From assembly GCF_001278755.1 (NCBI RefSeq), contig NZ_CP012601.1, forward strand, positions 3,968,154 through 4,032,153: DNA of 64,000 nt, in the 5' to 3' direction. Source of the DNA: Bacillus sp. FJAT-22090. Lineage in GTDB: Bacteria; Bacillota; Bacilli; Bacillales_A; Planococcaceae. The notes under the pieces are model-generated. The model saw only the letters and a program-made list of their open reading frames with translations, made no database searches and had not been told where the DNA came from. Positions 1 through 64,000 of the stretch are shown here, piece after piece (position 1 is the first letter of the stretch; every line of letters begins with the position of its first letter). The translations under genes and the position numbers were made by a program.

Positions 1-2982
1 GAAGGTGGCTCCGATGTTATCCTATTGGAAACAAGTCAGGATATGCTAAACGTGAAGGCCGCAACCATTGGTATACAACAAGCATTTACAGAAACAGGGA
101 AAGAGCTTCCTATCATGATATCTGGAACAATCGAGCCAATGGGAACGACACTTGCGGGTCAAAGTATTGAAGCATTCTACATTTCAATTGAACATATTAA
201 ACCACTCTCTGTGGGACTCAACTGTGCAACAGGACCAGAATTTATGACGGATCATATTCGCTCCCTTTCTGAGTTATCAGATGGATATGTCAGCTGTTAT
301 CCAAATGCAGGATTACCGGATGAAGAAGGACATTACCATGAATCACCTGAATCGCTTTCGAAGAAGTTAAAAGGCTTTGCAGAAAAAGGATGGTTAAATG
401 TTGTAGGTGGATGCTGCGGAACTACTCCGGCACATATTCAAGCAGTTCGCGTAGCAGTAAAAGATATTGCACCCCGGAAGCCAGCTGAAACTGGTCATGG
501 TCATGTGGTTTCTGGGATTGAACCATTACAATATGACGAAACAATGCGTCCACTCTTAATAGGGGAAAGAACAAATGTGATTGGTTCGCGAAAATTTAAA
601 CGACTTATAGTGGAAGAAAAGTTTGAAGAAGCTTCAGAAATTGCACGTGCACAAGTAAAAGGTGGTGCTCACGTCATCGATATTTGTCTTGCAAACCCTG
701 ACAGAGATGAATTATCTGACATGACCAATTTCATGAAGGAAGTTGTGAAAAAAGTGAAAGTGCCACTTGTCATTGATTCCACTGATGAAAATGTAATTGA
801 AGAGGCATTGAAATATTCACAAGGTAAAACAATTATCAACTCGATCAATCTAGAGGATGGCGAAGAGCGTTTTGATGCTGTAATGCCACTTGTAAAAAAA
901 TATGGAGCAGCTGTAGTAGTTGGAACAATTGATGAAGTGGGAATGGCGGTTACACGTGAACGGAAGCTGGAGATTGCAGAACGTTCCTATGATTTGCTCG
1001 TAAATAAATGGGGACTTGCACCAGAAGATATCATTTTTGACCCACTAGTTTTCCCTGTAGGTACAGGAGATCAACAATATATTGGATCAGCTGTGGAAAC
1101 AATAGAAGGAATTCGTTTAATCAAAGATAAGATGCCTCGCTCACTAACTATTTTAGGAGTAAGTAATGTTTCATTCGGTCTACCACCAGTTGGTCGAGAA
1201 GTGCTCAATGCTGTTTATTTGTATCATTGCACACAAGCAGGGCTTGATTATGCAATCGTAAACACAGAAAAACTAGAGCGATATGCATCTATTCCTGAAC
1301 AGGAAATTGCGATGGCAAATGAACTGTTATTTACAACAACAGATAAAACTTTAGCTGATTTTACTGACTTTTATCGAGACAAAAAGAAAGAAAAGACCGA
1401 AGCGGATATCCCGAAAACGGTACCCGAACGTCTTGCTTATTATATTGTGGAAGGTACGAAAGAAGGGCTTATTCCAGATCTAGAAGCAGCACTTAAAATG
1501 TATGATACCCCATTAGAAGTTATAAATGGTCCATTGATGGAAGGTATGTCTGAAGTAGGGCGCCTTTTTAATGACAATCAATTGATAGTGGCAGAAGTGC
1601 TACAAAGTGCTGGTGTGATGAAGGCTTCGGTTGCTTATTTGGAACAGTTTATGGAAAAGAAAGAAGATGACTCTGGTAAAGGGAAAATTGTTCTTGCGAC
1701 TGTAAAAGGTGATGTACACGACATTGGAAAAAACTTGGTCGATATCATATTAAGCAATAACGGATATAAAGTAATCGACGTTGGAATAAAAGTAACCCCT
1801 GCCACTTTAATAGAAGTTATTCGAAAAGAAAAGCCAGATATCGTAGGTCTATCAGGGCTTCTCGTAAAGTCTGCTCAACAAATGGTTATTACCGCACAAG
1901 ACTTTAAAGAAGCAGGTATTGAAGTTCCAATGCTTGTAGGAGGAGCAGCTCTATCTCGTCGTTTTACAGAAACAAAAATTTCGGCTGAGTACGACGGACC
2001 TGTCCTATATGCAAAAGATGCGATGCAAGGATTAGAGCTAGCAAATCGTCTACAAAATGATGAAGATAAATCCGTTTTACTGGAGGAATTAATAACGCAA
2101 CAAGAAAAACGGAAGGTAGCAGAAGCCGCACGGGCTTCCAAACAAGCTGTAGCTGTTTTAACGATACCAGTCAAAACAGTACGTGAAGATGTCCAAGTAT
2201 TTAACCCTAAAGACTTACGTCGACACGTTTTAAAAGATTATTCAGTGTCACACTTATATCCATACGTTAATATGCGAACGCTGATCGGGCATCACTTAGG
2301 CTTAAAGGGGTATAGTGATAAATTATTAGAACAAGGCGACGAGCGTGCGGTGGATTTACATGAACTAGTAACCGAATTTCTAGGAGCCGGCATTTTAAAA
2401 CCATCTGGAATGTATCAATTTTTCCCTGCACAATCAGATGGCGATGATGTAGTAATCTATGACCCAACGGATGCCAAAACAGAAATAGAACGATACACGT
2501 TTCCTCGTCAATCTGTAGAACCATACCTTTGCTTAGCGGACTACTTGAAATCCGTCGAAAGTGGTGAAATGGATTATGTTGCATTCATGCTCGTTACAGC
2601 AGGACATGGTGTTCGGGAAGCGGCTAATAAACTAAAAGAACAAGGGAAGTTTTTAGAAAGTCATGCATTGCAGGCAACTGCACTGGAACTGGCAGAAGGA
2701 TTTGCGGAACGTATACACCAGGAAATCCGAGATCAATGGGGCTTCCCAGATGCAACTGATTTTACAATGCGTGACCGATTCGCAGCAAAATACCAAGGAC
2801 AACGCTTCTCTTTTGGCTACCCTGCTTGTCCAAATTTAGATGATCAAGCAAAATTGTTTGGACTACTTAAACCAGAGGACATCGGTGTGCAATTAACCGA
2901 AGAGTTCATGATGGAGCCGGAAGCATCGGTCTCTGCCATCGTATTCGCACATCCAGATGCGAGATATTTTGTAGTCGACTAA
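1..2982 (+). CDS. metH: Cobalamin-dependent methionine synthase, 5'-truncated by the window edge
   Basis: This cytoplasmic enzyme moves a methyl group from 5-methyltetrahydrofolate to homocysteine through cobalamin. The frame is open from base 1 (visible start Glu-Gly-Gly-Ser), so the true start lies upstream; 993 residues are visible of about 1,150 usual in bacilli. In order one sees the end of the homocysteine-binding barrel with the zinc-ligand motif GGCCGTTP (about residue 135), the pterin-binding domain (LLIGERTNVIGS, about 180), the cap region, the B12 domain with DVHDIGKN (about 571; its His is the lower cobalt ligand in the family), and a C-terminal AdoMet-reactivation domain. A strong terminator follows at once, so it ends its transcription unit. 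Identification is secure; the Met codon at 25 is internal. Confidence 0.97.
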   Translation, partial: EGGSDVILLETSQDMLNVKAATIGIQQAFTETGKELPIMISGTIEPMGTTLAGQSIEAFYISIEHIKPLSVGLNCATGPEFMTDHIRSLSELSDGYVSCYPNAGLPDEEGHYHESPESLSKKLKGFAEKGWLNVVGGCCGTTPAHIQAVRVAVKDIAPRKPAETGHGHVVSGIEPLQYDETMRPLLIGERTNVIGSRKFKRLIVEEKFEEASEIARAQVKGGAHVIDICLANPDRDELSDMTNFMKEVVKKVKVPLVIDSTDENVIEEALKYSQGKTIINSINLEDGEERFDAVMPLVKKYGAAVVVGTIDEVGMAVTRERKLEIAERSYDLLVNKWGLAPEDIIFDPLVFPVGTGDQQYIGSAVETIEGIRLIKDKMPRSLTILGVSNVSFGLPPVGREVLNAVYLYHCTQAGLDYAIVNTEKLERYASIPEQEIAMANELLFTTTDKTLADFTDFYRDKKKEKTEADIPKTVPERLAYYIVEGTKEGLIPDLEAALKMYDTPLEVINGPLMEGMSEVGRLFNDNQLIVAEVLQSAGVMKASVAYLEQFMEKKEDDSGKGKIVLATVKGDVHDIGKNLVDIILSNNGYKVIDVGIKVTPATLIEVIRKEKPDIVGLSGLLVKSAQQMVITAQDFKEAGIEVPMLVGGAALSRRFTETKISAEYDGPVLYAKDAMQGLELANRLQNDEDKSVLLEELITQQEKRKVAEAARASKQAVAVLTIPVKTVREDVQVFNPKDLRRHVLKDYSVSHLYPYVNMRTLIGHHLGLKGYSDKLLEQGDERAVDLHELVTEFLGAGILKPSGMYQFFPAQSDGDDVVIYDPTDAKTEIERYTFPRQSVEPYLCLADYLKSVESGEMDYVAFMLVTAGHGVREAANKLKEQGKFLESHALQATALELAEGFAERIHQEIRDQWGFPDATDFTMRDRFAAKYQGQRFSFGYPACPNLDDQAKLFGLLKPEDIGVQLTEEFMMEPEASVSAIVFAHPDARYFVVD

Positions 2983-2990
2983 AAAAATGA

Positions 2991-3021
2991 AACACCGCCA
3001 ACTGGTTGGTGGTGTTTTTTT
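2991..3021 (+). terminator. Intrinsic terminator after metH
   Basis: An AACACCGCCA / TGGTGGTGTT stem with a short loop is followed by seven T. It starts nine bases after the metH stop codon. Confidence 0.9.
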
Positions 3022-3062
3022 GAGGAAAAATGTGAATCGATCAATCTCCCAATTACTTGTTT

Positions 3063-3827
3063 TTATTGAACAAGCTCCTTGTCACTTTTGACTCTCTTCA
3101 ATTGTGCCACGATAATGACGCTTATAATGACAAGTAAAAACCAGGAGCTGATTTTACCGATGTGGACAAGGGACCATGCAGCTTCCTGGTTTGGATATTG
3201 CCATGCACCAAAGAATGTGGTGATATTTTCAGCAATCCAAATAAAGAAACCAATTAAAATGAAGGAGAGAATCATCGGCATTTTATAGATTTTATCGTTG
3301 ATCTGGAAGGTGACGATTGTTCGGAAGAAAATAATAAAGAGTAATCCCTTCAACCACCAACGAATGTCATAGGTGAAGTGATGAGCAAAGAAATTAAGAT
3401 AAATAAGAATGCTAATACTGACTGCCCAAAAGGACTTTGGCCAATGATAAATATGTAAATCTAAATGACGCCAACTTTGACAAATGTAACTCGCGACGCT
3501 CGCATACATGAAACCACTATACAGTGGGACACCAAAAACCTTACTATATGCATCCTCTGGGTAACTCCAAGAACCCATATGGACTTTATATAATTCCAGG
3601 GCTAGACCAATTACATGAAATAAACATATGACTTTGAACTCATCGATTGTTTCTAATTTAGAGACAAGCATGAATACTTGAGCACCAATACAAATTATTA
3701 AAATTAAATCATATCTTGGTAAAAATGGAGTATCTACATATTTCGAAAAGGCCAGAGCTGCAAATATGATTACCGGAAAAATACAAGAAATTGCTTGTAA
3801 ATAAACAAATCGTAAAAAGTTTTTCAT
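3063..3827 (-). CDS. DUF817 family integral membrane protein (YoaT-like)
   Basis: A 254-residue protein made almost wholly of hydrophobic segments (about seven to eight predicted membrane helices), recognisable as the DUF817 family, which includes B. subtilis YoaT. Conserved aromatic and histidine-rich stretches such as HVIGLALELYKVHMGSW and FAHHFTYDIRWW lie between helices. The start ATG is preceded by a GAGG ribosome site (complement of about 3834-3837). No function is known for the family. It converges on metH and is divergent from the Tyr-Pro-rich gene, so it is probably monocistronic. The membrane assignment is clear; no reaction can be proposed. Confidence 0.85.
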   Translation of the reverse strand: MKNFLRFVYLQAISCIFPVIIFAALAFSKYVDTPFLPRYDLILIICIGAQVFMLVSKLETIDEFKVICLFHVIGLALELYKVHMGSWSYPEDAYSKVFGVPLYSGFMYASVASYICQSWRHLDLHIYHWPKSFWAVSISILIYLNFFAHHFTYDIRWWLKGLLFIIFFRTIVTFQINDKIYKMPMILSFILIGFFIWIAENITTFFGAWQYPNQEAAWSLVHIGKISSWFLLVIISVIIVAQLKRVKSDKELVQ

Positions 3828-3958
3828 AAGCCAACCTCGGCTTTCTGCAAAAATTTGTATTGCTTACCATATGGACGAAAAGCATATGCACAGGGTTTCT
3901 TGTTCAACCGTATATAGACAAATCGCTTATTCTTACCTAGACACTTTATCCCGACTTG

Positions 3959-3967
3959 CATAATTTA
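3959..3967 (+). promoter_or_regulatory. Sigma-K-like -10 element upstream of the Tyr-Pro-rich gene
   Basis: CATAATTTA fits the mother-cell sigma-K -10 pattern CATA-N3-TA. It lies 35 bases before the ATG at 4003, leaving room for a short leader containing the ribosome site at 3989-3994. A candidate -35 (AC core in GACA, about 3940) is weaker and the spacing is approximate, so this is a suggestion, not a firm call. Confidence 0.4.
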
Positions 3968-4002
3968 TAGAGATTTTATTAAATCATTAGGAGTGAAGTG
4001 GA

Positions 4003-4227
4003 ATGTTTTTGCCATTTGGAGATGGATATCGAGATGGAGGTCGGGACCGAGACCGAGACCGAGACCGAGATTACCCAAGATACCCAAGATATCCGCAGTA
4101 TCCAAGATTTCCAAGATTTCCAAGATTTCCGTATTATCCATACTATCCGTATTATCCGTACTATCCATATTATCCTTATTATCCGGGATATGGTTATCCA
4201 GGATATCAAGGAAGATACGGTTACTAA
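4003..4227 (+). CDS. Low-complexity Tyr-Pro/Arg-Asp repeat protein, possible spore-surface protein
   Basis: A 74-residue protein of extreme composition. Residues 8-23 are an Arg-Asp dipeptide run, about 24-42 are YPR/FPR repeats, about 43-61 are YPY repeats, and the tail is GYPGYQGRYGY. There is no Cys, no signal peptide and no membrane segment. The start is fixed by AGGAGTGA at 3989-3996, seven bases before the ATG. I do not recognise a named family. Tyr-, Pro- and Gly-rich low-complexity proteins of this size are common in Bacillus spore coats and crusts, and the sigma-K-like -10 box upstream agrees with that, but the role is inference. Nearly repetitive codons make the locus prone to length variation. 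Three overlapping frames are also open only because of the repeats. Confidence 0.7.
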   Translation: MFLPFGDGYRDGGRDRDRDRDRDYPRYPRYPQYPRFPRFPRFPYYPYYPYYPYYPYYPYYPGYGYPGYQGRYGY

Positions 4228-4241
4228 GAATTTAATTTACT

Positions 4242-4270
4242 AGAGAGAGGGGGGCTCCCCTTTCTTTTTA
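4242..4270 (+). terminator. Intrinsic terminator of the Tyr-Pro-rich gene
   Basis: AGAGAGAGGGG pairs with CCCCTTTCTTTTT across a GGCT loop with one wobble pair, ending in a T run. It isolates the upstream gene as a single-gene unit. Confidence 0.8.
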
Positions 4271-4374
4271 ATTTCTTAAAGAAAATGGACAACCTAGAAA
4301 AAGCAGGTATTTTAGGAAGGACGTCGAAGGTTTATAGGAATTAATTATTAGGAGGAACTTTTATTTTATTTTTA

Positions 4375-4533
4375 ATGATACCAATAATAATCGTAATGAT
4401 TGGTTTGTATTGTATTACATTAGCACTTTGGGAAATCAGAGTAGGTGCTGATCGAAAAAAGTATATAACTTATATGTTCACAGGTTTAGTATTAATTTTT
4501 ATAGTTCCTAAATTGTTAGTGGGGGAAATTTAA
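4375..4533 (+). CDS. Small two-helix membrane protein
   Basis: A 52-residue open frame with two hydrophobic segments (IPIIIVMIGLYCITLAL and a second ending IFIVPKLLVG) split by a charged loop with VGADRKKY. I do not recognise it. The first ATG is 19 bases past a perfect AGGAGG (4350-4355), too far for normal initiation; the codon at the ideal distance, in frame at 4363, is ATT, which would give 56 residues. Either translation starts at ATT, as in infC of other bacteria, or a former ATG has been lost. It ends four bases before the next gene, so the two are probably cotranscribed. Confidence 0.55.
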   Translation: MIPIIIVMIGLYCITLALWEIRVGADRKKYITYMFTGLVLIFIVPKLLVGEI

Positions 4534-4537
4534 CATA

Positions 4538-5308
4538 ATGACATTAGACAATTTTGAAGAATATGATAATCCTATTTTATATGATCTTGAAAATAACGCT
4601 TATTCAGATGATGTGAAATTCTTAATGAAATGGGCTGCTAAAACAGAAGGAATAATTATAGATTTGGCTTGTGGAACGGGTAGAGCTACTATTCCATTGG
4701 CCAAGGAAGGATATAAACTAATTGGAGTAGACCTACATAGCGGTATGTTAAATGAAGCAAAAAAGAAAGCATCTGCTCTTCATTTACAAGTTGATTGGAT
4801 CGAACAAGATTGTTCCGAATTAGAATTGAATATAAAAAGTAATTTGATATTCTCTGTTGGAAATTCTTTTCAACATTTCCTTACAAATGACGATCAAGAT
4901 GGATTGTTGACCTCTGTAAATAAGCATCTAGAAACCAAAGGAATCTTCATTTTTGGAACAAGATTTCCAACTGCAGAGGAATTGTTACAACCAAACACAG
5001 AAGAATATTGGAAAACTTATACGGATAAGGAAACTCACCATAAAGTAGATGTATACACGATTAGTAGATATGAGTCCTTAAACCAAGTGCAACATTACAC
5101 AACGATAAGAAGATATAAAGATCAAATTGGAGAAATAGTGAAAGAGGTAAAAACAAATATTAGTTTAAGGTATGTGTTTCCAAAGGAAATGGAGCGACTA
5201 TTATTTTCAAATGGATTCGAAATTCTTCATGTGTACAAGGATTGGAATGAAACACCTTTGACAGATGATAGCGAACAAATGATTTATGTTTGCCAAAAAA
5301 TAAAATAG
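4538..5308 (+). CDS. Class I SAM-dependent methyltransferase
   Basis: A 256-residue cytoplasmic protein with the Rossmann-type methyltransferase core: motif I IIDLACGTGRATIPLA (about residues 40-55) binds the methionine part of SAM, and an acidic residue after beta-2 (IGVDLH) binds the ribose. The C-terminal half forms a beta-rich substrate-side region. The substrate cannot be read from the sequence. The ATG is preceded by GGGGGA at an acceptable distance and follows the small membrane-protein gene by four bases. A NUDIX gene starts 16 bases downstream, so the three are likely one transcript. Confidence 0.88.
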   Translation: MTLDNFEEYDNPILYDLENNAYSDDVKFLMKWAAKTEGIIIDLACGTGRATIPLAKEGYKLIGVDLHSGMLNEAKKKASALHLQVDWIEQDCSELELNIKSNLIFSVGNSFQHFLTNDDQDGLLTSVNKHLETKGIFIFGTRFPTAEELLQPNTEEYWKTYTDKETHHKVDVYTISRYESLNQVQHYTTIRRYKDQIGEIVKEVKTNISLRYVFPKEMERLLFSNGFEILHVYKDWNETPLTDDSEQMIYVCQKIK

Positions 5309-5324
5309 TACAATGGAGGTTAAT

Positions 5325-5774
5325 ATGGGTTATATCGAGGAATTACGTAAGACAGTTGGAAATCAACCCCTCATATTAGTTGGAGTTGCAGTTGCAGTGA
5401 TTAATGAACAAGGGGAATTCTTATTGCAAAAAAGACAAGATGGATTATGGGGTGTTCCAGGAGGTTTTATCGAACTAGGGGAATCAACTGAGGAAGCTGG
5501 AAGAAGAGAAGTTTTGGAAGAAACGGGATTAGAAGTAGGTAAACTTGATTTAGTAGGTGTTTTCTCTGGAAAACAGTATTTTGTTCAATTACCAAATGGG
5601 GATGAATTCTATCCAGTGACAATTGCTTATATGACAAACGAATTAAAGGGTGGGAGTTTAAAGGCAGACGGTGAAGAAACTGTGGAAGTTCAGTTTTTTA
5701 AAGTAACGGAACTACCTGAAGGGCTCAATCCGCTCATTAAAAATCTTATAAAGCAACATTCTTTATCTCTTTAA
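5325..5774 (+). CDS. NUDIX hydrolase
   Basis: A 149-residue NUDIX protein, which would cleave a nucleoside diphosphate linked to some other group. The full NUDIX box GX5EX7REUXEEXGU is present: GGFIELGESTEEAGRREVLEETGLE, split here as GGFIELGEST and REVLEETGLE, at about residues 46-70. The longer frame from 5313 is rejected because GGAGG (5315-5319) lies inside it and sits five bases before the ATG at 5325. Substrate specificity cannot be inferred. It belongs to the run of small accessory enzyme genes at 4.4-7.7 kb. Confidence 0.9.
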   Translation: MGYIEELRKTVGNQPLILVGVAVAVINEQGEFLLQKRQDGLWGVPGGFIELGESTEEAGRREVLEETGLEVGKLDLVGVFSGKQYFVQLPNGDEFYPVTIAYMTNELKGGSLKADGEETVEVQFFKVTELPEGLNPLIKNLIKQHSLSL

Positions 5775-5798
5775 AATACAGAAAGGAATGGAGATTTA

Positions 5799-6227
5799 AT
5801 GTCTGAAAATATACAAGAACTTACTTACAAAGAACAATGGTTAGAAGCCTTTCAAGTTATGAAACAGTTAAGAACAGAGTTGACAGAGGATACCTATCTA
5901 GAGTTACTTCAAGAAATGAAAAAAGACGGTTATACATTGTATGCTCTATATGAGAATAATAAGATTGTATCCTTAGCTGGTTTTAGTTGGAGAACAAACT
6001 TTTATAATAAACGCCACATTTTCATTTATGATCTCGTAACAGATTACCAGCATCGGTCATTCGGGTACGGAGAGAAATTATTAAATTATTTACATAACTG
6101 GGCTAAGGAAAACGGAGCAGAATATGTTGCATTAGAATCAGGCATTCAACGAAATAATGCACATCGTTTTTATGAGGAAAAATTAAACTATGAAAAATGG
6201 TGTTATTCATTTAGAAAATCTTTGTAA
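5799..6227 (+). CDS. GNAT-family N-acetyltransferase
   Basis: A 142-residue acetyl-CoA-dependent transferase of the GNAT fold. The acetyl-CoA pyrophosphate-binding loop is the HRSFGYGEKLL segment (about residues 86-96), and the family's late signature ALESGIQRNNAHRFYEEKLNY follows (split: ALESGIQ, NNAHRFYEE). It starts 24 bases after the NUDIX gene with AAAGGAATGGAG as ribosome site. The acceptor is unknown; candidates run from small amines and antibiotics to protein N-termini. Confidence 0.85.
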   Translation: MSENIQELTYKEQWLEAFQVMKQLRTELTEDTYLELLQEMKKDGYTLYALYENNKIVSLAGFSWRTNFYNKRHIFIYDLVTDYQHRSFGYGEKLLNYLHNWAKENGAEYVALESGIQRNNAHRFYEEKLNYEKWCYSFRKSL

Positions 6228-6266
6228 CGAAAGGAAGTAGTAACGATCGAAGCAAAAACTAAAATT

Positions 6267-6998
6267 TTGGACATGAATAAGGATAGTTGGGAGAAATCTG
6301 CGGAACGATTTTTCGGAAGAACAGCTCTTCCCGAATATGGGCCTTTTTCGATAAACGAGGAACAGCACGGACTATTTGGAGACATTTCAAATCAAAAGGT
6401 ATTGGATATTGGATGTGGTAGTGGTCATTCATTACAGTATATGGGTAACCGAGGAGCTAAGGAACTATGGGGATTAGACCTTTCTACAAAGCAAATAGAA
6501 ACAGCAAATAAATTATTAAGTAATCAACAGGTTAAAGTAACATTATTCGAGTCTCCTATGGAGAAAAATCCAGGACTACCTAGTGATTACTTTGATATTG
6601 CATACTCTATTTATGCATTAGGTTGGACAGTTGATTTACAGCGGACATTGAAAAATATCCATCACTACTTAAAGCCGGGTGGATTATTTATCTTTAGTTG
6701 GGAGCACCCTTTACATGATCGTTTGTCCTATGAACAGTCATCGTTTTATTTCAATAAATCTTACATTGTAGAAGGTCCAGAATACAACGAAGCATGGCAT
6801 AACGAGGTAATTATACATCATCGAAAACTAAGTACATATATAAATACACTCATTGAATGTGGTTTCACCATCGATAAGGTAATAGATGATGTTATATTCC
6901 CTGATAACAATATTTCTGATAATCCCTCCAAATGGTACTCAACACAAAAAGCACAATTAGTGCCTGCAACGTTTATAATAAAAGCATACAAAAAGTAA
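6267..6998 (+). CDS. Class I SAM-dependent methyltransferase with uncertain start
   Basis: A 243-residue methyltransferase with motif I VLDIGCGSGHSLQYM (about residues 45-59), an acidic LWGLDLS ribose-binding segment and motif post-I-like PSDYFDIAYSIYALGW. It resembles ubiquinone/menaquinone-type and other small-molecule methyltransferases; the substrate is unknown. The start is awkward: TTG 6267 and ATG 6273 have no ribosome site near them, while AAAGGAAG (6230-6237) is eight bases before an in-frame ATC at 6246 (peptide IEAKTKILDMNKDSW). A near-cognate ATC start or a mutated ATG is possible, adding seven residues. Confidence 0.85.
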   Translation: MDMNKDSWEKSAERFFGRTALPEYGPFSINEEQHGLFGDISNQKVLDIGCGSGHSLQYMGNRGAKELWGLDLSTKQIETANKLLSNQQVKVTLFESPMEKNPGLPSDYFDIAYSIYALGWTVDLQRTLKNIHHYLKPGGLFIFSWEHPLHDRLSYEQSSFYFNKSYIVEGPEYNEAWHNEVIIHHRKLSTYINTLIECGFTIDKVIDDVIFPDNNISDNPSKWYSTQKAQLVPATFIIKAYKK

Positions 6999-7047
6999 TT
7001 AAAGGTCTTGAGTTTATTGAAAATTGGGACTGAGGAAGGTGATAGAT

Positions 7048-7245
7048 ATGAATAGTGTTTGGTCTAGGTATAAACATTGGCTATTTTATAGCTTTGTAGT
7101 AATCGGTTTGATAATTAGTTTTTCTAAATTTACTTATTCAGTACAAGCTATTATAGCAACGATTTTTGGCATAGTTGGAATTTTAGGAGTTACATATCTT
7201 ACCTTTCAAATTGAAACTCAAAAACGAAAAGAAAATAAAAAATAG
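7048..7245 (+). CDS. Small membrane protein, unknown function
   Basis: A 65-residue protein with two predicted membrane helices (about residues 11-30 and 35-55) and a basic tail QKRKENKK. The start ATG is chosen because GAGGAAGGTG lies just upstream at about 7032-7041; an earlier TTG at 7024 would put that site inside the gene. It is not recognised. It stands 18-24 bases before the deoxyribosyltransferase-like gene and probably shares its transcript. Confidence 0.65.
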   Translation: MNSVWSRYKHWLFYSFVVIGLIISFSKFTYSVQAIIATIFGIVGILGVTYLTFQIETQKRKENKK

Positions 7246-7268
7246 TAATTGTTAAAGGTTGAGTGAGA

Positions 7269-7658
7269 ATGAAGTTTTATATTGCATCCAGTTTTCAAAA
7301 TATTGATTCTGTTAAATATGTAAGTGAAGTTCTAAAAAACAAAGGTTATATTCATACATATGACTGGACTAAAAATGAAAGAGTTTCAACTATAGAAAAA
7401 CTTCAAGCAATAGGACAAGAGGAGAAAAATGGTGTCCTGAATGCCGACATTCTTGTGGTATTATTACCCGCAGGAAAAGGGAGTCACATAGAATTTGGAA
7501 TAGCGCTGGGACAGGGTAAAAAGGTTTTTCTATACTCACCAAACGATGATGTTAGAGACTTAGAAACAACGAGCACATTTTATCATTTGCCGGAAGTAGA
7601 AATAGTGATTGGAACTATAGACGAATTAATTGATACGATTACAACAAGAATAAGATAG
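7269..7658 (+). CDS. Nucleoside 2-deoxyribosyltransferase-like protein
   Basis: A 130-residue Rossmann-like protein of the nucleoside 2-deoxyribosyltransferase superfamily. Visible marks are the opening MKFYIASSF, the central acidic segment GVLNADILVVLLP with a nucleotide-site Asp, and GKGSHIEFGIALGQGKKVFLYSP, where the conserved Glu of the family normally attacks the deoxyribose. Members swap or hydrolyse bases on deoxynucleosides or nucleotides. Start ATG 7269 fits homologues; GTG 7263 is two codons earlier. A hairpin terminator follows. Confidence 0.75.
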   Translation: MKFYIASSFQNIDSVKYVSEVLKNKGYIHTYDWTKNERVSTIEKLQAIGQEEKNGVLNADILVVLLPAGKGSHIEFGIALGQGKKVFLYSPNDDVRDLETTSTFYHLPEVEIVIGTIDELIDTITTRIR

Positions 7659-7663
7659 GAAAA

Positions 7664-7703
7664 AAGAGTATGTTTGGATTAGTATTTTCCAAACATGCTC
7701 TTT
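7664..7703 (+). terminator. Terminator-like hairpin
   Basis: AAAGAGTATGTTTGGA pairs with TTCCAAACATGCTCTTT across an eight-base loop. The T tract is short, so efficiency is uncertain. Confidence 0.65.
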
Positions 7704-8120
7704 CATAGTTTATGAAGAAAATATCTACTTAAATAGTAGCATGAGACACGGAAACGCACTTGCCGCACGCTACGCATGAGCCTCAGCAGAATGAGTCGCT
7801 CCACAATCTGGTAGAATCCCTTGAATATGTTCTGTATTCAGAATGATTGATTAACAAAACAATATATAAAATCTACGTATTCTATATCAAAAGAATACAC
7901 TGGCATTCGAGCCTTGCCAGCCGCATGACGTGCCGTATGAGACAGGTGTATGCGCTTGCGCATACAGCGGCTCATGCGGACGTGCGGCCAGCGTGAATGA
8001 CAATAGTTGGTGATGTATCCGGTAAAGTCTATGCATAAAAGGTGCTTTCAGAGTAGAAATACGGCTGGTTTTGCACACTACTCTTTAACTCCGCTGGTTG
8101 AAGCTCTATCCTAACGAAGT
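7704..8120. other. Gene-free, locally GC-rich stretch with a long hairpin
   Basis: No credible gene is seen. Bases 7921-7988 fold into a long imperfect hairpin: an inner perfect nine-pair stem TGTATGCGC-TT-GCGCATACA, then CCGTATGAG with CTCATGCGG, then ACGT with ACGT and CCGC with GCGG across a three-base bulge. A second smaller pairing joins AGAGTAG (about 8050) with CTACTCT (about 8080). The base composition is clearly richer in GC than the neighbours. It looks like a decayed mobile or repeat element; no domain V of a group II intron and no transposase remnant is recognisable. Confidence 0.5.
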
Positions 8121-9824
8121 TTAAATATTTTTGTTTAGAATCCTGAAAATCTTTAAAGCGATTTGAATACGAAGTAATTCTTCGGAGCTTTTTAAGTCCG
8201 TATTTAATATTTCTTTAATCTTTTCAATTCTATAAATTAGTGTGTTTCTATGTAAGAACATAGCTTTTGATGTTTCGGATACATTTTGATTATTGTAAAA
8301 GTAGTTTTCTAAAGTGGATATATAGCTTGTTCCATTTAGTTTGTCGTGTTCATAGATTTTACCCAGGCATTTGTAGAAAAAGTCCTCTAATTCAGCGGAG
8401 TTTATATTAGCATCTAATAGATGATATACAGAATAATCCTCAAAGTGGGATACTACGTTTGTTTCGTTCATCTGTTGCATTAACCTAATCATTTCGTTTG
8501 CTTCTGAGAAACTTTTATATAGAGTTCCTATTGAGCGGTACTGTTGGCCAATGCCAATTAAGAAGGGCTTCTTTAATCTTTCAACTAATTTTTCATGTAA
8601 ATCGGTTGCATATTGCTTTGCTTCACTAACGGTTATTGGCGGTCGATCTTCGTTTTGACCAACTAAAACGATTATTCGATTATTTCGATAGAAGGATGTT
8701 ATTTCTCCGTTTGCTTTATAAGACATTTCATAAACTATTTCTACGCTTTTTTGTGCTATATTCTCCATTTTATATTTTCCAATAATCATGTCCTCGAATT
8801 TATCCACTTCATTTGCTTCAATATTTATAACGAGACAGTAATACATATAATTTGGATTTAATCCGTGCAAGTCACATAAAGTTTGTAAAGTTTCTGGAGA
8901 AGTAATTTTCCCAGAAAGTAAATCGTCATAGAAATCCTGTCTAATTTTTAGTTTGACCTCTTCAATTTCCTTTGCTTTTATTCTTTCTAGTGCCATGACT
9001 GTAGAAGCTTGCTGTAAGATTATATAATCGAATTCAGTTAAATTCCGGACGGTTTGCCAAATAACCATATACCCATATATATCTTGTGAAGCTGCTATCG
9101 GGAGGACTCTGCAAATTATTTTTGTACCGTTTAAATCATAGACTCGTTTTATTGATTTTTTCATATCACTTAAATTATCAGGAATGGTATTGATAAATTC
9201 CTTATTAAAAATGGACTTGTCTGTTTTTAGATTAAGTGAATGTTCGAGAGGATAAGGGTTGTCCATATGCTCTGAGTAGTTTAAAAGCTTCCAGTTTTTA
9301 TCCACTATTATGATTGGATTATTTATTGTGCCACAAAGCATAGAGGAAATCCTTGTGATTCCTCCACCTTCCAATGTAATTCTAAAGAACAAATTATGCA
9401 TGTCCAATGTTTGTCTGTTTAATAGGTCATATCTGCCCGATGCTTTTTCATTGATGATCGCGATGACATTCGAAAGTGTGTACCCAATCGGTAATTCAAG
9501 AAGGGGTAAACCATGTTTGTTTGCTTCATCAATCATATTCTGTGGAAGCTTATCAAAGTATCTTTTCATTTTAACAACAAGCCCCGCACAGTTAATCTCT
9601 GAAAGCTCCTTGATGATTTTATTTTGTAGCTCTTCGTTATCCTTGAATATATACCCAGTAGATAGTAATAATTCATTTGGTGATAGCCAGTCAAATGCAT
9701 CTGGATTTTCAATAATATTAACAATAGATATTTCGTTATGAATACCTTTTTCTCCCGCAACTATCTTGAGACCATCAATCGCTTTTATTTCTAGTAGGTC
9801 TTTTACTTTAAGCAATTTTCTCAC
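8121..9824 (-). CDS. pucR: PucR-family transcriptional regulator of purine catabolism
   Basis: A 567-residue PucR/CdaR-type regulator. The N-terminal PucR ligand domain spans about residues 5-130 (LLKVKDLLEIKAIDGLKIVAG), a GGDEF-like middle region follows, and the C-terminal PucR helix-turn-helix is at about 505-560 (NVSETSKAMFLHRNTLIYRI). In B. subtilis PucR activates purine degradation genes in response to allantoin-type intermediates. It is transcribed divergently from the allHFG genes, the usual arrangement. The outermost start is GTG 9824, but AGGGG (complement of about 9826-9830) is one base from it and ten bases from TTG 9815, which may be the real start. Signal and regulon are inferred from neighbours. 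Confidence 0.88.
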   Translation of the reverse strand: MRKLLKVKDLLEIKAIDGLKIVAGEKGIHNEISIVNIIENPDAFDWLSPNELLLSTGYIFKDNEELQNKIIKELSEINCAGLVVKMKRYFDKLPQNMIDEANKHGLPLLELPIGYTLSNVIAIINEKASGRYDLLNRQTLDMHNLFFRITLEGGGITRISSMLCGTINNPIIIVDKNWKLLNYSEHMDNPYPLEHSLNLKTDKSIFNKEFINTIPDNLSDMKKSIKRVYDLNGTKIICRVLPIAASQDIYGYMVIWQTVRNLTEFDYIILQQASTVMALERIKAKEIEEVKLKIRQDFYDDLLSGKITSPETLQTLCDLHGLNPNYMYYCLVINIEANEVDKFEDMIIGKYKMENIAQKSVEIVYEMSYKANGEITSFYRNNRIIVLVGQNEDRPPITVSEAKQYATDLHEKLVERLKKPFLIGIGQQYRSIGTLYKSFSEANEMIRLMQQMNETNVVSHFEDYSVYHLLDANINSAELEDFFYKCLGKIYEHDKLNGTSYISTLENYFYNNQNVSETSKAMFLHRNTLIYRIEKIKEILNTDLKSSEELLRIQIALKIFRILNKNI

Positions 9825-9917
9825 ACCCCTAAGACATAATTTATATCTACTCGTCTAGGCTTCGGCACCAAATCTAATTTTCTTTAGTTGTACAACGTGC
9901 ACAAACTATATCCACTC

Positions 9918-9966
9918 TTTTTGGTTTGAATAAACGATGACCTTAGCATGTACCCTATTCTATAGT
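9918..9966 (+). promoter_or_regulatory. Promoter of the allHFG unit with PucR-type motif
   Basis: TTTTTGGTTTGAATA (9918-9932) is followed by the -35-like ATGACC (9937-9942) and a -10-like TATAGT (9961-9966, spacer 18). TTGG starts exactly 16 bases before the -35-like box, the same as at 18436 and 21092. The weak -35 and the upstream motif suggest activator-dependent transcription, with the regulator probably PucR, whose B. subtilis box has a TTGG core. Confidence 0.6.
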
Positions 9967-10097
9967 ATTTATGTAAAGGTGATATATGTCAAAGGCAAAT
10001 TGTATAAGGTGAACAAAAAATAGAGGGCTTGTAGGGAGGTGTTTTATTGTAGAAACAAACAATACAATACATTCTTTCAAAAACAGAGGTGGTACTA

Positions 10098-10982
10098 GTG
10101 GTGTTAGCGAAATCGGGGGATAGTAATTTTATTCAGAGAATTCTCCACTCCAACTTAAGTGGTTTTGTTCATAGCACTTTTAATCGCACTTACAATATAC
10201 AATGTCTTGAAGATGGCGAACTGTATACCATTGCATGTAATGAACTAGATAATGGACCAAATACCCTTGTCGTTGATTTGACTACATTTAAAGATATGAA
10301 TATCAATGTTTATGATGAAGTGGTAGCAGCTAATAAGCGTCTATCCATCGGAAACAAAATGTCCATATCGATCGATAAGGCCGAAAGTTGGGAAGGCGAC
10401 TTGCCTACATATCCCACCAATACGGAATGTTTAAAGGAAAATGTAAAGATTATGAAGCAATACATCGAAATCCACGGAAAAAGTGGAGGCATTAAAAGTA
10501 AGAGCATGAATGAAAGTTCTTTTGAAAGTGAAATGGCAAAAATGATTAAGGAAAGAACTGACCTTCTGATGAAGGAATTGTTAAGCAAACGATTTCGATC
10601 AGCTGTACCACATGCGATTTCCCTTATAGGTCTTGGTCCAGGGTTAACACCTTCTGGAGATGATTTTCTAGTAGGATTATTCACGACCTTTCATTTGAAA
10701 GGCAGTCCGTTTTCTTCACAAAGATGGTTTTGTGAAGAGATAGAAAAAGTTGCAAAAACTGCTACGAATGATATTAGCTATATTGCTATTAAGAAAGCTT
10801 CAGCGGGAAAGGTGAGAGAGTCAATTGTCGATTTAGTCTCTGCTTTACTTGTTGAAAATGAAAAGAATATGATTCTCTCATTAAGAAAAGTATTAACTAT
10901 TGGTTCTTCGTCTGGAACAGATATAGCTTTAGGTATTCTAGACGGACTAGAAGCAAATATAAAAATTGGAGGTACATTATGA
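10098..10982 (+). CDS. allH: Oxamate carbamoyltransferase subunit, DUF2877/AllH family
   Basis: A 294-residue protein of the DUF2877 family with the signature LIGLGPGLTPSGDDFLVG at about residues 175-192. In E. coli the homologue YlbF (AllH) forms, with FdrA (AllF) and YlbE (AllG), the enzyme that splits oxalurate into oxamate and carbamoyl phosphate. Start GTG 10098 is chosen because AGAGG (10085-10089) is eight bases away; GTG 10089 overlaps that site. It overlaps allF by four bases (ATGA), indicating translational coupling. A strong GGGAGG at about 10034-10039 upstream leads to no long frame. Family assignment is firm; the subunit role is from the E. coli work. Confidence 0.85.
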   Translation: MVLAKSGDSNFIQRILHSNLSGFVHSTFNRTYNIQCLEDGELYTIACNELDNGPNTLVVDLTTFKDMNINVYDEVVAANKRLSIGNKMSISIDKAESWEGDLPTYPTNTECLKENVKIMKQYIEIHGKSGGIKSKSMNESSFESEMAKMIKERTDLLMKELLSKRFRSAVPHAISLIGLGPGLTPSGDDFLVGLFTTFHLKGSPFSSQRWFCEEIEKVAKTATNDISYIAIKKASAGKVRESIVDLVSALLVENEKNMILSLRKVLTIGSSSGTDIALGILDGLEANIKIGGTL

Positions 10983-12526
10983 CTGTTCAAGTTGTAATAA
11001 AAGCAAATACGTATTTCGATTCTGTATCTTTAATGTCTCTATCGACAAAAGCAAACCAAATAGAAGGCGTTGAACAAGCCATCATTGCAATGGGTACTGA
11101 AATGAATAAAGAGGTAATTAGAAATGTTGGTCTAATAACGCCAGAAGTGGAAGCTGCAAAAACGAGTGATCTAATGATCGTCGTCAAAGGTGAAAACGAG
11201 GAAGTTTGTGAAAGCGCTTTCGAAAGTATAGAGGAATTATTAACAAAGAAAAACACAAATAACAAAGGTACGAGCGAAATAAAATATTCCACTATTAAAT
11301 CAGCTGCAGAACATATACCTGAAGCAAATATAGCTGTGATTGCTGTTAATGGGGCTTATGCACCTAGAGAAGCGAAAAAGGCATTAGAAAATAATCTTCA
11401 CGTTATGATGTTCAGCGATAATGTTTCGATTGAAGATGAGATTGAGTTAAAGTCTATCGCACATGAAAAAGGGCTACTAATGATGGGGCCAGACTGTGGA
11501 ACTGCAATTATCGGAAATATTGCACTTTGTTTTGCGAATGCAGTAAGAAAAGGAAATATCGGGATTGTTGGTGCATCAGGAACTGGTAGCCAAGAAATAA
11601 GTGTTCGAATCCATGAATTTGGAGGAGGTATTACACAACTGATTGGAACAGGGGGCCGCGATCTAAGTGAAGAAGTTGGCGGTATTATGATGCTTGATGG
11701 TATAAAAGCCCTTGAAGAAGATGAAGCGACAAAGGTGATTGTCCTTGTATCGAAACCGCCTGCGCCAAGTGTAGAAGAAAAAGTGCTGGAACAAATCAAA
11801 CTTTGTACGAAGCCAGTGGTTGTTTGGTTTGTTGGAGGAGATGAAGAGAAGGTAACAAAGGCTGGAGGACATTTTGCAAAAATGTCTAAAGAGGCAGCTT
11901 TAAAAGCAGTTCTACTTGCGGGTGCAGACGAAAGCAAGCTAAATAAACGTGCACTAAATCTCCCTCTTATCGAAGAGGTTCGCACCAAGTTAAAGCCTGA
12001 GCAAAAGTATATTCGTGGCTTATTTAGTGGAGGAACTCTTTGCGATGAAGCAATGCATATCGCTATGGAAAAATTTGATGACGTTTATAGCAATATTCAA
12101 AGAGATGCAGAGTTCCGTTTAAAAGATATTAAAGTTAGCCAATCGCATACATTTATTGATTTTGGGGACGATCAGTTTACACAAGGTAAACCACACCCAA
12201 TGATAGACCCATCTACTCGTATAGAACGTTTTATCCAAGAAGCGAAAGACCCTTCAGTTGGCGTTATTGTAATGGACTTTGTTTTAGGCTTCGGTGCTCA
12301 TGAGGATCCAGTAGGAGCAATGCTTCCCGCAATCATTGAGGCAAAACAGTTAGCAGAGAATGAAGGAAGACATCTAGAAATTATTGGATATATTTTAGGG
12401 ACGGAATTAGACAGTCAAAATATAGAGGGCCAAATAAACAAATTATTAGCTGCAGGTGCAACCCACGCTAGTAGTAGCCAAAACGCTGGATTATTGGCAA
12501 GAGAATTTGTTGTGAAAGGAGAATAA
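10979..12526 (+). CDS. allF: FdrA/AllF-family subunit of oxamate carbamoyltransferase
   Basis: A 515-residue FdrA family protein with the succinyl-CoA-synthetase-like CoA/phospho-ligand fold. Recognisable segments are the nucleotide-binding NIGIVGASGTGSQEISVRI (about residues 195-213) and GLFSGGTLCDEAM (about 345). The family's active-site His position appears replaced, as usual for FdrA. With AllG and AllH it should transfer the carbamoyl group between oxalurate and phosphate in the cytoplasm. GGAGG precedes the ATG, which overlaps the allH stop; allG follows after two bases. The three genes are therefore one tightly coupled unit, supporting a stoichiometric complex. Confidence 0.87.
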   Translation: MTVQVVIKANTYFDSVSLMSLSTKANQIEGVEQAIIAMGTEMNKEVIRNVGLITPEVEAAKTSDLMIVVKGENEEVCESAFESIEELLTKKNTNNKGTSEIKYSTIKSAAEHIPEANIAVIAVNGAYAPREAKKALENNLHVMMFSDNVSIEDEIELKSIAHEKGLLMMGPDCGTAIIGNIALCFANAVRKGNIGIVGASGTGSQEISVRIHEFGGGITQLIGTGGRDLSEEVGGIMMLDGIKALEEDEATKVIVLVSKPPAPSVEEKVLEQIKLCTKPVVVWFVGGDEEKVTKAGGHFAKMSKEAALKAVLLAGADESKLNKRALNLPLIEEVRTKLKPEQKYIRGLFSGGTLCDEAMHIAMEKFDDVYSNIQRDAEFRLKDIKVSQSHTFIDFGDDQFTQGKPHPMIDPSTRIERFIQEAKDPSVGVIVMDFVLGFGAHEDPVGAMLPAIIEAKQLAENEGRHLEIIGYILGTELDSQNIEGQINKLLAAGATHASSSQNAGLLAREFVVKGE

Positions 12527-12528
12527 CA

Positions 12529-13956
12529 ATGAGTAGAATAAATGAGCTTTTTAATGAAAAATTACATGTTATTAACGTGGGAATCGAATCTTTTAAGGAT
12601 GATATGCTAAAGCAAAATGCTGCTGTTACACATTTAGAATGGATGCCACCAGGTAGAGGGAATCCTGATATAATTGCTGCTCTTGATCAGTTAGAAGAAC
12701 CAAGCATAGCCGAAAAAATTGATGCTGCAAACAAAATTGCGGTAGAAAGAATTATTAACTCACAACCTGTATTGATAGGTTTTGACCAAGCGATCAATGT
12801 AGTGCCTGGTATGACGAAAAAGACTATTTTACATGCAGGACCACCAATTACATGGGACAAAATGAATGGACCAATGAAAGGTGCAGTTACAGGAGCATTG
12901 GTGTTTGAAGGTTTAGCAAAAGATATTGAGGAAGCAGCGGAACTAGCAGCTTCAGGAGAAATTACTTTCTCTCCTTGTCATGAACATAACTGTGTAGGTT
13001 CAATGGCTGGGGTTACTTCTGCATCGATGTTTATGCACATTGTTGAAAATAAAACATATGGAAATATTGCCTTCACTAATTTAAGTGAGCAATTGTCTAA
13101 AATTCTTCGTATGGGCGCAAACGATGAGAGTGTTATTAACCGTCTAAATTGGATGCGCGATGTATTAGGTCCAATGTTAAGAGACGCAATGAAGTTAAAT
13201 CCTAATGGAATTGACTTACGATTAATGTTGGCACAAGCACTCCATATGGGAGATGAGTGTCATAACCGTAATGTTGCAGGGACTACATTACTTATTCAAG
13301 CGTTAACTCCTTATCTTATTCAAACGGATTTCACTACAGAACAGAAGAAAGAAGTATTTGATTTTGTAGCTAGCAGTGATTACTTTTCTGGTCCTACGTG
13401 GATGGCATTATGTAAATGTGCACTTGATGCAGCACATGGTATTGAAAACAGCACAATTGTTACTACGATGGCTCGTAACGGAGTGGAATTTGGTATTCGC
13501 GTTAGTGGAATGGCAGGTAACACGTGGTTTACAGGTCCAGCTCAAAAAGTAATTGGACCGATGTTTGCTGGATATAAACCAGAGGATTCCGGTTTAGATA
13601 TTGGTGATAGTGCAATTACAGAGACTTATGGAATTGGCGGATTTGCAATGGCAACAGCACCAGCTATTGTTGCACTCGTAGGTGGAACGGTTGACGATGC
13701 TATTGGTTTTTCAACTCAAATGAAGGAAATCACAACAACTGAAAACCAAAACGTCACAATTCCCTTATTAAACTTCATGGGTATTCCGACTGGAATCGAT
13801 GTCCAAAAAGTAATTCAAACAGGTATTATGCCAATCATTAACACTGCGATTGCTCATAAAGACGCAGGAATTGGAATGATCGGTGCTGGTATTACGAATC
13901 CACCAATGGAAGCATTTGAAAAGGCAATAATAGCTTTAAGTGAAAGCGTTAAGTAA
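12529..13956 (+). CDS. allG: DUF1116/AllG-family subunit of oxamate carbamoyltransferase
   Basis: A 475-residue DUF1116 protein (E. coli YlbE/AllG). It keeps the conserved stretches LEWMPPGRGNPDI near residue 36, LHAGPPITWDKMNGPMKGA near 103, the cysteine/histidine-rich FSPCHEHNCVGSMAGVTSA near 145, and GDECHNRN near 240, plausible catalytic residues. The start follows AAAGGAGAATAACA. It lies two bases after allF and completes the allH-allF-allG set, whose product carbamoyl phosphate could be used by the carbamate kinase at 15282. A hairpin without a T tract lies downstream, followed by the ankyrin-TPR gene. Confidence 0.87.
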   Translation: MSRINELFNEKLHVINVGIESFKDDMLKQNAAVTHLEWMPPGRGNPDIIAALDQLEEPSIAEKIDAANKIAVERIINSQPVLIGFDQAINVVPGMTKKTILHAGPPITWDKMNGPMKGAVTGALVFEGLAKDIEEAAELAASGEITFSPCHEHNCVGSMAGVTSASMFMHIVENKTYGNIAFTNLSEQLSKILRMGANDESVINRLNWMRDVLGPMLRDAMKLNPNGIDLRLMLAQALHMGDECHNRNVAGTTLLIQALTPYLIQTDFTTEQKKEVFDFVASSDYFSGPTWMALCKCALDAAHGIENSTIVTTMARNGVEFGIRVSGMAGNTWFTGPAQKVIGPMFAGYKPEDSGLDIGDSAITETYGIGGFAMATAPAIVALVGGTVDDAIGFSTQMKEITTTENQNVTIPLLNFMGIPTGIDVQKVIQTGIMPIINTAIAHKDAGIGMIGAGITNPPMEAFEKAIIALSESVK

Positions 13957-14018
13957 ACTAAGATATTTTAATCGAATTTCTGAACAGATTGAACGAATCC
14001 AACATTTTTGTCCTAATT

Positions 14019-14051
14019 ACACAGGAGAATCAAGGCTTTTTTCTTCTGTGT
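14019..14051 (+). other. Hairpin between allG and the ankyrin-TPR gene
   Basis: ACACAGGAGAA pairs along 11 positions (one G-T) with TTCTTCTGTGT across an 11-base loop. No T run follows, so it is better seen as a processing, stability or partial-termination site that could set the ratio of carbamoyltransferase to downstream products. Confidence 0.45.
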
Positions 14052-14088
14052 AGCTTGACACAAATCAGTCTGAATTGAGGAGAGAAAA

Positions 14089-15270
14089 ATGGTGAATTAT
14101 GCCTTTAACATAGAACTTTTAAAAGCCGCTGAATTAGGTGATCTTGCTGAAATCGAACAGTTATTAAGTGATGGAGCAAGTGTTGATTTCAAAGATGAAG
14201 CGGGACGTACTGCTTTAATGGCAGCTACACAGAAAAATCAGATTGCAGCTGCAAAGATGTTAATAGAAGCAGGGAGTGATGTAAATACGAGGGATATTAC
14301 ACAACTCTCTCCATTTATTTGCTCAGCAGCAAATGGTTTTCACGAGATTTTGCGAATGATGATTGACGGAGGAGCAGATTTAACGAGCGTTAATCGTTTT
14401 GGTGGGACGGCATTATTACCTTCGAGTGAAAAAGGATATTGGAAAACGGTACAAATCTGTTTAGATGCTGGTGTACCTGTGAATCATGTGAACAATTTAG
14501 GATGGTCTGCCCTACTTGAGGCGGTTATTTTAGGGAATGGAGGGCGTTTATACGCTGATATCATTCAAACGCTTGTTGATGCAGGTGCGGATGTGCATTT
14601 AGTAGACCATGACGGAAAATCATCTGTCCAACATGCGATAGAGCTAAATCAACATAAAGTAGTTCGTATTTTGGCAAAAGACTGGAAAGAAGATTCTCAG
14701 TTCATCTCTAAAGCTAAGTCACTTGCTAAACTAGACAAATATGAAGAGGCACTTAATGAAATGAATGCTGCGCTTGCCATGGACGATCAAAATACGGATT
14801 ACCTTTATTACAAAGGATATTTTCTACAAGAGTTAAAGCGATATGAAGAAGCGCTTGATGAGTACAATAAAGCATTAGCGATTACTCCGAATGATTTAGA
14901 TTTTTATTTTTATACAGCAAACTGTTTGAGATTGTGGAAAAAGCCAGAGGAAGCATTAGGTGAATATGATAAAGCTTGTGCAATTAATCCAACTGAGACG
15001 TTTTATCGTTACCATAAATCAAATTATTTAAGAGAGCTAGGAAGGCATGAAGAAGCGGTTATCGAAATGAATGAGCTTCTAGCACTTCAACCAAATAGAT
15101 ATGATTTTTCCTTCCATCAAGCAAACAGTCTAAGATCGTTAGGAAAACATCAAGAAGCAATTGAAGCCATCGAGAATGCTATAAAGAATGATCCAACGAA
15201 TCCTTTGTACCATTCACACAAAGAACAATCGATTGAATTACTAAGAAAGACAGGTAATTCATCGTTTTAG
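14089..15270 (+). CDS. Ankyrin-repeat plus TPR-repeat fusion protein
   Basis: A 393-residue soluble protein built only of helical repeats. About residues 5-205 are five to six ankyrin repeats (for example DEAGRTALMAATQKNQIAAA and GWSALLEAVILGNG), and about 205-385 are four to five tetratricopeptide repeats (YEEALNEMNAALAMD, YEEALDEYNKALAITP, HQEAIEAIENAI). No catalytic domain, signal or membrane segment is seen. Such repeats bind proteins. GAGGAGAG precedes the ATG. It sits between allG and carbamate kinase, an unusual place, with only 11 bases to the kinase start. A scaffold or regulator for the carbamoyl-handling enzymes is possible, but this is inference from position. Confidence 0.85.
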   Translation: MVNYAFNIELLKAAELGDLAEIEQLLSDGASVDFKDEAGRTALMAATQKNQIAAAKMLIEAGSDVNTRDITQLSPFICSAANGFHEILRMMIDGGADLTSVNRFGGTALLPSSEKGYWKTVQICLDAGVPVNHVNNLGWSALLEAVILGNGGRLYADIIQTLVDAGADVHLVDHDGKSSVQHAIELNQHKVVRILAKDWKEDSQFISKAKSLAKLDKYEEALNEMNAALAMDDQNTDYLYYKGYFLQELKRYEEALDEYNKALAITPNDLDFYFYTANCLRLWKKPEEALGEYDKACAINPTETFYRYHKSNYLRELGRHEEAVIEMNELLALQPNRYDFSFHQANSLRSLGKHQEAIEAIENAIKNDPTNPLYHSHKEQSIELLRKTGNSSF

Positions 15271-15281
15271 GAGGAAGACAA

Positions 15282-16232
15282 GTGGGGGAAGTAACAATCG
15301 TTGCCATAGGAGGCAATGCGTTAGTGAAAGAAAATGGTAGGGATTCCATTCAAGATCAATTGGAGGCAGTTCAAGAAACTGTCGTCCATATTGCTGACAT
15401 GGTTGAGCAAGGCTACAAGGTGGTTGTTACTCATGGTAATGGTCCTCAAGTAGGTTTTGGGCTTAGAAGATCTGAGATAGCAAATGAAGTAGCGGGTATG
15501 CCAATGATCCCTCTAGTTAACTGTGTGGCAGATACACAAGGCGGAATTGGATACCAGATTGAACAGGCATTGATCAATGAATTTGCAAAAAGAGGTATTA
15601 ATAAAAAAGTCGCAACCATTATCACTCAGGTAGAAGTAAGCCCGAAGGATCCAAATTTTCAAAACCCAACAAAACCAGTAGGATCGTTCTTTACACTTGA
15701 ACAATCCGAATCAATGAAAAAGGAACATCCTGAATGGCATTTCATAGAGGATTCTGGTCGTGGGTACAGAAGAGTCGTTCCATCGCCAAGGCCTATTGAT
15801 ATTGTGGAAAAAGATGCTATAAAGCTATTAATTGAATCAGATTATGTAGTTATCGCAGCAGGTGGTGGGGGAATTCCTGTTGTAAAATCAGCGAATAATA
15901 CGTATGAGGGAATAGATGCAGTAATTGATAAGGATTTTGCAACAAGCCTTCTTGCAGAACAAATTGAAGCAGAAACTTTAATAATTACAACAGGAGTTTC
16001 AAGTGTTTATATAAACTTTGGTAAACCAAATCAACAAGTTTTAGAAACTGTAACGGTGGAGGAAACAAAACAGTATGCTCAAGAAAATCAATTTCCGGCT
16101 GGGAGTATGCTACCGAAAATTGAGGCGAGCTTAAGTTTCTTAGCACATAAAGGAAAAAGGGTTATTATTACAAATCCAGAAAGCTTGAAAGAAGCAATTA
16201 ATGAAAAAGCAGGTACTCATATAATCCATTAA
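15282..16232 (+). CDS. arcC: Carbamate kinase
   Basis: A 316-residue carbamate kinase of the amino-acid-kinase fold. It shows the N-terminal phosphate loop AIGGNAL (about residues 7-13), THGNGPQVG (about 51-59), the carbamoyl-binding region PSPRP (about 167-171), and AAGGGGIPV (about 192-200). It makes ATP and carbamate (then NH3 and CO2) from carbamoyl phosphate and ADP. The start is GTG, eight bases after AGGAGG. Placed directly after the allHFG set, it most likely recovers ATP from carbamoyl phosphate released from oxalurate, not from arginine: no arcA or arcB is nearby. Confidence 0.93.
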   Translation: MGEVTIVAIGGNALVKENGRDSIQDQLEAVQETVVHIADMVEQGYKVVVTHGNGPQVGFGLRRSEIANEVAGMPMIPLVNCVADTQGGIGYQIEQALINEFAKRGINKKVATIITQVEVSPKDPNFQNPTKPVGSFFTLEQSESMKKEHPEWHFIEDSGRGYRRVVPSPRPIDIVEKDAIKLLIESDYVVIAAGGGGIPVVKSANNTYEGIDAVIDKDFATSLLAEQIEAETLIITTGVSSVYINFGKPNQQVLETVTVEETKQYAQENQFPAGSMLPKIEASLSFLAHKGKRVIITNPESLKEAINEKAGTHIIH

Positions 16233-16234
16233 TA

Positions 16235-16266
16235 GACTAGGTGTAGGTTCTTATAGCCTCACCTAG
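16235..16266 (+). other. Hairpin after carbamate kinase
   Basis: CTAGGTGTAGG pairs with CCTCACCTAG across a nine-base loop, with one mismatch. There is no clear T tract, so it may be a weak terminator or an RNA-stability element before the permease gene. The rest of the 155-base gap shows nothing clear. Confidence 0.4.
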
Positions 16267-16387
16267 GCATTTATAATCTACAGAGCTGACCTAGCACTAA
16301 AGAAAGCTATGAATGAGAAGAATGAAAACGCTATCATATGGATGATAAGGGCAATGGAGTTATTTAAAAAGGCAGGAGTGTTAATTG

Positions 16388-17842
16388 ATGGCTCAAGCAA
16401 AAATAGAAGAGAATTACGACAAATATCAGTCCTACGGTTATGCGGAAGATCTACTTCCTAAAAAGCCAGACCAAAGGGATTGGGGTATGTCTAACTACGT
16501 TACACTTTGGATGGGTGCAGTTCATAATATTATGTCTTATATGACAGTAGCGGGATTTTTTATTCTCGGTCTTAATACAAAACAAGTTCTATTAGCTGTT
16601 ATGTTATCTGCTATTATTGTTTCCACATTTTATGTATTAAATGGTTATTCGGCATCCAAATATGGACTTCCATTTACCATGTTGCTAAGAGATTCATTCG
16701 GTGTGAAAGGTGCAATAATACCAGCATTATGTAGAGGGTTGATTGCTGGTGTAGTATTTTTTGGAACAACTACTGTAGTTGGGGCTGAATCATTAAATGT
16801 TATATTCTCGAGATTTTTCCCTGACTATATGAATCTAGGTGGAGATTTTAATATTCTCGGTTTAACCTTACCGACAATGATATCGTATTTAATTCTTTGG
16901 ACTGTTACAGTTCTTTTATTCTTAGGTGGGATGAGTTTTCTAGGTAAGTTTGGTAATTGGTCTTCACCTGTTGTGTACATATTTATCGTTGGAGCAGCAG
17001 TATGGGCTATTAATATAGCTGGTGGTTTTGGTCCAATTATGGATTACGTTCCGGCAAATCCTAACGCCAGTATTTTCGTGTTTATTGCCTGTGTCAGTGC
17101 ATTAGTTTCAAATTGGGCTGGCCCAGTAGTAAATATGGCTGATTTCACTCATCGAGCTAAATCACCAAGAGATATGATGATAGGTTTACCTTTAGGATTT
17201 ATGTTATCTTATGTGCTTTTCGCGATTACTTGTGTTGCTTTAATAGCAGGTACGGAAATTGCTTTTGGAGAGCCAATTTTCAATATCGTACATGCACTTG
17301 ATAAGATGGACAGCACATTTGCAGTTGTTGTATTAATATTAGCTCTTAATGTTGGAGCAATAGCTTTCGTTGTATATGCAAACTTACTTCCATCTGGATT
17401 ACAAATGTCAGCTCTCTTCCCAAAATTATTTACTGTAAAATCAGCAGGGATATTAACTGCGATCGTTGGTACATTAATTTTACCTTGGAAGCTTGTAGAA
17501 AGTGCTTCTACTTTATTTTACTTCTATAGCTTTATCGGTTCGATATTTGGTCCAATAGCTGGTATCATGCTATCTAGTTTTTTCATTCATAGAAAGAGAG
17601 TGCTAAATCTTGATAATATCTATGTGCCTCAAGAAAGTAATGGGGAATACAAGAATGGTTATAATCCGGTAGCAATGGTTGTTTTAGCAATTAGCTTCAT
17701 CCTTCCAATGTCTGGTGCTTTTCTAAAGAGTGTACCATTTTTAGTTAAAATGAATGAATTTGCATTCTTTAGTGGATTAATCGTTTCATTTATCTTATAT
17801 ACAATTTTTAGTACAACACTGAAGCAAAATTTAGAAAAATAA
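16388..17842 (+). CDS. NCS1-family permease, probably for allantoin or a purine-related base
   Basis: A 484-residue transporter with about 12 membrane helices, of the nucleobase-cation-symport-1 family (PucI/CodB/AllW). Typical NCS1 segments are LWMGAVHNIMSY near residue 36, NGYSASKYGLPF near 80 and ILPWKLVESASTLFYF near 360. It resembles B. subtilis PucI (allantoin permease) in layout and length. ATG 16388 is chosen over TTG 16385 because AGGAG (16374-16378) is nine bases away. It is followed after 19 bases by the guanine-deaminase-like gene. Allantoin is the likeliest substrate from context; cytosine or a purine remains possible. Confidence 0.88.
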   Translation: MAQAKIEENYDKYQSYGYAEDLLPKKPDQRDWGMSNYVTLWMGAVHNIMSYMTVAGFFILGLNTKQVLLAVMLSAIIVSTFYVLNGYSASKYGLPFTMLLRDSFGVKGAIIPALCRGLIAGVVFFGTTTVVGAESLNVIFSRFFPDYMNLGGDFNILGLTLPTMISYLILWTVTVLLFLGGMSFLGKFGNWSSPVVYIFIVGAAVWAINIAGGFGPIMDYVPANPNASIFVFIACVSALVSNWAGPVVNMADFTHRAKSPRDMMIGLPLGFMLSYVLFAITCVALIAGTEIAFGEPIFNIVHALDKMDSTFAVVVLILALNVGAIAFVVYANLLPSGLQMSALFPKLFTVKSAGILTAIVGTLILPWKLVESASTLFYFYSFIGSIFGPIAGIMLSSFFIHRKRVLNLDNIYVPQESNGEYKNGYNPVAMVVLAISFILPMSGAFLKSVPFLVKMNEFAFFSGLIVSFILYTIFSTTLKQNLEK

Positions 17843-17861
17843 TTGTAGGGGAGCAAAAATA

Positions 17862-18326
17862 ATGGATTATATGAAAATGGCTGTAGACGCAACAATTGAA
17901 GGAATGGATAAAAGGTATGGAGGACCTTTTGGGGCAACCATTGTTAGAGGTGATGAGGTTGTTGCGGCAGTAAGTAACACGATGATGAAGGACACAGATC
18001 CTTCAGCACATGCGGAAATGGTTGCAATAAGAGTAGCTTGTGAAAAGTTAGGCACAATGGATTTATCGGATTGCGTCATCTATGCAACTTGCGAGCCGTG
18101 CCCTATGTGCATGGGAGCAATCATTTGGTCGGGTGTGAAAGAAGTGCATTATTGCAGTACGAGAGATGATGCTAGTAAAAATGGATTTTCTGACATGCAT
18201 TTAAGAGATTATTTGTCTGGTAAAGATGAAAGTGTAGTAAATATGATTAAAGTGGATGATCGAGAAGACTGTGATTACCTATGGGAGCATTTTCATAATT
18301 TAACGAAAGAAAAAACGAATATGTAA
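17862..18326 (+). CDS. guaD: Guanine-deaminase-like nucleoside/base deaminase
   Basis: A 154-residue zinc deaminase of the CDA/GuaD fold. The zinc site is complete: HAEMVAI with His and the catalytic Glu (about residues 49-55), and CEPCPMC with the two Cys ligands (about 79-85). Length and arrangement match B. subtilis GuaD (156 residues), which converts guanine to xanthine and ammonia. AGGGGAG precedes the ATG. Position in a purine catabolic cluster supports guanine as the substrate; other small-base deaminases share the fold. A terminator ends the transcript. Confidence 0.8.
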   Translation: MDYMKMAVDATIEGMDKRYGGPFGATIVRGDEVVAAVSNTMMKDTDPSAHAEMVAIRVACEKLGTMDLSDCVIYATCEPCPMCMGAIIWSGVKEVHYCSTRDDASKNGFSDMHLRDYLSGKDESVVNMIKVDDREDCDYLWEHFHNLTKEKTNM

Positions 18327-18341
18327 AACTATTTTTTAAGT

Positions 18342-18378
18342 AAAACCGGAGCTTTATTAATAGCACGGTTCTTTTTAT
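18342..18378 (+). terminator. Intrinsic terminator after the deaminase gene
   Basis: AACCG and CGGTT flank GAGCTTTATTAATAGCA, in which AGCT/TAGC bases can extend the stem, and CTTTTT follows. It separates the deaminase unit from the next promoter. Confidence 0.6.
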
Positions 18379-18432
18379 TATACACAAATTTCCAATAAAA
18401 CTATTGTACAACTTGACCAAAATAACTCTAAT

Positions 18433-18480
18433 TTTTTGGTTTTAATAGACAGTGACTGCATAAAACCAACTGTATATAAT
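18433..18480 (+). promoter_or_regulatory. Promoter of the second purine permease with PucR-type motif
   Basis: TTTTTGGTTTTAATA (18433-18447) differs from the motif before allH at a single base. TTGG starts 16 bases before the -35-like GTGACT (18452-18457), which is 17 bases from a perfect -10 TATAAT (18475-18480). Confidence 0.7.
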
Positions 18481-18485
18481 TCGAA

Positions 18486-18500
18486 TTGTAAGCGCTTTCT
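18486..18500 (+). promoter_or_regulatory. Catabolite-responsive element (cre)
   Basis: TTGTAAGCGCTTTCT fits the CcpA cre consensus WTGNAANCGNWNNCW at every fixed position. It starts six bases after the TATAAT box, so bound CcpA would block transcription at or just after the start site. It implies that this permease is repressed when a preferred carbon source is present. Confidence 0.8.
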
Positions 18501-18539
18501 ATTTTGATATTATACCAACAATAAAAGGGGGAGCAAGGA

Positions 18540-20075
18540 ATGGCCGAAACTTTAAAGTATTGGAAAAAGGGTGACTGGGCCGCTTATTTTGGGTTGCTCG
18601 CGAACAATTTAACAAATCTATTAACAATGGTCTCATTATTACTTTTCGTTGTAGGTTTTCCTACGGAGATTGTGTATGGAAGGATAGTCCCTGGATTTGG
18701 ACTAGGTATCTTTTTAGCGAGTTGTTGTTACTTTATATTTGGTCGTATGCTTATAAAGGAAACAGGAAGGTTAGATGTAACGGCGTTACCATCAGGTCCT
18801 AGTGCTCCATCTATATTTACCGTTACCTTTTTAGTTATTCTACCTGTTTATAAGACGACGAATGATGCGAATTTTGCATTTTCCATAGCACTCGTTTGGT
18901 GTTTGTTTGAGGCAATGATCTTAATGCTAGGTGCCTTTCTAGGGGATACTTTAAGAAAGATAATTCCAAGGACAGTTCTTTTGTCTTGTTTATCTGGTCT
19001 TGGTTTATTACTACTCGCAATGAATCCAATGCTACAGTCGTTTGAAACACCAATCGTAGCTTTTGTCGTACTTGTTATTATATTTCTTAACTGGTTTGGA
19101 AAATCCCCTATATTTGCAAAGATTCCTACGGGGTTTTTATTGTTAGCAGCAGGAACTATATTAGCTTGGGTATTTGGATTACAAAGTCCCGAGGCAATTA
19201 CTGTGGCTCTCCAAAATTTAGGTTTTAACCCTCCAGAAGTTCATATTACTAGTCTAATTTCAGGAATTCCTCATGCGCTACCATATTTAGCATCTGCTGT
19301 ACCATTAGGCCTTGCAAATTATATTTTTGATTTGGAGAATATCGAAAGTGCGCATGCTGCCGGAGATTCATATAAAACACGCAGAGTAATGTTAGCAAAT
19401 GGTATTTCTTCCTGTGTTGGAGCATTTGCAGGTAACCCATATCCGGTAACAGTATATATTGGGCATGCAGGTTGGAAATCTATGGGTGCTGGTTTAGGTT
19501 ATACATTAGCAACTGGTACGTCCATGTTAATCATTTCCCTCTTCGGGATAGGTGCACTCTTATTGGCCATAATTCCTGTTGTCGCAATCGTCCCTATATT
19601 GGTCTACGTCGGTATTGTAACTGCCAATCAAGTTGTACGAGAGACTCCGAAAGTCGAGGTACCGGTCATATTTATTTGTTTGTTTCCATGGATTGCGAAC
19701 TGGGCATTGTCACTCGCTAACAATGTACTTAGCGCAGCTGGTACTACAGGTCAAGCAGTTGGCGCTCAAGTTCTTGCAGCCAAAGGAGTATATTATAATG
19801 GACTAATTCATTTAGGTAATGGTGCTCCAATAAGTAGTTTAATGTGGGGATGTATAGCGATTTTTTCTATAAACAATCAACCGATTCGTGCCGCAATTGC
19901 TGCTGTAATTGCTTCTATCCTTTCATTGTTCGGAATCATTCATGCAGGTACAGTAGGGTTTGCCCAAGAGGCATCTATGCAATTTGTATATGCATATCTA
20001 ATGGTAGCTTTGCTGTTTATCGTGAAATATTTAATGGATCGTGGAAGCAAGGTAGATGAGGTGTTAGTGAAGTAG
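18540..20075 (+). CDS. NCS2/AzgA-like purine permease
   Basis: A 511-residue transporter with about 12-13 membrane helices. The opening WAAYFGLLANNLTNLLTM and the GxFAGNPYPVTVYIGH segment (about residues 296-312) place it among the xanthine/uracil/AzgA permeases. The conserved acidic positions of the substrate site are represented by FDLENIESAHAAG (about 267-279). The likely cargo is a purine base or a ring-opened derivative. It is preceded by its own PucR-type promoter and cre site and followed by a bidirectional terminator, so it is a single-gene unit under both nitrogen-source and carbon-source control. Confidence 0.8.
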   Translation: MAETLKYWKKGDWAAYFGLLANNLTNLLTMVSLLLFVVGFPTEIVYGRIVPGFGLGIFLASCCYFIFGRMLIKETGRLDVTALPSGPSAPSIFTVTFLVILPVYKTTNDANFAFSIALVWCLFEAMILMLGAFLGDTLRKIIPRTVLLSCLSGLGLLLLAMNPMLQSFETPIVAFVVLVIIFLNWFGKSPIFAKIPTGFLLLAAGTILAWVFGLQSPEAITVALQNLGFNPPEVHITSLISGIPHALPYLASAVPLGLANYIFDLENIESAHAAGDSYKTRRVMLANGISSCVGAFAGNPYPVTVYIGHAGWKSMGAGLGYTLATGTSMLIISLFGIGALLLAIIPVVAIVPILVYVGIVTANQVVRETPKVEVPVIFICLFPWIANWALSLANNVLSAAGTTGQAVGAQVLAAKGVYYNGLIHLGNGAPISSLMWGCIAIFSINNQPIRAAIAAVIASILSLFGIIHAGTVGFAQEASMQFVYAYLMVALLFIVKYLMDRGSKVDEVLVK

Positions 20076-20084
20076 ATTAGTTAA

Positions 20085-20117
20085 AAATAACCTTTGCCTC
20101 TAGGGCAAAGGTTATTT
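20085..20117. terminator. Bidirectional terminator
   Basis: AAATAACCTTTGCC pairs with GGGCAAAGGTTATTT around TCTA, with A and T runs on either side. It serves the permease on the plus strand and the hydrolase on the minus strand. Confidence 0.85.
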
Positions 20118-20994
20118 ACGTCTTGTCAACTAAATGAGTATGGAGGAATTCAAACATCTCTTTAAGTGCAAGTTGAACAGCTGGATTGTGAAAATCTTTT
20201 TCAAATACATGCTCTCCATTTGAAATTGTAATTAATCTTGTTCTAACATTTTCTTTTATTAATGCAGCTCTCATAAATACCGATTGTAAGTATGGGACAT
20301 CTTTGTCATTTGTTCCATGTAAAAATAATGTTGGTGGATAGCTTTCTGTCACATGAAAAATAGGGCTATATCTTGATAGCTCTTCATTATTAGTTGGATA
20401 ACAGCCGGTGATTTGATGAATCCATTCCCCTGTTTGTCTAGCGTATAAATATAATAGAAAGCGTTCTTCTACGGATGCTTCTGTCTTTACTTCATTAGTT
20501 ATGAAATCTTTAATCATTTCTTTCGTTACCAAGTCTTTTTGAAGATAATAGCTATTTGGACAAATTGCCCACTCAGCACTAATATCTCCATAGCCATAAA
20601 AAGAAATGATTGCTAGTGGTTTGTTTTTAAAAGTTCCTGCATTAAGTGCGAGAAAGGCACCAGCCGAGCTTCCAACTAAGGCAATCTTTTTAGGGTTAAT
20701 AGAAAACAGATTCGGTCCTTCGGATTGGATCCATTGAATTGCATCTTCTATATCTTCTAAAATCTCTGGTAGTTTTGTTTCAGGAGCTAGTCTATAATTA
20801 ATAGAAAATAATCCATATCCATTACTCGTATATAGTTGAATCATTTCTTCACTAAGTTCTTCCTTCATTCCCCAAAGTAATCCACCACCATGAATATATA
20901 TAACAACCGGGGCATTAGATTGGGTAGTTCTATAATAATCTGCTTCTAATGTAAAATGATTATCCTTTTTGTAAACGACTGTTTGTTTAAACAA
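20116..20994 (-). CDS. Alpha/beta hydrolase, HSL (fold-3) esterase family
   Basis: A 292-residue cytoplasmic hydrolase. The oxyanion motif YIHGGGLLWG (about residues 33-42) and the nucleophile elbow VGSSAGAF (Ser about 111) mark the hormone-sensitive-lipase family; the acid is probably Asp in LHGTNDKDVP and the base His in NGEHVFEKD. It would hydrolyse short-chain esters or amides. It lies between two purine-catabolism units, but its own upstream region has no TTGG motif in the right orientation, so a role in that pathway is unproven. Confidence 0.85.
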   Translation of the reverse strand: MFKQTVVYKKDNHFTLEADYYRTTQSNAPVVIYIHGGGLLWGMKEELSEEMIQLYTSNGYGLFSINYRLAPETKLPEILEDIEDAIQWIQSEGPNLFSINPKKIALVGSSAGAFLALNAGTFKNKPLAIISFYGYGDISAEWAICPNSYYLQKDLVTKEMIKDFITNEVKTEASVEERFLLYLYARQTGEWIHQITGCYPTNNEELSRYSPIFHVTESYPPTLFLHGTNDKDVPYLQSVFMRAALIKENVRTRLITISNGEHVFEKDFHNPAVQLALKEMFEFLHTHLVDKT

Positions 20995-21087
20995 TTTTAT
21001 TCACGTCCAATGTTTATATATAAGAAGTACAGTATATCATTTAAATTCCTTAACTCCATTGTATATTCTGCACAATATATTAAGAAG

Positions 21088-21136
21088 TATCTTGGTTTTA
21101 TTCCACAATGACAGGAATAGTCAAACTGTATAAAAT
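21088..21136 (+). promoter_or_regulatory. Promoter of the allantoate hydrolase gene with PucR-type motif
   Basis: TTGGTTTTATTCCACA (TTGG at 21092) stands 16 bases before the -35-like ATGACA (21108-21113), followed at 17 bases by TAAAAT (21131-21136). An exact TTGGTTAA also occurs downstream at 21154-21161, close to the ribosome site, and could be a second contact. Confidence 0.6.
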
Positions 21137-21181
21137 GAACATAGCAGTAACTGTTGGTTAATAACGAAAGGGGATTGTTGT

Positions 21182-22420
21182 ATGGATAGTAAAATGAGAT
21201 ACGAGCTACTATTTAACAATATTAACCAATACAACACCGGGGATACGGGTATCACAAGAATTGCTTATACGAATGAAGAGCAAACTTGTACACACGCATT
21301 TATGCGTATGTGTATGGCGGAGCAGTTAGATATTAGAATGGATCCATGTGGAAATGTTATTGCAAGAAGGCAAGGTAAAATAGACGGACTTCCACCTGTC
21401 GTCATGGGTTCTCATTTGGATACTGTGTATCAAGGTGGAAAATATGATGGGGTAGTTGGAGTCACAGCTGCACTTGAAGTAATTAGACGGTTAAATGAAA
21501 AAAAAATTATAACCGATCATCCAATTGAGATAATTTCTTTTGCTTGTGAAGAATCTGCTCGTTTTGGTGTTTCGACAGTAGGCAGTAAAGCAATCGCTGG
21601 CCAATTTGATAAAGATAGATATCGAAATATAAAGGACAAAGATGGCATTACGATGGAAAAGGCATTTGCACTATGTGCGCTAGATTTTAATACAGTTGAT
21701 CAAGCAAGCAGGAAAAACGAACAGTTTAAAGCATTTTTTGAGTTGCATATTGAGCAAGGACCAGTGCTAATAAATACTGGTAAGAAAATTGGTATTGTTA
21801 CAGGGATAGCAGCACCTGTGCGACTTCATGTGAAAATAAAGGGAACTGCTTCGCATTCAGGAACTACACCTATGAGTATGAGAAAAGATGCCCTTCTTGG
21901 GGCATCTGAAATTTCGTTAGCCCTTGAAAAAGCCGCAAAAAGCGAAGAGGCATATGGTACTGTTGCAACGATCGGAGTAATGAATGTTCATAATGGCGCT
22001 ATGAATGTAGTGCCCGGGGATGTGGAAATTAAAATTGACATACGGTCTACTTCCGTAGATTCAAGACAGAGAGTGCTTACTCATTTAGAGGAGACGATTA
22101 AAACAGTAAAACAAAATAGACAGTTGGATATTGAAAGCATTGAGATTAGTTCAGAAGACCCTGTGCTTCTATCAGAGGAAATAAATGATGTCCTGCGTAA
22201 TATTTGTGAAGAGAAGAATTTCTCCAACCAAATAATGCAAAGTGGTGCTGGGCATGATGCAATGAACATGGCGAAGTTATGTCCGACAGGCCTAATCTTT
22301 ATCCCATCTTTAGATGGACTTAGTCATCATCCGAATGAGTACACGCCTCTAGATGATATTATGGTTGGCATCGATTTGTTGGAAGAAGTGATTCTTCATT
22401 ATTCTAAAAGTGAAAAATAA
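21182..22420 (+). CDS. allC: Allantoate amidohydrolase / N-carbamoyl amino acid hydrolase family
   Basis: A 412-residue binuclear metallopeptidase-like enzyme of the M20 family. Metal ligands are seen in GSHLDTVYQGGKYDG (about residues 78-92), the catalytic base in CEESARFG (about 124-131), a ligand in HIEQGP (about 190), and the substrate-side SGAGHDAMNMA (about 357-367). Allantoate amidohydrolase releases ammonia and CO2 from allantoate to give ureidoglycine or ureidoglycolate. AAAGGGGA precedes the ATG. The purine context favours allantoate; N-carbamoyl-amino acid hydrolase activity is the main alternative. Confidence 0.82.
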   Translation: MDSKMRYELLFNNINQYNTGDTGITRIAYTNEEQTCTHAFMRMCMAEQLDIRMDPCGNVIARRQGKIDGLPPVVMGSHLDTVYQGGKYDGVVGVTAALEVIRRLNEKKIITDHPIEIISFACEESARFGVSTVGSKAIAGQFDKDRYRNIKDKDGITMEKAFALCALDFNTVDQASRKNEQFKAFFELHIEQGPVLINTGKKIGIVTGIAAPVRLHVKIKGTASHSGTTPMSMRKDALLGASEISLALEKAAKSEEAYGTVATIGVMNVHNGAMNVVPGDVEIKIDIRSTSVDSRQRVLTHLEETIKTVKQNRQLDIESIEISSEDPVLLSEEINDVLRNICEEKNFSNQIMQSGAGHDAMNMAKLCPTGLIFIPSLDGLSHHPNEYTPLDDIMVGIDLLEEVILHYSKSEK

Positions 22421-22421
22421 C

Positions 22422-22460
22422 TGCCAAAGGAAATTAGATTTTCCTTGGCATTTTTTTTAT
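22422..22460 (+). terminator. Intrinsic terminator after allC
   Basis: TGCCAAAGGAAA pairs with TTTTCCTTGGCA around TTAGA, followed by eight T. Confidence 0.92.
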
Positions 22461-22550
22461 TCCATTAGTCGCATCTTCCTCCAGTTTGATTGAATTATTA
22501 TGATAGATAATTTATCCTATAGTATGAATTGGTTCGATAGGGGGGGTTCT

Positions 22551-23147
22551 ATGAATTCGGAAAACCATAAAACCGGGGATAGAAGAATTAGAAGAACGAA
22601 AAGTATCTTTAAGACGCATTTTATCCGTTTAGTGAGAGAAAAAGGATATAAAAATGTAACAGTAACAGATATAGTGGACCGTGCAGATTATAATAGAAGT
22701 ACTTTTTACTTGTATTTTAAAGATAAAGAGGATTTGGCTGAAGAATTAGTAACAGAAATATTAGATGAATTAAATAAAGCATTTCGACGTCCCTTTGAAG
22801 ATACAATGATTGTGGATTATAAACATATTTTGCCTACATCGAATGCTTTTTTTCAACATATATATGAGCAAAAATATTTCTATGGTCTTTTAAAAATGGA
22901 GGATACAATCCCAGGGCTTCAAGAGAAATTTTTAAACAAATTTAAAGAAATATTTCATGCAATTACCTATATAAACAATGAAAACAAAGAAATAAATTTG
23001 GATCATTTTAATACGTATAAGATGTACGGATCTTATGGCGTAATATTAGAATGGATTGAGGGTGGTTGCCTAAAATCACCAGAAGAAATAGCGGATAATC
23101 TTTTAGAAATATTTAAGACAAAAGAAGTTTTGTTTAAGTTTAAATAA
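22551..23147 (+). CDS. TetR/AcrR-family transcriptional regulator
   Basis: A 198-residue regulator. Residues about 12-60 are the TetR helix-turn-helix (TDIVDRADYNRSTFYLYFKDKEDL), and the rest is a helical ligand and dimer domain of the DhaS/TetR_C type. ATG 22551 is chosen because GGGGGG lies just upstream; the frame runs back to 22500, but that start has no ribosome site. The DNA target and ligand are unknown. It is followed by a small open frame and a GNAT gene, possible partners. Confidence 0.87.
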   Translation: MNSENHKTGDRRIRRTKSIFKTHFIRLVREKGYKNVTVTDIVDRADYNRSTFYLYFKDKEDLAEELVTEILDELNKAFRRPFEDTMIVDYKHILPTSNAFFQHIYEQKYFYGLLKMEDTIPGLQEKFLNKFKEIFHAITYINNENKEINLDHFNTYKMYGSYGVILEWIEGGCLKSPEEIADNLLEIFKTKEVLFKFK

Positions 23148-23188
23148 ATATATATAAAGTACAAGGTGCATTTATCCAAGGAGGGATT

Positions 23189-23281
23189 ATGCATTTTTTT
23201 ATTGAACTAATAAATATGTGTGTTCTTTTGAAGGTCTTAATATGCGTAGAGGAGGGGGATAAATGGATAATTTCATACTGA
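23189..23281 (+). CDS. Possible 30-residue leader peptide overlapping the GNAT gene
   Basis: AAGGAGGG (23178-23185) precedes an ATG that opens a 30-codon frame MHFFIELINMCVLLKVLICV followed by a short charged end. It overlaps the GNAT start at 23263 by 19 bases in another frame, so ribosomes ending here could restart at the GNAT gene. The ribosome site is very strong but only four bases from the ATG. Coding is unproven. Confidence 0.35.
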   Translation: MHFFIELINMCVLLKVLICVEEGDKWIISY

Positions 23282-23781
23282 GTACTGAAAGATTAGTATT
23301 GAGGAAAATGAATAGAGATGATATGGAGAGTCTATTGAAAATATTCGCAGACCAAGAAGCAATGAAATATTATCCATCCACGAAAAACGAAAAGCAGACG
23401 ATTGATTGGATTGAATGGACAATAAATAATTATGCAAAGCACGGATTAGGACTCTGGGTAGTAGAGGAGAGAGTATCTAGGGAGTTTCTTGGACAATGTG
23501 GAATTGTTCCTCAAGAAATAGATGGAATAGTTGAAATGGAGATTGGTTATCTGTTTGTTAGACGTTTCTGGGGTAATGGATATGCCACTGAAGCTGCATT
23601 AGCTTGCAAAAATTATGGATTCGAACAAATGAGATTAAGGAAGATGGTTTCATTAATTGATGTAAATAATTATCCATCAACTAAAGTTGCTGAACGAATC
23701 GGTATGAAAGTAGAAAAGACTGTTCATAAATGGGGGAAAGATGTATTTGTTTACTCTGTATCCAATCATAAAGAAAACTAA
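23263..23781 (+). CDS. RimJ/RimL-type GNAT acetyltransferase
   Basis: A 172-residue acetyltransferase of the Acetyltransf_3 group: opening ILSTERLVLRKMNRDDMESL, the acetyl-CoA loop RRFWGNGYATEA (about residues 105-116), and the closing NNYPSTKVAERIGMK. RimJ/RimL proteins acetylate ribosomal protein N-termini; relatives act on amino acids or antibiotics. GAGGAGGGGG precedes the ATG. The substrate cannot be determined here. Confidence 0.87.
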   Translation: MDNFILSTERLVLRKMNRDDMESLLKIFADQEAMKYYPSTKNEKQTIDWIEWTINNYAKHGLGLWVVEERVSREFLGQCGIVPQEIDGIVEMEIGYLFVRRFWGNGYATEAALACKNYGFEQMRLRKMVSLIDVNNYPSTKVAERIGMKVEKTVHKWGKDVFVYSVSNHKEN

Positions 23782-23811
23782 GCTAGTTCCCTTTGTAATG
23801 TCCTAAAATAC

Positions 23812-23848
23812 AAAACCAGCTATTCATTAAAGAATAGCTGGTTTTTAG
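23812..23848. terminator. Bidirectional terminator
   Basis: AAAACCAGCTATTC pairs with GAATAGCTGGTTTT around ATTAAA. T runs on one strand and A runs on the other let it end both the GNAT gene and the converging tatA transcript. Confidence 0.9.
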
Positions 23849-23853
23849 TATTA

Positions 23854-24057
23854 TCATTTTTTCTCTATTTGAGTTTCTTTCGCTTCTAACTTGTTATCAT
23901 CTTTTTCTTCATCATTTATAATATCTCGAGTAGAAGTTTTAAATTCTTTTAATGTTTGTCCAACAGCTCTACCTAATTGAGGTAACTTCGACGGACCAAA
24001 GATGACAAGAGCTATAATCAAAACGAGTATTAAACCTGGTATCCCTATATTTGGCAT
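23854..24057 (-). CDS. tatA: Twin-arginine translocase subunit TatA
   Basis: A 67-residue TatA/E protein: a short N-terminal membrane helix (about residues 3-21), the FGPSKLPQLGRAVGQTLKEF hinge and amphipathic helix (about 22-41), and a charged tail. It forms the pore of the Tat export system. The start follows AAGGAGGAAATTCC; the longer reading to 24174 adds 39 residues without a ribosome site and is rejected. It is the last gene behind the gluconate-dehydrogenase-like genes, one of which carries a Tat signal, so it probably serves that cargo. No tatC lies in the window. Confidence 0.93.
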   Translation of the reverse strand: MPNIGIPGLILVLIIALVIFGPSKLPQLGRAVGQTLKEFKTSTRDIINDEEKDDNKLEAKETQIEKK

Positions 24058-24219
24058 GGAATTTCCTCCTTCTATAAATGGAATCCCTTTTAATATAACA
24101 CACTTAGCAAGAAAAACGAGAAAGAGAGCCTCTCCAACCATTATGGTAAAGGATGTAACTTCTATCTGCAACAAAATCTATCCAGAAAAACGTTGACTAA
24201 TTCTGATAGAGAATTGAAT

Positions 24220-25944
24220 TTATTTTGCAGTATTTAATTGACCTCCACCGTTTTTCAAGAACTGAACAATTCCTTCCGAAGCACGATAAGTAAGCGCTGC
24301 TACTGTTGGAGTTGGGTTTGTAGGTCCAAAGTGAGGAAAAGCGGAAGCTCCGCAAACGAACAAGTTATCTACATCCCACATTTGTAAGTAGTTATTGACA
24401 GCAGAATTTTCAGGACTGTCACCCATAATGACACCTCCAGCATCATGTTGGAAAGTAAATCGTCCTCCGAAGTGCTCGGACATTGGAATTGTATCGATAA
24501 TGTCAGCACCCATTTCTTTCACTAATTCTGCGCATTTTTCCACTAAAAATTCATTTCTTTTATGATCGTGCTCTGCGTAATCGAAAGTTACACGTATTAA
24601 TGGATCCCCGTTGTCATCTTTGTAGGTTGGATCCAAATCGAGATAATGATTTTTATGAGGCAAGATTGCTCTTTGAGAAACGACCATTAAATTGCGGTAA
24701 TAATAGTGTAAGGAATTCTTTTTGAACTCTTTCCCCCACATAGGCGTACCCATTGGAACTGGATTATTTGCAATAGGTTCGTTGCCCATTAAGTGCATTT
24801 CAATTTGTCCGCCATGGATGAAGTCTACATTGTTATGGTCAAAATTGTCTGCATTGAAGTCGTTATATGCAGATCCAAGTGAACCAGTACCGATGTAACT
24901 ATTGAATTTCTTCTCTTCAAAATAACCAATTGCCCCAGTAATTGTATGGTGATCGGTATAGTTTTTACCGATTATACCCTCACCTGTTTTTGGGTTATAC
25001 GGTTTTCCGATGCCAGACAACAATAATAATCGTACATTATTAAAAATATAGCTTGTTAAAACTACAACATCAGCTGGTTGTTCAAATTCTTCACCAGTTC
25101 GAGTGTCTTTGTATAAAACCCCAATTGCTTTTTTTCCGTCATATAAAACACGTGTTACTAAAGCATTTGTTCTAAGCTCAAAGTTACCAGTTTTTTTCGC
25201 AGTTGGAATCACAGTGACGATTGGGTCAGCTTTTGCTCCATATTCGCAACCGTAGTTACCGCAGAATGCACAATATTGACATGCATTTAATGTTTCTCCA
25301 TCTGGATTTGTATAAGCTTCAGAAACGTTAGCTGTTGGTACTACAAATGGATGGTAGCCAAGCTTTTCTGCTGCTTCATGGAACATTTTCATTTGAGTTA
25401 ATTTTTTTAATGGTGGTGTAGGGTAATCGATAGAACGTGGTCCCGCAAGTGGATCTACTTCGCCAGAAATACCAGCCATTTGTTCGAACTTTGAATAATA
25501 TGGTTCAATTTCGTCATATGTTAGCCCCCAGTCTTGGATCGTTACCCCATCAGGAATTTTGCTTTCTCCATATTTCTCAATAGTTTTACTACGTATTTCA
25601 AAGTCGTACGGGAAGTAACGATACGTTTGCCCACCCCAGTGTGCACCACCACCGCCAGTACCAGTACCAACTACAAATGCATTTTCGTCACGAACTGGCT
25701 TAGCAACTTCATCTAATTTATTTCGAAAAGTAATCGTATCTTTCGTTAATTTTTGCATTAATTCTTTATGAATATTGTATTTTAGTTCATCGTGTCCATG
25801 TAAATAATCTTCGATTGTTCTTTCAACACCACGTTCTAAACCGACTACTTTGTAGCCAGCTTTTGTTAGTTCAGCAGCAATGATACCACCTGTCCAACCC
25901 ATACCTGTTGTAACTACGTCAACTTTAGGTAATTTTGTAACCAT
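24220..25944 (-). CDS. GMC-family FAD oxidoreductase, gluconate 2-dehydrogenase large-subunit type
   Basis: A 574-residue flavoprotein of the glucose-methanol-choline family. The dinucleotide fold VTTGMGWTGGIIAAEL (about residues 9-24) binds FAD, GTGTGGGGAHWGGQTYR (about 90-106) contacts the isoalloxazine, a Cys-rich patch CQYCAFCGNYGCEYG lies at about 222-236, and the C-terminal GASAFPHFGPTNPTPTVAAL holds the catalytic His/Asn region. ATG 25944 is eight bases after AGGAGG. It has no signal peptide and would ride out with the Tat-bearing partner. Gluconate is only one possible sugar acid or polyol substrate. Confidence 0.88.
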   Translation of the reverse strand: MVTKLPKVDVVTTGMGWTGGIIAAELTKAGYKVVGLERGVERTIEDYLHGHDELKYNIHKELMQKLTKDTITFRNKLDEVAKPVRDENAFVVGTGTGGGGAHWGGQTYRYFPYDFEIRSKTIEKYGESKIPDGVTIQDWGLTYDEIEPYYSKFEQMAGISGEVDPLAGPRSIDYPTPPLKKLTQMKMFHEAAEKLGYHPFVVPTANVSEAYTNPDGETLNACQYCAFCGNYGCEYGAKADPIVTVIPTAKKTGNFELRTNALVTRVLYDGKKAIGVLYKDTRTGEEFEQPADVVVLTSYIFNNVRLLLLSGIGKPYNPKTGEGIIGKNYTDHHTITGAIGYFEEKKFNSYIGTGSLGSAYNDFNADNFDHNNVDFIHGGQIEMHLMGNEPIANNPVPMGTPMWGKEFKKNSLHYYYRNLMVVSQRAILPHKNHYLDLDPTYKDDNGDPLIRVTFDYAEHDHKRNEFLVEKCAELVKEMGADIIDTIPMSEHFGGRFTFQHDAGGVIMGDSPENSAVNNYLQMWDVDNLFVCGASAFPHFGPTNPTPTVAALTYRASEGIVQFLKNGGGQLNTAK

Positions 25945-25973
25945 CACAATAGCCTCCTAGTAATAACTAATTA

Positions 25974-26723
25974 TTAATGTTGCTTGTGTCCACCTAAGCT
26001 AATAGGATCTATTAAAACAAATTCATCTTTATCCAAATAAGCTGTATAAGACATTTGTGCACCAGGAAATTCTTTCATTTTCCAACCAGCCATGTTTTTA
26101 TTTCCACCATATAGAGGATCTGCAAAACAACCTTGTAAAGTAAGAGTTCTAAGTAAGCCGAAGAACGCAGCTGAGTTGACTAGATCCATTTCTACTTTTC
26201 CTGCTTCAAAGGATGTTAAAATAGCAATTTGTTGTTCTTCTGTTAAATCTTTAAAAACTGTTCCATCATGCTCTTTTTCTGAAACTTCATTTAGTTTTCG
26301 TACACCTTGTAACATAATCTCACTCTTATCTAGAGCGATTTCCCCTTCTTGAAAAGGACCTTTTCTATAATCGTCTGCATTACTTCCCCAAGGACTAGCT
26401 AATTGTTTATCGATAAAGAATGGTGCACCTAGTGAAATGGCACCTGGACCATGTTCATCTTCTGGGTAAATAATTTCGGTAGCAGCACTAAGTGCCTCAA
26501 AATCCTTTTGACGTACAAAAAACTGACGAGTTTCACTATAATCGACAGTTGCATGACTAGCTCCATCAACTGCTTTCGTTATATTCTCGGGTTTTCCTGC
26601 AACGAGGCTTCCAATAGCTCCTCCTAGTACAAGTCCACCGACTGTTAATCCAGAATTCTTTATGAATTTTCGTCTGGAAGAACGCTTATCTAAAATAGAA
26701 CTTTTCTTTTCTTGTTCTGACAT
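25974..26723 (-). CDS. Gluconate 2-dehydrogenase subunit 3 family protein with Tat signal
   Basis: A 249-residue exported subunit. Residues 12-42 form a twin-arginine signal: SSRRKFIKNSGLTVGG followed by a hydrophobic stretch. The mature part matches the small gamma subunit of FAD-dependent gluconate dehydrogenases, which escorts the flavoprotein through the Tat pore. AGGAGGATTAAATT precedes the ATG. It is encoded just before the flavoprotein and after a small membrane protein. No cytochrome c subunit is present, so the electron acceptor is unclear. Confidence 0.87.
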   Translation of the reverse strand: MSEQEKKSSILDKRSSRRKFIKNSGLTVGGLVLGGAIGSLVAGKPENITKAVDGASHATVDYSETRQFFVRQKDFEALSAATEIIYPEDEHGPGAISLGAPFFIDKQLASPWGSNADDYRKGPFQEGEIALDKSEIMLQGVRKLNEVSEKEHDGTVFKDLTEEQQIAILTSFEAGKVEMDLVNSAAFFGLLRTLTLQGCFADPLYGGNKNMAGWKMKEFPGAQMSYTAYLDKDEFVLIDPISLGGHKQH

Positions 26724-26754
26724 AATTTAATCCTCCTAATATAAATTGAGCTTA

Positions 26755-27012
26755 TTAGTGTATAATTGCGTGCCAATTATAAACTAATGAAAATAAACCA
26801 GTACACACTAGTAAAGATGCAAGAAAGTATGTATACTTTTTCCCTGTCCAACAAAGGACAATGATGAATAGCCCAACCCCGAATCCTATTAATGCAAACC
26901 AAGGAAACTCGGTATGATAGAAATAAAGAAAAAGGGCAAAATCAGCTACTAAAAATAAAGCGAAGAACACTTGATTTAGTAGGGATAATTCTTCTCTGTT
27001 ATATTGAGTCAC
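26755..27012 (-). CDS. Small three-helix membrane protein heading the dehydrogenase operon
   Basis: An 85-residue protein with three hydrophobic segments (about residues 14-31, 35-52 and 60-77). It begins at GTG, eight bases after AAAGGAGA. I do not recognise a family. Position as first gene before the two dehydrogenase subunits suggests a membrane anchor or quinone-side partner that replaces the usual cytochrome subunit, but nothing in the sequence, such as haem-binding His pairs or CxxCH, proves that. Confidence 0.7.
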   Translation of the reverse strand: MTQYNREELSLLNQVFFALFLVADFALFLYFYHTEFPWFALIGFGVGLFIIVLCWTGKKYTYFLASLLVCTGLFSLVYNWHAIIH

Positions 27013-27376
27013 ATTACTTCTCCTTTACATATAAATCGAAACAATGAAAGTTTAACAATATTGTGACAAAGCAACAATCATTAAAATGATACATAATGAC
27101 TACTCACTCGACATTATCGTTAGGACTGTTGTATAGAAAGTGAATTTAAAATATTCAAATAGATAATAAGAATTACATATAAAGTAAATATTATTTTTAG
27201 TCGTGAGACCTAAAAGGGTGCGATACTATTGTTTTGTGTTAGGACATGTTAAAAGATATACGTCTCGAGACGTATTTTCTTTCCTTCTCAAGCCCGTTTG
27301 GAAAAAATTGCGAATGATGGATGATTAGAATAGAAGATTCGGGGGCAAAATGTTTCCTGTGAACGGGGTGAGGGAA
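27013..27376. other. Divergent intergenic region with an 18-bp perfect palindrome
   Basis: Between divergent genes. The only clear structure is the palindrome ATACGTCTCGAGACGTAT at 27258-27275, about 100 bases before the downstream ATG and followed by TTTTCTTTCC. It could be a repressor operator or a short terminator. A TTGTGACAAAGCAACAA stretch at about 27060-27076 is only partly Rex- or Fnr-like. No strong promoter can be picked. Confidence 0.45.
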
Positions 27377-27967
27377 ATGAAGAAGAACATTTACATTATG
27401 TTAAGTAATACGGGTACATTGTTTTCAAAGGCAATAGGTGTATATACAAGAAAAGAAATGAATCATACATCTATTGCTTTTGATGAAGAGCTATTTGAAA
27501 TGTATAGCTTTGGTAGGAAAAATAAAAACAATCCTTTTAACGGAGGATTTGTTAAAGAGGAAGCTACAAATGGACTATTTAAGCATGCGACATGTGCGAT
27601 TTATAAATGCCAGGTGACCACCCAAGAATATAATCGAATGCAAAATAAAATCCGTCAAATGGAACGACAAAAAGAGCTATATAAATATAATTTAATTGGA
27701 TTATTTGGTGTGGCGATGCAACTAAAATTGGAACGAGAGCATGCCTTTTTCTGCTCACAATTTGTTGCAACTATTTTGAGTGAATGTGAATCTACAAAGT
27801 TACATGTTCCTCCTTGCTTAGTTCAACCACATCATTTTGAACAACTTTCCAGCTTAGAACTTATATATAAAGGAAAACTGCAAACGTATGTATCTAGCAA
27901 AAGAGGGATGGAAGAGTCACTACAAGTTAATGCATGGGATAAGTATGCGTTTTTCATGCAACATTAA
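27377..27967 (+). CDS. Permuted papain-like (YiiX/NlpC-P60 type) cysteine hydrolase
   Basis: A 196-residue protein of the circularly permuted NlpC/P60-like group (YiiX/YaeF). The candidate catalytic His is in EMNHTSIAFDE (about residue 30) and the Cys in HAFFCSQFVATIL (about residue 125), in the permuted order His before Cys. No signal peptide is seen, so it acts in the cytoplasm. GAGGG precedes ATG 27377; the frame extends to 27350 without a better site. Relatives have been linked to peptidoglycan or lipid amide bonds; the substrate here is unknown. Confidence 0.72.
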   Translation: MKKNIYIMLSNTGTLFSKAIGVYTRKEMNHTSIAFDEELFEMYSFGRKNKNNPFNGGFVKEEATNGLFKHATCAIYKCQVTTQEYNRMQNKIRQMERQKELYKYNLIGLFGVAMQLKLEREHAFFCSQFVATILSECESTKLHVPPCLVQPHHFEQLSSLELIYKGKLQTYVSSKRGMEESLQVNAWDKYAFFMQH

Positions 27968-28048
27968 TCTTTAATGGGAATATTTACTTCAAAATCGGGA
28001 AAGTATATAGAAGTATGAAAATCTATATAACTTTAAGGAGGATGAAGT

Positions 28049-29644
28049 GTGGAAAAAGATCAATCTAACTTGGAAACGAATATTGAGGAAGAGGATACGC
28101 TAACGAATAGACAAGGGCATCCAATTACCAACAATCAAAACATTAGAACAGTAGGTAATAGAGGCCCAGCAACCCTTGAAAATTATGATTTCATTGAAAA
28201 GATAAGTCATTTTGATAGAGAGCGTATTCCAGAACGTGTCGTACATGCTCGCGGAGCTGGAGCCCATGGCTACTTTGAGGCTTACGGTAAAGTTGGTGAG
28301 GAAGAAATTTCAACATATACTCGTGCTAAGTTATTTCAAGAAAAAGGGAAACAAACGCCCGTTTTCGTTCGATTTTCATCCGTGATTCATGGCGGGCATT
28401 CTCCAGAAACATTACGAGATCCTCGTGGATTTGCTGTAAAATTCTACACAGAAGATGGTAACTGGGATTTGGTTGGAAATAATTTAAAAATTTTCTTTAT
28501 TCGCGATGCGATGAAGTTTCCTGATATGATTCACGCCTTTAAGCCAGATCCAGTTACAAATATCCAAGATTCAGAGCGCTTCTTTGATTTTTGTGCCAGC
28601 TCACCGGAATCATTTCATATGGTAACGTTTGTTTATTCTCCATGGGGAATTCCTGCAAATTATCGTATGATGCAAGGCTCTGGGGTAAATACTTACAAAT
28701 GGGTGAATAAGGAAGGTAAAGCAGTCCTTATTAAATACCATTGGGAGCCAAAGCAAGGAATTCGAAATTTGACTCAAAAAGAAGCTGAAGAGATTCAAGC
28801 AAAAAACTTTAATCACGCGACACAGGATTTATATGATGCGATTGAAAAAGGGGATTTTCCTGAGTGGGAGCTTCTCGTGCAAATAATGAGTGATGATGAC
28901 CATCCTGAATTGGACTTTGATCCGCTGGATGATACAAAGCTTTGGCCAGAGGATCAATTTCCTTGGAAGGCTGTAGGGAAAATGGTCTTGAATAGAAATC
29001 CAGAAGACTATTTTAATGAAGTCGAGCAAGCGGCTTTTGGAACAGGTGTATTAGTAGATGGACTCGATTTTTCTGATGATAAAATGCTTCAAGGAAGAAC
29101 TTTTTCTTATTCCGATACACAAAGACATCGTGTAGGAGCGAATTATTTACAATTACCAATCAATGCACCAAAAAAACGTGTAGCAACCAATCAAAGTGGA
29201 GGTCAAATGTCTTACAGACGGGACATAGGTACATTCCAAAATCCTCATATCAATTATGAGCCATCTATTTTAGATGGATTGCAAGAAGCAGAGCAAATTG
29301 GTGAAGAACATACACCGATGATTAAAGGAAATTTAGTACGTCAATCGATAGATCGTCAAAGCAACACGAAGCAAGCAGGAGAAACTTACCGTAGATTCGA
29401 GGAATGGGAAAGAGCAGAACTTATTTCCAATCTCGTGAATGATCTTGCTAGCTGTGATAAAAGAATACAAGAAAAAATGATTGCTCTTGCAGAAGAAGCC
29501 GATAAAGATTATGGTCATCATCTAAGAGAAGGTTTAAAGAAAGCACCAAAAGGTGGGTCAACCAACAAACCACTTGGCAATATTGATGGAGATGAAGCAC
29601 CAGAAAAGGCAATTCAGAAGAGTAACGAAGCAGAGCCGTATTAA
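28049..29644 (+). CDS. Haem catalase, KatX/KatA-like
   Basis: A 531-residue monofunctional haem catalase. The distal His is in [15 protein letters not shown] (about residue 71), the distal Asn in [15 protein letters not shown] (about 147), and the proximal haem Tyr region is [15 protein letters not shown] (about 355). It degrades hydrogen peroxide. GTG is the start, after AAGGAGGATGAAGT. Length with N- and C-terminal extensions is nearer to the spore catalase KatX of B. subtilis than to KatA (483 residues), but the call between them is not secure. A strong terminator follows. Confidence 0.93.
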
Positions 29645-29649
29645 TTAAG

Positions 29650-29690
29650 ACAGCCTCCCTTTCTAAGAATTAGAAAGCGAGGCTTTTTTT
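29650..29690 (+). terminator. Intrinsic terminator after catalase
   Basis: GCCTCCCTTTCTAA pairs with TTAGAAAGCGAGGC around GAA, with seven T following. Confidence 0.93.
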
Positions 29691-29809
29691 AAGAATTTAC
29701 AAATTGACTTTATAGGATTGAAATAGTATAAATACTATAAGTTTAATAGGTATTATTTTTATGAGAATTTTTTCAGAGATACTATACTAAATAAGGAGGA
29801 GCTAATACT

Positions 29810-30751
29810 ATGTCAAAAATATATATTATCCATGAAAATGATGAGTGGACTGTTCATTTAACGAAACGATTAGAAGAATTGAATCTTCCTTATGAATCTT
29901 GGCATCTAGATAAAGGAATTGTAGATTTAACTTCGGAACCTCCACAAGGTGTATTTTACAATAGAATGAGTGCTTCTTCTCATACAAGAGGACATCGGTA
30001 TGCACCTGAGTTGGCAGGGGGAGTGCTTGCTTGGCTAGAGTACCATGGACGACCTGTATTTAATGGAACAAAGGCATTAAACTTAGAGTTGAGTAAAATC
30101 AATCAGTACACTGCTCTTGAAGCAAGTGGCATTAAAACACCTAAAACGATTGCTGCAGTAGGAGCAGAACAAATTATTTTAGCTGCACAAAAACTTGGGA
30201 AAATGCCATTTATCACAAAGCATAATCGTGCTGGTAAAGGACTAGGTGTTCAACTATTTCAAACGATTGAAGCTTTAGAAGCGTATGTGAATGGTCCGTT
30301 GTTTGAAGAACCAGTGGATGGAATCACGCTAATTCAAGAGTATATCCAATCACCAGAATCCTATATTACAAGAGCAGAGTTTGTTGGCGGAAAATATGTA
30401 TATGCTGTGAGAGTAGATACCTCGGAAGGATTTGAACTATGTCCCGCAGATTCTTGCCAAATTGGAGATGCATTCTGTCCTGTTGGAGAAGAACCAGCAA
30501 TGAAGTTTGAGATTAAAGAGGATATAGGTGCTTCTTGGATTGAGCGATATGAATCATTTCTCCAAGTAAATAAAATTGATGTGGCAGGAATAGAATTTAT
30601 ACAAGATGCAAATGGCGAGGTTTATACGTACGATGTGAACACCAATACTAATTACAATGCAGACGCAGAAGCGAAGAAACAGAAATATGGAATGTTGGAA
30701 CTTGCTAAGTTTTTAGGGAAAGCGTTAGAAAATACAAAAGTTAATGCTTAA
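29810..30751 (+). CDS. RimK-like ATP-grasp ligase
   Basis: A 313-residue ATP-grasp protein. The glycine-rich ATP-binding part is FITKHNRAGKGLGVQLF (about residues 143-159), followed by LIQEYIQSPESYITRAEFVG, and the metal site is in VAGIEFIQDANGEVYTYDVN with conserved Glu/Asp/Asn (about 262-281). The closest familiar group is RimK/alpha-L-glutamate ligase, which joins amino acids to a peptide or small acid. AAGGAGGAGC precedes the ATG. The acceptor is unknown, and the gene stands alone between terminators. Confidence 0.83.
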   Translation: MSKIYIIHENDEWTVHLTKRLEELNLPYESWHLDKGIVDLTSEPPQGVFYNRMSASSHTRGHRYAPELAGGVLAWLEYHGRPVFNGTKALNLELSKINQYTALEASGIKTPKTIAAVGAEQIILAAQKLGKMPFITKHNRAGKGLGVQLFQTIEALEAYVNGPLFEEPVDGITLIQEYIQSPESYITRAEFVGGKYVYAVRVDTSEGFELCPADSCQIGDAFCPVGEEPAMKFEIKEDIGASWIERYESFLQVNKIDVAGIEFIQDANGEVYTYDVNTNTNYNADAEAKKQKYGMLELAKFLGKALENTKVNA

Positions 30752-30761
30752 TGTTATATAC

Positions 30762-30796
30762 GGACTACTTTCGTAAATTGGAAGTAGTCTTTTTTA
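30762..30796 (+). terminator. Intrinsic terminator after the ATP-grasp gene
   Basis: GGACTACTTTC pairs with GGAAGTAGTC across a short loop, then six T. The tandem repeat array starts 20 bases later. Confidence 0.88.
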
Positions 30797-30815
30797 ATTG
30801 ATCTTATATAACACG

Positions 30816-31085
30816 AAGTATCTCAGGAAATCTCGGGAGTATCTCAGAAAATCTCGGAGAATCTCAGGAGTGTCTCAGAAAATCTCGGGTGTATCTCAGA
30901 AAATCTCAAGAGTATCTCAGAAAATCTCAGAGTATCTCAGGAAACCTCAGAGAATCTCAGAAAATCTCGGAGTATGTCAGAAAATCTCGGAGTATCTCAG
31001 AAAATCTCGAAGTATCTCAGAAAATCTCAGAGTATCTCAGAAAATCGTGGAGTATCTCAGGAAACCCGGGAGTATCTCAAGAATC
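30816..31085. repeat. Tandem array of about 13.5 copies of a 20-bp unit
   Basis: Units follow GAGTATCTCAGAAAATCTCG with scattered changes and one half-length copy near 30858. Each unit is itself two related halves around TCTCAG and TCTCGG. Because 20 is not a multiple of three, the long plus-strand frames that cross it change phase and have no ribosome site, so I treat them as artefacts. There are no unique spacers, so it is not a CRISPR array. It fills the gap between a terminator and the flavoprotein gene. Confidence 0.93.
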
Positions 31086-31155
31086 GCCTACTGTAATGAG
31101 CTTTTTCGTTTAAAGGACTTCTAAAGAGGAAACAGATAAGGTAGGAGGTTTTAAC

Positions 31156-32517
31156 ATGAAAAATTATGATGCAGTTATAATTGGATTTGGTAAAGGTGGA
31201 AAAACACTTGCTTCTGAGCTTGCAAAGCATGGGAAGAAGGTTGCGGTAATTGAAAAGTCTTCTAAAATGTATGGAGGCACATGCATTAACATTGCTTGTA
31301 TCCCAACTAAATCACTCGTTCATTCAGCGGACAAAAGAAAAAATTCTGAAACACCGAAAGAACAGTTTTACAAAAATGCTATTGCTAAAAAAGATGAGTT
31401 AACTTCTTTATTACGAAATAAAAATTTTCAACTATTAGATGATCAAGAAAATATTACAGTGATAACAGGTGAAGCGATTTTCTTAAACGATGAAAAAATT
31501 CAAGTGAAGACTTCGGAGGAACAACTTGAAATAACAGCTGAGCAGTTCTTTATTAATACTGGTGCCACACCAATTATCCCAAAAATAGATGGACTAGAAA
31601 ATGCAAATTTTATATATGATTCCACAACCCTTCAAGAGCGTGAGGAGCTTCCAGAAAAACTAATTATTATTGGAGGGGGCTATATTGGATTAGAATTTGC
31701 TGTCATGTATGCAAACTTCGGTTCTGAGGTAACGGTTATCGATGGGAATAAGGATTTTCTACCGAAGGAAGACCGTGACATAGCACAGGAAGCATTGAAA
31801 GTAATGCAGGAAAAAAATATTAAATTTATCTCTAATAGCAATGTAGAATCTGTAGAAAATCAGGATGATGGAGTAATTGTTACTTACAAAGAAAGTAACA
31901 AAAGCAATTCAGTGTTTGGAAATGCAATTTTACTTGCGACAGGAAGAAAGCCGAATACAGAAACATTAGGGCTTGAGAATACTACAATTAAAGTGAACGA
32001 TCGTGGAGCAATCGTCGTGGATGATTCGCTTAAAACTACCGCAAATAATAGTTGGGCTTTAGGCGATGTAAATGGAGGACCACAATTTACATATATTTCG
32101 TTAGACGATTTTCGAATTGTAAAAAACGAGTTATTTGGTGACGGGTCCTACACGAAAAAAGAACGAAATAACATCCCTTATTCTGTTTTCATTGAACCTG
32201 TATTATCTCATGTAGGTCTTAATGAAAACATGGCAAAGGAAAAGGGGATAGACTATAAAGTTGTGAGTATGCCCGCAGCAGGAATACCAAGGGCTCGTAT
32301 TGTTGAACAGACAAATGGATTGTTAAAGGCGCTTATCGATCCCGAAACAAACGAGATTTTAGGATGTACATTATTTTGTGAAGAGTCCAGTGAAATGATT
32401 AATATTGTAAAAGTAGCAATGGATGCAAAGCTTCCTTACACTTTTTTACGAGAAACGGTTTTTACACACCCAACTATGAGTGAATCGCTTAATGATTTGT
32501 TTTCGAAAGTGGAATAA
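31156..32517 (+). CDS. MerA/RclA-type pyridine nucleotide-disulphide oxidoreductase
   Basis: A 453-residue FAD/NAD(P)H flavoprotein. Residues 5-14 (AVIIGFGKGG) start the FAD fold, the redox pair is CINIAC (about residues 43-48), the second nucleotide fold is IIIGGGYIGLEFA (about 172-184), ATGRKP lies near 258, and the dimer-interface His motif FTHPTMSESLNDLF ends the protein. It lacks the mercury-binding C-terminal Cys pair and N-terminal HMA domain, so it is not a mercuric reductase; the RclA-like hypothiocyanous-acid reductases are the best match. AGGAGG precedes the ATG. Confidence 0.87.
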   Translation: MKNYDAVIIGFGKGGKTLASELAKHGKKVAVIEKSSKMYGGTCINIACIPTKSLVHSADKRKNSETPKEQFYKNAIAKKDELTSLLRNKNFQLLDDQENITVITGEAIFLNDEKIQVKTSEEQLEITAEQFFINTGATPIIPKIDGLENANFIYDSTTLQEREELPEKLIIIGGGYIGLEFAVMYANFGSEVTVIDGNKDFLPKEDRDIAQEALKVMQEKNIKFISNSNVESVENQDDGVIVTYKESNKSNSVFGNAILLATGRKPNTETLGLENTTIKVNDRGAIVVDDSLKTTANNSWALGDVNGGPQFTYISLDDFRIVKNELFGDGSYTKKERNNIPYSVFIEPVLSHVGLNENMAKEKGIDYKVVSMPAAGIPRARIVEQTNGLLKALIDPETNEILGCTLFCEESSEMINIVKVAMDAKLPYTFLRETVFTHPTMSESLNDLFSKVE

Positions 32518-32530
32518 TGAGTATGCATTG

Positions 32531-32576
32531 ACTCCCTATCTAACTTCTATAAAATAGAAGTATAAAGGGAGTGTTT
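32531..32576 (+). promoter_or_regulatory. Hairpin that terminates the flavoprotein unit and masks a ribosome site
   Basis: ACTTCTAT pairs with ATAGAAGT around AAA, and ACTCCCT (32531-32537) pairs with AGGGAGT (32566-32572) farther out. GTTTTG follows, giving weak terminator character. The outer 3' arm is the AAGGGAG ribosome site of the next small gene, so folding would hide it. Confidence 0.6.
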
Positions 32577-32580
32577 TGAG

Positions 32581-32682
32581 ATGGGTTTACTTGCTTTTGG
32601 TGCTATTTCATTAGTTATCTTATTAGGATTGTTTGTACTAGCAATTGCAATTTTTGTTTTATTAAGAATGTCGAAAAAGTAA
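32581..32682 (+). CDS. 33-residue single-pass membrane peptide
   Basis: A 33-codon gene, MGLLAFGAISLVILLGLFVL then AIAIFVLLRMSKK, i.e. one long membrane helix with a basic C-terminal end. AAGGGAG is nine bases before the ATG. It is followed by a strong hairpin. Peptides of this build act as membrane-stress factors, regulators of larger membrane proteins or type I toxins; no family is recognised and no antisense RNA gene is evident. Confidence 0.65.
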   Translation: MGLLAFGAISLVILLGLFVLAIAIFVLLRMSKK

Positions 32683-32684
32683 AA

Positions 32685-32721
32685 AAGGGTGAACCACTTT
32701 ATGATGGTTCACCCTTTAATA
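32685..32721 (+). terminator. Intrinsic terminator of the small peptide gene
   Basis: AAAGGGTGAACCA pairs with TGGTTCACCCTTT across a seven- to eight-base loop. The trailing T tract is only moderate. Confidence 0.78.
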
Positions 32722-32746
32722 ATAAATTGACAAGGAGAAAACGAGG

Positions 32747-33271
32747 ATGAGGCATATTTGCATAATTGGTGGTACAGGAATGCTGGCGGAAGTTACAAAG
32801 TGGTATGCGGAAAACGACTGTATTGTTTCCGTGGTTGCGAGAAATGAAGAAAAACTAAATCGAATGAAATTTTCTTGTTCAAAGCCAGATAATATTAAAG
32901 AAATTTTAGTAGATTACTGTGATTCCAATACATTGCAAAAATTATTGAAAAATAACATCCACAAATACGGCCGATATACAGAGTTAGTAATTTGGCTGCA
33001 TGAAGATGGATTAGCTTCACTTGAAACTATATATAGATTGTTAGATGACCAAAGTAGCATTTGGCACATAATAGGAAGTCAACGCGATGCACAACAATTT
33101 CGAACGCAATATCAACCATCCACAAAGATTGGTTATCATCTTATTCAATTAGGATTTCAAAGAGAAAATAATAGGAAAAGATGGTTAACGAATACTGAAA
33201 TAGCGAATGGAGTTATCCAGTCGATTCAATCAGGACGTTCCTATAATTTAATTGGGGAGCTGTCGACTTAA
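32747..33271 (+). CDS. Short Rossmann-fold dehydrogenase-like protein
   Basis: A 174-residue protein with an N-terminal NAD(P)-binding GGTGMLAEVTKWYA (about residues 8-21) and VVARNEEKL after beta-2, as in short-chain dehydrogenases. The usual YxxxK catalytic pair is not seen at its expected place and the protein is about 70 residues shorter than a full SDR. It may be a sensor or a specialised enzyme; function unknown. CAAGGAGA precedes the ATG. Confidence 0.75.
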   Translation: MRHICIIGGTGMLAEVTKWYAENDCIVSVVARNEEKLNRMKFSCSKPDNIKEILVDYCDSNTLQKLLKNNIHKYGRYTELVIWLHEDGLASLETIYRLLDDQSSIWHIIGSQRDAQQFRTQYQPSTKIGYHLIQLGFQRENNRKRWLTNTEIANGVIQSIQSGRSYNLIGELST

Positions 33272-33342
33272 TAGGGTCGACAATTTTACATACTTACTAA
33301 GGTAACAGTATAATTGAAAATGGTTTATTATAGACAGAGTGA

Positions 33343-33370
33343 CCTGGTCAATGGATCGGGTTTTTATTTT
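33343..33370 (+). terminator. Possible short terminator before exoA
   Basis: CCTGGTC and GATCGGG can pair with wobbles around AATG, and a T-rich run follows. It is weak and lies immediately before the exoA ribosome site. Confidence 0.4.
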
Positions 33371-33384
33371 TGGAGGAAATAGGA

Positions 33385-34137
33385 ATGAAATTAGTTTCTT
33401 GGAATGTGAATGGAATAAGAGCATGTGTGCAAAAAGGATTTTTAGATTATTTTTATGAAGTGAATGCGGATATTTTTTGTATACAGGAGACGAAGCTGCA
33501 GTTAGGACAAATTGATTTGCAGTTAGATGGATACGAACAGTATTGGAATTATGCAATGAAAAAAGGTTACTCGGGAACAGCGGTATTTACCAAAATTAAA
33601 CCACTTTCCGTAAGATATGGAGTGGGGGATTTTGAGTCGGAGGATGAAGGTAGAATTATTACACTAGAGTTTGAGGACTTCTTCTTAATAAATGTCTATA
33701 CTCCAAATGCGAAGCGCGATTTAACGAGACTGGCTTATCGTTTAGAGTGGGAAGACGAAATGCGAGCCTATTTGATACAACTGGATTCGCTAAAACCTGT
33801 CATCATGTGCGGGGATTTAAATGTAGCGCATGAGGATATAGATTTAAAAAATGCTAAATCTAATAGAGGAAATTCAGGTTTCACTTTAGAAGAACGTGGT
33901 AAAATGACGGATTTACTTGCCGAGGGCTTCTTAGATACTTTCCGTTATTTTTATCCGAATCAAGAAGGTGCTTATTCGTGGTGGTCATACATGAATAAAG
34001 TAAGAGAGCGTAATATTGGCTGGAGGATTGATTATTTTATTGCTTCTAAAAGATTGGAGCTAAGATTAAAGAGTGCATCCATCGATGCACACATACTTGG
34101 CAGTGATCACTGTCCTGTTCTTTTAGAAATTGACTAG
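33385..34137 (+). CDS. exoA: Exodeoxyribonuclease III / AP endonuclease
   Basis: A 250-residue Mg-dependent DNA repair nuclease that cuts at abasic sites and removes 3' blocks. Motifs in order: LVSWNVNGIRA (Asn), FCIQETKLQ (Glu about 34), the GDLNVAHEDIDLKN catalytic Asp/Asn segment (about 147-160), and the ending ILGSDHCPVLLEI with Asp-His. Length equals B. subtilis ExoA. ATG 33385 is chosen over 33370 because TGGAGG lies between them, nine bases before 33385. Confidence 0.95.
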   Translation: MKLVSWNVNGIRACVQKGFLDYFYEVNADIFCIQETKLQLGQIDLQLDGYEQYWNYAMKKGYSGTAVFTKIKPLSVRYGVGDFESEDEGRIITLEFEDFFLINVYTPNAKRDLTRLAYRLEWEDEMRAYLIQLDSLKPVIMCGDLNVAHEDIDLKNAKSNRGNSGFTLEERGKMTDLLAEGFLDTFRYFYPNQEGAYSWWSYMNKVRERNIGWRIDYFIASKRLELRLKSASIDAHILGSDHCPVLLEID

Positions 34138-34237
34138 CTTAGATGAGAAATATTCAATATATTACGAGAAAGGGTATAATACTTTAGCTAAATAGAGTAC
34201 AATATTTTTAAATAAAATATTCTGGAGGTTCCTATAG

Positions 34238-35518
34238 ATGAATGCTTTAGCCGTACAATTAAACGAGAAAATGCAAAAAGAAAATCCTGCAATTTATGAA
34301 ATGTTATCTGACTTAGGGAAGAACTTATATTACCCAAAAGGTATTTTAAGTCAAAGTGCGGAAGCTGGAAAAAAAGCGCATCGCTTTAATGCAACAATCG
34401 GGATAGCTACGGAAAATGGAGAACCAATGCATTTTCGTCATATACAAGGGAAGCTAGATTATAACCCTAAAGATATATATCCTTATGCACCACCACAAGG
34501 TAAAGAGGCACTTCGTTCACTTTGGAAAGAAAAGCTACTAGTAGACAATCCATCTATGAAAGACAAATCTATTGGTACACCGATTGTGACGAGTGCTCTT
34601 ACTCATGGTCTAAGTATTACAGCTGATTTGTTTATGGATGCTGGTGACGTACTTGTTACACCAGAACAGTATTGGGGAAACTATAATACCGTTTTTCAAA
34701 TTAGAAGAGGTGGCAACGTAGAAACATTTCCATTGTTCAATGAGAATGGTGGGTTCCATGTGGAAGCTTTCCGTGAGACGGTTGCTAAACAAAAGGAAAA
34801 AGCAATTGTGCTATTGAACTTTCCAAATAATCCAACTGGCTATACACCTTCCATTGAGGATGCAAAAGCAATTGTTCAAGTATTAAAAGATGTTGCTGAA
34901 ACAGGGACAAAATTAGTCGTTCTATTAGATGATGCATATTTTGGATTGTTCTATGAAGATTCGATTAAAGAATCACTATTTGGTTTATTAGCTGGAATTC
35001 ATTCGAATATTTTACCAGTAAAAATTGATGGTGCAACAAAAGAAAATTATGTTTGGGGATTCCGTGTAGGATTTATTACGTATGCTGCTACTCCAGAAGT
35101 ATTGGATGCGCTAGAACAAAAAACAAAAGGAATCATTCGAGGTACGGTTTCAAGTGGTTCTCATATTTCTCAAACGATTCTTTTGGAATCACTTCAATCA
35201 GAAGAATTTTTAAAAGAAAAAGAAGAGAAGTTCCAAATCATGCAAGGAAGAGCGGTTAAAACAAAACAAGTACTTGCGAACGAAAAGTTTGCACCTTATT
35301 GGACGTACTATCCATTTAACTCTGGCTACTTCATGTGCTTGAAATTAAACAATCTTGATGCTGAAACGTTAAGACTTCATTTGTTGGAACAGTATGGAGT
35401 AGGTGTCATTGCAAGTAATAAAACCGATATTCGTGTCGCATTTTCATGTGTAGAGGAATCAGATATCGAAGAATTATTTGATTTAATCTATGCGGGCTGC
35501 GAAGACCTAACTAAATAA
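34238..35518 (+). CDS. Class I/II (fold type I) PLP-dependent aminotransferase
   Basis: A 426-residue PLP enzyme. The family signs are YAPPQGKEALRSLW near the N-terminus, NFPNNPTGYTPS (about residues 193-204) with the substrate-contacting Asn, VVLLDDAYFGLFYED (about 229-243) with the pyridine-ring Asp, and the probable Schiff-base Lys in KIDGATKENYVWGFRVGF. The last segment differs slightly from the classical SxSK, as in a group of Bacillales aminotransferases. Amino donor and acceptor are unknown. TGGAGG precedes the ATG and a terminator follows. Confidence 0.87.
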   Translation: MNALAVQLNEKMQKENPAIYEMLSDLGKNLYYPKGILSQSAEAGKKAHRFNATIGIATENGEPMHFRHIQGKLDYNPKDIYPYAPPQGKEALRSLWKEKLLVDNPSMKDKSIGTPIVTSALTHGLSITADLFMDAGDVLVTPEQYWGNYNTVFQIRRGGNVETFPLFNENGGFHVEAFRETVAKQKEKAIVLLNFPNNPTGYTPSIEDAKAIVQVLKDVAETGTKLVVLLDDAYFGLFYEDSIKESLFGLLAGIHSNILPVKIDGATKENYVWGFRVGFITYAATPEVLDALEQKTKGIIRGTVSSGSHISQTILLESLQSEEFLKEKEEKFQIMQGRAVKTKQVLANEKFAPYWTYYPFNSGYFMCLKLNNLDAETLRLHLLEQYGVGVIASNKTDIRVAFSCVEESDIEELFDLIYAGCEDLTK

Positions 35519-35530
35519 GAAACGACATAT

Positions 35531-35571
35531 ATATAACTGCTCATGAGTTCAATCTCATGGGCAGTTTTTTT
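35531..35571 (+). terminator. Intrinsic terminator after the aminotransferase gene
   Basis: ACTGCTCATGAG pairs with CTCATGGGCAGT across TTCAAT, followed by seven T. Confidence 0.92.
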
Positions 35572-35657
35572 ATTTGTAGTATGAAAGCGATAACATTTAC
35601 CTTGAACTTGAAACATAAAATATTGAAGAGGATTTTAATAGAATAAGGGGGAAAGAG

Positions 35658-37892
35658 ATGCGAAGCAGAGGGTTATCAGTATGGGCAAAAATCTTTATAG
35701 GTTCATTAATTGGTTTTGTAGTTTTATTAATGATATATCTAGTAGCAGCTTATGAGAACTTGGATAAAGAGAACGAAGAAGTTCCGTATGCCGGCATAAC
35801 AGTAAAAGATGAACCAGAGAAAGATGAACCAGAGAAAGAAGAACCAGAGAAAGAAGAACCAGAGAAAGAAACCAAAGTTGCACCAAGTCCATCTAATCCA
35901 AATATAAAAGTGGATTATGCTTCCACAGAATGGACGACACATGGTGGCGACTACTTCAATAGACGCTATTCCACATTAAATCAGATAACTACTGAAAATA
36001 TTGGTGATTTAAAACCAACTTGGGTAAGTAGTTTAGGTGGATCTGGTGCTGGAGGGAAATATTCAGGTGAAGCGACTCCATTAGTTGTGGATGGTGTGAT
36101 GTATATAGCAACTGGGGCAAACGACGTTTTCGCTATAGACGCAAAAACGGGAGAACAAGTTTGGGTTTACAAGCCTGATATTCCACAAGAGATGGATACA
36201 GTTTGTTGTGGATGGACAACACGTGGAGTTGCAGTAGGAGATGGAAAAGTATATGTAGGATTATTAGATGCACGCCTTATCGCTCTTGACCAAAAAACAG
36301 GTGAATTACTATGGGAAACAAAAGTAGCGGAGTGGGAAGAAGGATACACAGTGACGAGTGCACCGCTTTACTATAACGGTAAAGTTTATACAGGTGTATC
36401 TGGCGGAGAATATGGTATACGTGGTCGTGTGATGGCATATGATGCTGATTTAGGTTTTGAAGTATGGCGTTTCTATACAATTCCAGGTCCAGGGGATATT
36501 GATGGGGATACGTGGCCTTCTGATAATGATGCTTGGCTAACTGGAGGAGGACCAGTATGGAATACACCAGCAGTAGATCCGGAGCTTGGTTATATTTATT
36601 TTGCAACTGGAAATACAGGGCCTGACTTAGATGGTAGTAGCCGTGAAGGGGATAACTTATACGCAAATTCTATCGTAGCAGTGAACGCAGAAAATGGAGA
36701 TTATATATGGCATTTCCAAGAAGTACATCATGATATTTGGGATATGGATCCTACTAACCCAGTTATTTTATTTGATGTAGAAATGAATGGAGAAATGCGT
36801 AAAGGTCTTGGGCAAGCGGGTAAAACTGGTTGGGTATATTTATTAGACCGTCAAGATGGAACACCTTTAGTAGGGATTGAAGAAAAACCAGTTCCACAAG
36901 ATGAACGTCAAAAAACAGCTGCCACTCAACCGTTTCCAGTCGGAGATGCATTTGTCCCACAAGGTGTAACGGAAGAAGATGTAAAAAACGATTTAGACCC
37001 AGCATTTACAGGTCAAATTGGAAGTATCTTCACTCCGTTTTGGGATGTGCCAATTACACTTAAACCTGGACCATTTGGTGGAGCGAACTGGCCACCATCC
37101 GCCTACAATCCTGATACCGAGTATTTTTATGTATTAGGTAATGACCACTACATGTCATTCGAAAGAAGTGAATTAAGTGAGTTTAAGGAAGGTGACGCGT
37201 ATTTTGGTAGCGTTTTTGGACCTGTTCAAAATGCACCGACAAGAGGGACAGTTACTGCAATCGACGTAAAAACAAATAAAATAGCATGGCAACAAAAATG
37301 GGATGCTCTAGCCTATAGCGGTGTGTTAACAACTGCTGGAAATCTTGTGTTTGTAGGTCATAATGATGGTCGTTTAATCGCTTTTGACGCTAAAACTGGC
37401 GAACAAGTGTGGGAATATATGATGGATGCAGGTGCAAATGCGCCGTCTATTACGTATGAAATTGATGGGGAGCAATATATCACCATTTATGCCGCAGGAA
37501 ACGCCCTTGCAGGTTCAAAACATGGGGATAAAATCTATACATTTAAATTAGGTGGAACTTTACCTGAAGGGCAAGTAATTGATGCATCCGTTAAAATTTC
37601 TGATTCGGCAAAAGTTGATACAACGGAAGGTGAAACAGTGAGTGCAAATCCTGATAAAGGAATATCTGTTTATGATGCCAACTGTTTAGCGTGTCATGGT
37701 AACCAAGGGGCAAATGGCCACAATGGTCCTAACCTACAAAATAGTAAAGTTGCAGAAAGTAAAGAGCAAGTCATAGAACGACTAACGAATGGTGGAGTAT
37801 CCATGCCATCATTCAAGGATACATTGACTGCGGAAGAGATGGAAGCAGTTGCAGATTATGTGGTATCTGTAATTTCTCCGCAGGGCAACTGA
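35658..37892 (+). CDS. Membrane-anchored PQQ quinohaemoprotein dehydrogenase
   Basis: A 744-residue extracytoplasmic dehydrogenase. Residues 8-28 are an uncleaved membrane anchor, about 50-72 a charged DEPEK repeat linker, about 90-640 an eight-bladed PQQ beta-propeller (tryptophan-docking repeats such as DAKTGEQVWVYKP and DAKTGEQVWEYMM), and about 665-740 a cytochrome c domain with CLACH and a distal Met in SMPSF. The vicinal CC of DTVCCGWTTRG (about 180) is the disulphide that touches PQQ in this family. The metal/catalytic segment is HHDIWDMDPTNP. It should pass electrons from an alcohol, polyol or aldose to the respiratory chain. No PQQ synthesis genes are in the window. Confidence 0.87.
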   Translation: MRSRGLSVWAKIFIGSLIGFVVLLMIYLVAAYENLDKENEEVPYAGITVKDEPEKDEPEKEEPEKEEPEKETKVAPSPSNPNIKVDYASTEWTTHGGDYFNRRYSTLNQITTENIGDLKPTWVSSLGGSGAGGKYSGEATPLVVDGVMYIATGANDVFAIDAKTGEQVWVYKPDIPQEMDTVCCGWTTRGVAVGDGKVYVGLLDARLIALDQKTGELLWETKVAEWEEGYTVTSAPLYYNGKVYTGVSGGEYGIRGRVMAYDADLGFEVWRFYTIPGPGDIDGDTWPSDNDAWLTGGGPVWNTPAVDPELGYIYFATGNTGPDLDGSSREGDNLYANSIVAVNAENGDYIWHFQEVHHDIWDMDPTNPVILFDVEMNGEMRKGLGQAGKTGWVYLLDRQDGTPLVGIEEKPVPQDERQKTAATQPFPVGDAFVPQGVTEEDVKNDLDPAFTGQIGSIFTPFWDVPITLKPGPFGGANWPPSAYNPDTEYFYVLGNDHYMSFERSELSEFKEGDAYFGSVFGPVQNAPTRGTVTAIDVKTNKIAWQQKWDALAYSGVLTTAGNLVFVGHNDGRLIAFDAKTGEQVWEYMMDAGANAPSITYEIDGEQYITIYAAGNALAGSKHGDKIYTFKLGGTLPEGQVIDASVKISDSAKVDTTEGETVSANPDKGISVYDANCLACHGNQGANGHNGPNLQNSKVAESKEQVIERLTNGGVSMPSFKDTLTAEEMEAVADYVVSVISPQGN
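35808..35870 (+). repeat. 15-bp in-frame tandem repeat coding for DEPEK/EEPEK
   Basis: Four copies of GATGAACCAGAGAAA or GAAGAACCAGAGAAA encode a stiff charged linker between the membrane anchor and the propeller. Copy number could vary without shifting the frame and would change the reach of the catalytic domain. Confidence 0.85.
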
Positions 37893-37908
37893 TGTAAAAT
37901 GATAAAAT

Positions 37909-37942
37909 TGTTCAGGAGTTTTCTCTCCTGAACTTTTTTATT
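37909..37942 (+). terminator. Intrinsic terminator after the PQQ dehydrogenase gene
   Basis: GTTCAGGAG and CTCCTGAAC form a perfect stem around TTTTCT, with CTTTTTT following. Confidence 0.93.
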
Positions 37943-38448
37943 TACTTTAACTTCTCTTCGACTTACTTAAAATCAGTCATAAAGTATAACTTAGATTGAA
38001 GATAAAACGCAGTTAGCTAAGTGGTTCTCGTTCATTATGTTGATTTTGTTTCATCATTTTCTATTACCTCAAGATTATTCTTCCTGAGTATATAGAGATA
38101 ATAAGGTAGCATTTTATTGGTTTGGAGGAGCGTCCGCTCGACTTCTGCGGGAAAAGCGAGACAGACGAGACCCCACATGAAGCGCTAGGGAGGAAGGAAG
38201 GCTAAGGCCGCCTCTTCCTGAGGCAACGCCTTCATGACCAACATCGTGTTGGCCTGAGGAGGCTCGTCGCTCGCCCGCGGAAAGAGAGCGGTAAGCTTCG
38301 GAAAACCTGATCTATTCTATATAAATAAACTCGAGTTTGTCTACAGCCTGAGTCATCAAATGATGACTGGTTTTATAATGCTTAAATATCCAAGAATAAG
38401 GGTAAATAGTGTATACTGAGTTCATATGTTATGGAGAAGGGGATATTC
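37943..38448. other. Gene-free stretch before pncB, mostly a structured repeat
   Basis: No gene is seen. The first 180 bases are AT-rich without clear signals. Bases 38121-38312 are a GC-rich structured element listed separately. The last 100 bases should hold the pncB promoter, but no box is convincing enough to call. A short CATCAAATGATG palindrome occurs at about 38355-38366. Confidence 0.6.
38121..38312. repeat. GC-rich structured intergenic repeat element
   Basis: The two ends are near-inverted: CGCTCGACTTCTGCGGG and GCGAGACAGACGAG on the left face GGCTCGTCGCTCGC and CCCGCGGAAAGAGAGCG on the right. The middle carries further short hairpins (AGGAAGGCTAAGGCCGCCTCTTCCT and CAACATCGTGTTGG, each given in parts here: AGGAAG/CTTCCT and CAACA/TGTTGG). 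From memory, sequences of this kind (CTCGACT..TGCGGG..GCGAG..AGACGAGACC..) recur between genes in many Bacillaceae and Planococcaceae. Function unknown; composition differs sharply from the surroundings. Confidence 0.7.
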
Positions 38449-39927
38449 ATGAATAAAAATTATCCAGACGACGGTTTAGCATTACATACTGATTTATATC
38501 AAATTAATATGGCCGAATCTTATTGGGCAGATAATATGCATGAAAGGAAAGCCGTGTTTGAACTATTCTTTCGGAAGCTACCATTTGGTAATGGGTATGC
38601 AATTTTTGCTGGATTAGAGAGATGTCTTGATTATTTGCGTGACTTTCATTTTACCGAAAGTGATTTAGCTTATTTAAAAGATGAACTTGGATATAGAGAT
38701 GATTTTATCGAATATTTACGTACGCTTCGATTTACGGGAGATGTATATTCAATGGTAGAAGGAGAACTTGTTTTTCCGAATGAGCCAATTATGCGCATAG
38801 AATCTTCTTTAGCAGAGGCACAGCTAGTGGAAACTGCCCTGTTGAATATTGTTAATTACCAAACGTTAATTGCAACAAAAGGATCACGAATCAAACAAGT
38901 GGTAAAAGATGAACTCGCAATGGAATTTGGTTCTAGAAGAGCACAAGAAATGGATGCTGCAATTTGGGGAACTCGTGCTGCTTATATAGGCGGAATTGAG
39001 TCGACCAGTAATGTTCGTGCGGGAAAAATGTTCGGTATTCCTGTCTCTGGCACACACGCTCATTCTCTCGTGCAAGCTTATAAAAGTGAATATGAAGCTT
39101 TTCATTCATATGCAAAACGCCATAAAGATTGTGTTTTCTTAGTGGACACTTATAATACACTGAAAACCGGTGTTCCTACTGCCATAAAAGTAGCAAAAGA
39201 GCTTGGGGATAAAATTAATTTTATCGGGATTCGTCTAGATTCTGGGGATATCTCCTTCCTTTCAAAAGAAGCTAGGAAAATGCTCGATCAAGCTGGATTT
39301 ACAGATACTAAAATTATTGTATCTAATGATTTAGATGAATATACAATTTTAAATTTAAAAGCACAAGGCGCAAAAGTGGATAGCTGGGGTATTGGGACGA
39401 AACTAATCACAGCATATGATCAGCCTGCGTTAGGAGCTGTTTATAAAATCGTATCTATTGAAGATGAAGATGGAGTCATGCAAGATACGATAAAAATTTC
39501 CTCTACTACAGAAAAAGTAACAACTCCAGGTCAAAAGAAGCTATATCGAATTATTGATAAAGAAAATGGTAAAGCAGAAGGCGATTATATTGCAATGCAT
39601 GATGAGGACCCGACACATGAGAAACGTTTAAAGATGTTCCACCCGGTTCACACATTTGTATCAAAGTTTGTAACAAACTTTGAAGCAAAGGATTTACATG
39701 TAAAAGTAATTGAAAATGGCCAAGTAATTTATGACATTCCTGAGTTGAATGATGTGCGCAAATACGCACATGAGAATTTGGATTTGCTATGGGATGAGTA
39801 TAAACGTTCTCTAAACCCTGAGGAATACCCAGTGGATTTAAGTCAGAAGTGCTGGGATAATAAAATGCGTAATATTCAAGAAGTTAAAGAAATGGAACAT
39901 AATTTTATTTTGCAAAATGGAGGTTGA
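38449..39927 (+). CDS. pncB: Nicotinate phosphoribosyltransferase
   Basis: A 492-residue enzyme that joins nicotinate to PRPP (with ATP hydrolysis) to give nicotinate mononucleotide, the entry step of NAD salvage. Family segments are LHTDLYQINMAESYW (about residues 12-26), FGSRRAQEMDAAIWG (about 162-176), SGTHAHSLVQAY (about 200) with the phosphorylated-His region, and FIGIRLDSGDI (about 260). AGAAGGGG lies eight bases before ATG 38449; the frame's earlier Met at 38431 is part of that leader. nadE follows after six bases. Confidence 0.95.
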   Translation: MNKNYPDDGLALHTDLYQINMAESYWADNMHERKAVFELFFRKLPFGNGYAIFAGLERCLDYLRDFHFTESDLAYLKDELGYRDDFIEYLRTLRFTGDVYSMVEGELVFPNEPIMRIESSLAEAQLVETALLNIVNYQTLIATKGSRIKQVVKDELAMEFGSRRAQEMDAAIWGTRAAYIGGIESTSNVRAGKMFGIPVSGTHAHSLVQAYKSEYEAFHSYAKRHKDCVFLVDTYNTLKTGVPTAIKVAKELGDKINFIGIRLDSGDISFLSKEARKMLDQAGFTDTKIIVSNDLDEYTILNLKAQGAKVDSWGIGTKLITAYDQPALGAVYKIVSIEDEDGVMQDTIKISSTTEKVTTPGQKKLYRIIDKENGKAEGDYIAMHDEDPTHEKRLKMFHPVHTFVSKFVTNFEAKDLHVKVIENGQVIYDIPELNDVRKYAHENLDLLWDEYKRSLNPEEYPVDLSQKCWDNKMRNIQEVKEMEHNFILQNGG

Positions 39928-39933
39928 TTTAAA

Positions 39934-40761
39934 ATGACTACAATGCAACATGAGATTATTGAAGCTTTAAAGGTTAAGACGAGCATTAATGTAGAAGAGG
40001 AAATTCGAACAAGTATTGATTTTATGAAAGATTATTTAAAGAAGCATCCGTTTTTAAAAAGTATGGTATTAGGTATTTCAGGAGGACAAGATTCTACACT
40101 AGTCGGAAAGCTTGCACAGCTTGCGGTCAATGAGTTGAACGAAGAAGCGGGAGAAGTTAAATATTCTTTTATCGCTGTTAGTTTGCCATTTGGTGTGCAG
40201 TTTGATGAAGCAGAGCGTCAAGATGCACTAGACTTTATTCAACCATCTAAGCGCATCACAATAAATATTAAAGACGCCGTAGAAGCAAGTGCACGTGCGC
40301 TTGCAGAAGCGGGAGTAACCCTTTCAGATTTCGCGAAGGGGAATGAAAAAGCAAGAGAACGAATGAAAGCACAATATTCAATTGCTGCAATGTACAGTGG
40401 TATTGTGTTAGGTACAGACCATGCAGCAGAGGCGGTCACTGGTTTTTATACAAAATATGGTGACGGTGGGGTAGATTTAACACCTATTTTCCGTTTGAAT
40501 AAAAGACAAGGAAGACAACTGCTGAAACAATTAGGCTGTCCTGAACATTTATATTTAAAAGTGCCGACAGCTGACTTAGAAGAAAATAGACCCGCTATTC
40601 CTGATGAAGTCGCTTTAGGAGTTTCTTATGAAGAAATCGATGATTATTTAGAGGGTAAAGAAGTATCAAAAGAAGCATCAGATGTTATTGAAGGTTATTA
40701 TAAGCGTTCTATGCATAAACGATATATGCCAATTACTGTTTTTGATGATTTCTGGAAATAA
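39934..40761 (+). CDS. nadE: NH3-dependent NAD synthetase
   Basis: A 275-residue synthetase that amidates nicotinate adenine dinucleotide to NAD using ammonia and ATP. The P-loop-like [16 protein letters not shown] (about residues 46-61) binds pyrophosphate; [20 protein letters not shown] (about 157-176) and [12 protein letters not shown] complete the site. No glutaminase domain is present, so it uses free ammonia. TGGAGG precedes the ATG, and it is cotranscribed with pncB. A terminator follows. Confidence 0.96.
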
Positions 40762-40767
40762 TTACAA

Positions 40768-40806
40768 GAAGCCGAGCTACTCTGAGGAGACAGTTCGGCT
40801 TTTTGT
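40768..40806 (+). terminator. Intrinsic terminator after nadE
   Basis: AAGCCGA pairs with TCGGCTT at the base of an imperfect longer hairpin; five T follow. Confidence 0.82.
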
Positions 40807-40911
40807 ATTTTCCGTTTCTATTTGTATTATTTTGTAATTTTAGGTATGCTAATTATATATTTTATTAATTTTCGAACTAATCTATCAATAGAAGACTCTG
40901 GGGGAAATCAG

Positions 40912-41862
40912 ATGAATGATCAATTGCAGATTCAAGATATTATTATAAATATAGAAAAGGTTATGATTGGGAAAAAGAATATTGCAGAATTAGCTGTAGT
41001 TGCTTTACTGGCAGATGGACATGTCTTACTGGAAGATGTGCCTGGGGTAGGGAAAACGATGATGGTGCGAGCACTTGCAAAATCAATTGGTGCTGATTTT
41101 AAACGAATCCAATTTACACCGGATCTCTTGCCCTCAGATGTTGTTGGAGTGTCTATATATAATCCAAAGGAAATGGAATTCGAATTTAGACCAGGTCCAA
41201 TATTAGGGAATATCGTGTTGGCAGATGAAATAAATAGAACTTCCCCAAAAACTCAGTCTGCACTTCTTGAAGGAATGGAGGAAGCTTCTGTTACGATTGA
41301 TGGAATTACAATGCCGATACCGAAACCATTTTTCGTAATGGCAACGCAAAATCCAATTGAGCATGAAGGTACTTATCCACTTCCAGAAGCACAGTTAGAT
41401 CGCTTTCTTATGAAGTTGAAGATGGGCTATCCACATCCAAGTGAAGAAATAGAAGTATTAAATAGATTAGAGAAAAGAATGCCCATTGATGAGCTAAATT
41501 CTGTTGTATCTTTGGATGAATTGATTGGTCTTCAAAAGAAGGTGAAAAACGTCAAAGTGGATGACACGATGAAGGGGTACATTGTTGATTTGGCTAGTCG
41601 AACGAGAGAGGATACATATATTTATCTTGGTGTCAGTCCAAGGGGTTCTATTGCTTTAATGAGAGCATCTCAAGCTTTTGCGATGCTTAAAGGGAGAGAT
41701 TACGTTATTCCAGATGATATACAATATTTAGCTCCCTTTGTATTTTGTCACCGTATCATATTAAGACCTGAAGCTCGTTATGATGGTATTTCTACAGAAG
41801 AGGTACTTTCTCGTATTATTAAAAAAACTCCAGTACCTATTAAGAGGAAAGTAAGTCAATGA
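40912..41862 (+). CDS. yeaC: MoxR-family AAA+ ATPase (YeaC-like)
   Basis: A 316-residue AAA+ ATPase of the MoxR group. Walker A is EDVPGVGKTMM (about residues 41-51), Walker B is VLADEINRT (about 104-112), and sensor 1 is MATQNPIEHEGTYPLPEAQLDRF, seen as MATQNP and PEAQLDRF. MoxR ATPases act as chaperones in maturation of partner complexes. ATG 40912 follows GGGGGAAATCAG; upstream Met codons would add a hydrophobic segment untypical of the family. It starts the yeaC-yeaD-yebA unit by four-base overlaps, as in B. subtilis just before guaA. Confidence 0.92.
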   Translation: MNDQLQIQDIIINIEKVMIGKKNIAELAVVALLADGHVLLEDVPGVGKTMMVRALAKSIGADFKRIQFTPDLLPSDVVGVSIYNPKEMEFEFRPGPILGNIVLADEINRTSPKTQSALLEGMEEASVTIDGITMPIPKPFFVMATQNPIEHEGTYPLPEAQLDRFLMKLKMGYPHPSEEIEVLNRLEKRMPIDELNSVVSLDELIGLQKKVKNVKVDDTMKGYIVDLASRTREDTYIYLGVSPRGSIALMRASQAFAMLKGRDYVIPDDIQYLAPFVFCHRIILRPEARYDGISTEEVLSRIIKKTPVPIKRKVSQ

Positions 41863-43064
41863 TGAGAGGCTTAAGGCAACTAAAGAAGCTAAAAGGTGTT
41901 ATTAGTATATTCATCCTTCTAGTTGCTAGTTTTGTTTACGCTATGTTCCAAGGAGGATTTGTTAGTTGGTTCCTTTTTTATCTAGTCATACCTCTATCTA
42001 TCTACTCTTTGCTTTTATTTATTTATCCAATTTCTAAAATAAAAGTAGAAAGAAAGATTGAAACAAGAGAGATATATAGTGGTGGGAAGTTCTCTGCCAC
42101 GATTCTGGTTAAAAGAAGCAATCGTTTTCCACTAATGTACACATCGTTTGAGGAAAAGGTTAGTGACAGTTTGCAACAGTCAACATCTTGGAAGCAAATC
42201 ACATTTTGGGGAATGAAAAAAGAATATAAGTGGACGTATGAAATAGAACAAATACCGAGAGGCGAGCATGAACTTGAAGGAGTAATCATTCGGGTAAGTG
42301 ATTTATTTGGTTGGGAAAAGAAAGAGGTTTTTATTCCTAATAAGAAAACAATTTTAGTTTTTCCTAACTTAACGGATATGGTGTATATTCCTATAGAATC
42401 GAGATATGATCAAGGAGCGGCAGCGTCGAGAATTCAAACAATGAAAGATACTTCTATGGCTACTGGGGTGCGGTCGTATCAGCCTGGAGATCGTGTTTCA
42501 TGGATTCATTGGAAATCGTTTGCTCGAACACAAACTTTAAAGACGAAAGAATTTGAGGATCGGCAATCGCAGGATTTGTTTGTACTAATGGATCGAAGCC
42601 CCTCTGTATTATTTGAAGATATTGTAGATTTGACAGCATCTATCATGCAAGCGATTGTTCGAAGTCAGGCATCTAGTGCGTTCCTTTCAATTGGGGACTC
42701 TCGATTTTATGTTCCTACCGTTCAAGGTGAGGAGCAGCTTCATAGGGTGCTGTATCATCTGACGAAGGTTCAAGCTGACTTGAAGAAGCCAATAGAGCAA
42801 ATGATCTTAAATGATTTATCAATTGGACAAGCAACTTCTCTTTTATATATAACGAGCAATCTGACATATGAATGGATAGATAGTATTCAAAAAACAGCAA
42901 GTAATTTACGCGTTTGTACTTGCTTTCTAGTAAAAGATAAAGAGCTTAAGTTAAAACGAGAAGAGAGTTCATTGCATCAATACGCTGCTAGCAGGGGAAT
43001 TGCCGTTCAAGTTATTACAAAGGATCGATTTGCACAAGCGTTTTTGGAGGTGAATCGTTCATGA
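41859..43064 (+). CDS. yeaD: DUF58 family protein (YeaD-like)
   Basis: A 401-residue protein with two N-terminal membrane helices (about residues 12-55), an extracytoplasmic-looking beta-rich stretch, and the DUF58 core YQPGDRVSWIHWKSFARTQ (about 207-225, split YQPGDRVSWIHWKS / FARTQ) within a von Willebrand A-like fold (DLFVLMDRSPS gives a MIDAS-type DxS). DUF58 proteins pair with MoxR ATPases. It overlaps both neighbours by ATGA, so subunit synthesis is coupled. Confidence 0.9.
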   Translation: MMRGLRQLKKLKGVISIFILLVASFVYAMFQGGFVSWFLFYLVIPLSIYSLLLFIYPISKIKVERKIETREIYSGGKFSATILVKRSNRFPLMYTSFEEKVSDSLQQSTSWKQITFWGMKKEYKWTYEIEQIPRGEHELEGVIIRVSDLFGWEKKEVFIPNKKTILVFPNLTDMVYIPIESRYDQGAAASRIQTMKDTSMATGVRSYQPGDRVSWIHWKSFARTQTLKTKEFEDRQSQDLFVLMDRSPSVLFEDIVDLTASIMQAIVRSQASSAFLSIGDSRFYVPTVQGEEQLHRVLYHLTKVQADLKKPIEQMILNDLSIGQATSLLYITSNLTYEWIDSIQKTASNLRVCTCFLVKDKELKLKREESSLHQYAASRGIAVQVITKDRFAQAFLEVNRS

Positions 43065-45265
43065 ATGAAAGACCACAAACTTCATTTTTATCCTTTGTTA
43101 TTTACTTTTTTGTATTCATACTACTAGTTGAATGGCTGAAACCAGTAATAGAGTTAACTGATACGGATCATTTGAAATTGTTTAGTGTATTTTTAGCTAT
43201 ATCTTTTTTATTTTACTTCGTGAAATTAAATTGGAAATTTACCATTCCGATTAAAATACTATTTATTAGTTGGGTGCTTGTTGCTATTCATACGGACCTA
43301 TCCTTTTTCTCTAGCGATTCGATGTCTTACTTAGTTAATACTTTACAGGAAAATGTGAAGTTCTTAATCTTTCAGCAATGGCAGGAAGTGACGGACTCTT
43401 TCCGTACGTTATTATTTTTTATCCTTTTGTGGATGACAACCTATTTATTGAATTATTGGATTCGTGTAAGGAAAAATATACTGTTATTTTTTGTATTAAC
43501 GGTATTATTTATTACTATTCTTGATACGTTTACACCATATAACGGTGAAAAAGGTATTATTGTTGTATTAATAAGTGGATTCATTATTAGTGGCTTGTTA
43601 TATGCTCAAAAAGTGATGACTGAAAATAAAGTACAAGCCTCAAGTAAATTTCTCTTTTCCATAATAGTTTCTCTTTTTGGATTAATGGCAATTAGTGGAG
43701 TCATTGCATATGTTTTGCCAAAAGCTGGACCAAGTTGGCCAGACCCAGTACCATTTTTAACTTCATCTAATCCTTTGGCAGAAGGAGAGGGGAGTGGAAA
43801 AGGGGGGAGTGTTACCCGAAAAGTAGGTTATGGTGAAAACGATGAAAAGTTAGGCGGAGCTTTTCTAAGTGATGATACTCCAGTGTTTAGTGCTACTGTT
43901 CCAAGAAAACAGTATTGGAAAATTGAAACGAAGGATACGTATACTTCTAAAGGTTGGATACAATCAGAGGGCGAACCTCAGATTACTAGTTATGAGGTAG
44001 GTACACCAGTCATTTTGGATATTCCACCTGGAGTCGAGGAAAACAACTCATCCGCTAGACTTGAAATGAACCCGACATTTAATTTTGAATTTATCATGCA
44101 ACCCTATGGATTAACGAATGTAAACGCAGATGAACCCGTCACGCTTTCTCTCGATGGAGCCAACCAAAAAATAACAAGCTATAGCAACGGAAATTTAGCT
44201 CCTCTTGTTCGTTATGACCTTTCATATAGTGAACCTGTTTATAGCTTGAAGGCTCTTCGAGGACAGACGGAGGAAAGCTTAAATGGCTTAACAAGTGATT
44301 TTGAACGATATTTGCAACTACCAGATACGCTTCCTTCTAGAGTTAGAGATTTGGCTGTTTCTATAACAGAAAACAATAACAGCTTATACGACAAAGCTAA
44401 ATCCATTGAACGATATTTTAGTAGAAATGATTTTCGATACGATCAGATGCTAGCAGCAATTCCTACGGGAGATACAGATTATGTAGATCAGTTTTTATTT
44501 GAAACAAAGATAGGGTATTGTGATAATTTTTCTACATCGATGGTCGTAATGTTAAGGTCACTTGGTATACCTGCAAGATGGGTTAAAGGTTTTACTGCTG
44601 GTGAAATTATTGGTAATAATAATGGTGTACCAGTGTATGAAATAACAAATAACAATGCACATTCCTGGGTTGAAGCGTATTTTCCAGAGGTAGGTTGGAT
44701 GCTTTTTGAACCGACTATCGGCTTTTCGAATAGTCCTGATATAGATTATGATTTGGATATTAGTACTAGTGAAGAAGACACACCAGTTCCTCCTTCAGAA
44801 CAAAAGCCCGAACAGGAAGAGAATGAAAAGGAAAAGAAAGAAGTTTCCAAAGGCTTTACGGAATTGATGCAAGATGGAATGAAATGGATTTCTGAAAGAA
44901 AGGCGCTTATTTTCTGGTCATTGCTAGGGTTATTAATTTTGAGTTTACTAGCATATCAGTACAGAAGAAAATGGATTTCCAAAGTGCTCATACCTGTTTA
45001 TCGTATACGAAAGAATGATTGGGATACATTCGAAAAAATGTACCATCAATTACTGAAACAACTCAGTTCTTATGGACTCGATAAAGACCAAGGGCAAACG
45101 CTGACCGATTATGCTAAGAAGATCGATACATACTTCGGAGGTAGTCATATGAAGAGGCTAACCCAAACGTATGAAAGAGGTTTTTATGGGGATAATCGTA
45201 ATGAAATCGATTATACTTTAATGAGAGAAAGTTGGGAAAATTTAATCAATCAGTTAAGCGGTTGA
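43061..45265 (+). CDS. yebA: Transglutaminase-domain membrane protein (YebA-like)
   Basis: A 734-residue protein: about five to six N-terminal membrane helices (residues 8-220), a large outer region with the transglutaminase-like core, and a further C-terminal helix (about 620-640) before a cytoplasmic DUF4129-type tail. The core keeps Cys487 in KIGYCDNFSTSM, the His in NNNAHSWVEAYF and an acidic residue in GWMLFEPT, so it is probably an active protease or crosslinking enzyme of the cell surface. With YeaC and YeaD it forms the common MoxR-DUF58-transglutaminase trio. Its stop overlaps the guaA promoter. Confidence 0.9.
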   Translation: MNERPQTSFLSFVIYFFVFILLVEWLKPVIELTDTDHLKLFSVFLAISFLFYFVKLNWKFTIPIKILFISWVLVAIHTDLSFFSSDSMSYLVNTLQENVKFLIFQQWQEVTDSFRTLLFFILLWMTTYLLNYWIRVRKNILLFFVLTVLFITILDTFTPYNGEKGIIVVLISGFIISGLLYAQKVMTENKVQASSKFLFSIIVSLFGLMAISGVIAYVLPKAGPSWPDPVPFLTSSNPLAEGEGSGKGGSVTRKVGYGENDEKLGGAFLSDDTPVFSATVPRKQYWKIETKDTYTSKGWIQSEGEPQITSYEVGTPVILDIPPGVEENNSSARLEMNPTFNFEFIMQPYGLTNVNADEPVTLSLDGANQKITSYSNGNLAPLVRYDLSYSEPVYSLKALRGQTEESLNGLTSDFERYLQLPDTLPSRVRDLAVSITENNNSLYDKAKSIERYFSRNDFRYDQMLAAIPTGDTDYVDQFLFETKIGYCDNFSTSMVVMLRSLGIPARWVKGFTAGEIIGNNNGVPVYEITNNNAHSWVEAYFPEVGWMLFEPTIGFSNSPDIDYDLDISTSEEDTPVPPSEQKPEQEENEKEKKEVSKGFTELMQDGMKWISERKALIFWSLLGLLILSLLAYQYRRKWISKVLIPVYRIRKNDWDTFEKMYHQLLKQLSSYGLDKDQGQTLTDYAKKIDTYFGGSHMKRLTQTYERGFYGDNRNEIDYTLMRESWENLINQLSG

Positions 45266-45290
45266 TTTTAGGCTCTACAACCTGTAAACT
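45262..45290 (+). promoter_or_regulatory. Promoter of the guaA riboswitch transcript
   Basis: TTGATT, a 17-base spacer and TAAACT form a good sigma-A promoter whose -35 overlaps the yebA stop. The start would be near 45297, about 20 bases before the aptamer. No PurR box is seen here. Confidence 0.65.
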
Positions 45291-45315
45291 GAAGTCAAAT
45301 TAAATTGACCAAGTT

Positions 45316-45389
45316 GCCCTCGTATATGTCCGATAATATGGTTCGGATGTCTCTACCAAGTTACCGATAATAACTTGACTATGAAGGTG
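45316..45389 (+). promoter_or_regulatory. Guanine riboswitch aptamer upstream of guaA
   Basis: The purine-aptamer core is complete: P2 loop with GATAATATGG, the J2/3 TCTCTACC, the P3 hairpin CAAGTTACCG..AATAACTTG and the 3' GACTATG. The specificity base is C45379, which selects guanine over adenine. P1 pairs GCCCTCGTA with TATGAAGGTG with one mismatch; its 3' arm is shared with the terminator that follows. Confidence 0.9.
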
Positions 45390-45432
45390 AATGCAGTCAT
45401 GTCTTTTTGAGACATGTGCATTCACCTTTTTG
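45386..45432 (+). terminator. Riboswitch-controlled terminator
   Basis: GGTGAATGCA with CATGTCT pair with AGACATG and TGCATTCACC, then TTTTT. The 5' arm overlaps the 3' arm of aptamer P1, the usual switch in which ligand binding decides between folds. Confidence 0.85.
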
Positions 45433-45445
45433 ATGTAGAGAACAT

Positions 45446-45487
45446 AAACGCGTAGAAAGAGGAAGTGCTTTCTTACGCGTTTTTTTA
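45446..45487 (+). terminator. Second, tandem terminator before guaA
   Basis: AACGCGTAGAAAG pairs with CTTTCTTACGCGTT with one bulge, and seven T follow. Lying 14 bases after the riboswitch terminator, it would stop read-through unless a promoter or antiterminator acts in the last 70 bases before guaA. Confidence 0.85.
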
Positions 45488-45556
45488 TCTTATCCAATAC
45501 AGTGTAGAATAAACGAAGAGCAATTTTGGAATACTTAAAAGAAGAGGTGGATGCCA

Positions 45557-47110
45557 ATGTCTTCAACTCCATTGTTGAAAGAACAAGAAAAAATTGTCGT
45601 GCTAGATTTCGGTAGTCAATATAATCAATTAATCACGCGTCGTATTCGTGAATTTGGAGTGTATAGTGAGTTGCACCCACACACAGTTACTGCAGAAGAT
45701 TTAAAGAAAATGAATGCAACAGGGATCATTTTCTCTGGTGGTCCCAATTCTGTTTATGATGATAATGCATTTCATATTGACCCAGCGATCTATGAAATTG
45801 GGGTTCCAATTTTAGGTATTTGTTACGGAATGCAATTAATGTCTCAACATTTCGGTGGGAAAGTAGAAAAAGCTTCTCATCGTGAATACGGTAGAGCAGA
45901 GATTAATGTGAAAAATGCTACTGCATTATTTGGACAACTTCCTGCAAACCAAGTTGTTTGGATGAGCCATGGTGACCACGTAACTGTTGCACCGGAAGGC
46001 TTTGAAGTAATAGCAACTAGCCCAGCGTGTGAAGTAGCTGCAATGGCGAATGAAGAGAAAAAATTATACGCTGTTCAGTTCCACCCTGAAGTAAGACATT
46101 CTATTTATGGTATTGAATTACTTCGTCAATTCGTATTTGATGTTTGTCACGCAACAGGTGATTGGTCGATGGAAAGCTTTATCGAAATGGAAATCGAAAA
46201 AATTCGTCAAGAAGTAGGCGACAAAAAAGTTCTATGTGCCCTTAGTGGTGGAGTAGATTCTTCTGTAGTTGCTGTTTTGATCCATAAAGCTATTGGTGAT
46301 CAATTGACTTGTATGTTCGTGGATCATAACCTTCTTCGTAAAGATGAAGCAGAGGGTGTTATGAAAACCTTCTCTGAAGGCTTCCATATGAATGTTATTA
46401 AAATTGATGCTCGCGAACGTTTCATGAGCAAGCTTGCTGGCGTTTCAGATCCTGAGAAGAAACGTAAAATTATCGGTAATGAATTTATCTATGTATTTGA
46501 TGACGAGGCTTCTAAGTTAAAAGGAATGGATTTCCTTGCGCAAGGAACGTTATATACAGATATTATCGAAAGTGGAACAGCTACTGCACAAACTATCAAG
46601 TCTCACCACAATGTAGGTGGGCTTCCTGAAGATATGCAGTTCAAACTGATCGAGCCTTTAAAAACATTATTTAAAGATGAAGTACGTGCACTTGGTACTG
46701 AGCTTGGTTTACCAGATGAAATCGTTTGGCGTCAACCATTCCCAGGTCCAGGTTTAGCAATACGCGTACTTGGAGAAGTAACAGAAGAGAAATTAGAAAT
46801 CGTTCGTGAATCAGATGCAATTCTTCGTGAGGAAATTGCAAAAGCTGGTTTAGAACGTGATATCTGGCAATACTTTACCGTGCTACCTGATATCCGCAGT
46901 GTTGGGGTAATGGGTGATGCACGTACGTACGACTACGCAATCGGTATCCGTGCAGTAACTTCTATTGACGGAATGACTTCTGACTGGGCACGTATCCCAT
47001 GGGACGTATTAGAAAAAATAAGTGTACGTTTGGTTAATGAAGTACCACATATCAACCGCGTACTTTATGATGTTACGAGCAAGCCACCAGCAACGATTGA
47101 GTGGGAATAG
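45557..47110 (+). CDS. guaA: GMP synthase (glutamine-hydrolysing)
   Basis: A 517-residue enzyme that aminates XMP to GMP with ATP and glutamine. The glutaminase domain (residues about 10-200) has the Cys in GICYGMQLM and His-Glu in [10 protein letters not shown]; the ATP-pyrophosphatase domain starts with the P-loop [10 protein letters not shown] (about 228-237); the C-terminal dimer domain ends in [12 protein letters not shown] 45557 is preferred over 45551 because GAGGTG is seven bases before it. Its last 50 bases are repeated at 47969-48018, and its probable native terminator now lies at 48025, beyond an inserted remnant. Confidence 0.97.
47061..47110 (+). repeat. Direct repeat, proximal copy: 3' end of guaA (att-like)
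   Basis: The last 50 bases of guaA match 47969-48018 at 48 of 50 positions. An intact guaA end with a second copy downstream is the classic mark left by site-specific integration into the guaA terminus. Confidence 0.9.
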
Positions 47111-47230
47111 GATTGCGGAGTATTATAGCTTGAACAAGTTATAAACACAGTCGTACCAATGTCTAATGCATTTTGTTAAGCACTGATTTAGTGATTAACG
47201 TGCAACTATTTATATGTCAAAATTAAATCC

Positions 47231-47273
47231 TCTTTTAGTTATTTATAACAAGTAACTAGAAGGGGGTTTTTTA
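47231..47273 (+). terminator. Intrinsic terminator inside the guaA remnant element
   Basis: CCTCTTTTAGTTA pairs with TAACTAGAAGGGGG across a loop, then six T. Its 3' arm also supplies the GAAGGGGG ribosome site for the integrase fragment. Confidence 0.82.
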
Positions 47274-47275
47274 TT

Positions 47276-47428
47276 TTGGTTAAAATTAGTGATTTAATTG
47301 ATGACTTTAAAATGAATCAACAAATTCAAGGTCGTAAAGATAAGTATAATGAAAACCATTTGGCTATGAATTATTTTACTAAGTTTTTACTGATATATGC
47401 AAGGTTAGGCAGTACACTAATAAAGTAA
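47276..47428 (+). pseudogene. Truncated tyrosine integrase N-terminal fragment
   Basis: A 50-codon frame from TTG, nine bases after GAAGGGGG. The peptide ISDLIDDFKMNQQIQGRK then YNENHLAMNYFTKFLL resembles the N-terminal SAM-like core-binding domain of phage integrases (short helix, then a helix ending in FxxFL). The catalytic domain with Arg-His-Arg-Tyr is missing. Position next to a guaA-derived direct repeat strongly supports the reading, though similarity over 40 residues is judged by eye. Confidence 0.5.
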
Positions 47429-47509
47429 AAAGGTTTACTTCAGTAAAATAAGGTATATTATATTTGTTAAATTGATTCTCTTTAAAGACAAGAAAAGTAG
47501 GTGAACAAA

Positions 47510-47656
47510 GTGGGGAAATATCAATTGGATACCAAAGGTCAGGTGGCTGTGGCAAAGTATCATGAAAAACACAAGCCTGCCAAATATGATAAAAAGCAAC
47601 AACTTGAAAAAATACGTGCGGAGTATTTGAAAAAAAAAGCAAAAACAAACAGATAA
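47510..47656 (+). CDS. 48-residue Lys-rich small protein
   Basis: A 48-codon gene from GTG, preceded by TAGGTGA. The product MGKYQLDTKGQVAVAKYHEK continues into a basic helix with EKIRAEYLKKKAKTNR. There is no membrane segment. I believe similar short proteins are found in other bacilli but cannot name a family. It lies in the guaA remnant element and may be cargo or a leftover control gene such as an excisionase-like DNA binder. Confidence 0.6.
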   Translation: MGKYQLDTKGQVAVAKYHEKHKPAKYDKKQQLEKIRAEYLKKKAKTNR

Positions 47657-47751
47657 ATAATATGAATGAAAACATAGGAAGACTAAAATCTCCCTATGTT
47701 TTTCTTATTCGAAGTTCTTTTTTTCAATTGATGATAGAGTTTATTATTCTC

Positions 47752-47892
47752 CTAAATTTCAGATTCGGTGACAAAAAACTCGTCATCAGATATCCATTCC
47801 TCACTAATTGATTTTGACATTGAAACGACATAGCTATTATTCAAAATAATAACGTTGTAAACAGGGGGTTCACCAGCTACAATTGAGGACAA
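47752..47892 (-). other. Possible 46-residue coding remnant
   Basis: A minus-strand frame from TTG reads VAGEPPVYNVIILNNSYVV and on to SEEWISDDEFFVTESEI, which has natural protein composition but no ribosome site. It may be a fragment of a lost cargo gene. Confidence 0.25.
47868..47884 (+). repeat. Partial third copy of the guaA-end repeat
   Basis: CACCAGCTACAATTGAG matches the distal repeat CACCAGCTACGATTGAG at 16 of 17 bases. It may be the scar of an earlier, nested integration. Confidence 0.5.
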
Positions 47893-47968
47893 GAATTACA
47901 TCATTTGAACAAATTTTTCTGTTTTGATAAAAAGCGTAAAATCCTTATATATCAGTGGTTGGCGATCG

Positions 47969-48018
47969 TACTTTATGATGTTACGAGCTAGCCACCAGCT
48001 ACGATTGAGTGGGAATAG
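47969..48018 (+). repeat. Direct repeat, distal copy of the guaA end (att-like)
   Basis: TACTTTATGATGTTACGAGC begins the copy, which ends with the guaA stop region GAGTGGGAATAG. Two A-to-T changes separate it from guaA. The first changes a codon to TAG (AGC AAG to AGC TAG), so it is not functional coding sequence. Confidence 0.92.
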
Positions 48019-48024
48019 TAAAGA

Positions 48025-48064
48025 AAAGCCTAAAATCCAATGAGTGGATTTTAGGCTTTTTTTA
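48025..48064. terminator. Terminator, probably the displaced native guaA terminator
   Basis: AAAGCCTAAAATCCA pairs with TGGATTTTAGGCTTT around ATGAG, with seven T. It follows the distal repeat by six bases, the distance expected for the original guaA terminator, and also ends the convergent effector-domain gene. Confidence 0.88.
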
Positions 48065-48457
48065 GTCTTGAGAAGAAACCGATAAATAGATGCTAATTGT
48101 TCCGTCTGTCTTATACCATTCAAAATCAGTCTGGTATGTTCTTGGGACATCACTATGCCAAATTTCTTTCCATGCCATGCCAACGCTATGTGGATCGTTT
48201 TTTTCTACTTTCCAAACAAAATATTTTCCTTTTGGAATAGTGACACTTGATTTTCCGGTTGAATTTTCAGTTCCAATAATAAAATCAAAATTCCCAGTGT
48301 AATCACTGTCGTAATTAGTATAAACTGCAAAAATGTCCTCTTCCACTGTATGTTGTTTCAAAAATTCTCCCCATTGATTAGCAAAAACATCACTATTATT
48401 ATTGTTCGTTCTCACTTTGTTACCTTGAATCACTATAGAAGAAATATTTACTCTCAT
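48062..48457 (-). CDS. GyrI-like / effector-binding domain protein
   Basis: A 131-residue protein of the AraC effector-binding (GyrI-like) fold, here without a DNA-binding part. Typical features are IFAVYTNYDSDYTGNFDFIIG and the late KEIWHSDVPRTYQTDFEWYK, seen as KEIWHSDV and DFEWYK. GGTGGAG precedes ATG 48457. Such domains bind small hydrophobic or planar ligands. It is 31 bases downstream of a WYL regulator on the same strand and probably works with it. Confidence 0.75.
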   Translation of the reverse strand: MRVNISSIVIQGNKVRTNNNNSDVFANQWGEFLKQHTVEEDIFAVYTNYDSDYTGNFDFIIGTENSTGKSSVTIPKGKYFVWKVEKNDPHSVGMAWKEIWHSDVPRTYQTDFEWYKTDGTISIYLSVSSQD

Positions 48458-48488
48458 TTTACATCTCCACCTTTCATTTGAAAATGTA

Positions 48489-49412
48489 TCATGGAATGTA
48501 TGACAACTGATTGTCATCATTTATCTTTTTATAAATTTTATTTAGTTCGCGGTAATAGGAAATTTTTAAAGCCTCTGGTTTTACAACATCAACAGAGGAG
48601 CTGAACATCAATAGAAAAGGTAATAGATTTTGATTATTATCATATGTAAAAGTGACAGTAATATCATTGTGGTTTATTTTTATTTCATCTTCTAAGAAAA
48701 AATCGTAGAGCTTGCCTAATTGGTTTTTGGAAAAAATCAGTTCAACTTCCTCGTAAGATTTTGTTGAGACAGTTTCACTTTCTATTGTTTTAATACATTC
48801 TTCTTCTAATTCTTTGTACTCTCTAATTCGAGTAAGCTTAAATAATCTTTTATCCTGTCTCTTATCACAATAAGCCTCCATAAACCAACTTCCGTCTTTT
48901 AGTTGTAAATTAGACGGGGAAACGATTCTATTAGTATTCTCTCCGCTCATAGACGTATATTTTATTTTCAATTTTTTCTTATGCGTGATTGCTTTACGAA
49001 TGGCTTTTATTTTATCTTTTATTTCTTCTTCTATTTCTTTTCTGTGAAGAGTAGGTGAGTAGTAAGAAAAGTTTTCAAACGCATCAGCAATGCCCTGTAA
49101 ATTTTCCAACTTTTCTATGAGAATTTGGTTATCTTCTTGCAACATATTTTGATGAATATTTAATGCATCAATTAGTTTTTGTTTTTCAACATCAGTGAAT
49201 AAGTGTTTGTCCATTTTATAGGAAGGCATCAAACCAACTCCTCCGTTTCTACCATGAATGGAGGTAATGGGTAGACCAGACATTGATAATGACTCCAAAT
49301 CTCGATAAATTGTTCGCTTACTGACTTCAAATTTTTTGGCCAGTTCTTCCGCTGAAATTTTATCTATATTTAATAAAAGTACTAAAATCGAAAATAATCT
49401 TTCTGTCTTCAT
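48489..49412 (-). CDS. YafY-type transcriptional regulator with HTH and WYL domains
   Basis: A 307-residue regulator. Residues about 5-60 are a DeoR-like helix-turn-helix (SAEELAKKFEVSKRTIYRDL), followed by a helical linker and a WYL domain at about 140-220, which senses nucleic acid fragments or nucleotides in characterised members, and a C-terminal extension. ATG 49412 follows GGGGGAAATCATA; the frame's Met five codons earlier lacks a site. The regulated gene is presumably the downstream effector-binding protein, or others elsewhere. Confidence 0.87.
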   Translation of the reverse strand: MKTERLFSILVLLLNIDKISAEELAKKFEVSKRTIYRDLESLSMSGLPITSIHGRNGGVGLMPSYKMDKHLFTDVEKQKLIDALNIHQNMLQEDNQILIEKLENLQGIADAFENFSYYSPTLHRKEIEEEIKDKIKAIRKAITHKKKLKIKYTSMSGENTNRIVSPSNLQLKDGSWFMEAYCDKRQDKRLFKLTRIREYKELEEECIKTIESETVSTKSYEEVELIFSKNQLGKLYDFFLEDEIKINHNDITVTFTYDNNQNLLPFLLMFSSSVDVVKPEALKISYYRELNKIYKKINDDNQLSYIP

Positions 49413-49522
49413 TATGATTTCCCCCATATACTATTTCACTTCTAATCAGGATTTTATCTAACTTAATATTACTATGAGATTCTGGGAAGTTGATAACTTA
49501 TTGTATTAAGTAAAATTTTCAG

Positions 49523-49566
49523 AATAACGAACTATAAGTGAAGATATTTAAAAAACGTTCGGATTT
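49523..49566. promoter_or_regulatory. Paired PurR boxes upstream of pbuG
   Basis: AATAACGAACTAT (49523-49535) and AACGTTCGGATTT (49554-49566) are inverted matches to the B. subtilis PurBox AWWWCCGAACWWT, each with one mismatch, separated by 18 bases. They lie just before the -35 at 49571. Confidence 0.75.
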
Positions 49567-49570
49567 GGTA

Positions 49571-49599
49571 TTGATTTTTACATTTAATAGTGTTATATT
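49571..49599 (+). promoter_or_regulatory. pbuG promoter
   Basis: TTGATT, 17-base spacer, TATATT. The start would be near 49606, 14 bases before the riboswitch aptamer. Confidence 0.75.
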
Positions 49600-49619
49600 A
49601 CTATCATAATTTGAATATG

Positions 49620-49691
49620 TCGTCGTATAACGTTGGGAATAAGGCCCAAAAGTCTCTACCGAATCACCGTAAATGATTCGACTACGATTAG
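49620..49691 (+). promoter_or_regulatory. Guanine riboswitch aptamer upstream of pbuG
   Basis: P1 TCGTCGTA/TACGATTAG, P2 TTGGGAATAAGGCCCAA, J2/3 TCTCTACC, P3 GAATCACCG..AATGATTC and 3' GACTACG. C49682 is the ligand-pairing base, so guanine or hypoxanthine is the ligand. The leader then runs to the terminator at 49728 before the permease gene. Confidence 0.92.
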
Positions 49692-49727
49692 TTTGAAAGT
49701 GTAAAACTTTCACTGATTAAGGACTTT

Positions 49728-49762
49728 AAAGCATACGACCGTTAATAGGTCATATGCTTTTT
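49728..49762 (+). terminator. Riboswitch-controlled terminator before pbuG
   Basis: AAAGCATACGACC pairs with GGTCATATGCTTT, then seven T, 30 bases before the start codon. Confidence 0.88.
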
Positions 49763-49794
49763 TTCGTTATCAAGACAAAAAAATGGAGGATCTC

Positions 49795-51126
49795 ATGAAA
49801 AAGTATTTTCGATTTGAAGAACTAGGGACAAACTATCGCAACGAGATTATTGGTGGTTTAACAACATTTCTAGCAATGGCGTATATCCTAGTAGTAAACC
49901 CGATGACTCTATCACTTGAGACTGTAGAAGGTTTACCAGATTTTATGTATATGGATAAAGGTTCGGTATTTACAGCAACAGCTATTGCGGCTGCAATCGG
50001 ATCAATCCTGATGGGTGTATTAGCAAAATATCCAATTGCCCTAGCACCAGGAATGGGACTAAATGCATTCTTCGCATATACAGTTGTATTAGAATTCGGA
50101 ATTCCATGGCAAGTAGCGTTAACCGGAGTTTTTGTAGCAGGTGTTATTTTTATTCTTTTATCATTATCCGGTATTCGTGAAACAATTATTAATGCAATCC
50201 CAGCTGAATTGAAATTTGCAGTAGGCGCGGGAATTGGTTTATTTATTACATTTGTTGGTTTGCAAAACTCAAAAATTATCGTAAGTAATCCAAACGTAAT
50301 TGTTGGTTTAGGAGATTTAACAGATCCAAACGTCCTTCTAACAATATTCGGTTTAATCATTACAGTTATCATGATGGTTAAAGGTATTAAAGGCGGAATT
50401 TTCTATGGTATGTTGATCACTGCTATAGTAGGGATGATCTTTAGCTTAGTACCGATTCCAAAAGCAATTATAGGACATGTACCAAGTATGGCTCCAACTT
50501 TTGGAGCAGCGCTTGATCCAATATTCAATGATCCATCGTCTCTATTAACAGCTCAATTTTTAATCGTAGTTCTAACATTTTTATTTGTTAACTTTTTTGA
50601 TACAGCAGGAACATTAATTTCTGTAGCAAACCAAGCAGGTTTAATGAAAGAAGGAAAGCTACCACGTGCAGGTAAAGCACTTCTTGCAGATGCAATTGCA
50701 ACAACAGCAGGTGCAGTAGCTGGTACTTCAACAACCACATCTTATGTAGAATCTACTGCAGGTGTTGCGGCAGGTGCACGCTCAGGTTTTGCAGCAGTAG
50801 TAACTGGAGTTCTTCTGTTATTATCTTTATTCTTCTTTCCATTATTAAGTGTTGTTACTTCTTATGTAACAGCACCAGCGTTAATAGTAGTAGGGGTATT
50901 AATGGTATCTTCCTTAGGAAATATCGAATGGACTAAATTTGAAGTTGCAGTTCCGGCGTTCTTCGTTATTATTGCAATGCCGTTAACATACTCTATTGCA
51001 ACTGGTATAGCAATTGGATTCTTGTTTTATCCAATCACAATGATCATTGCAGGACGAATAAAAGAAGTGCACCCAATTATGTATGGACTATGGGTGGTAT
51101 TCCTCGGTTATTTTATATTCTTATAA
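49795..51126 (+). CDS. pbuG: Hypoxanthine/guanine permease (AzgA/NCS2 family)
   Basis: A 443-residue transporter with about 12-14 membrane helices. Family segments are YRNEIIGGLTTFLAMAYILVVNP (seen as NEIIGGLTTFLAMAY near residue 15), APGMGLNAFFAYTVV (about 85), LFVNFFDTAGTL (about 260) with the substrate-site acidic residue, and GAVAGTSTTTSYVES (about 305). ATG 49795 follows GGAGGATCTC; the earlier Met at 49783 is upstream of that site. PurR boxes plus a guanine riboswitch control it, and it sits after guaA as in B. subtilis. Confidence 0.95.
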   Translation: MKKYFRFEELGTNYRNEIIGGLTTFLAMAYILVVNPMTLSLETVEGLPDFMYMDKGSVFTATAIAAAIGSILMGVLAKYPIALAPGMGLNAFFAYTVVLEFGIPWQVALTGVFVAGVIFILLSLSGIRETIINAIPAELKFAVGAGIGLFITFVGLQNSKIIVSNPNVIVGLGDLTDPNVLLTIFGLIITVIMMVKGIKGGIFYGMLITAIVGMIFSLVPIPKAIIGHVPSMAPTFGAALDPIFNDPSSLLTAQFLIVVLTFLFVNFFDTAGTLISVANQAGLMKEGKLPRAGKALLADAIATTAGAVAGTSTTTSYVESTAGVAAGARSGFAAVVTGVLLLLSLFFFPLLSVVTSYVTAPALIVVGVLMVSSLGNIEWTKFEVAVPAFFVIIAMPLTYSIATGIAIGFLFYPITMIIAGRIKEVHPIMYGLWVVFLGYFIFL

Positions 51127-51137
51127 TCAATCATCGA

Positions 51138-51170
51138 AATGAGAGAGACCTTGCGTCTCTCTTTTTTGTT
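51138..51170 (+). terminator. Intrinsic terminator after pbuG
   Basis: GAGAGAC pairs with GTCTCTC around CTTGC, then six T. Confidence 0.92.
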
Positions 51171-51302
51171 TTTTTATTAAGTATTTTCTTGTAAAAAAGT
51201 ATAAAAGAAATAGAAGGAAATGAATAAATATGTTGAATCTAATGCTCTCGACCTTTGTGAATAAAGGGATTTTCAAGATATGACACTTTTTTATAATTAT
51301 AG

Positions 51303-51331
51303 TTGAATATTTCTGAATAAAATGTTATTAT
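51303..51331 (+). promoter_or_regulatory. rRNA operon promoter P1
   Basis: TTGAAT, 17-base spacer, TATTAT in the rRNA leader. Confidence 0.6.
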
Positions 51332-51360
51332 GTTTTTACATCTTTTTATGTTTTTTACTG

Positions 51361-51390
51361 TTGACGAGGCATATAAAAGGGTGTTAAGAT
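51361..51390 (+). promoter_or_regulatory. rRNA operon promoter P2
   Basis: TTGACG, 18-base spacer, TAAGAT, about 58 bases downstream of P1. Tandem promoters are typical for rrn operons of bacilli. A BoxA-like GAGCTTTTTAAG lies at about 51549-51560. Confidence 0.7.
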
Positions 51391-51426
51391 ACAAAGGTCG
51401 CCAAAACAAAACGGCAACATAAACAA

Positions 51427-51462
51427 CATGAACATTGAAAACTGAACATGCAAAACGTTAAG
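51427..51462 (+). other. 16S processing stalk, 5' arm
   Basis: CATGAACATTGAAAACTGAAC continuing into ATGCAAAACGTTAAG (given in two parts: CATGAACATTGAAAACTG and CAAAACGTTAAG) is complementary, with one or two bulges, to 53157-53191 after the 16S gene. The stalk is the expected RNase III substrate. Confidence 0.8.
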
Positions 51463-51564
51463 ACATATAGCTTGATAGACTAGCTTTGGTTAGTCGGATA
51501 GCAAACAATTTTGACATCATTTAATGATGATGCCAGCAAAACAAAATGAGCTTTTTAAGTTCTC

Positions 51565-56373
<4,809 letters not shown>

Positions 56374-56392
56374 AATATGAATTTGCGAGCAC

Positions 56393-56424
56393 CAATGTCT
56401 TTTATCCAGTTTTGAGTGAACAAG
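56393..56424 (+). other. 23S processing stalk, 3' arm
   Basis: CAATGTCTTTTATCCAGTTT followed by TGAGTGAACAAG is nearly complementary to 53209-53241 in the first spacer, forming the 23S maturation stalk. Confidence 0.8.
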
Positions 56425-56436
56425 CACTCTAATAAG

Positions 56437-56557
56437 AGGGTTTCTAGACACGAGTAATTCGAGGAAACGATTGAGAGAGAAAAGGAGCGTACTTAAGTAC
56501 GTGACTGACCGAACGAAAGAAGTTGACGAAGAAGTACGATGTGTATGGAAAGCCGAA
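56437..56557 (+). repeat. rRNA-spacer repeat, copy 2
   Basis: GAGGGTTTCTAGACAC through GTGTATGGAAAGCCGAA, with a central CGTACTTAAGTACG palindrome. It is the clear relative of copy 1. A degraded third trace (GAGTTCGAGGAAGCAAGG, 56786-56803) follows the 5S gene. Confidence 0.75.
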
Positions 56558-56560
56558 GAG

Positions 56561-56676
56561 TCTAGTGATGATGGCGAAGAGGTCACACCCGTTCCCATAC
56601 CGAACACGGAAGTTAAGCTCTTCAGCGCCGATGGTAGTTGGGGGTCTCCCCCTGTGAGAGTAGGACGTCGCTGGGC
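56561..56676 (+). rRNA. 5S ribosomal RNA
   Basis: A 116-base 5S rRNA with the hallmark GAAGAGGTCACACCCGTTCC and CGAACACGGAAGTTAAGCTC core. The closing stem pairs TCTAGTGATG with CGTCGCTGGGC. It is the last gene of the rrn operon; no tRNA cluster follows. Confidence 0.96.
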
Positions 56677-56683
56677 AATTGAA

Positions 56684-56719
56684 AAGTCGTCACCGAGCAA
56701 TCGGTGATGGCTTTTTTTG
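56684..56719 (+). terminator. rRNA operon terminator
   Basis: GTCGTCACCG pairs with CGGTGATGGC around AGCAAT, followed by seven T. Confidence 0.93.
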
Positions 56720-56876
56720 TTGTATTAGAAAAAAGGCCGAAGGCAAAGAATTGTAGATATACTTGCGAGAAAGTAGAGGAACAAAGAGTTCGAGGAAGCA
56801 AGGAAGAGAGTATCATAACGTAGGACAGAAGAAAAATGTGTCATCTCAGAGGAAGTGAACTCTTTATTGTGAGAAA

Positions 56877-57090
56877 TGGTCGCTTTCGTATATTCTTAGT
56901 CGCTTATACGACTCATTTGGTTGCTTATAGGTTCGGAATGGTTGCTCTCCTAGACAAATTAGTCTCCCTTATCCATATTTAACAAGAGTAGTCTCGGTTT
57001 CAGCTAAAATGGTCTCGAATTAGAAAATTTGGTCTCGTTTGCAAGCGAACTAGTCGCTCTTTAAGTAAGATTAGTCTCGTTCTGCTATTA
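56877..57090. repeat. Degenerate tandem repeat array after the rrn operon
   Basis: About ten units of 19-29 bases each start with TGGTCGCT, TTAGTCGCT, TTGGTCTCG or a close variant, with diverged tails. Arrays of this TAGTCGCT type occur between genes in other bacilli, from memory. No frame with a ribosome site crosses it. The other bases of the 56720-57246 gap hold only the degraded spacer-repeat trace and presumably the yebE promoter. Confidence 0.65.
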
Positions 57091-57246
57091 AATGGATAAC
57101 CTTTCAATTTCAACAGTTGAAATAGGTATCAATAAATGAAACCATACTATACTAACTTCCTATTTATCACTCTTTGTATTTTAGTTGTACTTAATTATGG
57201 GTATATAAATAAGTAATAACTACAAATTACGAGAGGAGCTGGTGGA

Positions 57247-57795
57247 ATGACTTCAACTGCAATTTCCATGGTGTTGATTATTTTTGCCATTAATATTGTT
57301 TATGTCACTTTATCTACTACACGTATGATACTTACGCTAAAGGGCTATCGATATGTTGCGGCGCTAATTAGTATAATAGAAGTGGTGGTATATATAGTAG
57401 GCCTTGGTCTCGTTTTGGATAATCTAAATGAGATTCATAATCTAATTGCGTATGCACTTGGATTTGGTACAGGAATAGTCGTTGGATCAAAACTTGAGGA
57501 GAAAATGTCATTAGGTTATATTATGGTAAATGCCATTTCTACTGAAAGTGAAAGCGAGATAAATCTATCGACACTTTTGAGAGAAGAAGGATATGGTGTA
57601 ACTAGCTGGACTGCAAATGGACTAGAGGGTGCTAGACAAGCATTACAAATATTAACTCCAAGAAAAGACGAAGCGAAACTGTATAATCGCTTAAAAGAGA
57701 TTGATCCAAAAATATTTATTATTGCATATGAGCCAAAAACTATTCATGGTGGGTTCTGGGTAAAACGAGTAAGGAGAGGAAAATTGTTTTCATGA
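57247..57795 (+). CDS. yebE: UPF0316/DUF2179 membrane protein (YebE-like)
   Basis: A 182-residue protein with three N-terminal membrane helices (about residues 5-25, 35-55 and 62-80) and a cytoplasmic DUF2179 domain with [22 protein letters not shown] (given as [14 protein letters not shown]) and a [16 protein letters not shown] end. DUF2179 domains bind nucleotides in the related YitT proteins, but the function is unknown. Length and place match B. subtilis YebE. GAGAGGAGC precedes the ATG. It overlaps the next gene by four bases. Confidence 0.9.
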
Positions 57796-57983
57796 AACAA
57801 GAGACAAAGTGGTTTGAAGTACAAGAAAACGAGAGTATTTCAGAATGTATGAGTAAAATGACTGCACAAGGTTTTCAAGTAGTTGGAAGAAGAGAAGAAC
57901 CGCTATTTCAAGAAGTTAATGGACAACCGGTGCCAGTTAGACAAATCATTCAATTGAAAGGGATAAAAGAAGCTGAAAAATAA
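57792..57983 (+). CDS. yebG: NETI-motif small protein (YebG-like)
   Basis: A 63-residue protein with the NETI-type segment [20 protein letters not shown] (residues about 12-31) and a conserved [10 protein letters not shown] stretch. Place and size match B. subtilis YebG. It overlaps yebE (ATGA), so both are made together; the function is unknown. Confidence 0.87.
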
Positions 57984-57986
57984 CCA

Positions 57987-58030
57987 AAAGACGAACATTA
58001 TAGTTTTCTGAAAATTAATTGTTCGTATTT
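57987..58030. promoter_or_regulatory. Paired PurR boxes upstream of purE
   Basis: AAAGACGAACATT (about 57987-57999) and AATTGTTCGTATT (58018-58030) are inverted PurBox matches with an 18-base gap, exactly as before pbuG. They end five bases before the -35. Confidence 0.72.
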
Positions 58031-58035
58031 AAGCG

Positions 58036-58064
58036 TTGACGTGAGTCGTTATAATTGTTAAACT
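58036..58064 (+). promoter_or_regulatory. pur operon promoter
   Basis: TTGACG, 17-base spacer, TAAACT. The start would be near 58071, 15 bases before the aptamer. Confidence 0.75.
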
Positions 58065-58085
58065 ATGAATAGAAATGGACGATTA

Positions 58086-58158
58086 TCTCCCCATATATGC
58101 TAAAGAATTGGCTTTAGCGTCTCTACCAAGTCACCGTAAATGACAGGACTATGAGGGA
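58086..58158 (+). promoter_or_regulatory. Guanine riboswitch aptamer of the pur operon
   Basis: P2 GCTAAAGAATTGGCTTTAGC, J2/3 TCTCTACC, P3 loop CACCGTAAATG and 3' GACTATG, with the guanine-selecting C58149. P1 pairs TCTCCCCATA with TATGAGGGA with a mismatch. Confidence 0.9.
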
Positions 58159-58229
58159 AAGCGACTTTTGGATATTGCTTAAAGGATGTGTTTTCATATG
58201 TTCATAGAGACACAAATCCTGCAACCATA

Positions 58230-58290
58230 TTCCTCAAGTAAACTGCTTTTCTTCTAAAGAAAGTAGTTTATTTGGGGAATTTTTTATTTT
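58230..58290 (+). terminator. Riboswitch-controlled terminator before purE
   Basis: A long stem joins TTCCTCAAGTAAACTGCTTT with AAAGTAGTTTATTTGGGGAA, with TTTTTT after it. The 70-base distance from the aptamer leaves room for an antiterminator. Confidence 0.88.
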
Positions 58291-58377
58291 TAACTTCATT
58301 CAATTGTTAATTGAAGTTTTATAAGCAAGTTTTGGACGCAGATACGTCAAAAGCACTTTGATGGAGGGACGAGAATA

Positions 58378-58866
58378 ATGAACGCAAAAATTGGTGTAAT
58401 TATGGGTAGTTCTAGCGATTGGGAAACAATGAAATATAGTTGTGAAATATTAGAAGAACTTCATATACCTTATGAAAAACAAGTAGTATCTGCACATCGT
58501 ACACCTGACTTAATGTTTGAATATGCTGAGCAAGCTAGAACACGTGGAATTCAGGTGATTATTGCGGGAGCTGGTGGTGCAGCTCATTTGCCGGGTATGG
58601 TTGCTGCTAAGACAACACTTCCGGTAATTGGTGTTCCAGTCCAATCTAGAGCACTAAATGGTCTAGATTCTCTATTATCAATTGTCCAAATGCCAGGTGG
58701 CGTACCTGTTGCTACAGTAGCAATCGGAAAAGCTGGTGCTACAAACGCAGGGTTACTTGCAGCACAAATACTTTCTATTACCGATTCGGAAGTAGAGCAT
58801 AAACTCGAAAAAAGACGAGAAGATACGAAAAATAAAGTATTAGAAAGTAATGGTGAACTTCAATGA
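58378..58866 (+). CDS. purE: N5-carboxyaminoimidazole ribonucleotide mutase
   Basis: A 162-residue class I PurE, which moves the carboxyl of N5-CAIR to C4. [14 protein letters not shown] (residues 5-18) binds the phosphate, SAHRTPDLM holds the catalytic His, and [14 protein letters not shown] (about 67-80) closes the site. GGAGGGACG precedes the ATG. It heads the pur operon, under PurR boxes and a guanine riboswitch, and overlaps purK. Confidence 0.97.
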
Positions 58867-59984
58867 CTAAAGTAATTTTTCCAGGGCAAACAATCGGTAT
58901 TATCGGTGGTGGCCAACTTGGACGAATGATGGCATTAGCGGCGAAGGAAGCTGGATTTAAAATAGCAGTGCTAGAACCTACAATAGATTCACCTTGTGGC
59001 CAAGTTGCAGATATTCGTATAGTTGCTCCATATAATGACGAAGCTGCATTAGAAGAGCTAGCAGAAGTTAGTGACGTGATTACGTATGAATTTGAAAATA
59101 TTGATTATGCAGGTTTAAAAAGATTAACTCAAATAGCATATGTGCCACAAGGAGCAGAATTAGTAAAGATCACACAAGATAGAATCCTTGAAAAAACGGA
59201 AATTCAGGCTTCAGGCGTGCCTATTGCGAAATTTGTCGAAGCAAATACTTTTGAACAGCTAGAACAGCGAATTGACGAAGTAGGCTTTCCATGTGTCGTT
59301 AAAACTGCTCGAGGTGGTTATGATGGGAAGGGGCAGCAAATCGTTCAATCAAAAGAAGAGCTGCATAATGCTAAGTCACTATTTGAACATTCTGCATGTA
59401 TAGCAGAAGCATTTGTTTCATTTACAAAAGAAATTTCAGTTATTGTTCAAAGAAATGGTGCTGGTGAAACGTATTGCTTACCAATTGGTGAGAATATTCA
59501 TGTCCATCATATTTTGCATGAAACGATTGTTCCTGCACGCATTGACAATTCACTTGCAAATAAAGCGGTTGAAGCTGCTCAAACAATCGCGAATCACTTA
59601 AATTTAGTTGGAACACTTGCAGTTGAAATGTTTGTTTTAGAAAATAATGAGATACTAATAAATGAATTAGCACCAAGACCACATAATTCTGGTCACTATT
59701 CGATTGAGGCATGTAATATCTCTCAGTTCCATCAGCATGTTAGAGCTGTTTGTGGATGGCCACTTCGTGAACCAAAGTTATGGACGGATACGGTAATGGT
59801 TAACATATTAGGACAGCATGTTATTCCTTTAACGAATTCTATTAGTAAGTACCCAAACTGGTCCGTTCATTTGTACGGAAAAAGTGAAGCTAAAACAAAC
59901 CGTAAGATGGGTCATGTAACAATCCTTTCAACTAACATTGAACAGACTTTAGAGGAAATTGAACAATCGAATATTTGGTCATAA
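58863..59984 (+). CDS. purK: N5-carboxyaminoimidazole ribonucleotide synthetase
   Basis: A 373-residue ATP-grasp enzyme that makes N5-CAIR from AIR, bicarbonate and ATP. Visible are [17 protein letters not shown] (about 11-27), [10 protein letters not shown] (about 149-158) of the ATP-grasp lid, and [17 protein letters not shown] (about 268-284) with the metal ligands. It overlaps purE by ATGA and ends 16 bases before purB. Confidence 0.96.
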
Positions 59985-60000
59985 AACAGGAGGAAATTAA

Positions 60001-61296
60001 ATGATAGAACGTTATACTCGCCCGGAAATGGGAGCAATTTGGACAGAAGAAAACAAATACAATGCATGGTTAGAAGTTGAAATTCTTGCGTGTGAAGCAT
60101 GGGCTGAAATAGGTGATATTCCGAAAGAAGATGTTGTCGCACTACGCAAAAACGCATCTTTCGATGTAAACCGTATTTTAGAAATTGAGCAAGAAACAAG
60201 ACATGACGTAGTAGCGTTTACCCGTGCAGTTTCTGAAACTTTAGGGGAAGAGCGTAAATGGGTACATTACGGACTAACTTCTACGGATGTAGTAGACACA
60301 GCTCTTTCTTATTTGATTAAACAAGCGAATGTTATTCTTCGTAAAGATATTCAAAATTTTATTGAAATCCTTGAAAATAAAGCAAAAGAACATAAATATA
60401 CCGTAATGATGGGACGTACGCATGGAGTACATGCAGAACCAACAACTTTTGGACTTAAGTTAGCTCTTTGGCTAGAAGAGATGAGACGTAATTTAGAACG
60501 TTTTGAAGCAGCTGCAACAGTAATTGAAACTGGAAAAATGTCAGGTGCTGTAGGGACTTATGCTAATATTGATCCTTTTGTTGAAAAGTATGTATGTGAC
60601 AAACTAGGTCTTGCAGCTTCACCAATCTCAACACAAACATTGCAACGTGATCGCCACGCACAATACATGAGTACTTTAGCTCTAATTGCAACTTCTATAG
60701 AAAAATTTGCTACAGAGATTCGTGGTCTTCAAAAATCGGAAACCCGTGAAGTAGAAGAATTTTTCTCGAAAGGTCAAAAAGGATCTTCTGCTATGCCACA
60801 TAAACGTAATCCGATTGGCTCTGAAAATATGGTAGGTATGGCGCGATTAATTCGTGGATATATGATGACTGCCTATGAAAATGTTGCTTTATGGCATGAA
60901 AGAGATATCTCTCATTCATCTGCGGAACGTGTTATATTGCCAGATGCAACAATTGCACTTAACTATATGTTAAATCGATTCGGCAATATCGTGAAAAACT
61001 TAACAGTGTTCCCTGAAAACATGAAACGTAATATGGATTCCACTTTAGGATTAATTTATTCTCAACGAGTGCTACTTGCACTTATTGATAAAGGTTTAGC
61101 ACGTGAAACAGCATATGATACTGTTCAACCATTAGCAATGAAAGCATGGGAATCTCAAACTGCCTTCCGTACATTTGTTGATACGGATGAAAAAATTACT
61201 TCTTTATTAACAAAAGAAGATTTAGATGACTGCTTTGATTACAACTACCATATCCAACATGTAGATTTAATTTTTAATCGTTTAGGTCTTAATTAA
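60001..61296 (+). CDS. purB: Adenylosuccinate lyase
   Basis: A 431-residue lyase acting twice in purine synthesis: on SAICAR to AICAR and on adenylosuccinate to [16 protein letters not shown] and [14 protein letters not shown] (catalytic His, about residues 138-151) and the signature [15 protein letters not shown] (about 262-276, with the flexible-loop Ser) are present. GGAGGAAATTAA precedes the ATG. Separated from purC by an 88-base gap with a hairpin. Confidence 0.97.
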
Positions 61297-61325
61297 TACA
61301 AAAGCGGACAATTTGGTACAACTTG

Positions 61326-61356
61326 CAATCGGTAGGGGGAAAACCCCTGCTGATTG
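61326..61356 (+). other. Hairpin in the purB-purC gap
   Basis: CAATCGGTAGGGG pairs with CCCCTGCTGATTG around GAAAA; a smaller GAAGTTTCACTTC hairpin follows. No T tract, so it is more likely a processing or stability site within the operon mRNA than a terminator. Confidence 0.6.
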
Positions 61357-61384
61357 AAGTTTCACTTCATCGGAGGGATTTACA

Positions 61385-62101
61385 GTGGAAAAAGGTCGTC
61401 TATTATACGAGGGAAAAGCAAAACAATTATTTGCAACAGAAGATGAAAACATCCTGTTTGTTTCTTATAAGAATAGTGCTACAGCTTTTAACGGTGAGAA
61501 AAAAGAAGAAATAGAAGGCAAAGGGATTTTAAATAATAAAATCACTACTATTCTATTTGAAGAGTTGAAAAATCGAGGAATAGAATCTCACTTTGTTGAG
61601 CAAATTTCAGAGAATGAGCAACTTGTAAGAAAAGTAGAAATCATTCCACTCGAAGTAGTTGTACGAAATGTAGCAGCGGGGAGTCTCGCTAAACGCTTAG
61701 GTATGGAAGAAGGCATTCCTCTAAAGCATACTATTGTAGAGTTTTACTACAAAGATGACGCTTTAGGAGATCCTTTGTTGACAGATGCACATATTGAATT
61801 GCTTGCACTAGCAACACCTGAAGAAGTAGAAACGATCAAAGCAAAAGCACTGGAAATCAATCAAGTACTTCAACCAATCTTTAAAGAGATCGGCGTTACT
61901 TTAATAGATTTTAAACTGGAATTCGGTAAAACTGCACAAGGTGAAATTTTACTTGCAGATGAGATCTCTCCCGATACTTGTAGACTCTGGGATGCAGAAA
62001 CGAACAATAAACTAGACAAAGATGTTTTTAGACGTAATTTAGGAAGCTTAACAGAAGTTTATGAAATAATACTTTCCCGCCTAGGAGGATTATCAAAATG
62101 A
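61385..62101 (+). CDS. purC: SAICAR synthetase
   Basis: A 238-residue ATP-dependent ligase joining aspartate to [17 protein letters not shown] (about residues 5-17) and the signature [16 protein letters not shown], then [10 protein letters not shown] and [13 protein letters not shown] (about 192-204) are present. The start is GTG with GGAGGG ten bases upstream. It overlaps purS by four bases. Confidence 0.97.
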
Positions 62102-62352
62102 AAAAAGTTAAAGTGTATGTAACATTACGTGAAAGTGTTTTAGATCCACAAGGTTCTGCTGTAATGGGTGCTCTTCATTCTATGGATTACAATGAAGTGA
62201 AAGATGTACGCATTGGGAAGTATTTGGAGCTTCAAATCGAAGAGAGTGATCGTGATTTAGATGCTATCGTTAGAGAAATGTGTGAAAAACTTCTTACAAA
62301 TACAGTAATCGAAGACTATCGTTACGATGTTGAGGAGGCTGTAAGCAAATGA
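62098..62352 (+). CDS. purS: FGAM synthase subunit PurS
   Basis: An 84-residue small subunit of the three-part FGAM synthase; it bridges PurQ and PurL so that ammonia can pass between them. [19 protein letters not shown] (residues 4-22) and a conserved [18 protein letters not shown] end are typical. Overlaps purC and purQ by four bases each. Confidence 0.96.
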
Positions 62353-63035
62353 AGTTCGCAGTAATCGTTTTTCCAGGATCGAACTGTGATTTAGATATGT
62401 ATCACGCGATTAAAGACGAACTTGGGGAAGAAGTAGAATACGTTTGGCATGATGAGAAAGATTTAAGCGGATTCGACGGTATTTTATTACCTGGAGGCTT
62501 TTCGTACGGTGACTACTTACGTTGTGGTGCCATTTCTCGCTTTTCTAATGTAATGTCAGAAGTTGTGAAAGCAGCGGAAGCTGGTAAGCCTGTTCTAGGT
62601 ATCTGTAACGGATTCCAAGTATTAACGGAAGCTGGTCTTCTGCCAGGAGCACTACTTCGTAATAAAAATCTTAAATTCATGTGTCGTACAGTAGATTTAA
62701 AAGTGATAAATAATGAAACACAATTTACTTCTGCATATAAAAAAGACGAAATAATTCAAATTCCAATCGCACACGGTGAAGGAAACTATTATTGTGACGA
62801 AGATACGCTTGCTACATTAAAAGAAAACAATCAAATCGTTTTCACATATGCTTCTGAAAACCCAAATGGTAGTTTGGAAGATATCGCAGGTATTGTGAAT
62901 GAAAGAGGAAATGTCCTTGGAATGATGCCTCATCCAGAACGTGCTGCAAATGATATTATGGGCGGTTCAGACGGTCTAGCTTTATTCAAATCAATTGTGA
63001 AACAGTGGAGGGAAACTCATGTCAGTCATGCTTGA
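62349..63035 (+). CDS. purQ: FGAM synthase glutaminase subunit PurQ
   Basis: A 228-residue class I glutamine amidotransferase supplying ammonia to PurL. The nucleophile is Cys in [11 protein letters not shown] (about residue 86) and the His-Glu pair is in [11 protein letters not shown] (about 195). VFPGSNCD near the start is typical. It overlaps purS by four bases and purL by 17. Confidence 0.97.
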
Positions 63036-64000
63036 ACCAAATCCAACGCAAATTAAAGAACAAAAACTATATGCTCAAATGGGGATGTCGGACGAAGAAT
63101 TTGAAATGGTAGAAAAGATTTTAGGACGTCTACCAAACTATACAGAGACTGGTTTATTTTCTGTTATGTGGTCGGAGCATTGCTCGTATAAAAATTCTAA
63201 ACCAGTATTACGTAAGTTTCCTACGAAAGGTCCTCAAGTATTACAAGGACCAGGCGAAGGTGCTGGTATTGTTGATATTGGTGACGGCCAAGCAGTGGTA
63301 TTCAAAATGGAGTCTCATAATCATCCATCTGCAATTGAGCCTTATCAAGGTGCAGCGACTGGTGTTGGTGGGATAATCCGTGATGTATTCTCTATGGGTG
63401 CTCGTCCAATTGCAATGTTAAATTCTCTTCGTTTCGGAGAATTAAAAACTCCACGAGTAAAATATTTGTTTGAAGAAGTTGTAGCTGGTATTGCAGGTTA
63501 CGGTAACTGTATCGGTATTCCAACAGTTGGTGGAGAAATTCAGTTTGATGACTGTTATGAAGGAAATCCTCTTGTTAACGCAATGTGCGTAGGTTTAATA
63601 AACCATGAAGACATTCAAAAAGGTATTGCTGCAGGTGAAGGTAACACAGTAATGTACGCTGGTGCAAAAACTGGTCGTGACGGAATCCATGGTGCGACAT
63701 TCGCATCTGAAGAATTAACAGAAGCTTCAGAAGAAAAGCGTCCAGCTGTCCAAGTTGGAGATCCATTCATGGAGAAGCTTTTGTTAGAAGCTTGTTTAGA
63801 AGTAATTAAATCGGATGCTTTAATCGGTATACAAGATATGGGTGCTGCGGGCTTAACTTCATCCTCTGCAGAAATGGCTTCAAAAGCTGGTTTTGGTGTA
63901 GAGATGAACTTAGACTTCGTACCACAACGTGAAACTGGGATGACTGCTTATGAAATGATGCTTTCAGAATCTCAAGAACGTATGTTAATAGTTGTAAAAA
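63019..64000 (+). CDS. purL: FGAM synthase large subunit PurL, 3'-truncated by the window edge
   Basis: The first 327 codons of the ATP-dependent FGAM synthase subunit. [13 protein letters not shown] (about residues 47-59), [24 protein letters not shown] (seen as [12 protein letters not shown], about 94-105) with metal and ATP contacts, and [17 protein letters not shown] (about 272-288) mark the family. The ATG follows GGAGGGAAACTC and overlaps the purQ end in another frame. The gene continues past base 64000. Confidence 0.96.

Follow-up and report, generated by a model that had tools for sequence, protein, structure and literature searches.

The window, a 64-kb stretch of DNA from Bacillus sp. 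FJAT-22090, contains a PucR-family regulator gene that is divergent from an oxamic transcarbamylase operon, and further downstream a xanthine permease gene and an allantoate amidohydrolase gene. The features are listed below by their positions in the window, with the -10-like hexamers and operators being predictions.

8121..9824, minus strand: PucR-family regulator gene (PucR N-terminal, GGDEF-like and C-terminal HTH_30 domains)
9888..9904, no strand assigned: dyad 1, TTGTACAACGTGCACAA, putative operator for the allH operon and perhaps for pucR as well
9918..9941, plus strand: box 1, TTTTTGGTTTGAATAAACGATGAC, the TTGG box with a -35-like ATGAC
9961..9966, plus strand: -10-like TATAGT, predicted for the allH operon
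10089..13956, plus strand: allH, fdrA/allF and allG, oxamic transcarbamylase genes with promoter 1 at their head
18404..18420, no strand assigned: dyad 2, TTGTACAACTTGACCAA, 12 bp from box 2
18433..18456, plus strand: box 2, TTTTTGGTTTTAATAGACAGTGAC
18475..18480, plus strand: -10-like TATAAT, predicted xanthine permease promoter
18486..18500, plus strand: CcpA cre-like site, TTGTAAGCGCTTTCT, directly 3' of the -10
18540..20075, plus strand: AGZA-type xanthine permease gene
21059..21075, no strand assigned: dyad 3, TTGTATATTCTGCACAA
21089..21112, plus strand: box 3, ATCTTGGTTTTATTCCACAATGAC
21131..21136, plus strand: -10-like TAAAAT, predicted allC promoter
21182..22420, plus strand: allantoate amidohydrolase gene (allC-like)

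The role of allH, fdrA/allF and allG in oxamic transcarbamylase is described in the available part of PMC11326118. The permease gene had no Pfam or NCBIfam match and its close relatives bear the name xanthine permease. The cre-like site in its promoter matches the cre consensus without a mismatch.

The composite promoter element

It was originally predicted that the three promoters share the motif TTGG-N12-RTGAC at identical spacing and belong to one PucR regulon. The spacing is exact, with TTGG starting at 9921, 18436 and 21092 and RTGAC starting 16 bases further on in each case. Sites 1 and 2 are identical at 14 of 15 bases as claimed, and the -10-like hexamers lie 18, 17 and 17 bases past the -35-like hexamers. 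The predicted divergent pucR gene is also present. Its product belongs to the PucR family in Pfam, scoring 109.6 bits for PF07905 (cut-off 33.5) and 71.6 bits for HTH_30 (cut-off 27), and no other PF07905 protein was found in the genome.

The shared motif is real but forms only the promoter-proximal half of a longer composite. The prediction had overlooked the other half, an equally conserved dyad of 17 bp that lies 12-13 bp upstream of the box. This dyad was found at all three promoters. The composite consists, in order, of the dyad TTGTRYA-N3-TGCMYAA, 12-13 bp, TTTTTRGNTTNNNTANNCRATGAC, approximately 18 bp and the -10. The dyad and the box are unlike each other in sequence. When one mismatch was allowed, the dyad occurred at four places on the plus strand of the 64-kb window, three of which are the three sites, and on the minus strand only at dyad 1 itself.

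Specificity, conservation and target genes

The original prediction proposed scanning the genome for TTGG-N12-RTGAC. The pattern was not enriched, with 33 matches in the 4.21-Mb genome versus 55 for the reversed control, and we rejected the bare motif as a tool for finding the regulon. A consensus built from the three window sites was circular and no better (107 matches versus 130 in the control at three mismatches), and the box combined with CTAAAAT at fixed spacing retrieved site 2 alone. An inner inverted repeat in the box, GTTT-N4-AAAC, was spotted by eye and dropped because its right half is unchanged in TTGGATT variants.

Using a 24-nt consensus from the allH promoters of relatives, we found that the two best matches in the genome were sites 1 and 2 (0 and 1 mismatch), a test that is not fully independent because the relatives' sites were located with the window's own pattern. 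Site 3 had three mismatches, which is at background (5 genome matches versus 6 in the control). Searching with the dyad and box at a fixed gap of 13 bp returned only sites 1 and 3 from the genome and nothing from the control; site 2 was missed because its gap is 12 bp. Across 261 genomes of the order there were 19 composite matches and none in the reversed control. Eighteen of these precede the allH operon, a xanthine permease homolog or allC and one is inside an open reading frame. Across 398 genomes of the class there were 17 matches, all ahead of the allH operon, and again none in the reversed control. The consensus and composite scans are genome-wide, whereas the enrichment at purine promoters comes for the most part from loci selected because they encode AllG.

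Among the 48 AllG loci L057-L104, 45 contain the dyad-box pair and the gap is 13 bp in all 45, although it was left free between 0 and 40 bp; the 12-bp gap of site 2 differs from this. One locus (L073) could not be scored at the allH promoter, its contig beginning within allH. Conservation over 32 non-redundant sites is highest at the dyad, the box, ACRATGAC and the -10. The TTGG motif itself is not invariant: TTTTTGG is present in 32 of the 45 loci, and its first G is replaced by A in 12. None of the 30 loci that could be scored among L105-L136, most of them from Proteobacteria, had the composite. An element with fixed geometry is kept across several genera of Bacilli ahead of genes for purine transport and breakdown, many spore-formers having it at their versions of these operons. 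We found no title or abstract describing the dyad or the composite, which is a weak negative with most subscription journals outside the coverage.

By gene family the targets are purine catabolism genes. Where the xanthine permease gene heads its own unit the composite precedes it in 11 of 14 cases, and where the gene lies inside an operon in 0 of 13. The allC site is weak, the composite being present at up to six mismatches ahead of 3 of 12 allC genes of relatives and additionally in G129.

Co-occurrence with the PucR-family regulator

The 17 composite-bearing genomes among the 398 of the class are exactly the 17 that encode a regulator sharing no less than 60% identity with the window's PucR-family protein, the base of this co-occurrence being 4 of 145 genera. 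The next closest regulator (G262, 56% identity) is accompanied by a diverged composite, and regulators of the composite-bearing clade are 56-73% identical to the window protein. A regulator of at least 56% identity is lacking in 23 of 40 genomes with AllG, some of whose AllG proteins may be paralogs, and none of the 23 has the composite; a relaxed version was also absent from 22 AllG loci (approximately 3.6 kb each) of these genomes. Seven genomes in which the composite was present but the fetched stretch had no pucR were tested, and all seven encode a 66-70% identical PucR outside that stretch. In L077 the operon is present and the composite absent, and the best PucR match is only 22% identical. 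The composite is usually adjacent to pucR, so that inheritance of the two as a single cluster is common. The pucR genes of L195 and L196 are away from allH, yet a dyad with one mismatch is found just upstream of pucR in both, with no recognizable TTTTTGG box. L203 also has pucR away from allH; its sole one-mismatch dyad lies approximately 180 bp upstream and there is no composite.

The exact co-occurrence and the placement at promoters make a PucR-family factor likely for the composite. The prediction of one PucR regulon is well supported in this respect, with the composite at separate purine promoters, whereas its link to PucR of Bacillus subtilis is weak.

Known PucR-family systems and a proposed mechanism

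Beier reportedly described the B. subtilis PucR regulon in 2002 with the PucR box WWWCNTTGGTTAA. The three sites have the TTGGTT core in common with this box but miss it at 4, 3 and 4 of its 12 positions. The window protein is only 24% identical to the 531-aa PucR encoded beside an allantoinase gene in G410, a genome that appears to be B. subtilis-like. In the pucR regions of L245 and L246, which are B. subtilis-like, we did not find the composite, the best matches having 11 and 8 mismatches. The 8-mismatch match lies just downstream of pucR in L246 and was taken for chance. At up to one mismatch, WWWCNTTGGTTAA occurs once in each pucR-pucH intergenic region, and L245 has one further occurrence; RTGAC does not follow at the 16-base register. 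Both systems combine a PucR-family regulator, purine catabolism genes and a box containing TTGGTT, but the window adds the 17-bp dyad at fixed spacing and its predicted targets differ, comprising the oxamate branch (allFGH), xanthine permease and allantoate amidohydrolase.

We think it probable, from sequence comparisons, that the composite of dyad and TTGG box/RTGAC is the binding site of the PucR-family protein encoded by the divergent gene, and that a purine breakdown product turns on the purine genes through it. Oligomers of the protein would touch the DNA at two places, the dyad at about -84 to -68 relative to a predicted start and the TTGG box at about -54 to -45, and would thereby recruit RNA polymerase to promoters with a poor -35 (RTGACN). 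The dyad adjoining pucR may serve autoregulation, and the inducer may be allantoin, allantoate, oxalurate or a similar compound. The position of the element fits direct binding upstream of the -35 by a PucR-family protein, which would then activate in an inducer-dependent way.

PutR and AdeR of B. subtilis act on pathways other than the purine breakdown targeted here. Few PucR-family operators are characterized and, in the available part of PMC7652997, their descriptions disagree: the B. subtilis PucR site is non-palindromic, whereas other members bind inverted repeats of 17 (PutR), 21 (GabR) and 24 bp (AdeR), those of PutR and AdeR being dyad-like. The inverted repeats favor PucR-family binding to the dyad, but given the non-palindromic PucR site the dyad could belong to another factor, with the PucR-family protein on one half, either dyad or TTGG box, and a second regulator or polymerase on the other. 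The dissimilarity of the halves, the TTGG-like character of the B. subtilis PucR box and the dyads of L195 and L196 agree with two factors. We nonetheless regard this as rather unlikely, given that all 45 scored loci have both halves at a fixed distance and that, in the class sample, the composite is confined to genomes with the one regulator. TnrA and GlnR recognize TGTNAN7TNACA, to which the best match at the three promoters has 2-3 mismatches, and we rejected such a site there. TnrA and GlnR also control purine genes in B. subtilis (PMC3412718, available part), but it is very unlikely that one of these, or another protein of the cluster, occupies the element and that pucR is a mere neighbor; a widespread regulator would predict neither the restriction to 17 genomes nor the absence from L077. 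Coincidence among AT-rich promoters, suggested by the genome counts of bare TTGG-N12-RTGAC, has almost no probability, as the longer element is kept at fixed spacing across genera and the empty reversed controls of both samples refute coincidence for the composite.

Binding by the PucR-family protein would resemble regulation by GabR of Corynebacterium glutamicum, a PucR-family activator that is also divergently encoded. GabR has two binding elements in the region from -87 to -23, and binds weakly with a single site and much more strongly with both (PMC7652997, available part). These are two 21-bp inverted repeats, unlike the single 17-bp dyad and non-palindromic TTGG box here. Tentatively, and with somewhat less than even confidence, we suggest that a clade of PucR-family proteins, separate from B. 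subtilis PucR and present in several Bacilli genera, uses a rigid bipartite operator. In it a symmetric dyad would be fixed at a distance of 13 bp from a TTGG box that lacks symmetry and runs into a degenerate -35. One bridging oligomer could then act as a geometry-dependent switch for purine uptake and the oxamate branch of allantoin breakdown. The fixed spacing of dyad and box would permit a direct test of how PucR-family proteins contact DNA and polymerase. A likely regulator and regulon can now be named for the oxamate branch in Bacilli. The allF operon of Escherichia coli has oxamate-branch enzymes in common with the window but, in the available part of PMC12535856, is regulated by AllS and ArcA.

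An upstream dyad at fixed distance

Three promoters in the window, those of the allH operon, a second permease and allC (sites 1, 2 and 3, with TTGG at 9921, 18436 and 21092), carry a promoter element that is real, conserved and bipartite. The original prediction described the motif TTGG-N12-RTGAC at each, and its statements about the sequence were all correct when the window was re-read. The genes concerned are as follows.

Features of the window
8121-9824, - strand: PucR-family regulator, divergent from allH
10089-13956, + strand: allH-fdrA-allG
14089-15270: ankyrin (ANK) and TPR repeat protein, within the oxamate-branch operon
18486-18500: CcpA cre-like site directly 3' of the xanthine-permease -10, 0 mismatches to the cre consensus
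18540-20075, + strand: second permease, an AGZA-type xanthine permease by the names of close relatives
20116-20994, - strand: esterase
21182-22420, + strand: allC-like gene

After allG come the ANK/TPR protein, a carbamate kinase, an allantoin-type permease and a deaminase, then the second permease. No Pfam or NCBIfam model matched this permease; 316 relatives scored at E <= 0.001, and the close ones, where named, are mostly xanthine permeases. The ANK/TPR protein has homologs in most related loci, and in several the first gene behind the promoter encodes an ankyrin protein of ~200 aa.

The bare motif did not exceed chance, with 33 matches in the organism's 4.21-Mb genome versus 55 for the reversed control. 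A box consensus from the allH promoters of relatives, TTTTTGGTTTNNNTANACRATGAC, gave 5 matches at <=3 mismatches versus 6 for the control, a test not wholly independent because the relatives' sites were located with a pattern built from the window's three. Sites 1 and 2 supply the two best matches (0 and 1 mismatch). The other three, site 3 and two positions within ORFs, each have 3 mismatches. Across 200 family genomes, <=1 mismatch gave 19 matches in 16 genomes versus 5 for the control. Twelve of the 19 are allH-operon or xanthine-permease promoters and seven fall in ORFs, six of these from one genus with closely similar sequence.

Alignment of relatives across 80 loci containing AllG revealed a second conserved block upstream of the box, a 17-bp dyad TTGTRYANNNTGCMYAA that the original prediction had overlooked. 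Its first base lies 33 bases ahead of TTGG at sites 1 and 3 and 32 ahead at site 2; at <=1 mismatch the dyad occurs on the + strand at four places in the 64 kb, three of them at these sites. When the gap between the dyad and TTTTTRG was allowed to vary between 0 and 40 bp (total mismatches <=2), the pair was found in 45 of the 48 AllG loci L057-L104, all Bacilli by title, and the gap was 13 bp in 45/45. The loci without a scoring pair were L073 (where the contig begins inside allH), L077 and L104. Among L105-L136, where two loci, including L106 (Bacilli), could not be scored, none of the 30 scorable loci had the pair at <=2 mismatches, the Enterococcus locus L111 included. The box reads TTTTTGG in 32 of the 45 loci, TTTTTAG in 11, and TTTTCGG and TTTTCAG in one each. 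ATGA stands at the predicted register in 39 (one of the other six has GTGA), and a -10-like hexamer starts 18 nt past the box in 34. An extra dyad-like sequence (<=1 mismatch) occupies 10000-10016 within the allH leader, downstream of the predicted start. The initially transcribed stretch behind the allH promoters of L057-L103 (about +1 to +30) holds a TGTAAGG-like block, followed in several loci by TGTCAA.

Predicted targets of the composite element

The composite of dyad, gap and box matched the organism's genome at <=3 mismatches only at sites 1 and 3 (control 0), site 2 being absent because its gap is 12 bp. In 261 genomes of the order there were 19 matches in 15 genomes (control 0), of which 18 precede allC, the allH operon or a xanthine-permease homolog and one falls in an ORF. 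At <=2 mismatches, 398 genomes of the class gave 17 matches in 17 genomes (control 0), all preceding the allH operon.

A relaxed scan (gap 12 or 13 bp, <=7 mismatches) of 50 sequences totalling 1.06 Mb (the window, L057-L103, L248 and L249) gave 90 matches and none for the control. The genes behind these matches were allH (36), an ANK gene heading the operon (11), fdrA (4), the xanthine permease (13), allC (5), the first permease (3), the esterase (1) and others (12); three matches had no gene within 800 bp and two lay at a contig end. Nine of the 12 others are annotated. Three are permeases of the cytosine/purine type, two are NCS2 permeases and one is an amidohydrolase; a DUF4015 protein, a PAS/HTH regulator and a VanW protein 702 bp off say less. 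The match at 39745 of the window, whose target is unannotated, falls within an ORF and is probably due to chance. In Neobacillus and related Bacillus sp., weaker sites (L063:3407, L064:5628, L074:5496, L074:16863, L090:3981 and L090:16914) lie ahead of permeases of the cytosine/purine and NCS2 types and of an amidohydrolase, a hint of a wider nucleobase regulon.

Xanthine-permease genes carried the composite in 11/14 cases when no cluster-gene homolog lay within 160 bp upstream and in 0/13 when one did. The cre match beside the -10 of the window's xanthine permease suggests that this gene is likely to be under carbon catabolite repression. The weakest regulon member is allC, with the composite in 3/12 relatives plus genome G129.

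The PucR-family regulator as candidate factor

The organism encodes one PF07905 protein, the regulator divergent from allH. Among the 398 class genomes, relatives of it at >=60% identity occur in exactly the 17 composite genomes, which span 4 of 145 genera; in G262, with a relative at 56%, the composite is present and diverged. AllG is found in 40 of the 398, and none of the 23 of these that lack the regulator at >=56% has the composite. Conversely, G607 has regulator and composite and no AllG match. The main confound is that pucR is linked to the operon. Seven genomes whose locus stretch carries the composite but no pucR all encode a PucR 66-70% identical elsewhere, and in L057 it lies directly past the end of the stretch. 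L077 has the operon, no composite and a best PucR match of only 22%; in L104 and L111 the genome encodes a PucR at 36% and lacks the composite. L195 and L196 retain the dyad upstream of a pucR that does not adjoin allH, with no recognisable TTTTTGG box; L203 is an exception to this pattern. The co-occurrence, the permease pattern and the dyad in L195 and L196 all point to the PucR-family protein as the factor, and we strongly infer that it acts at the composite. That part of the predicted PucR regulon is well supported, with the dyad added to the box. The element likely belongs to a regulon of a PucR-family protein that covers the oxamate branch and purine uptake, and the protein would act via the composite on the promoters of both.

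The PucR box of B. subtilis is WWWCNTTGGTTAA, from which the window's three sites differ at 3-4 of 12 positions. The composite was not recognisable in two B. subtilis-like pucR regions, and the window's regulator shares 24% identity with the 531-aa PucR adjoining allantoinase in G410, a genome apparently of the B. subtilis group. As cited from Beier 2002 in a passage of PMC10242094, B. subtilis PucR activates when bound upstream of the -35 and represses when bound over it or downstream of the start. Passages of PMC7652997 describe its site as not palindromic, the operators of GabR (21 bp), PutR (17 bp) and AdeR (24 bp) as inverted repeats, and GabR binding as much stronger with both its sites present. 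The window's composite joins both operator styles, a dyad as for GabR, PutR and AdeR and a non-palindromic box as for B. subtilis PucR.
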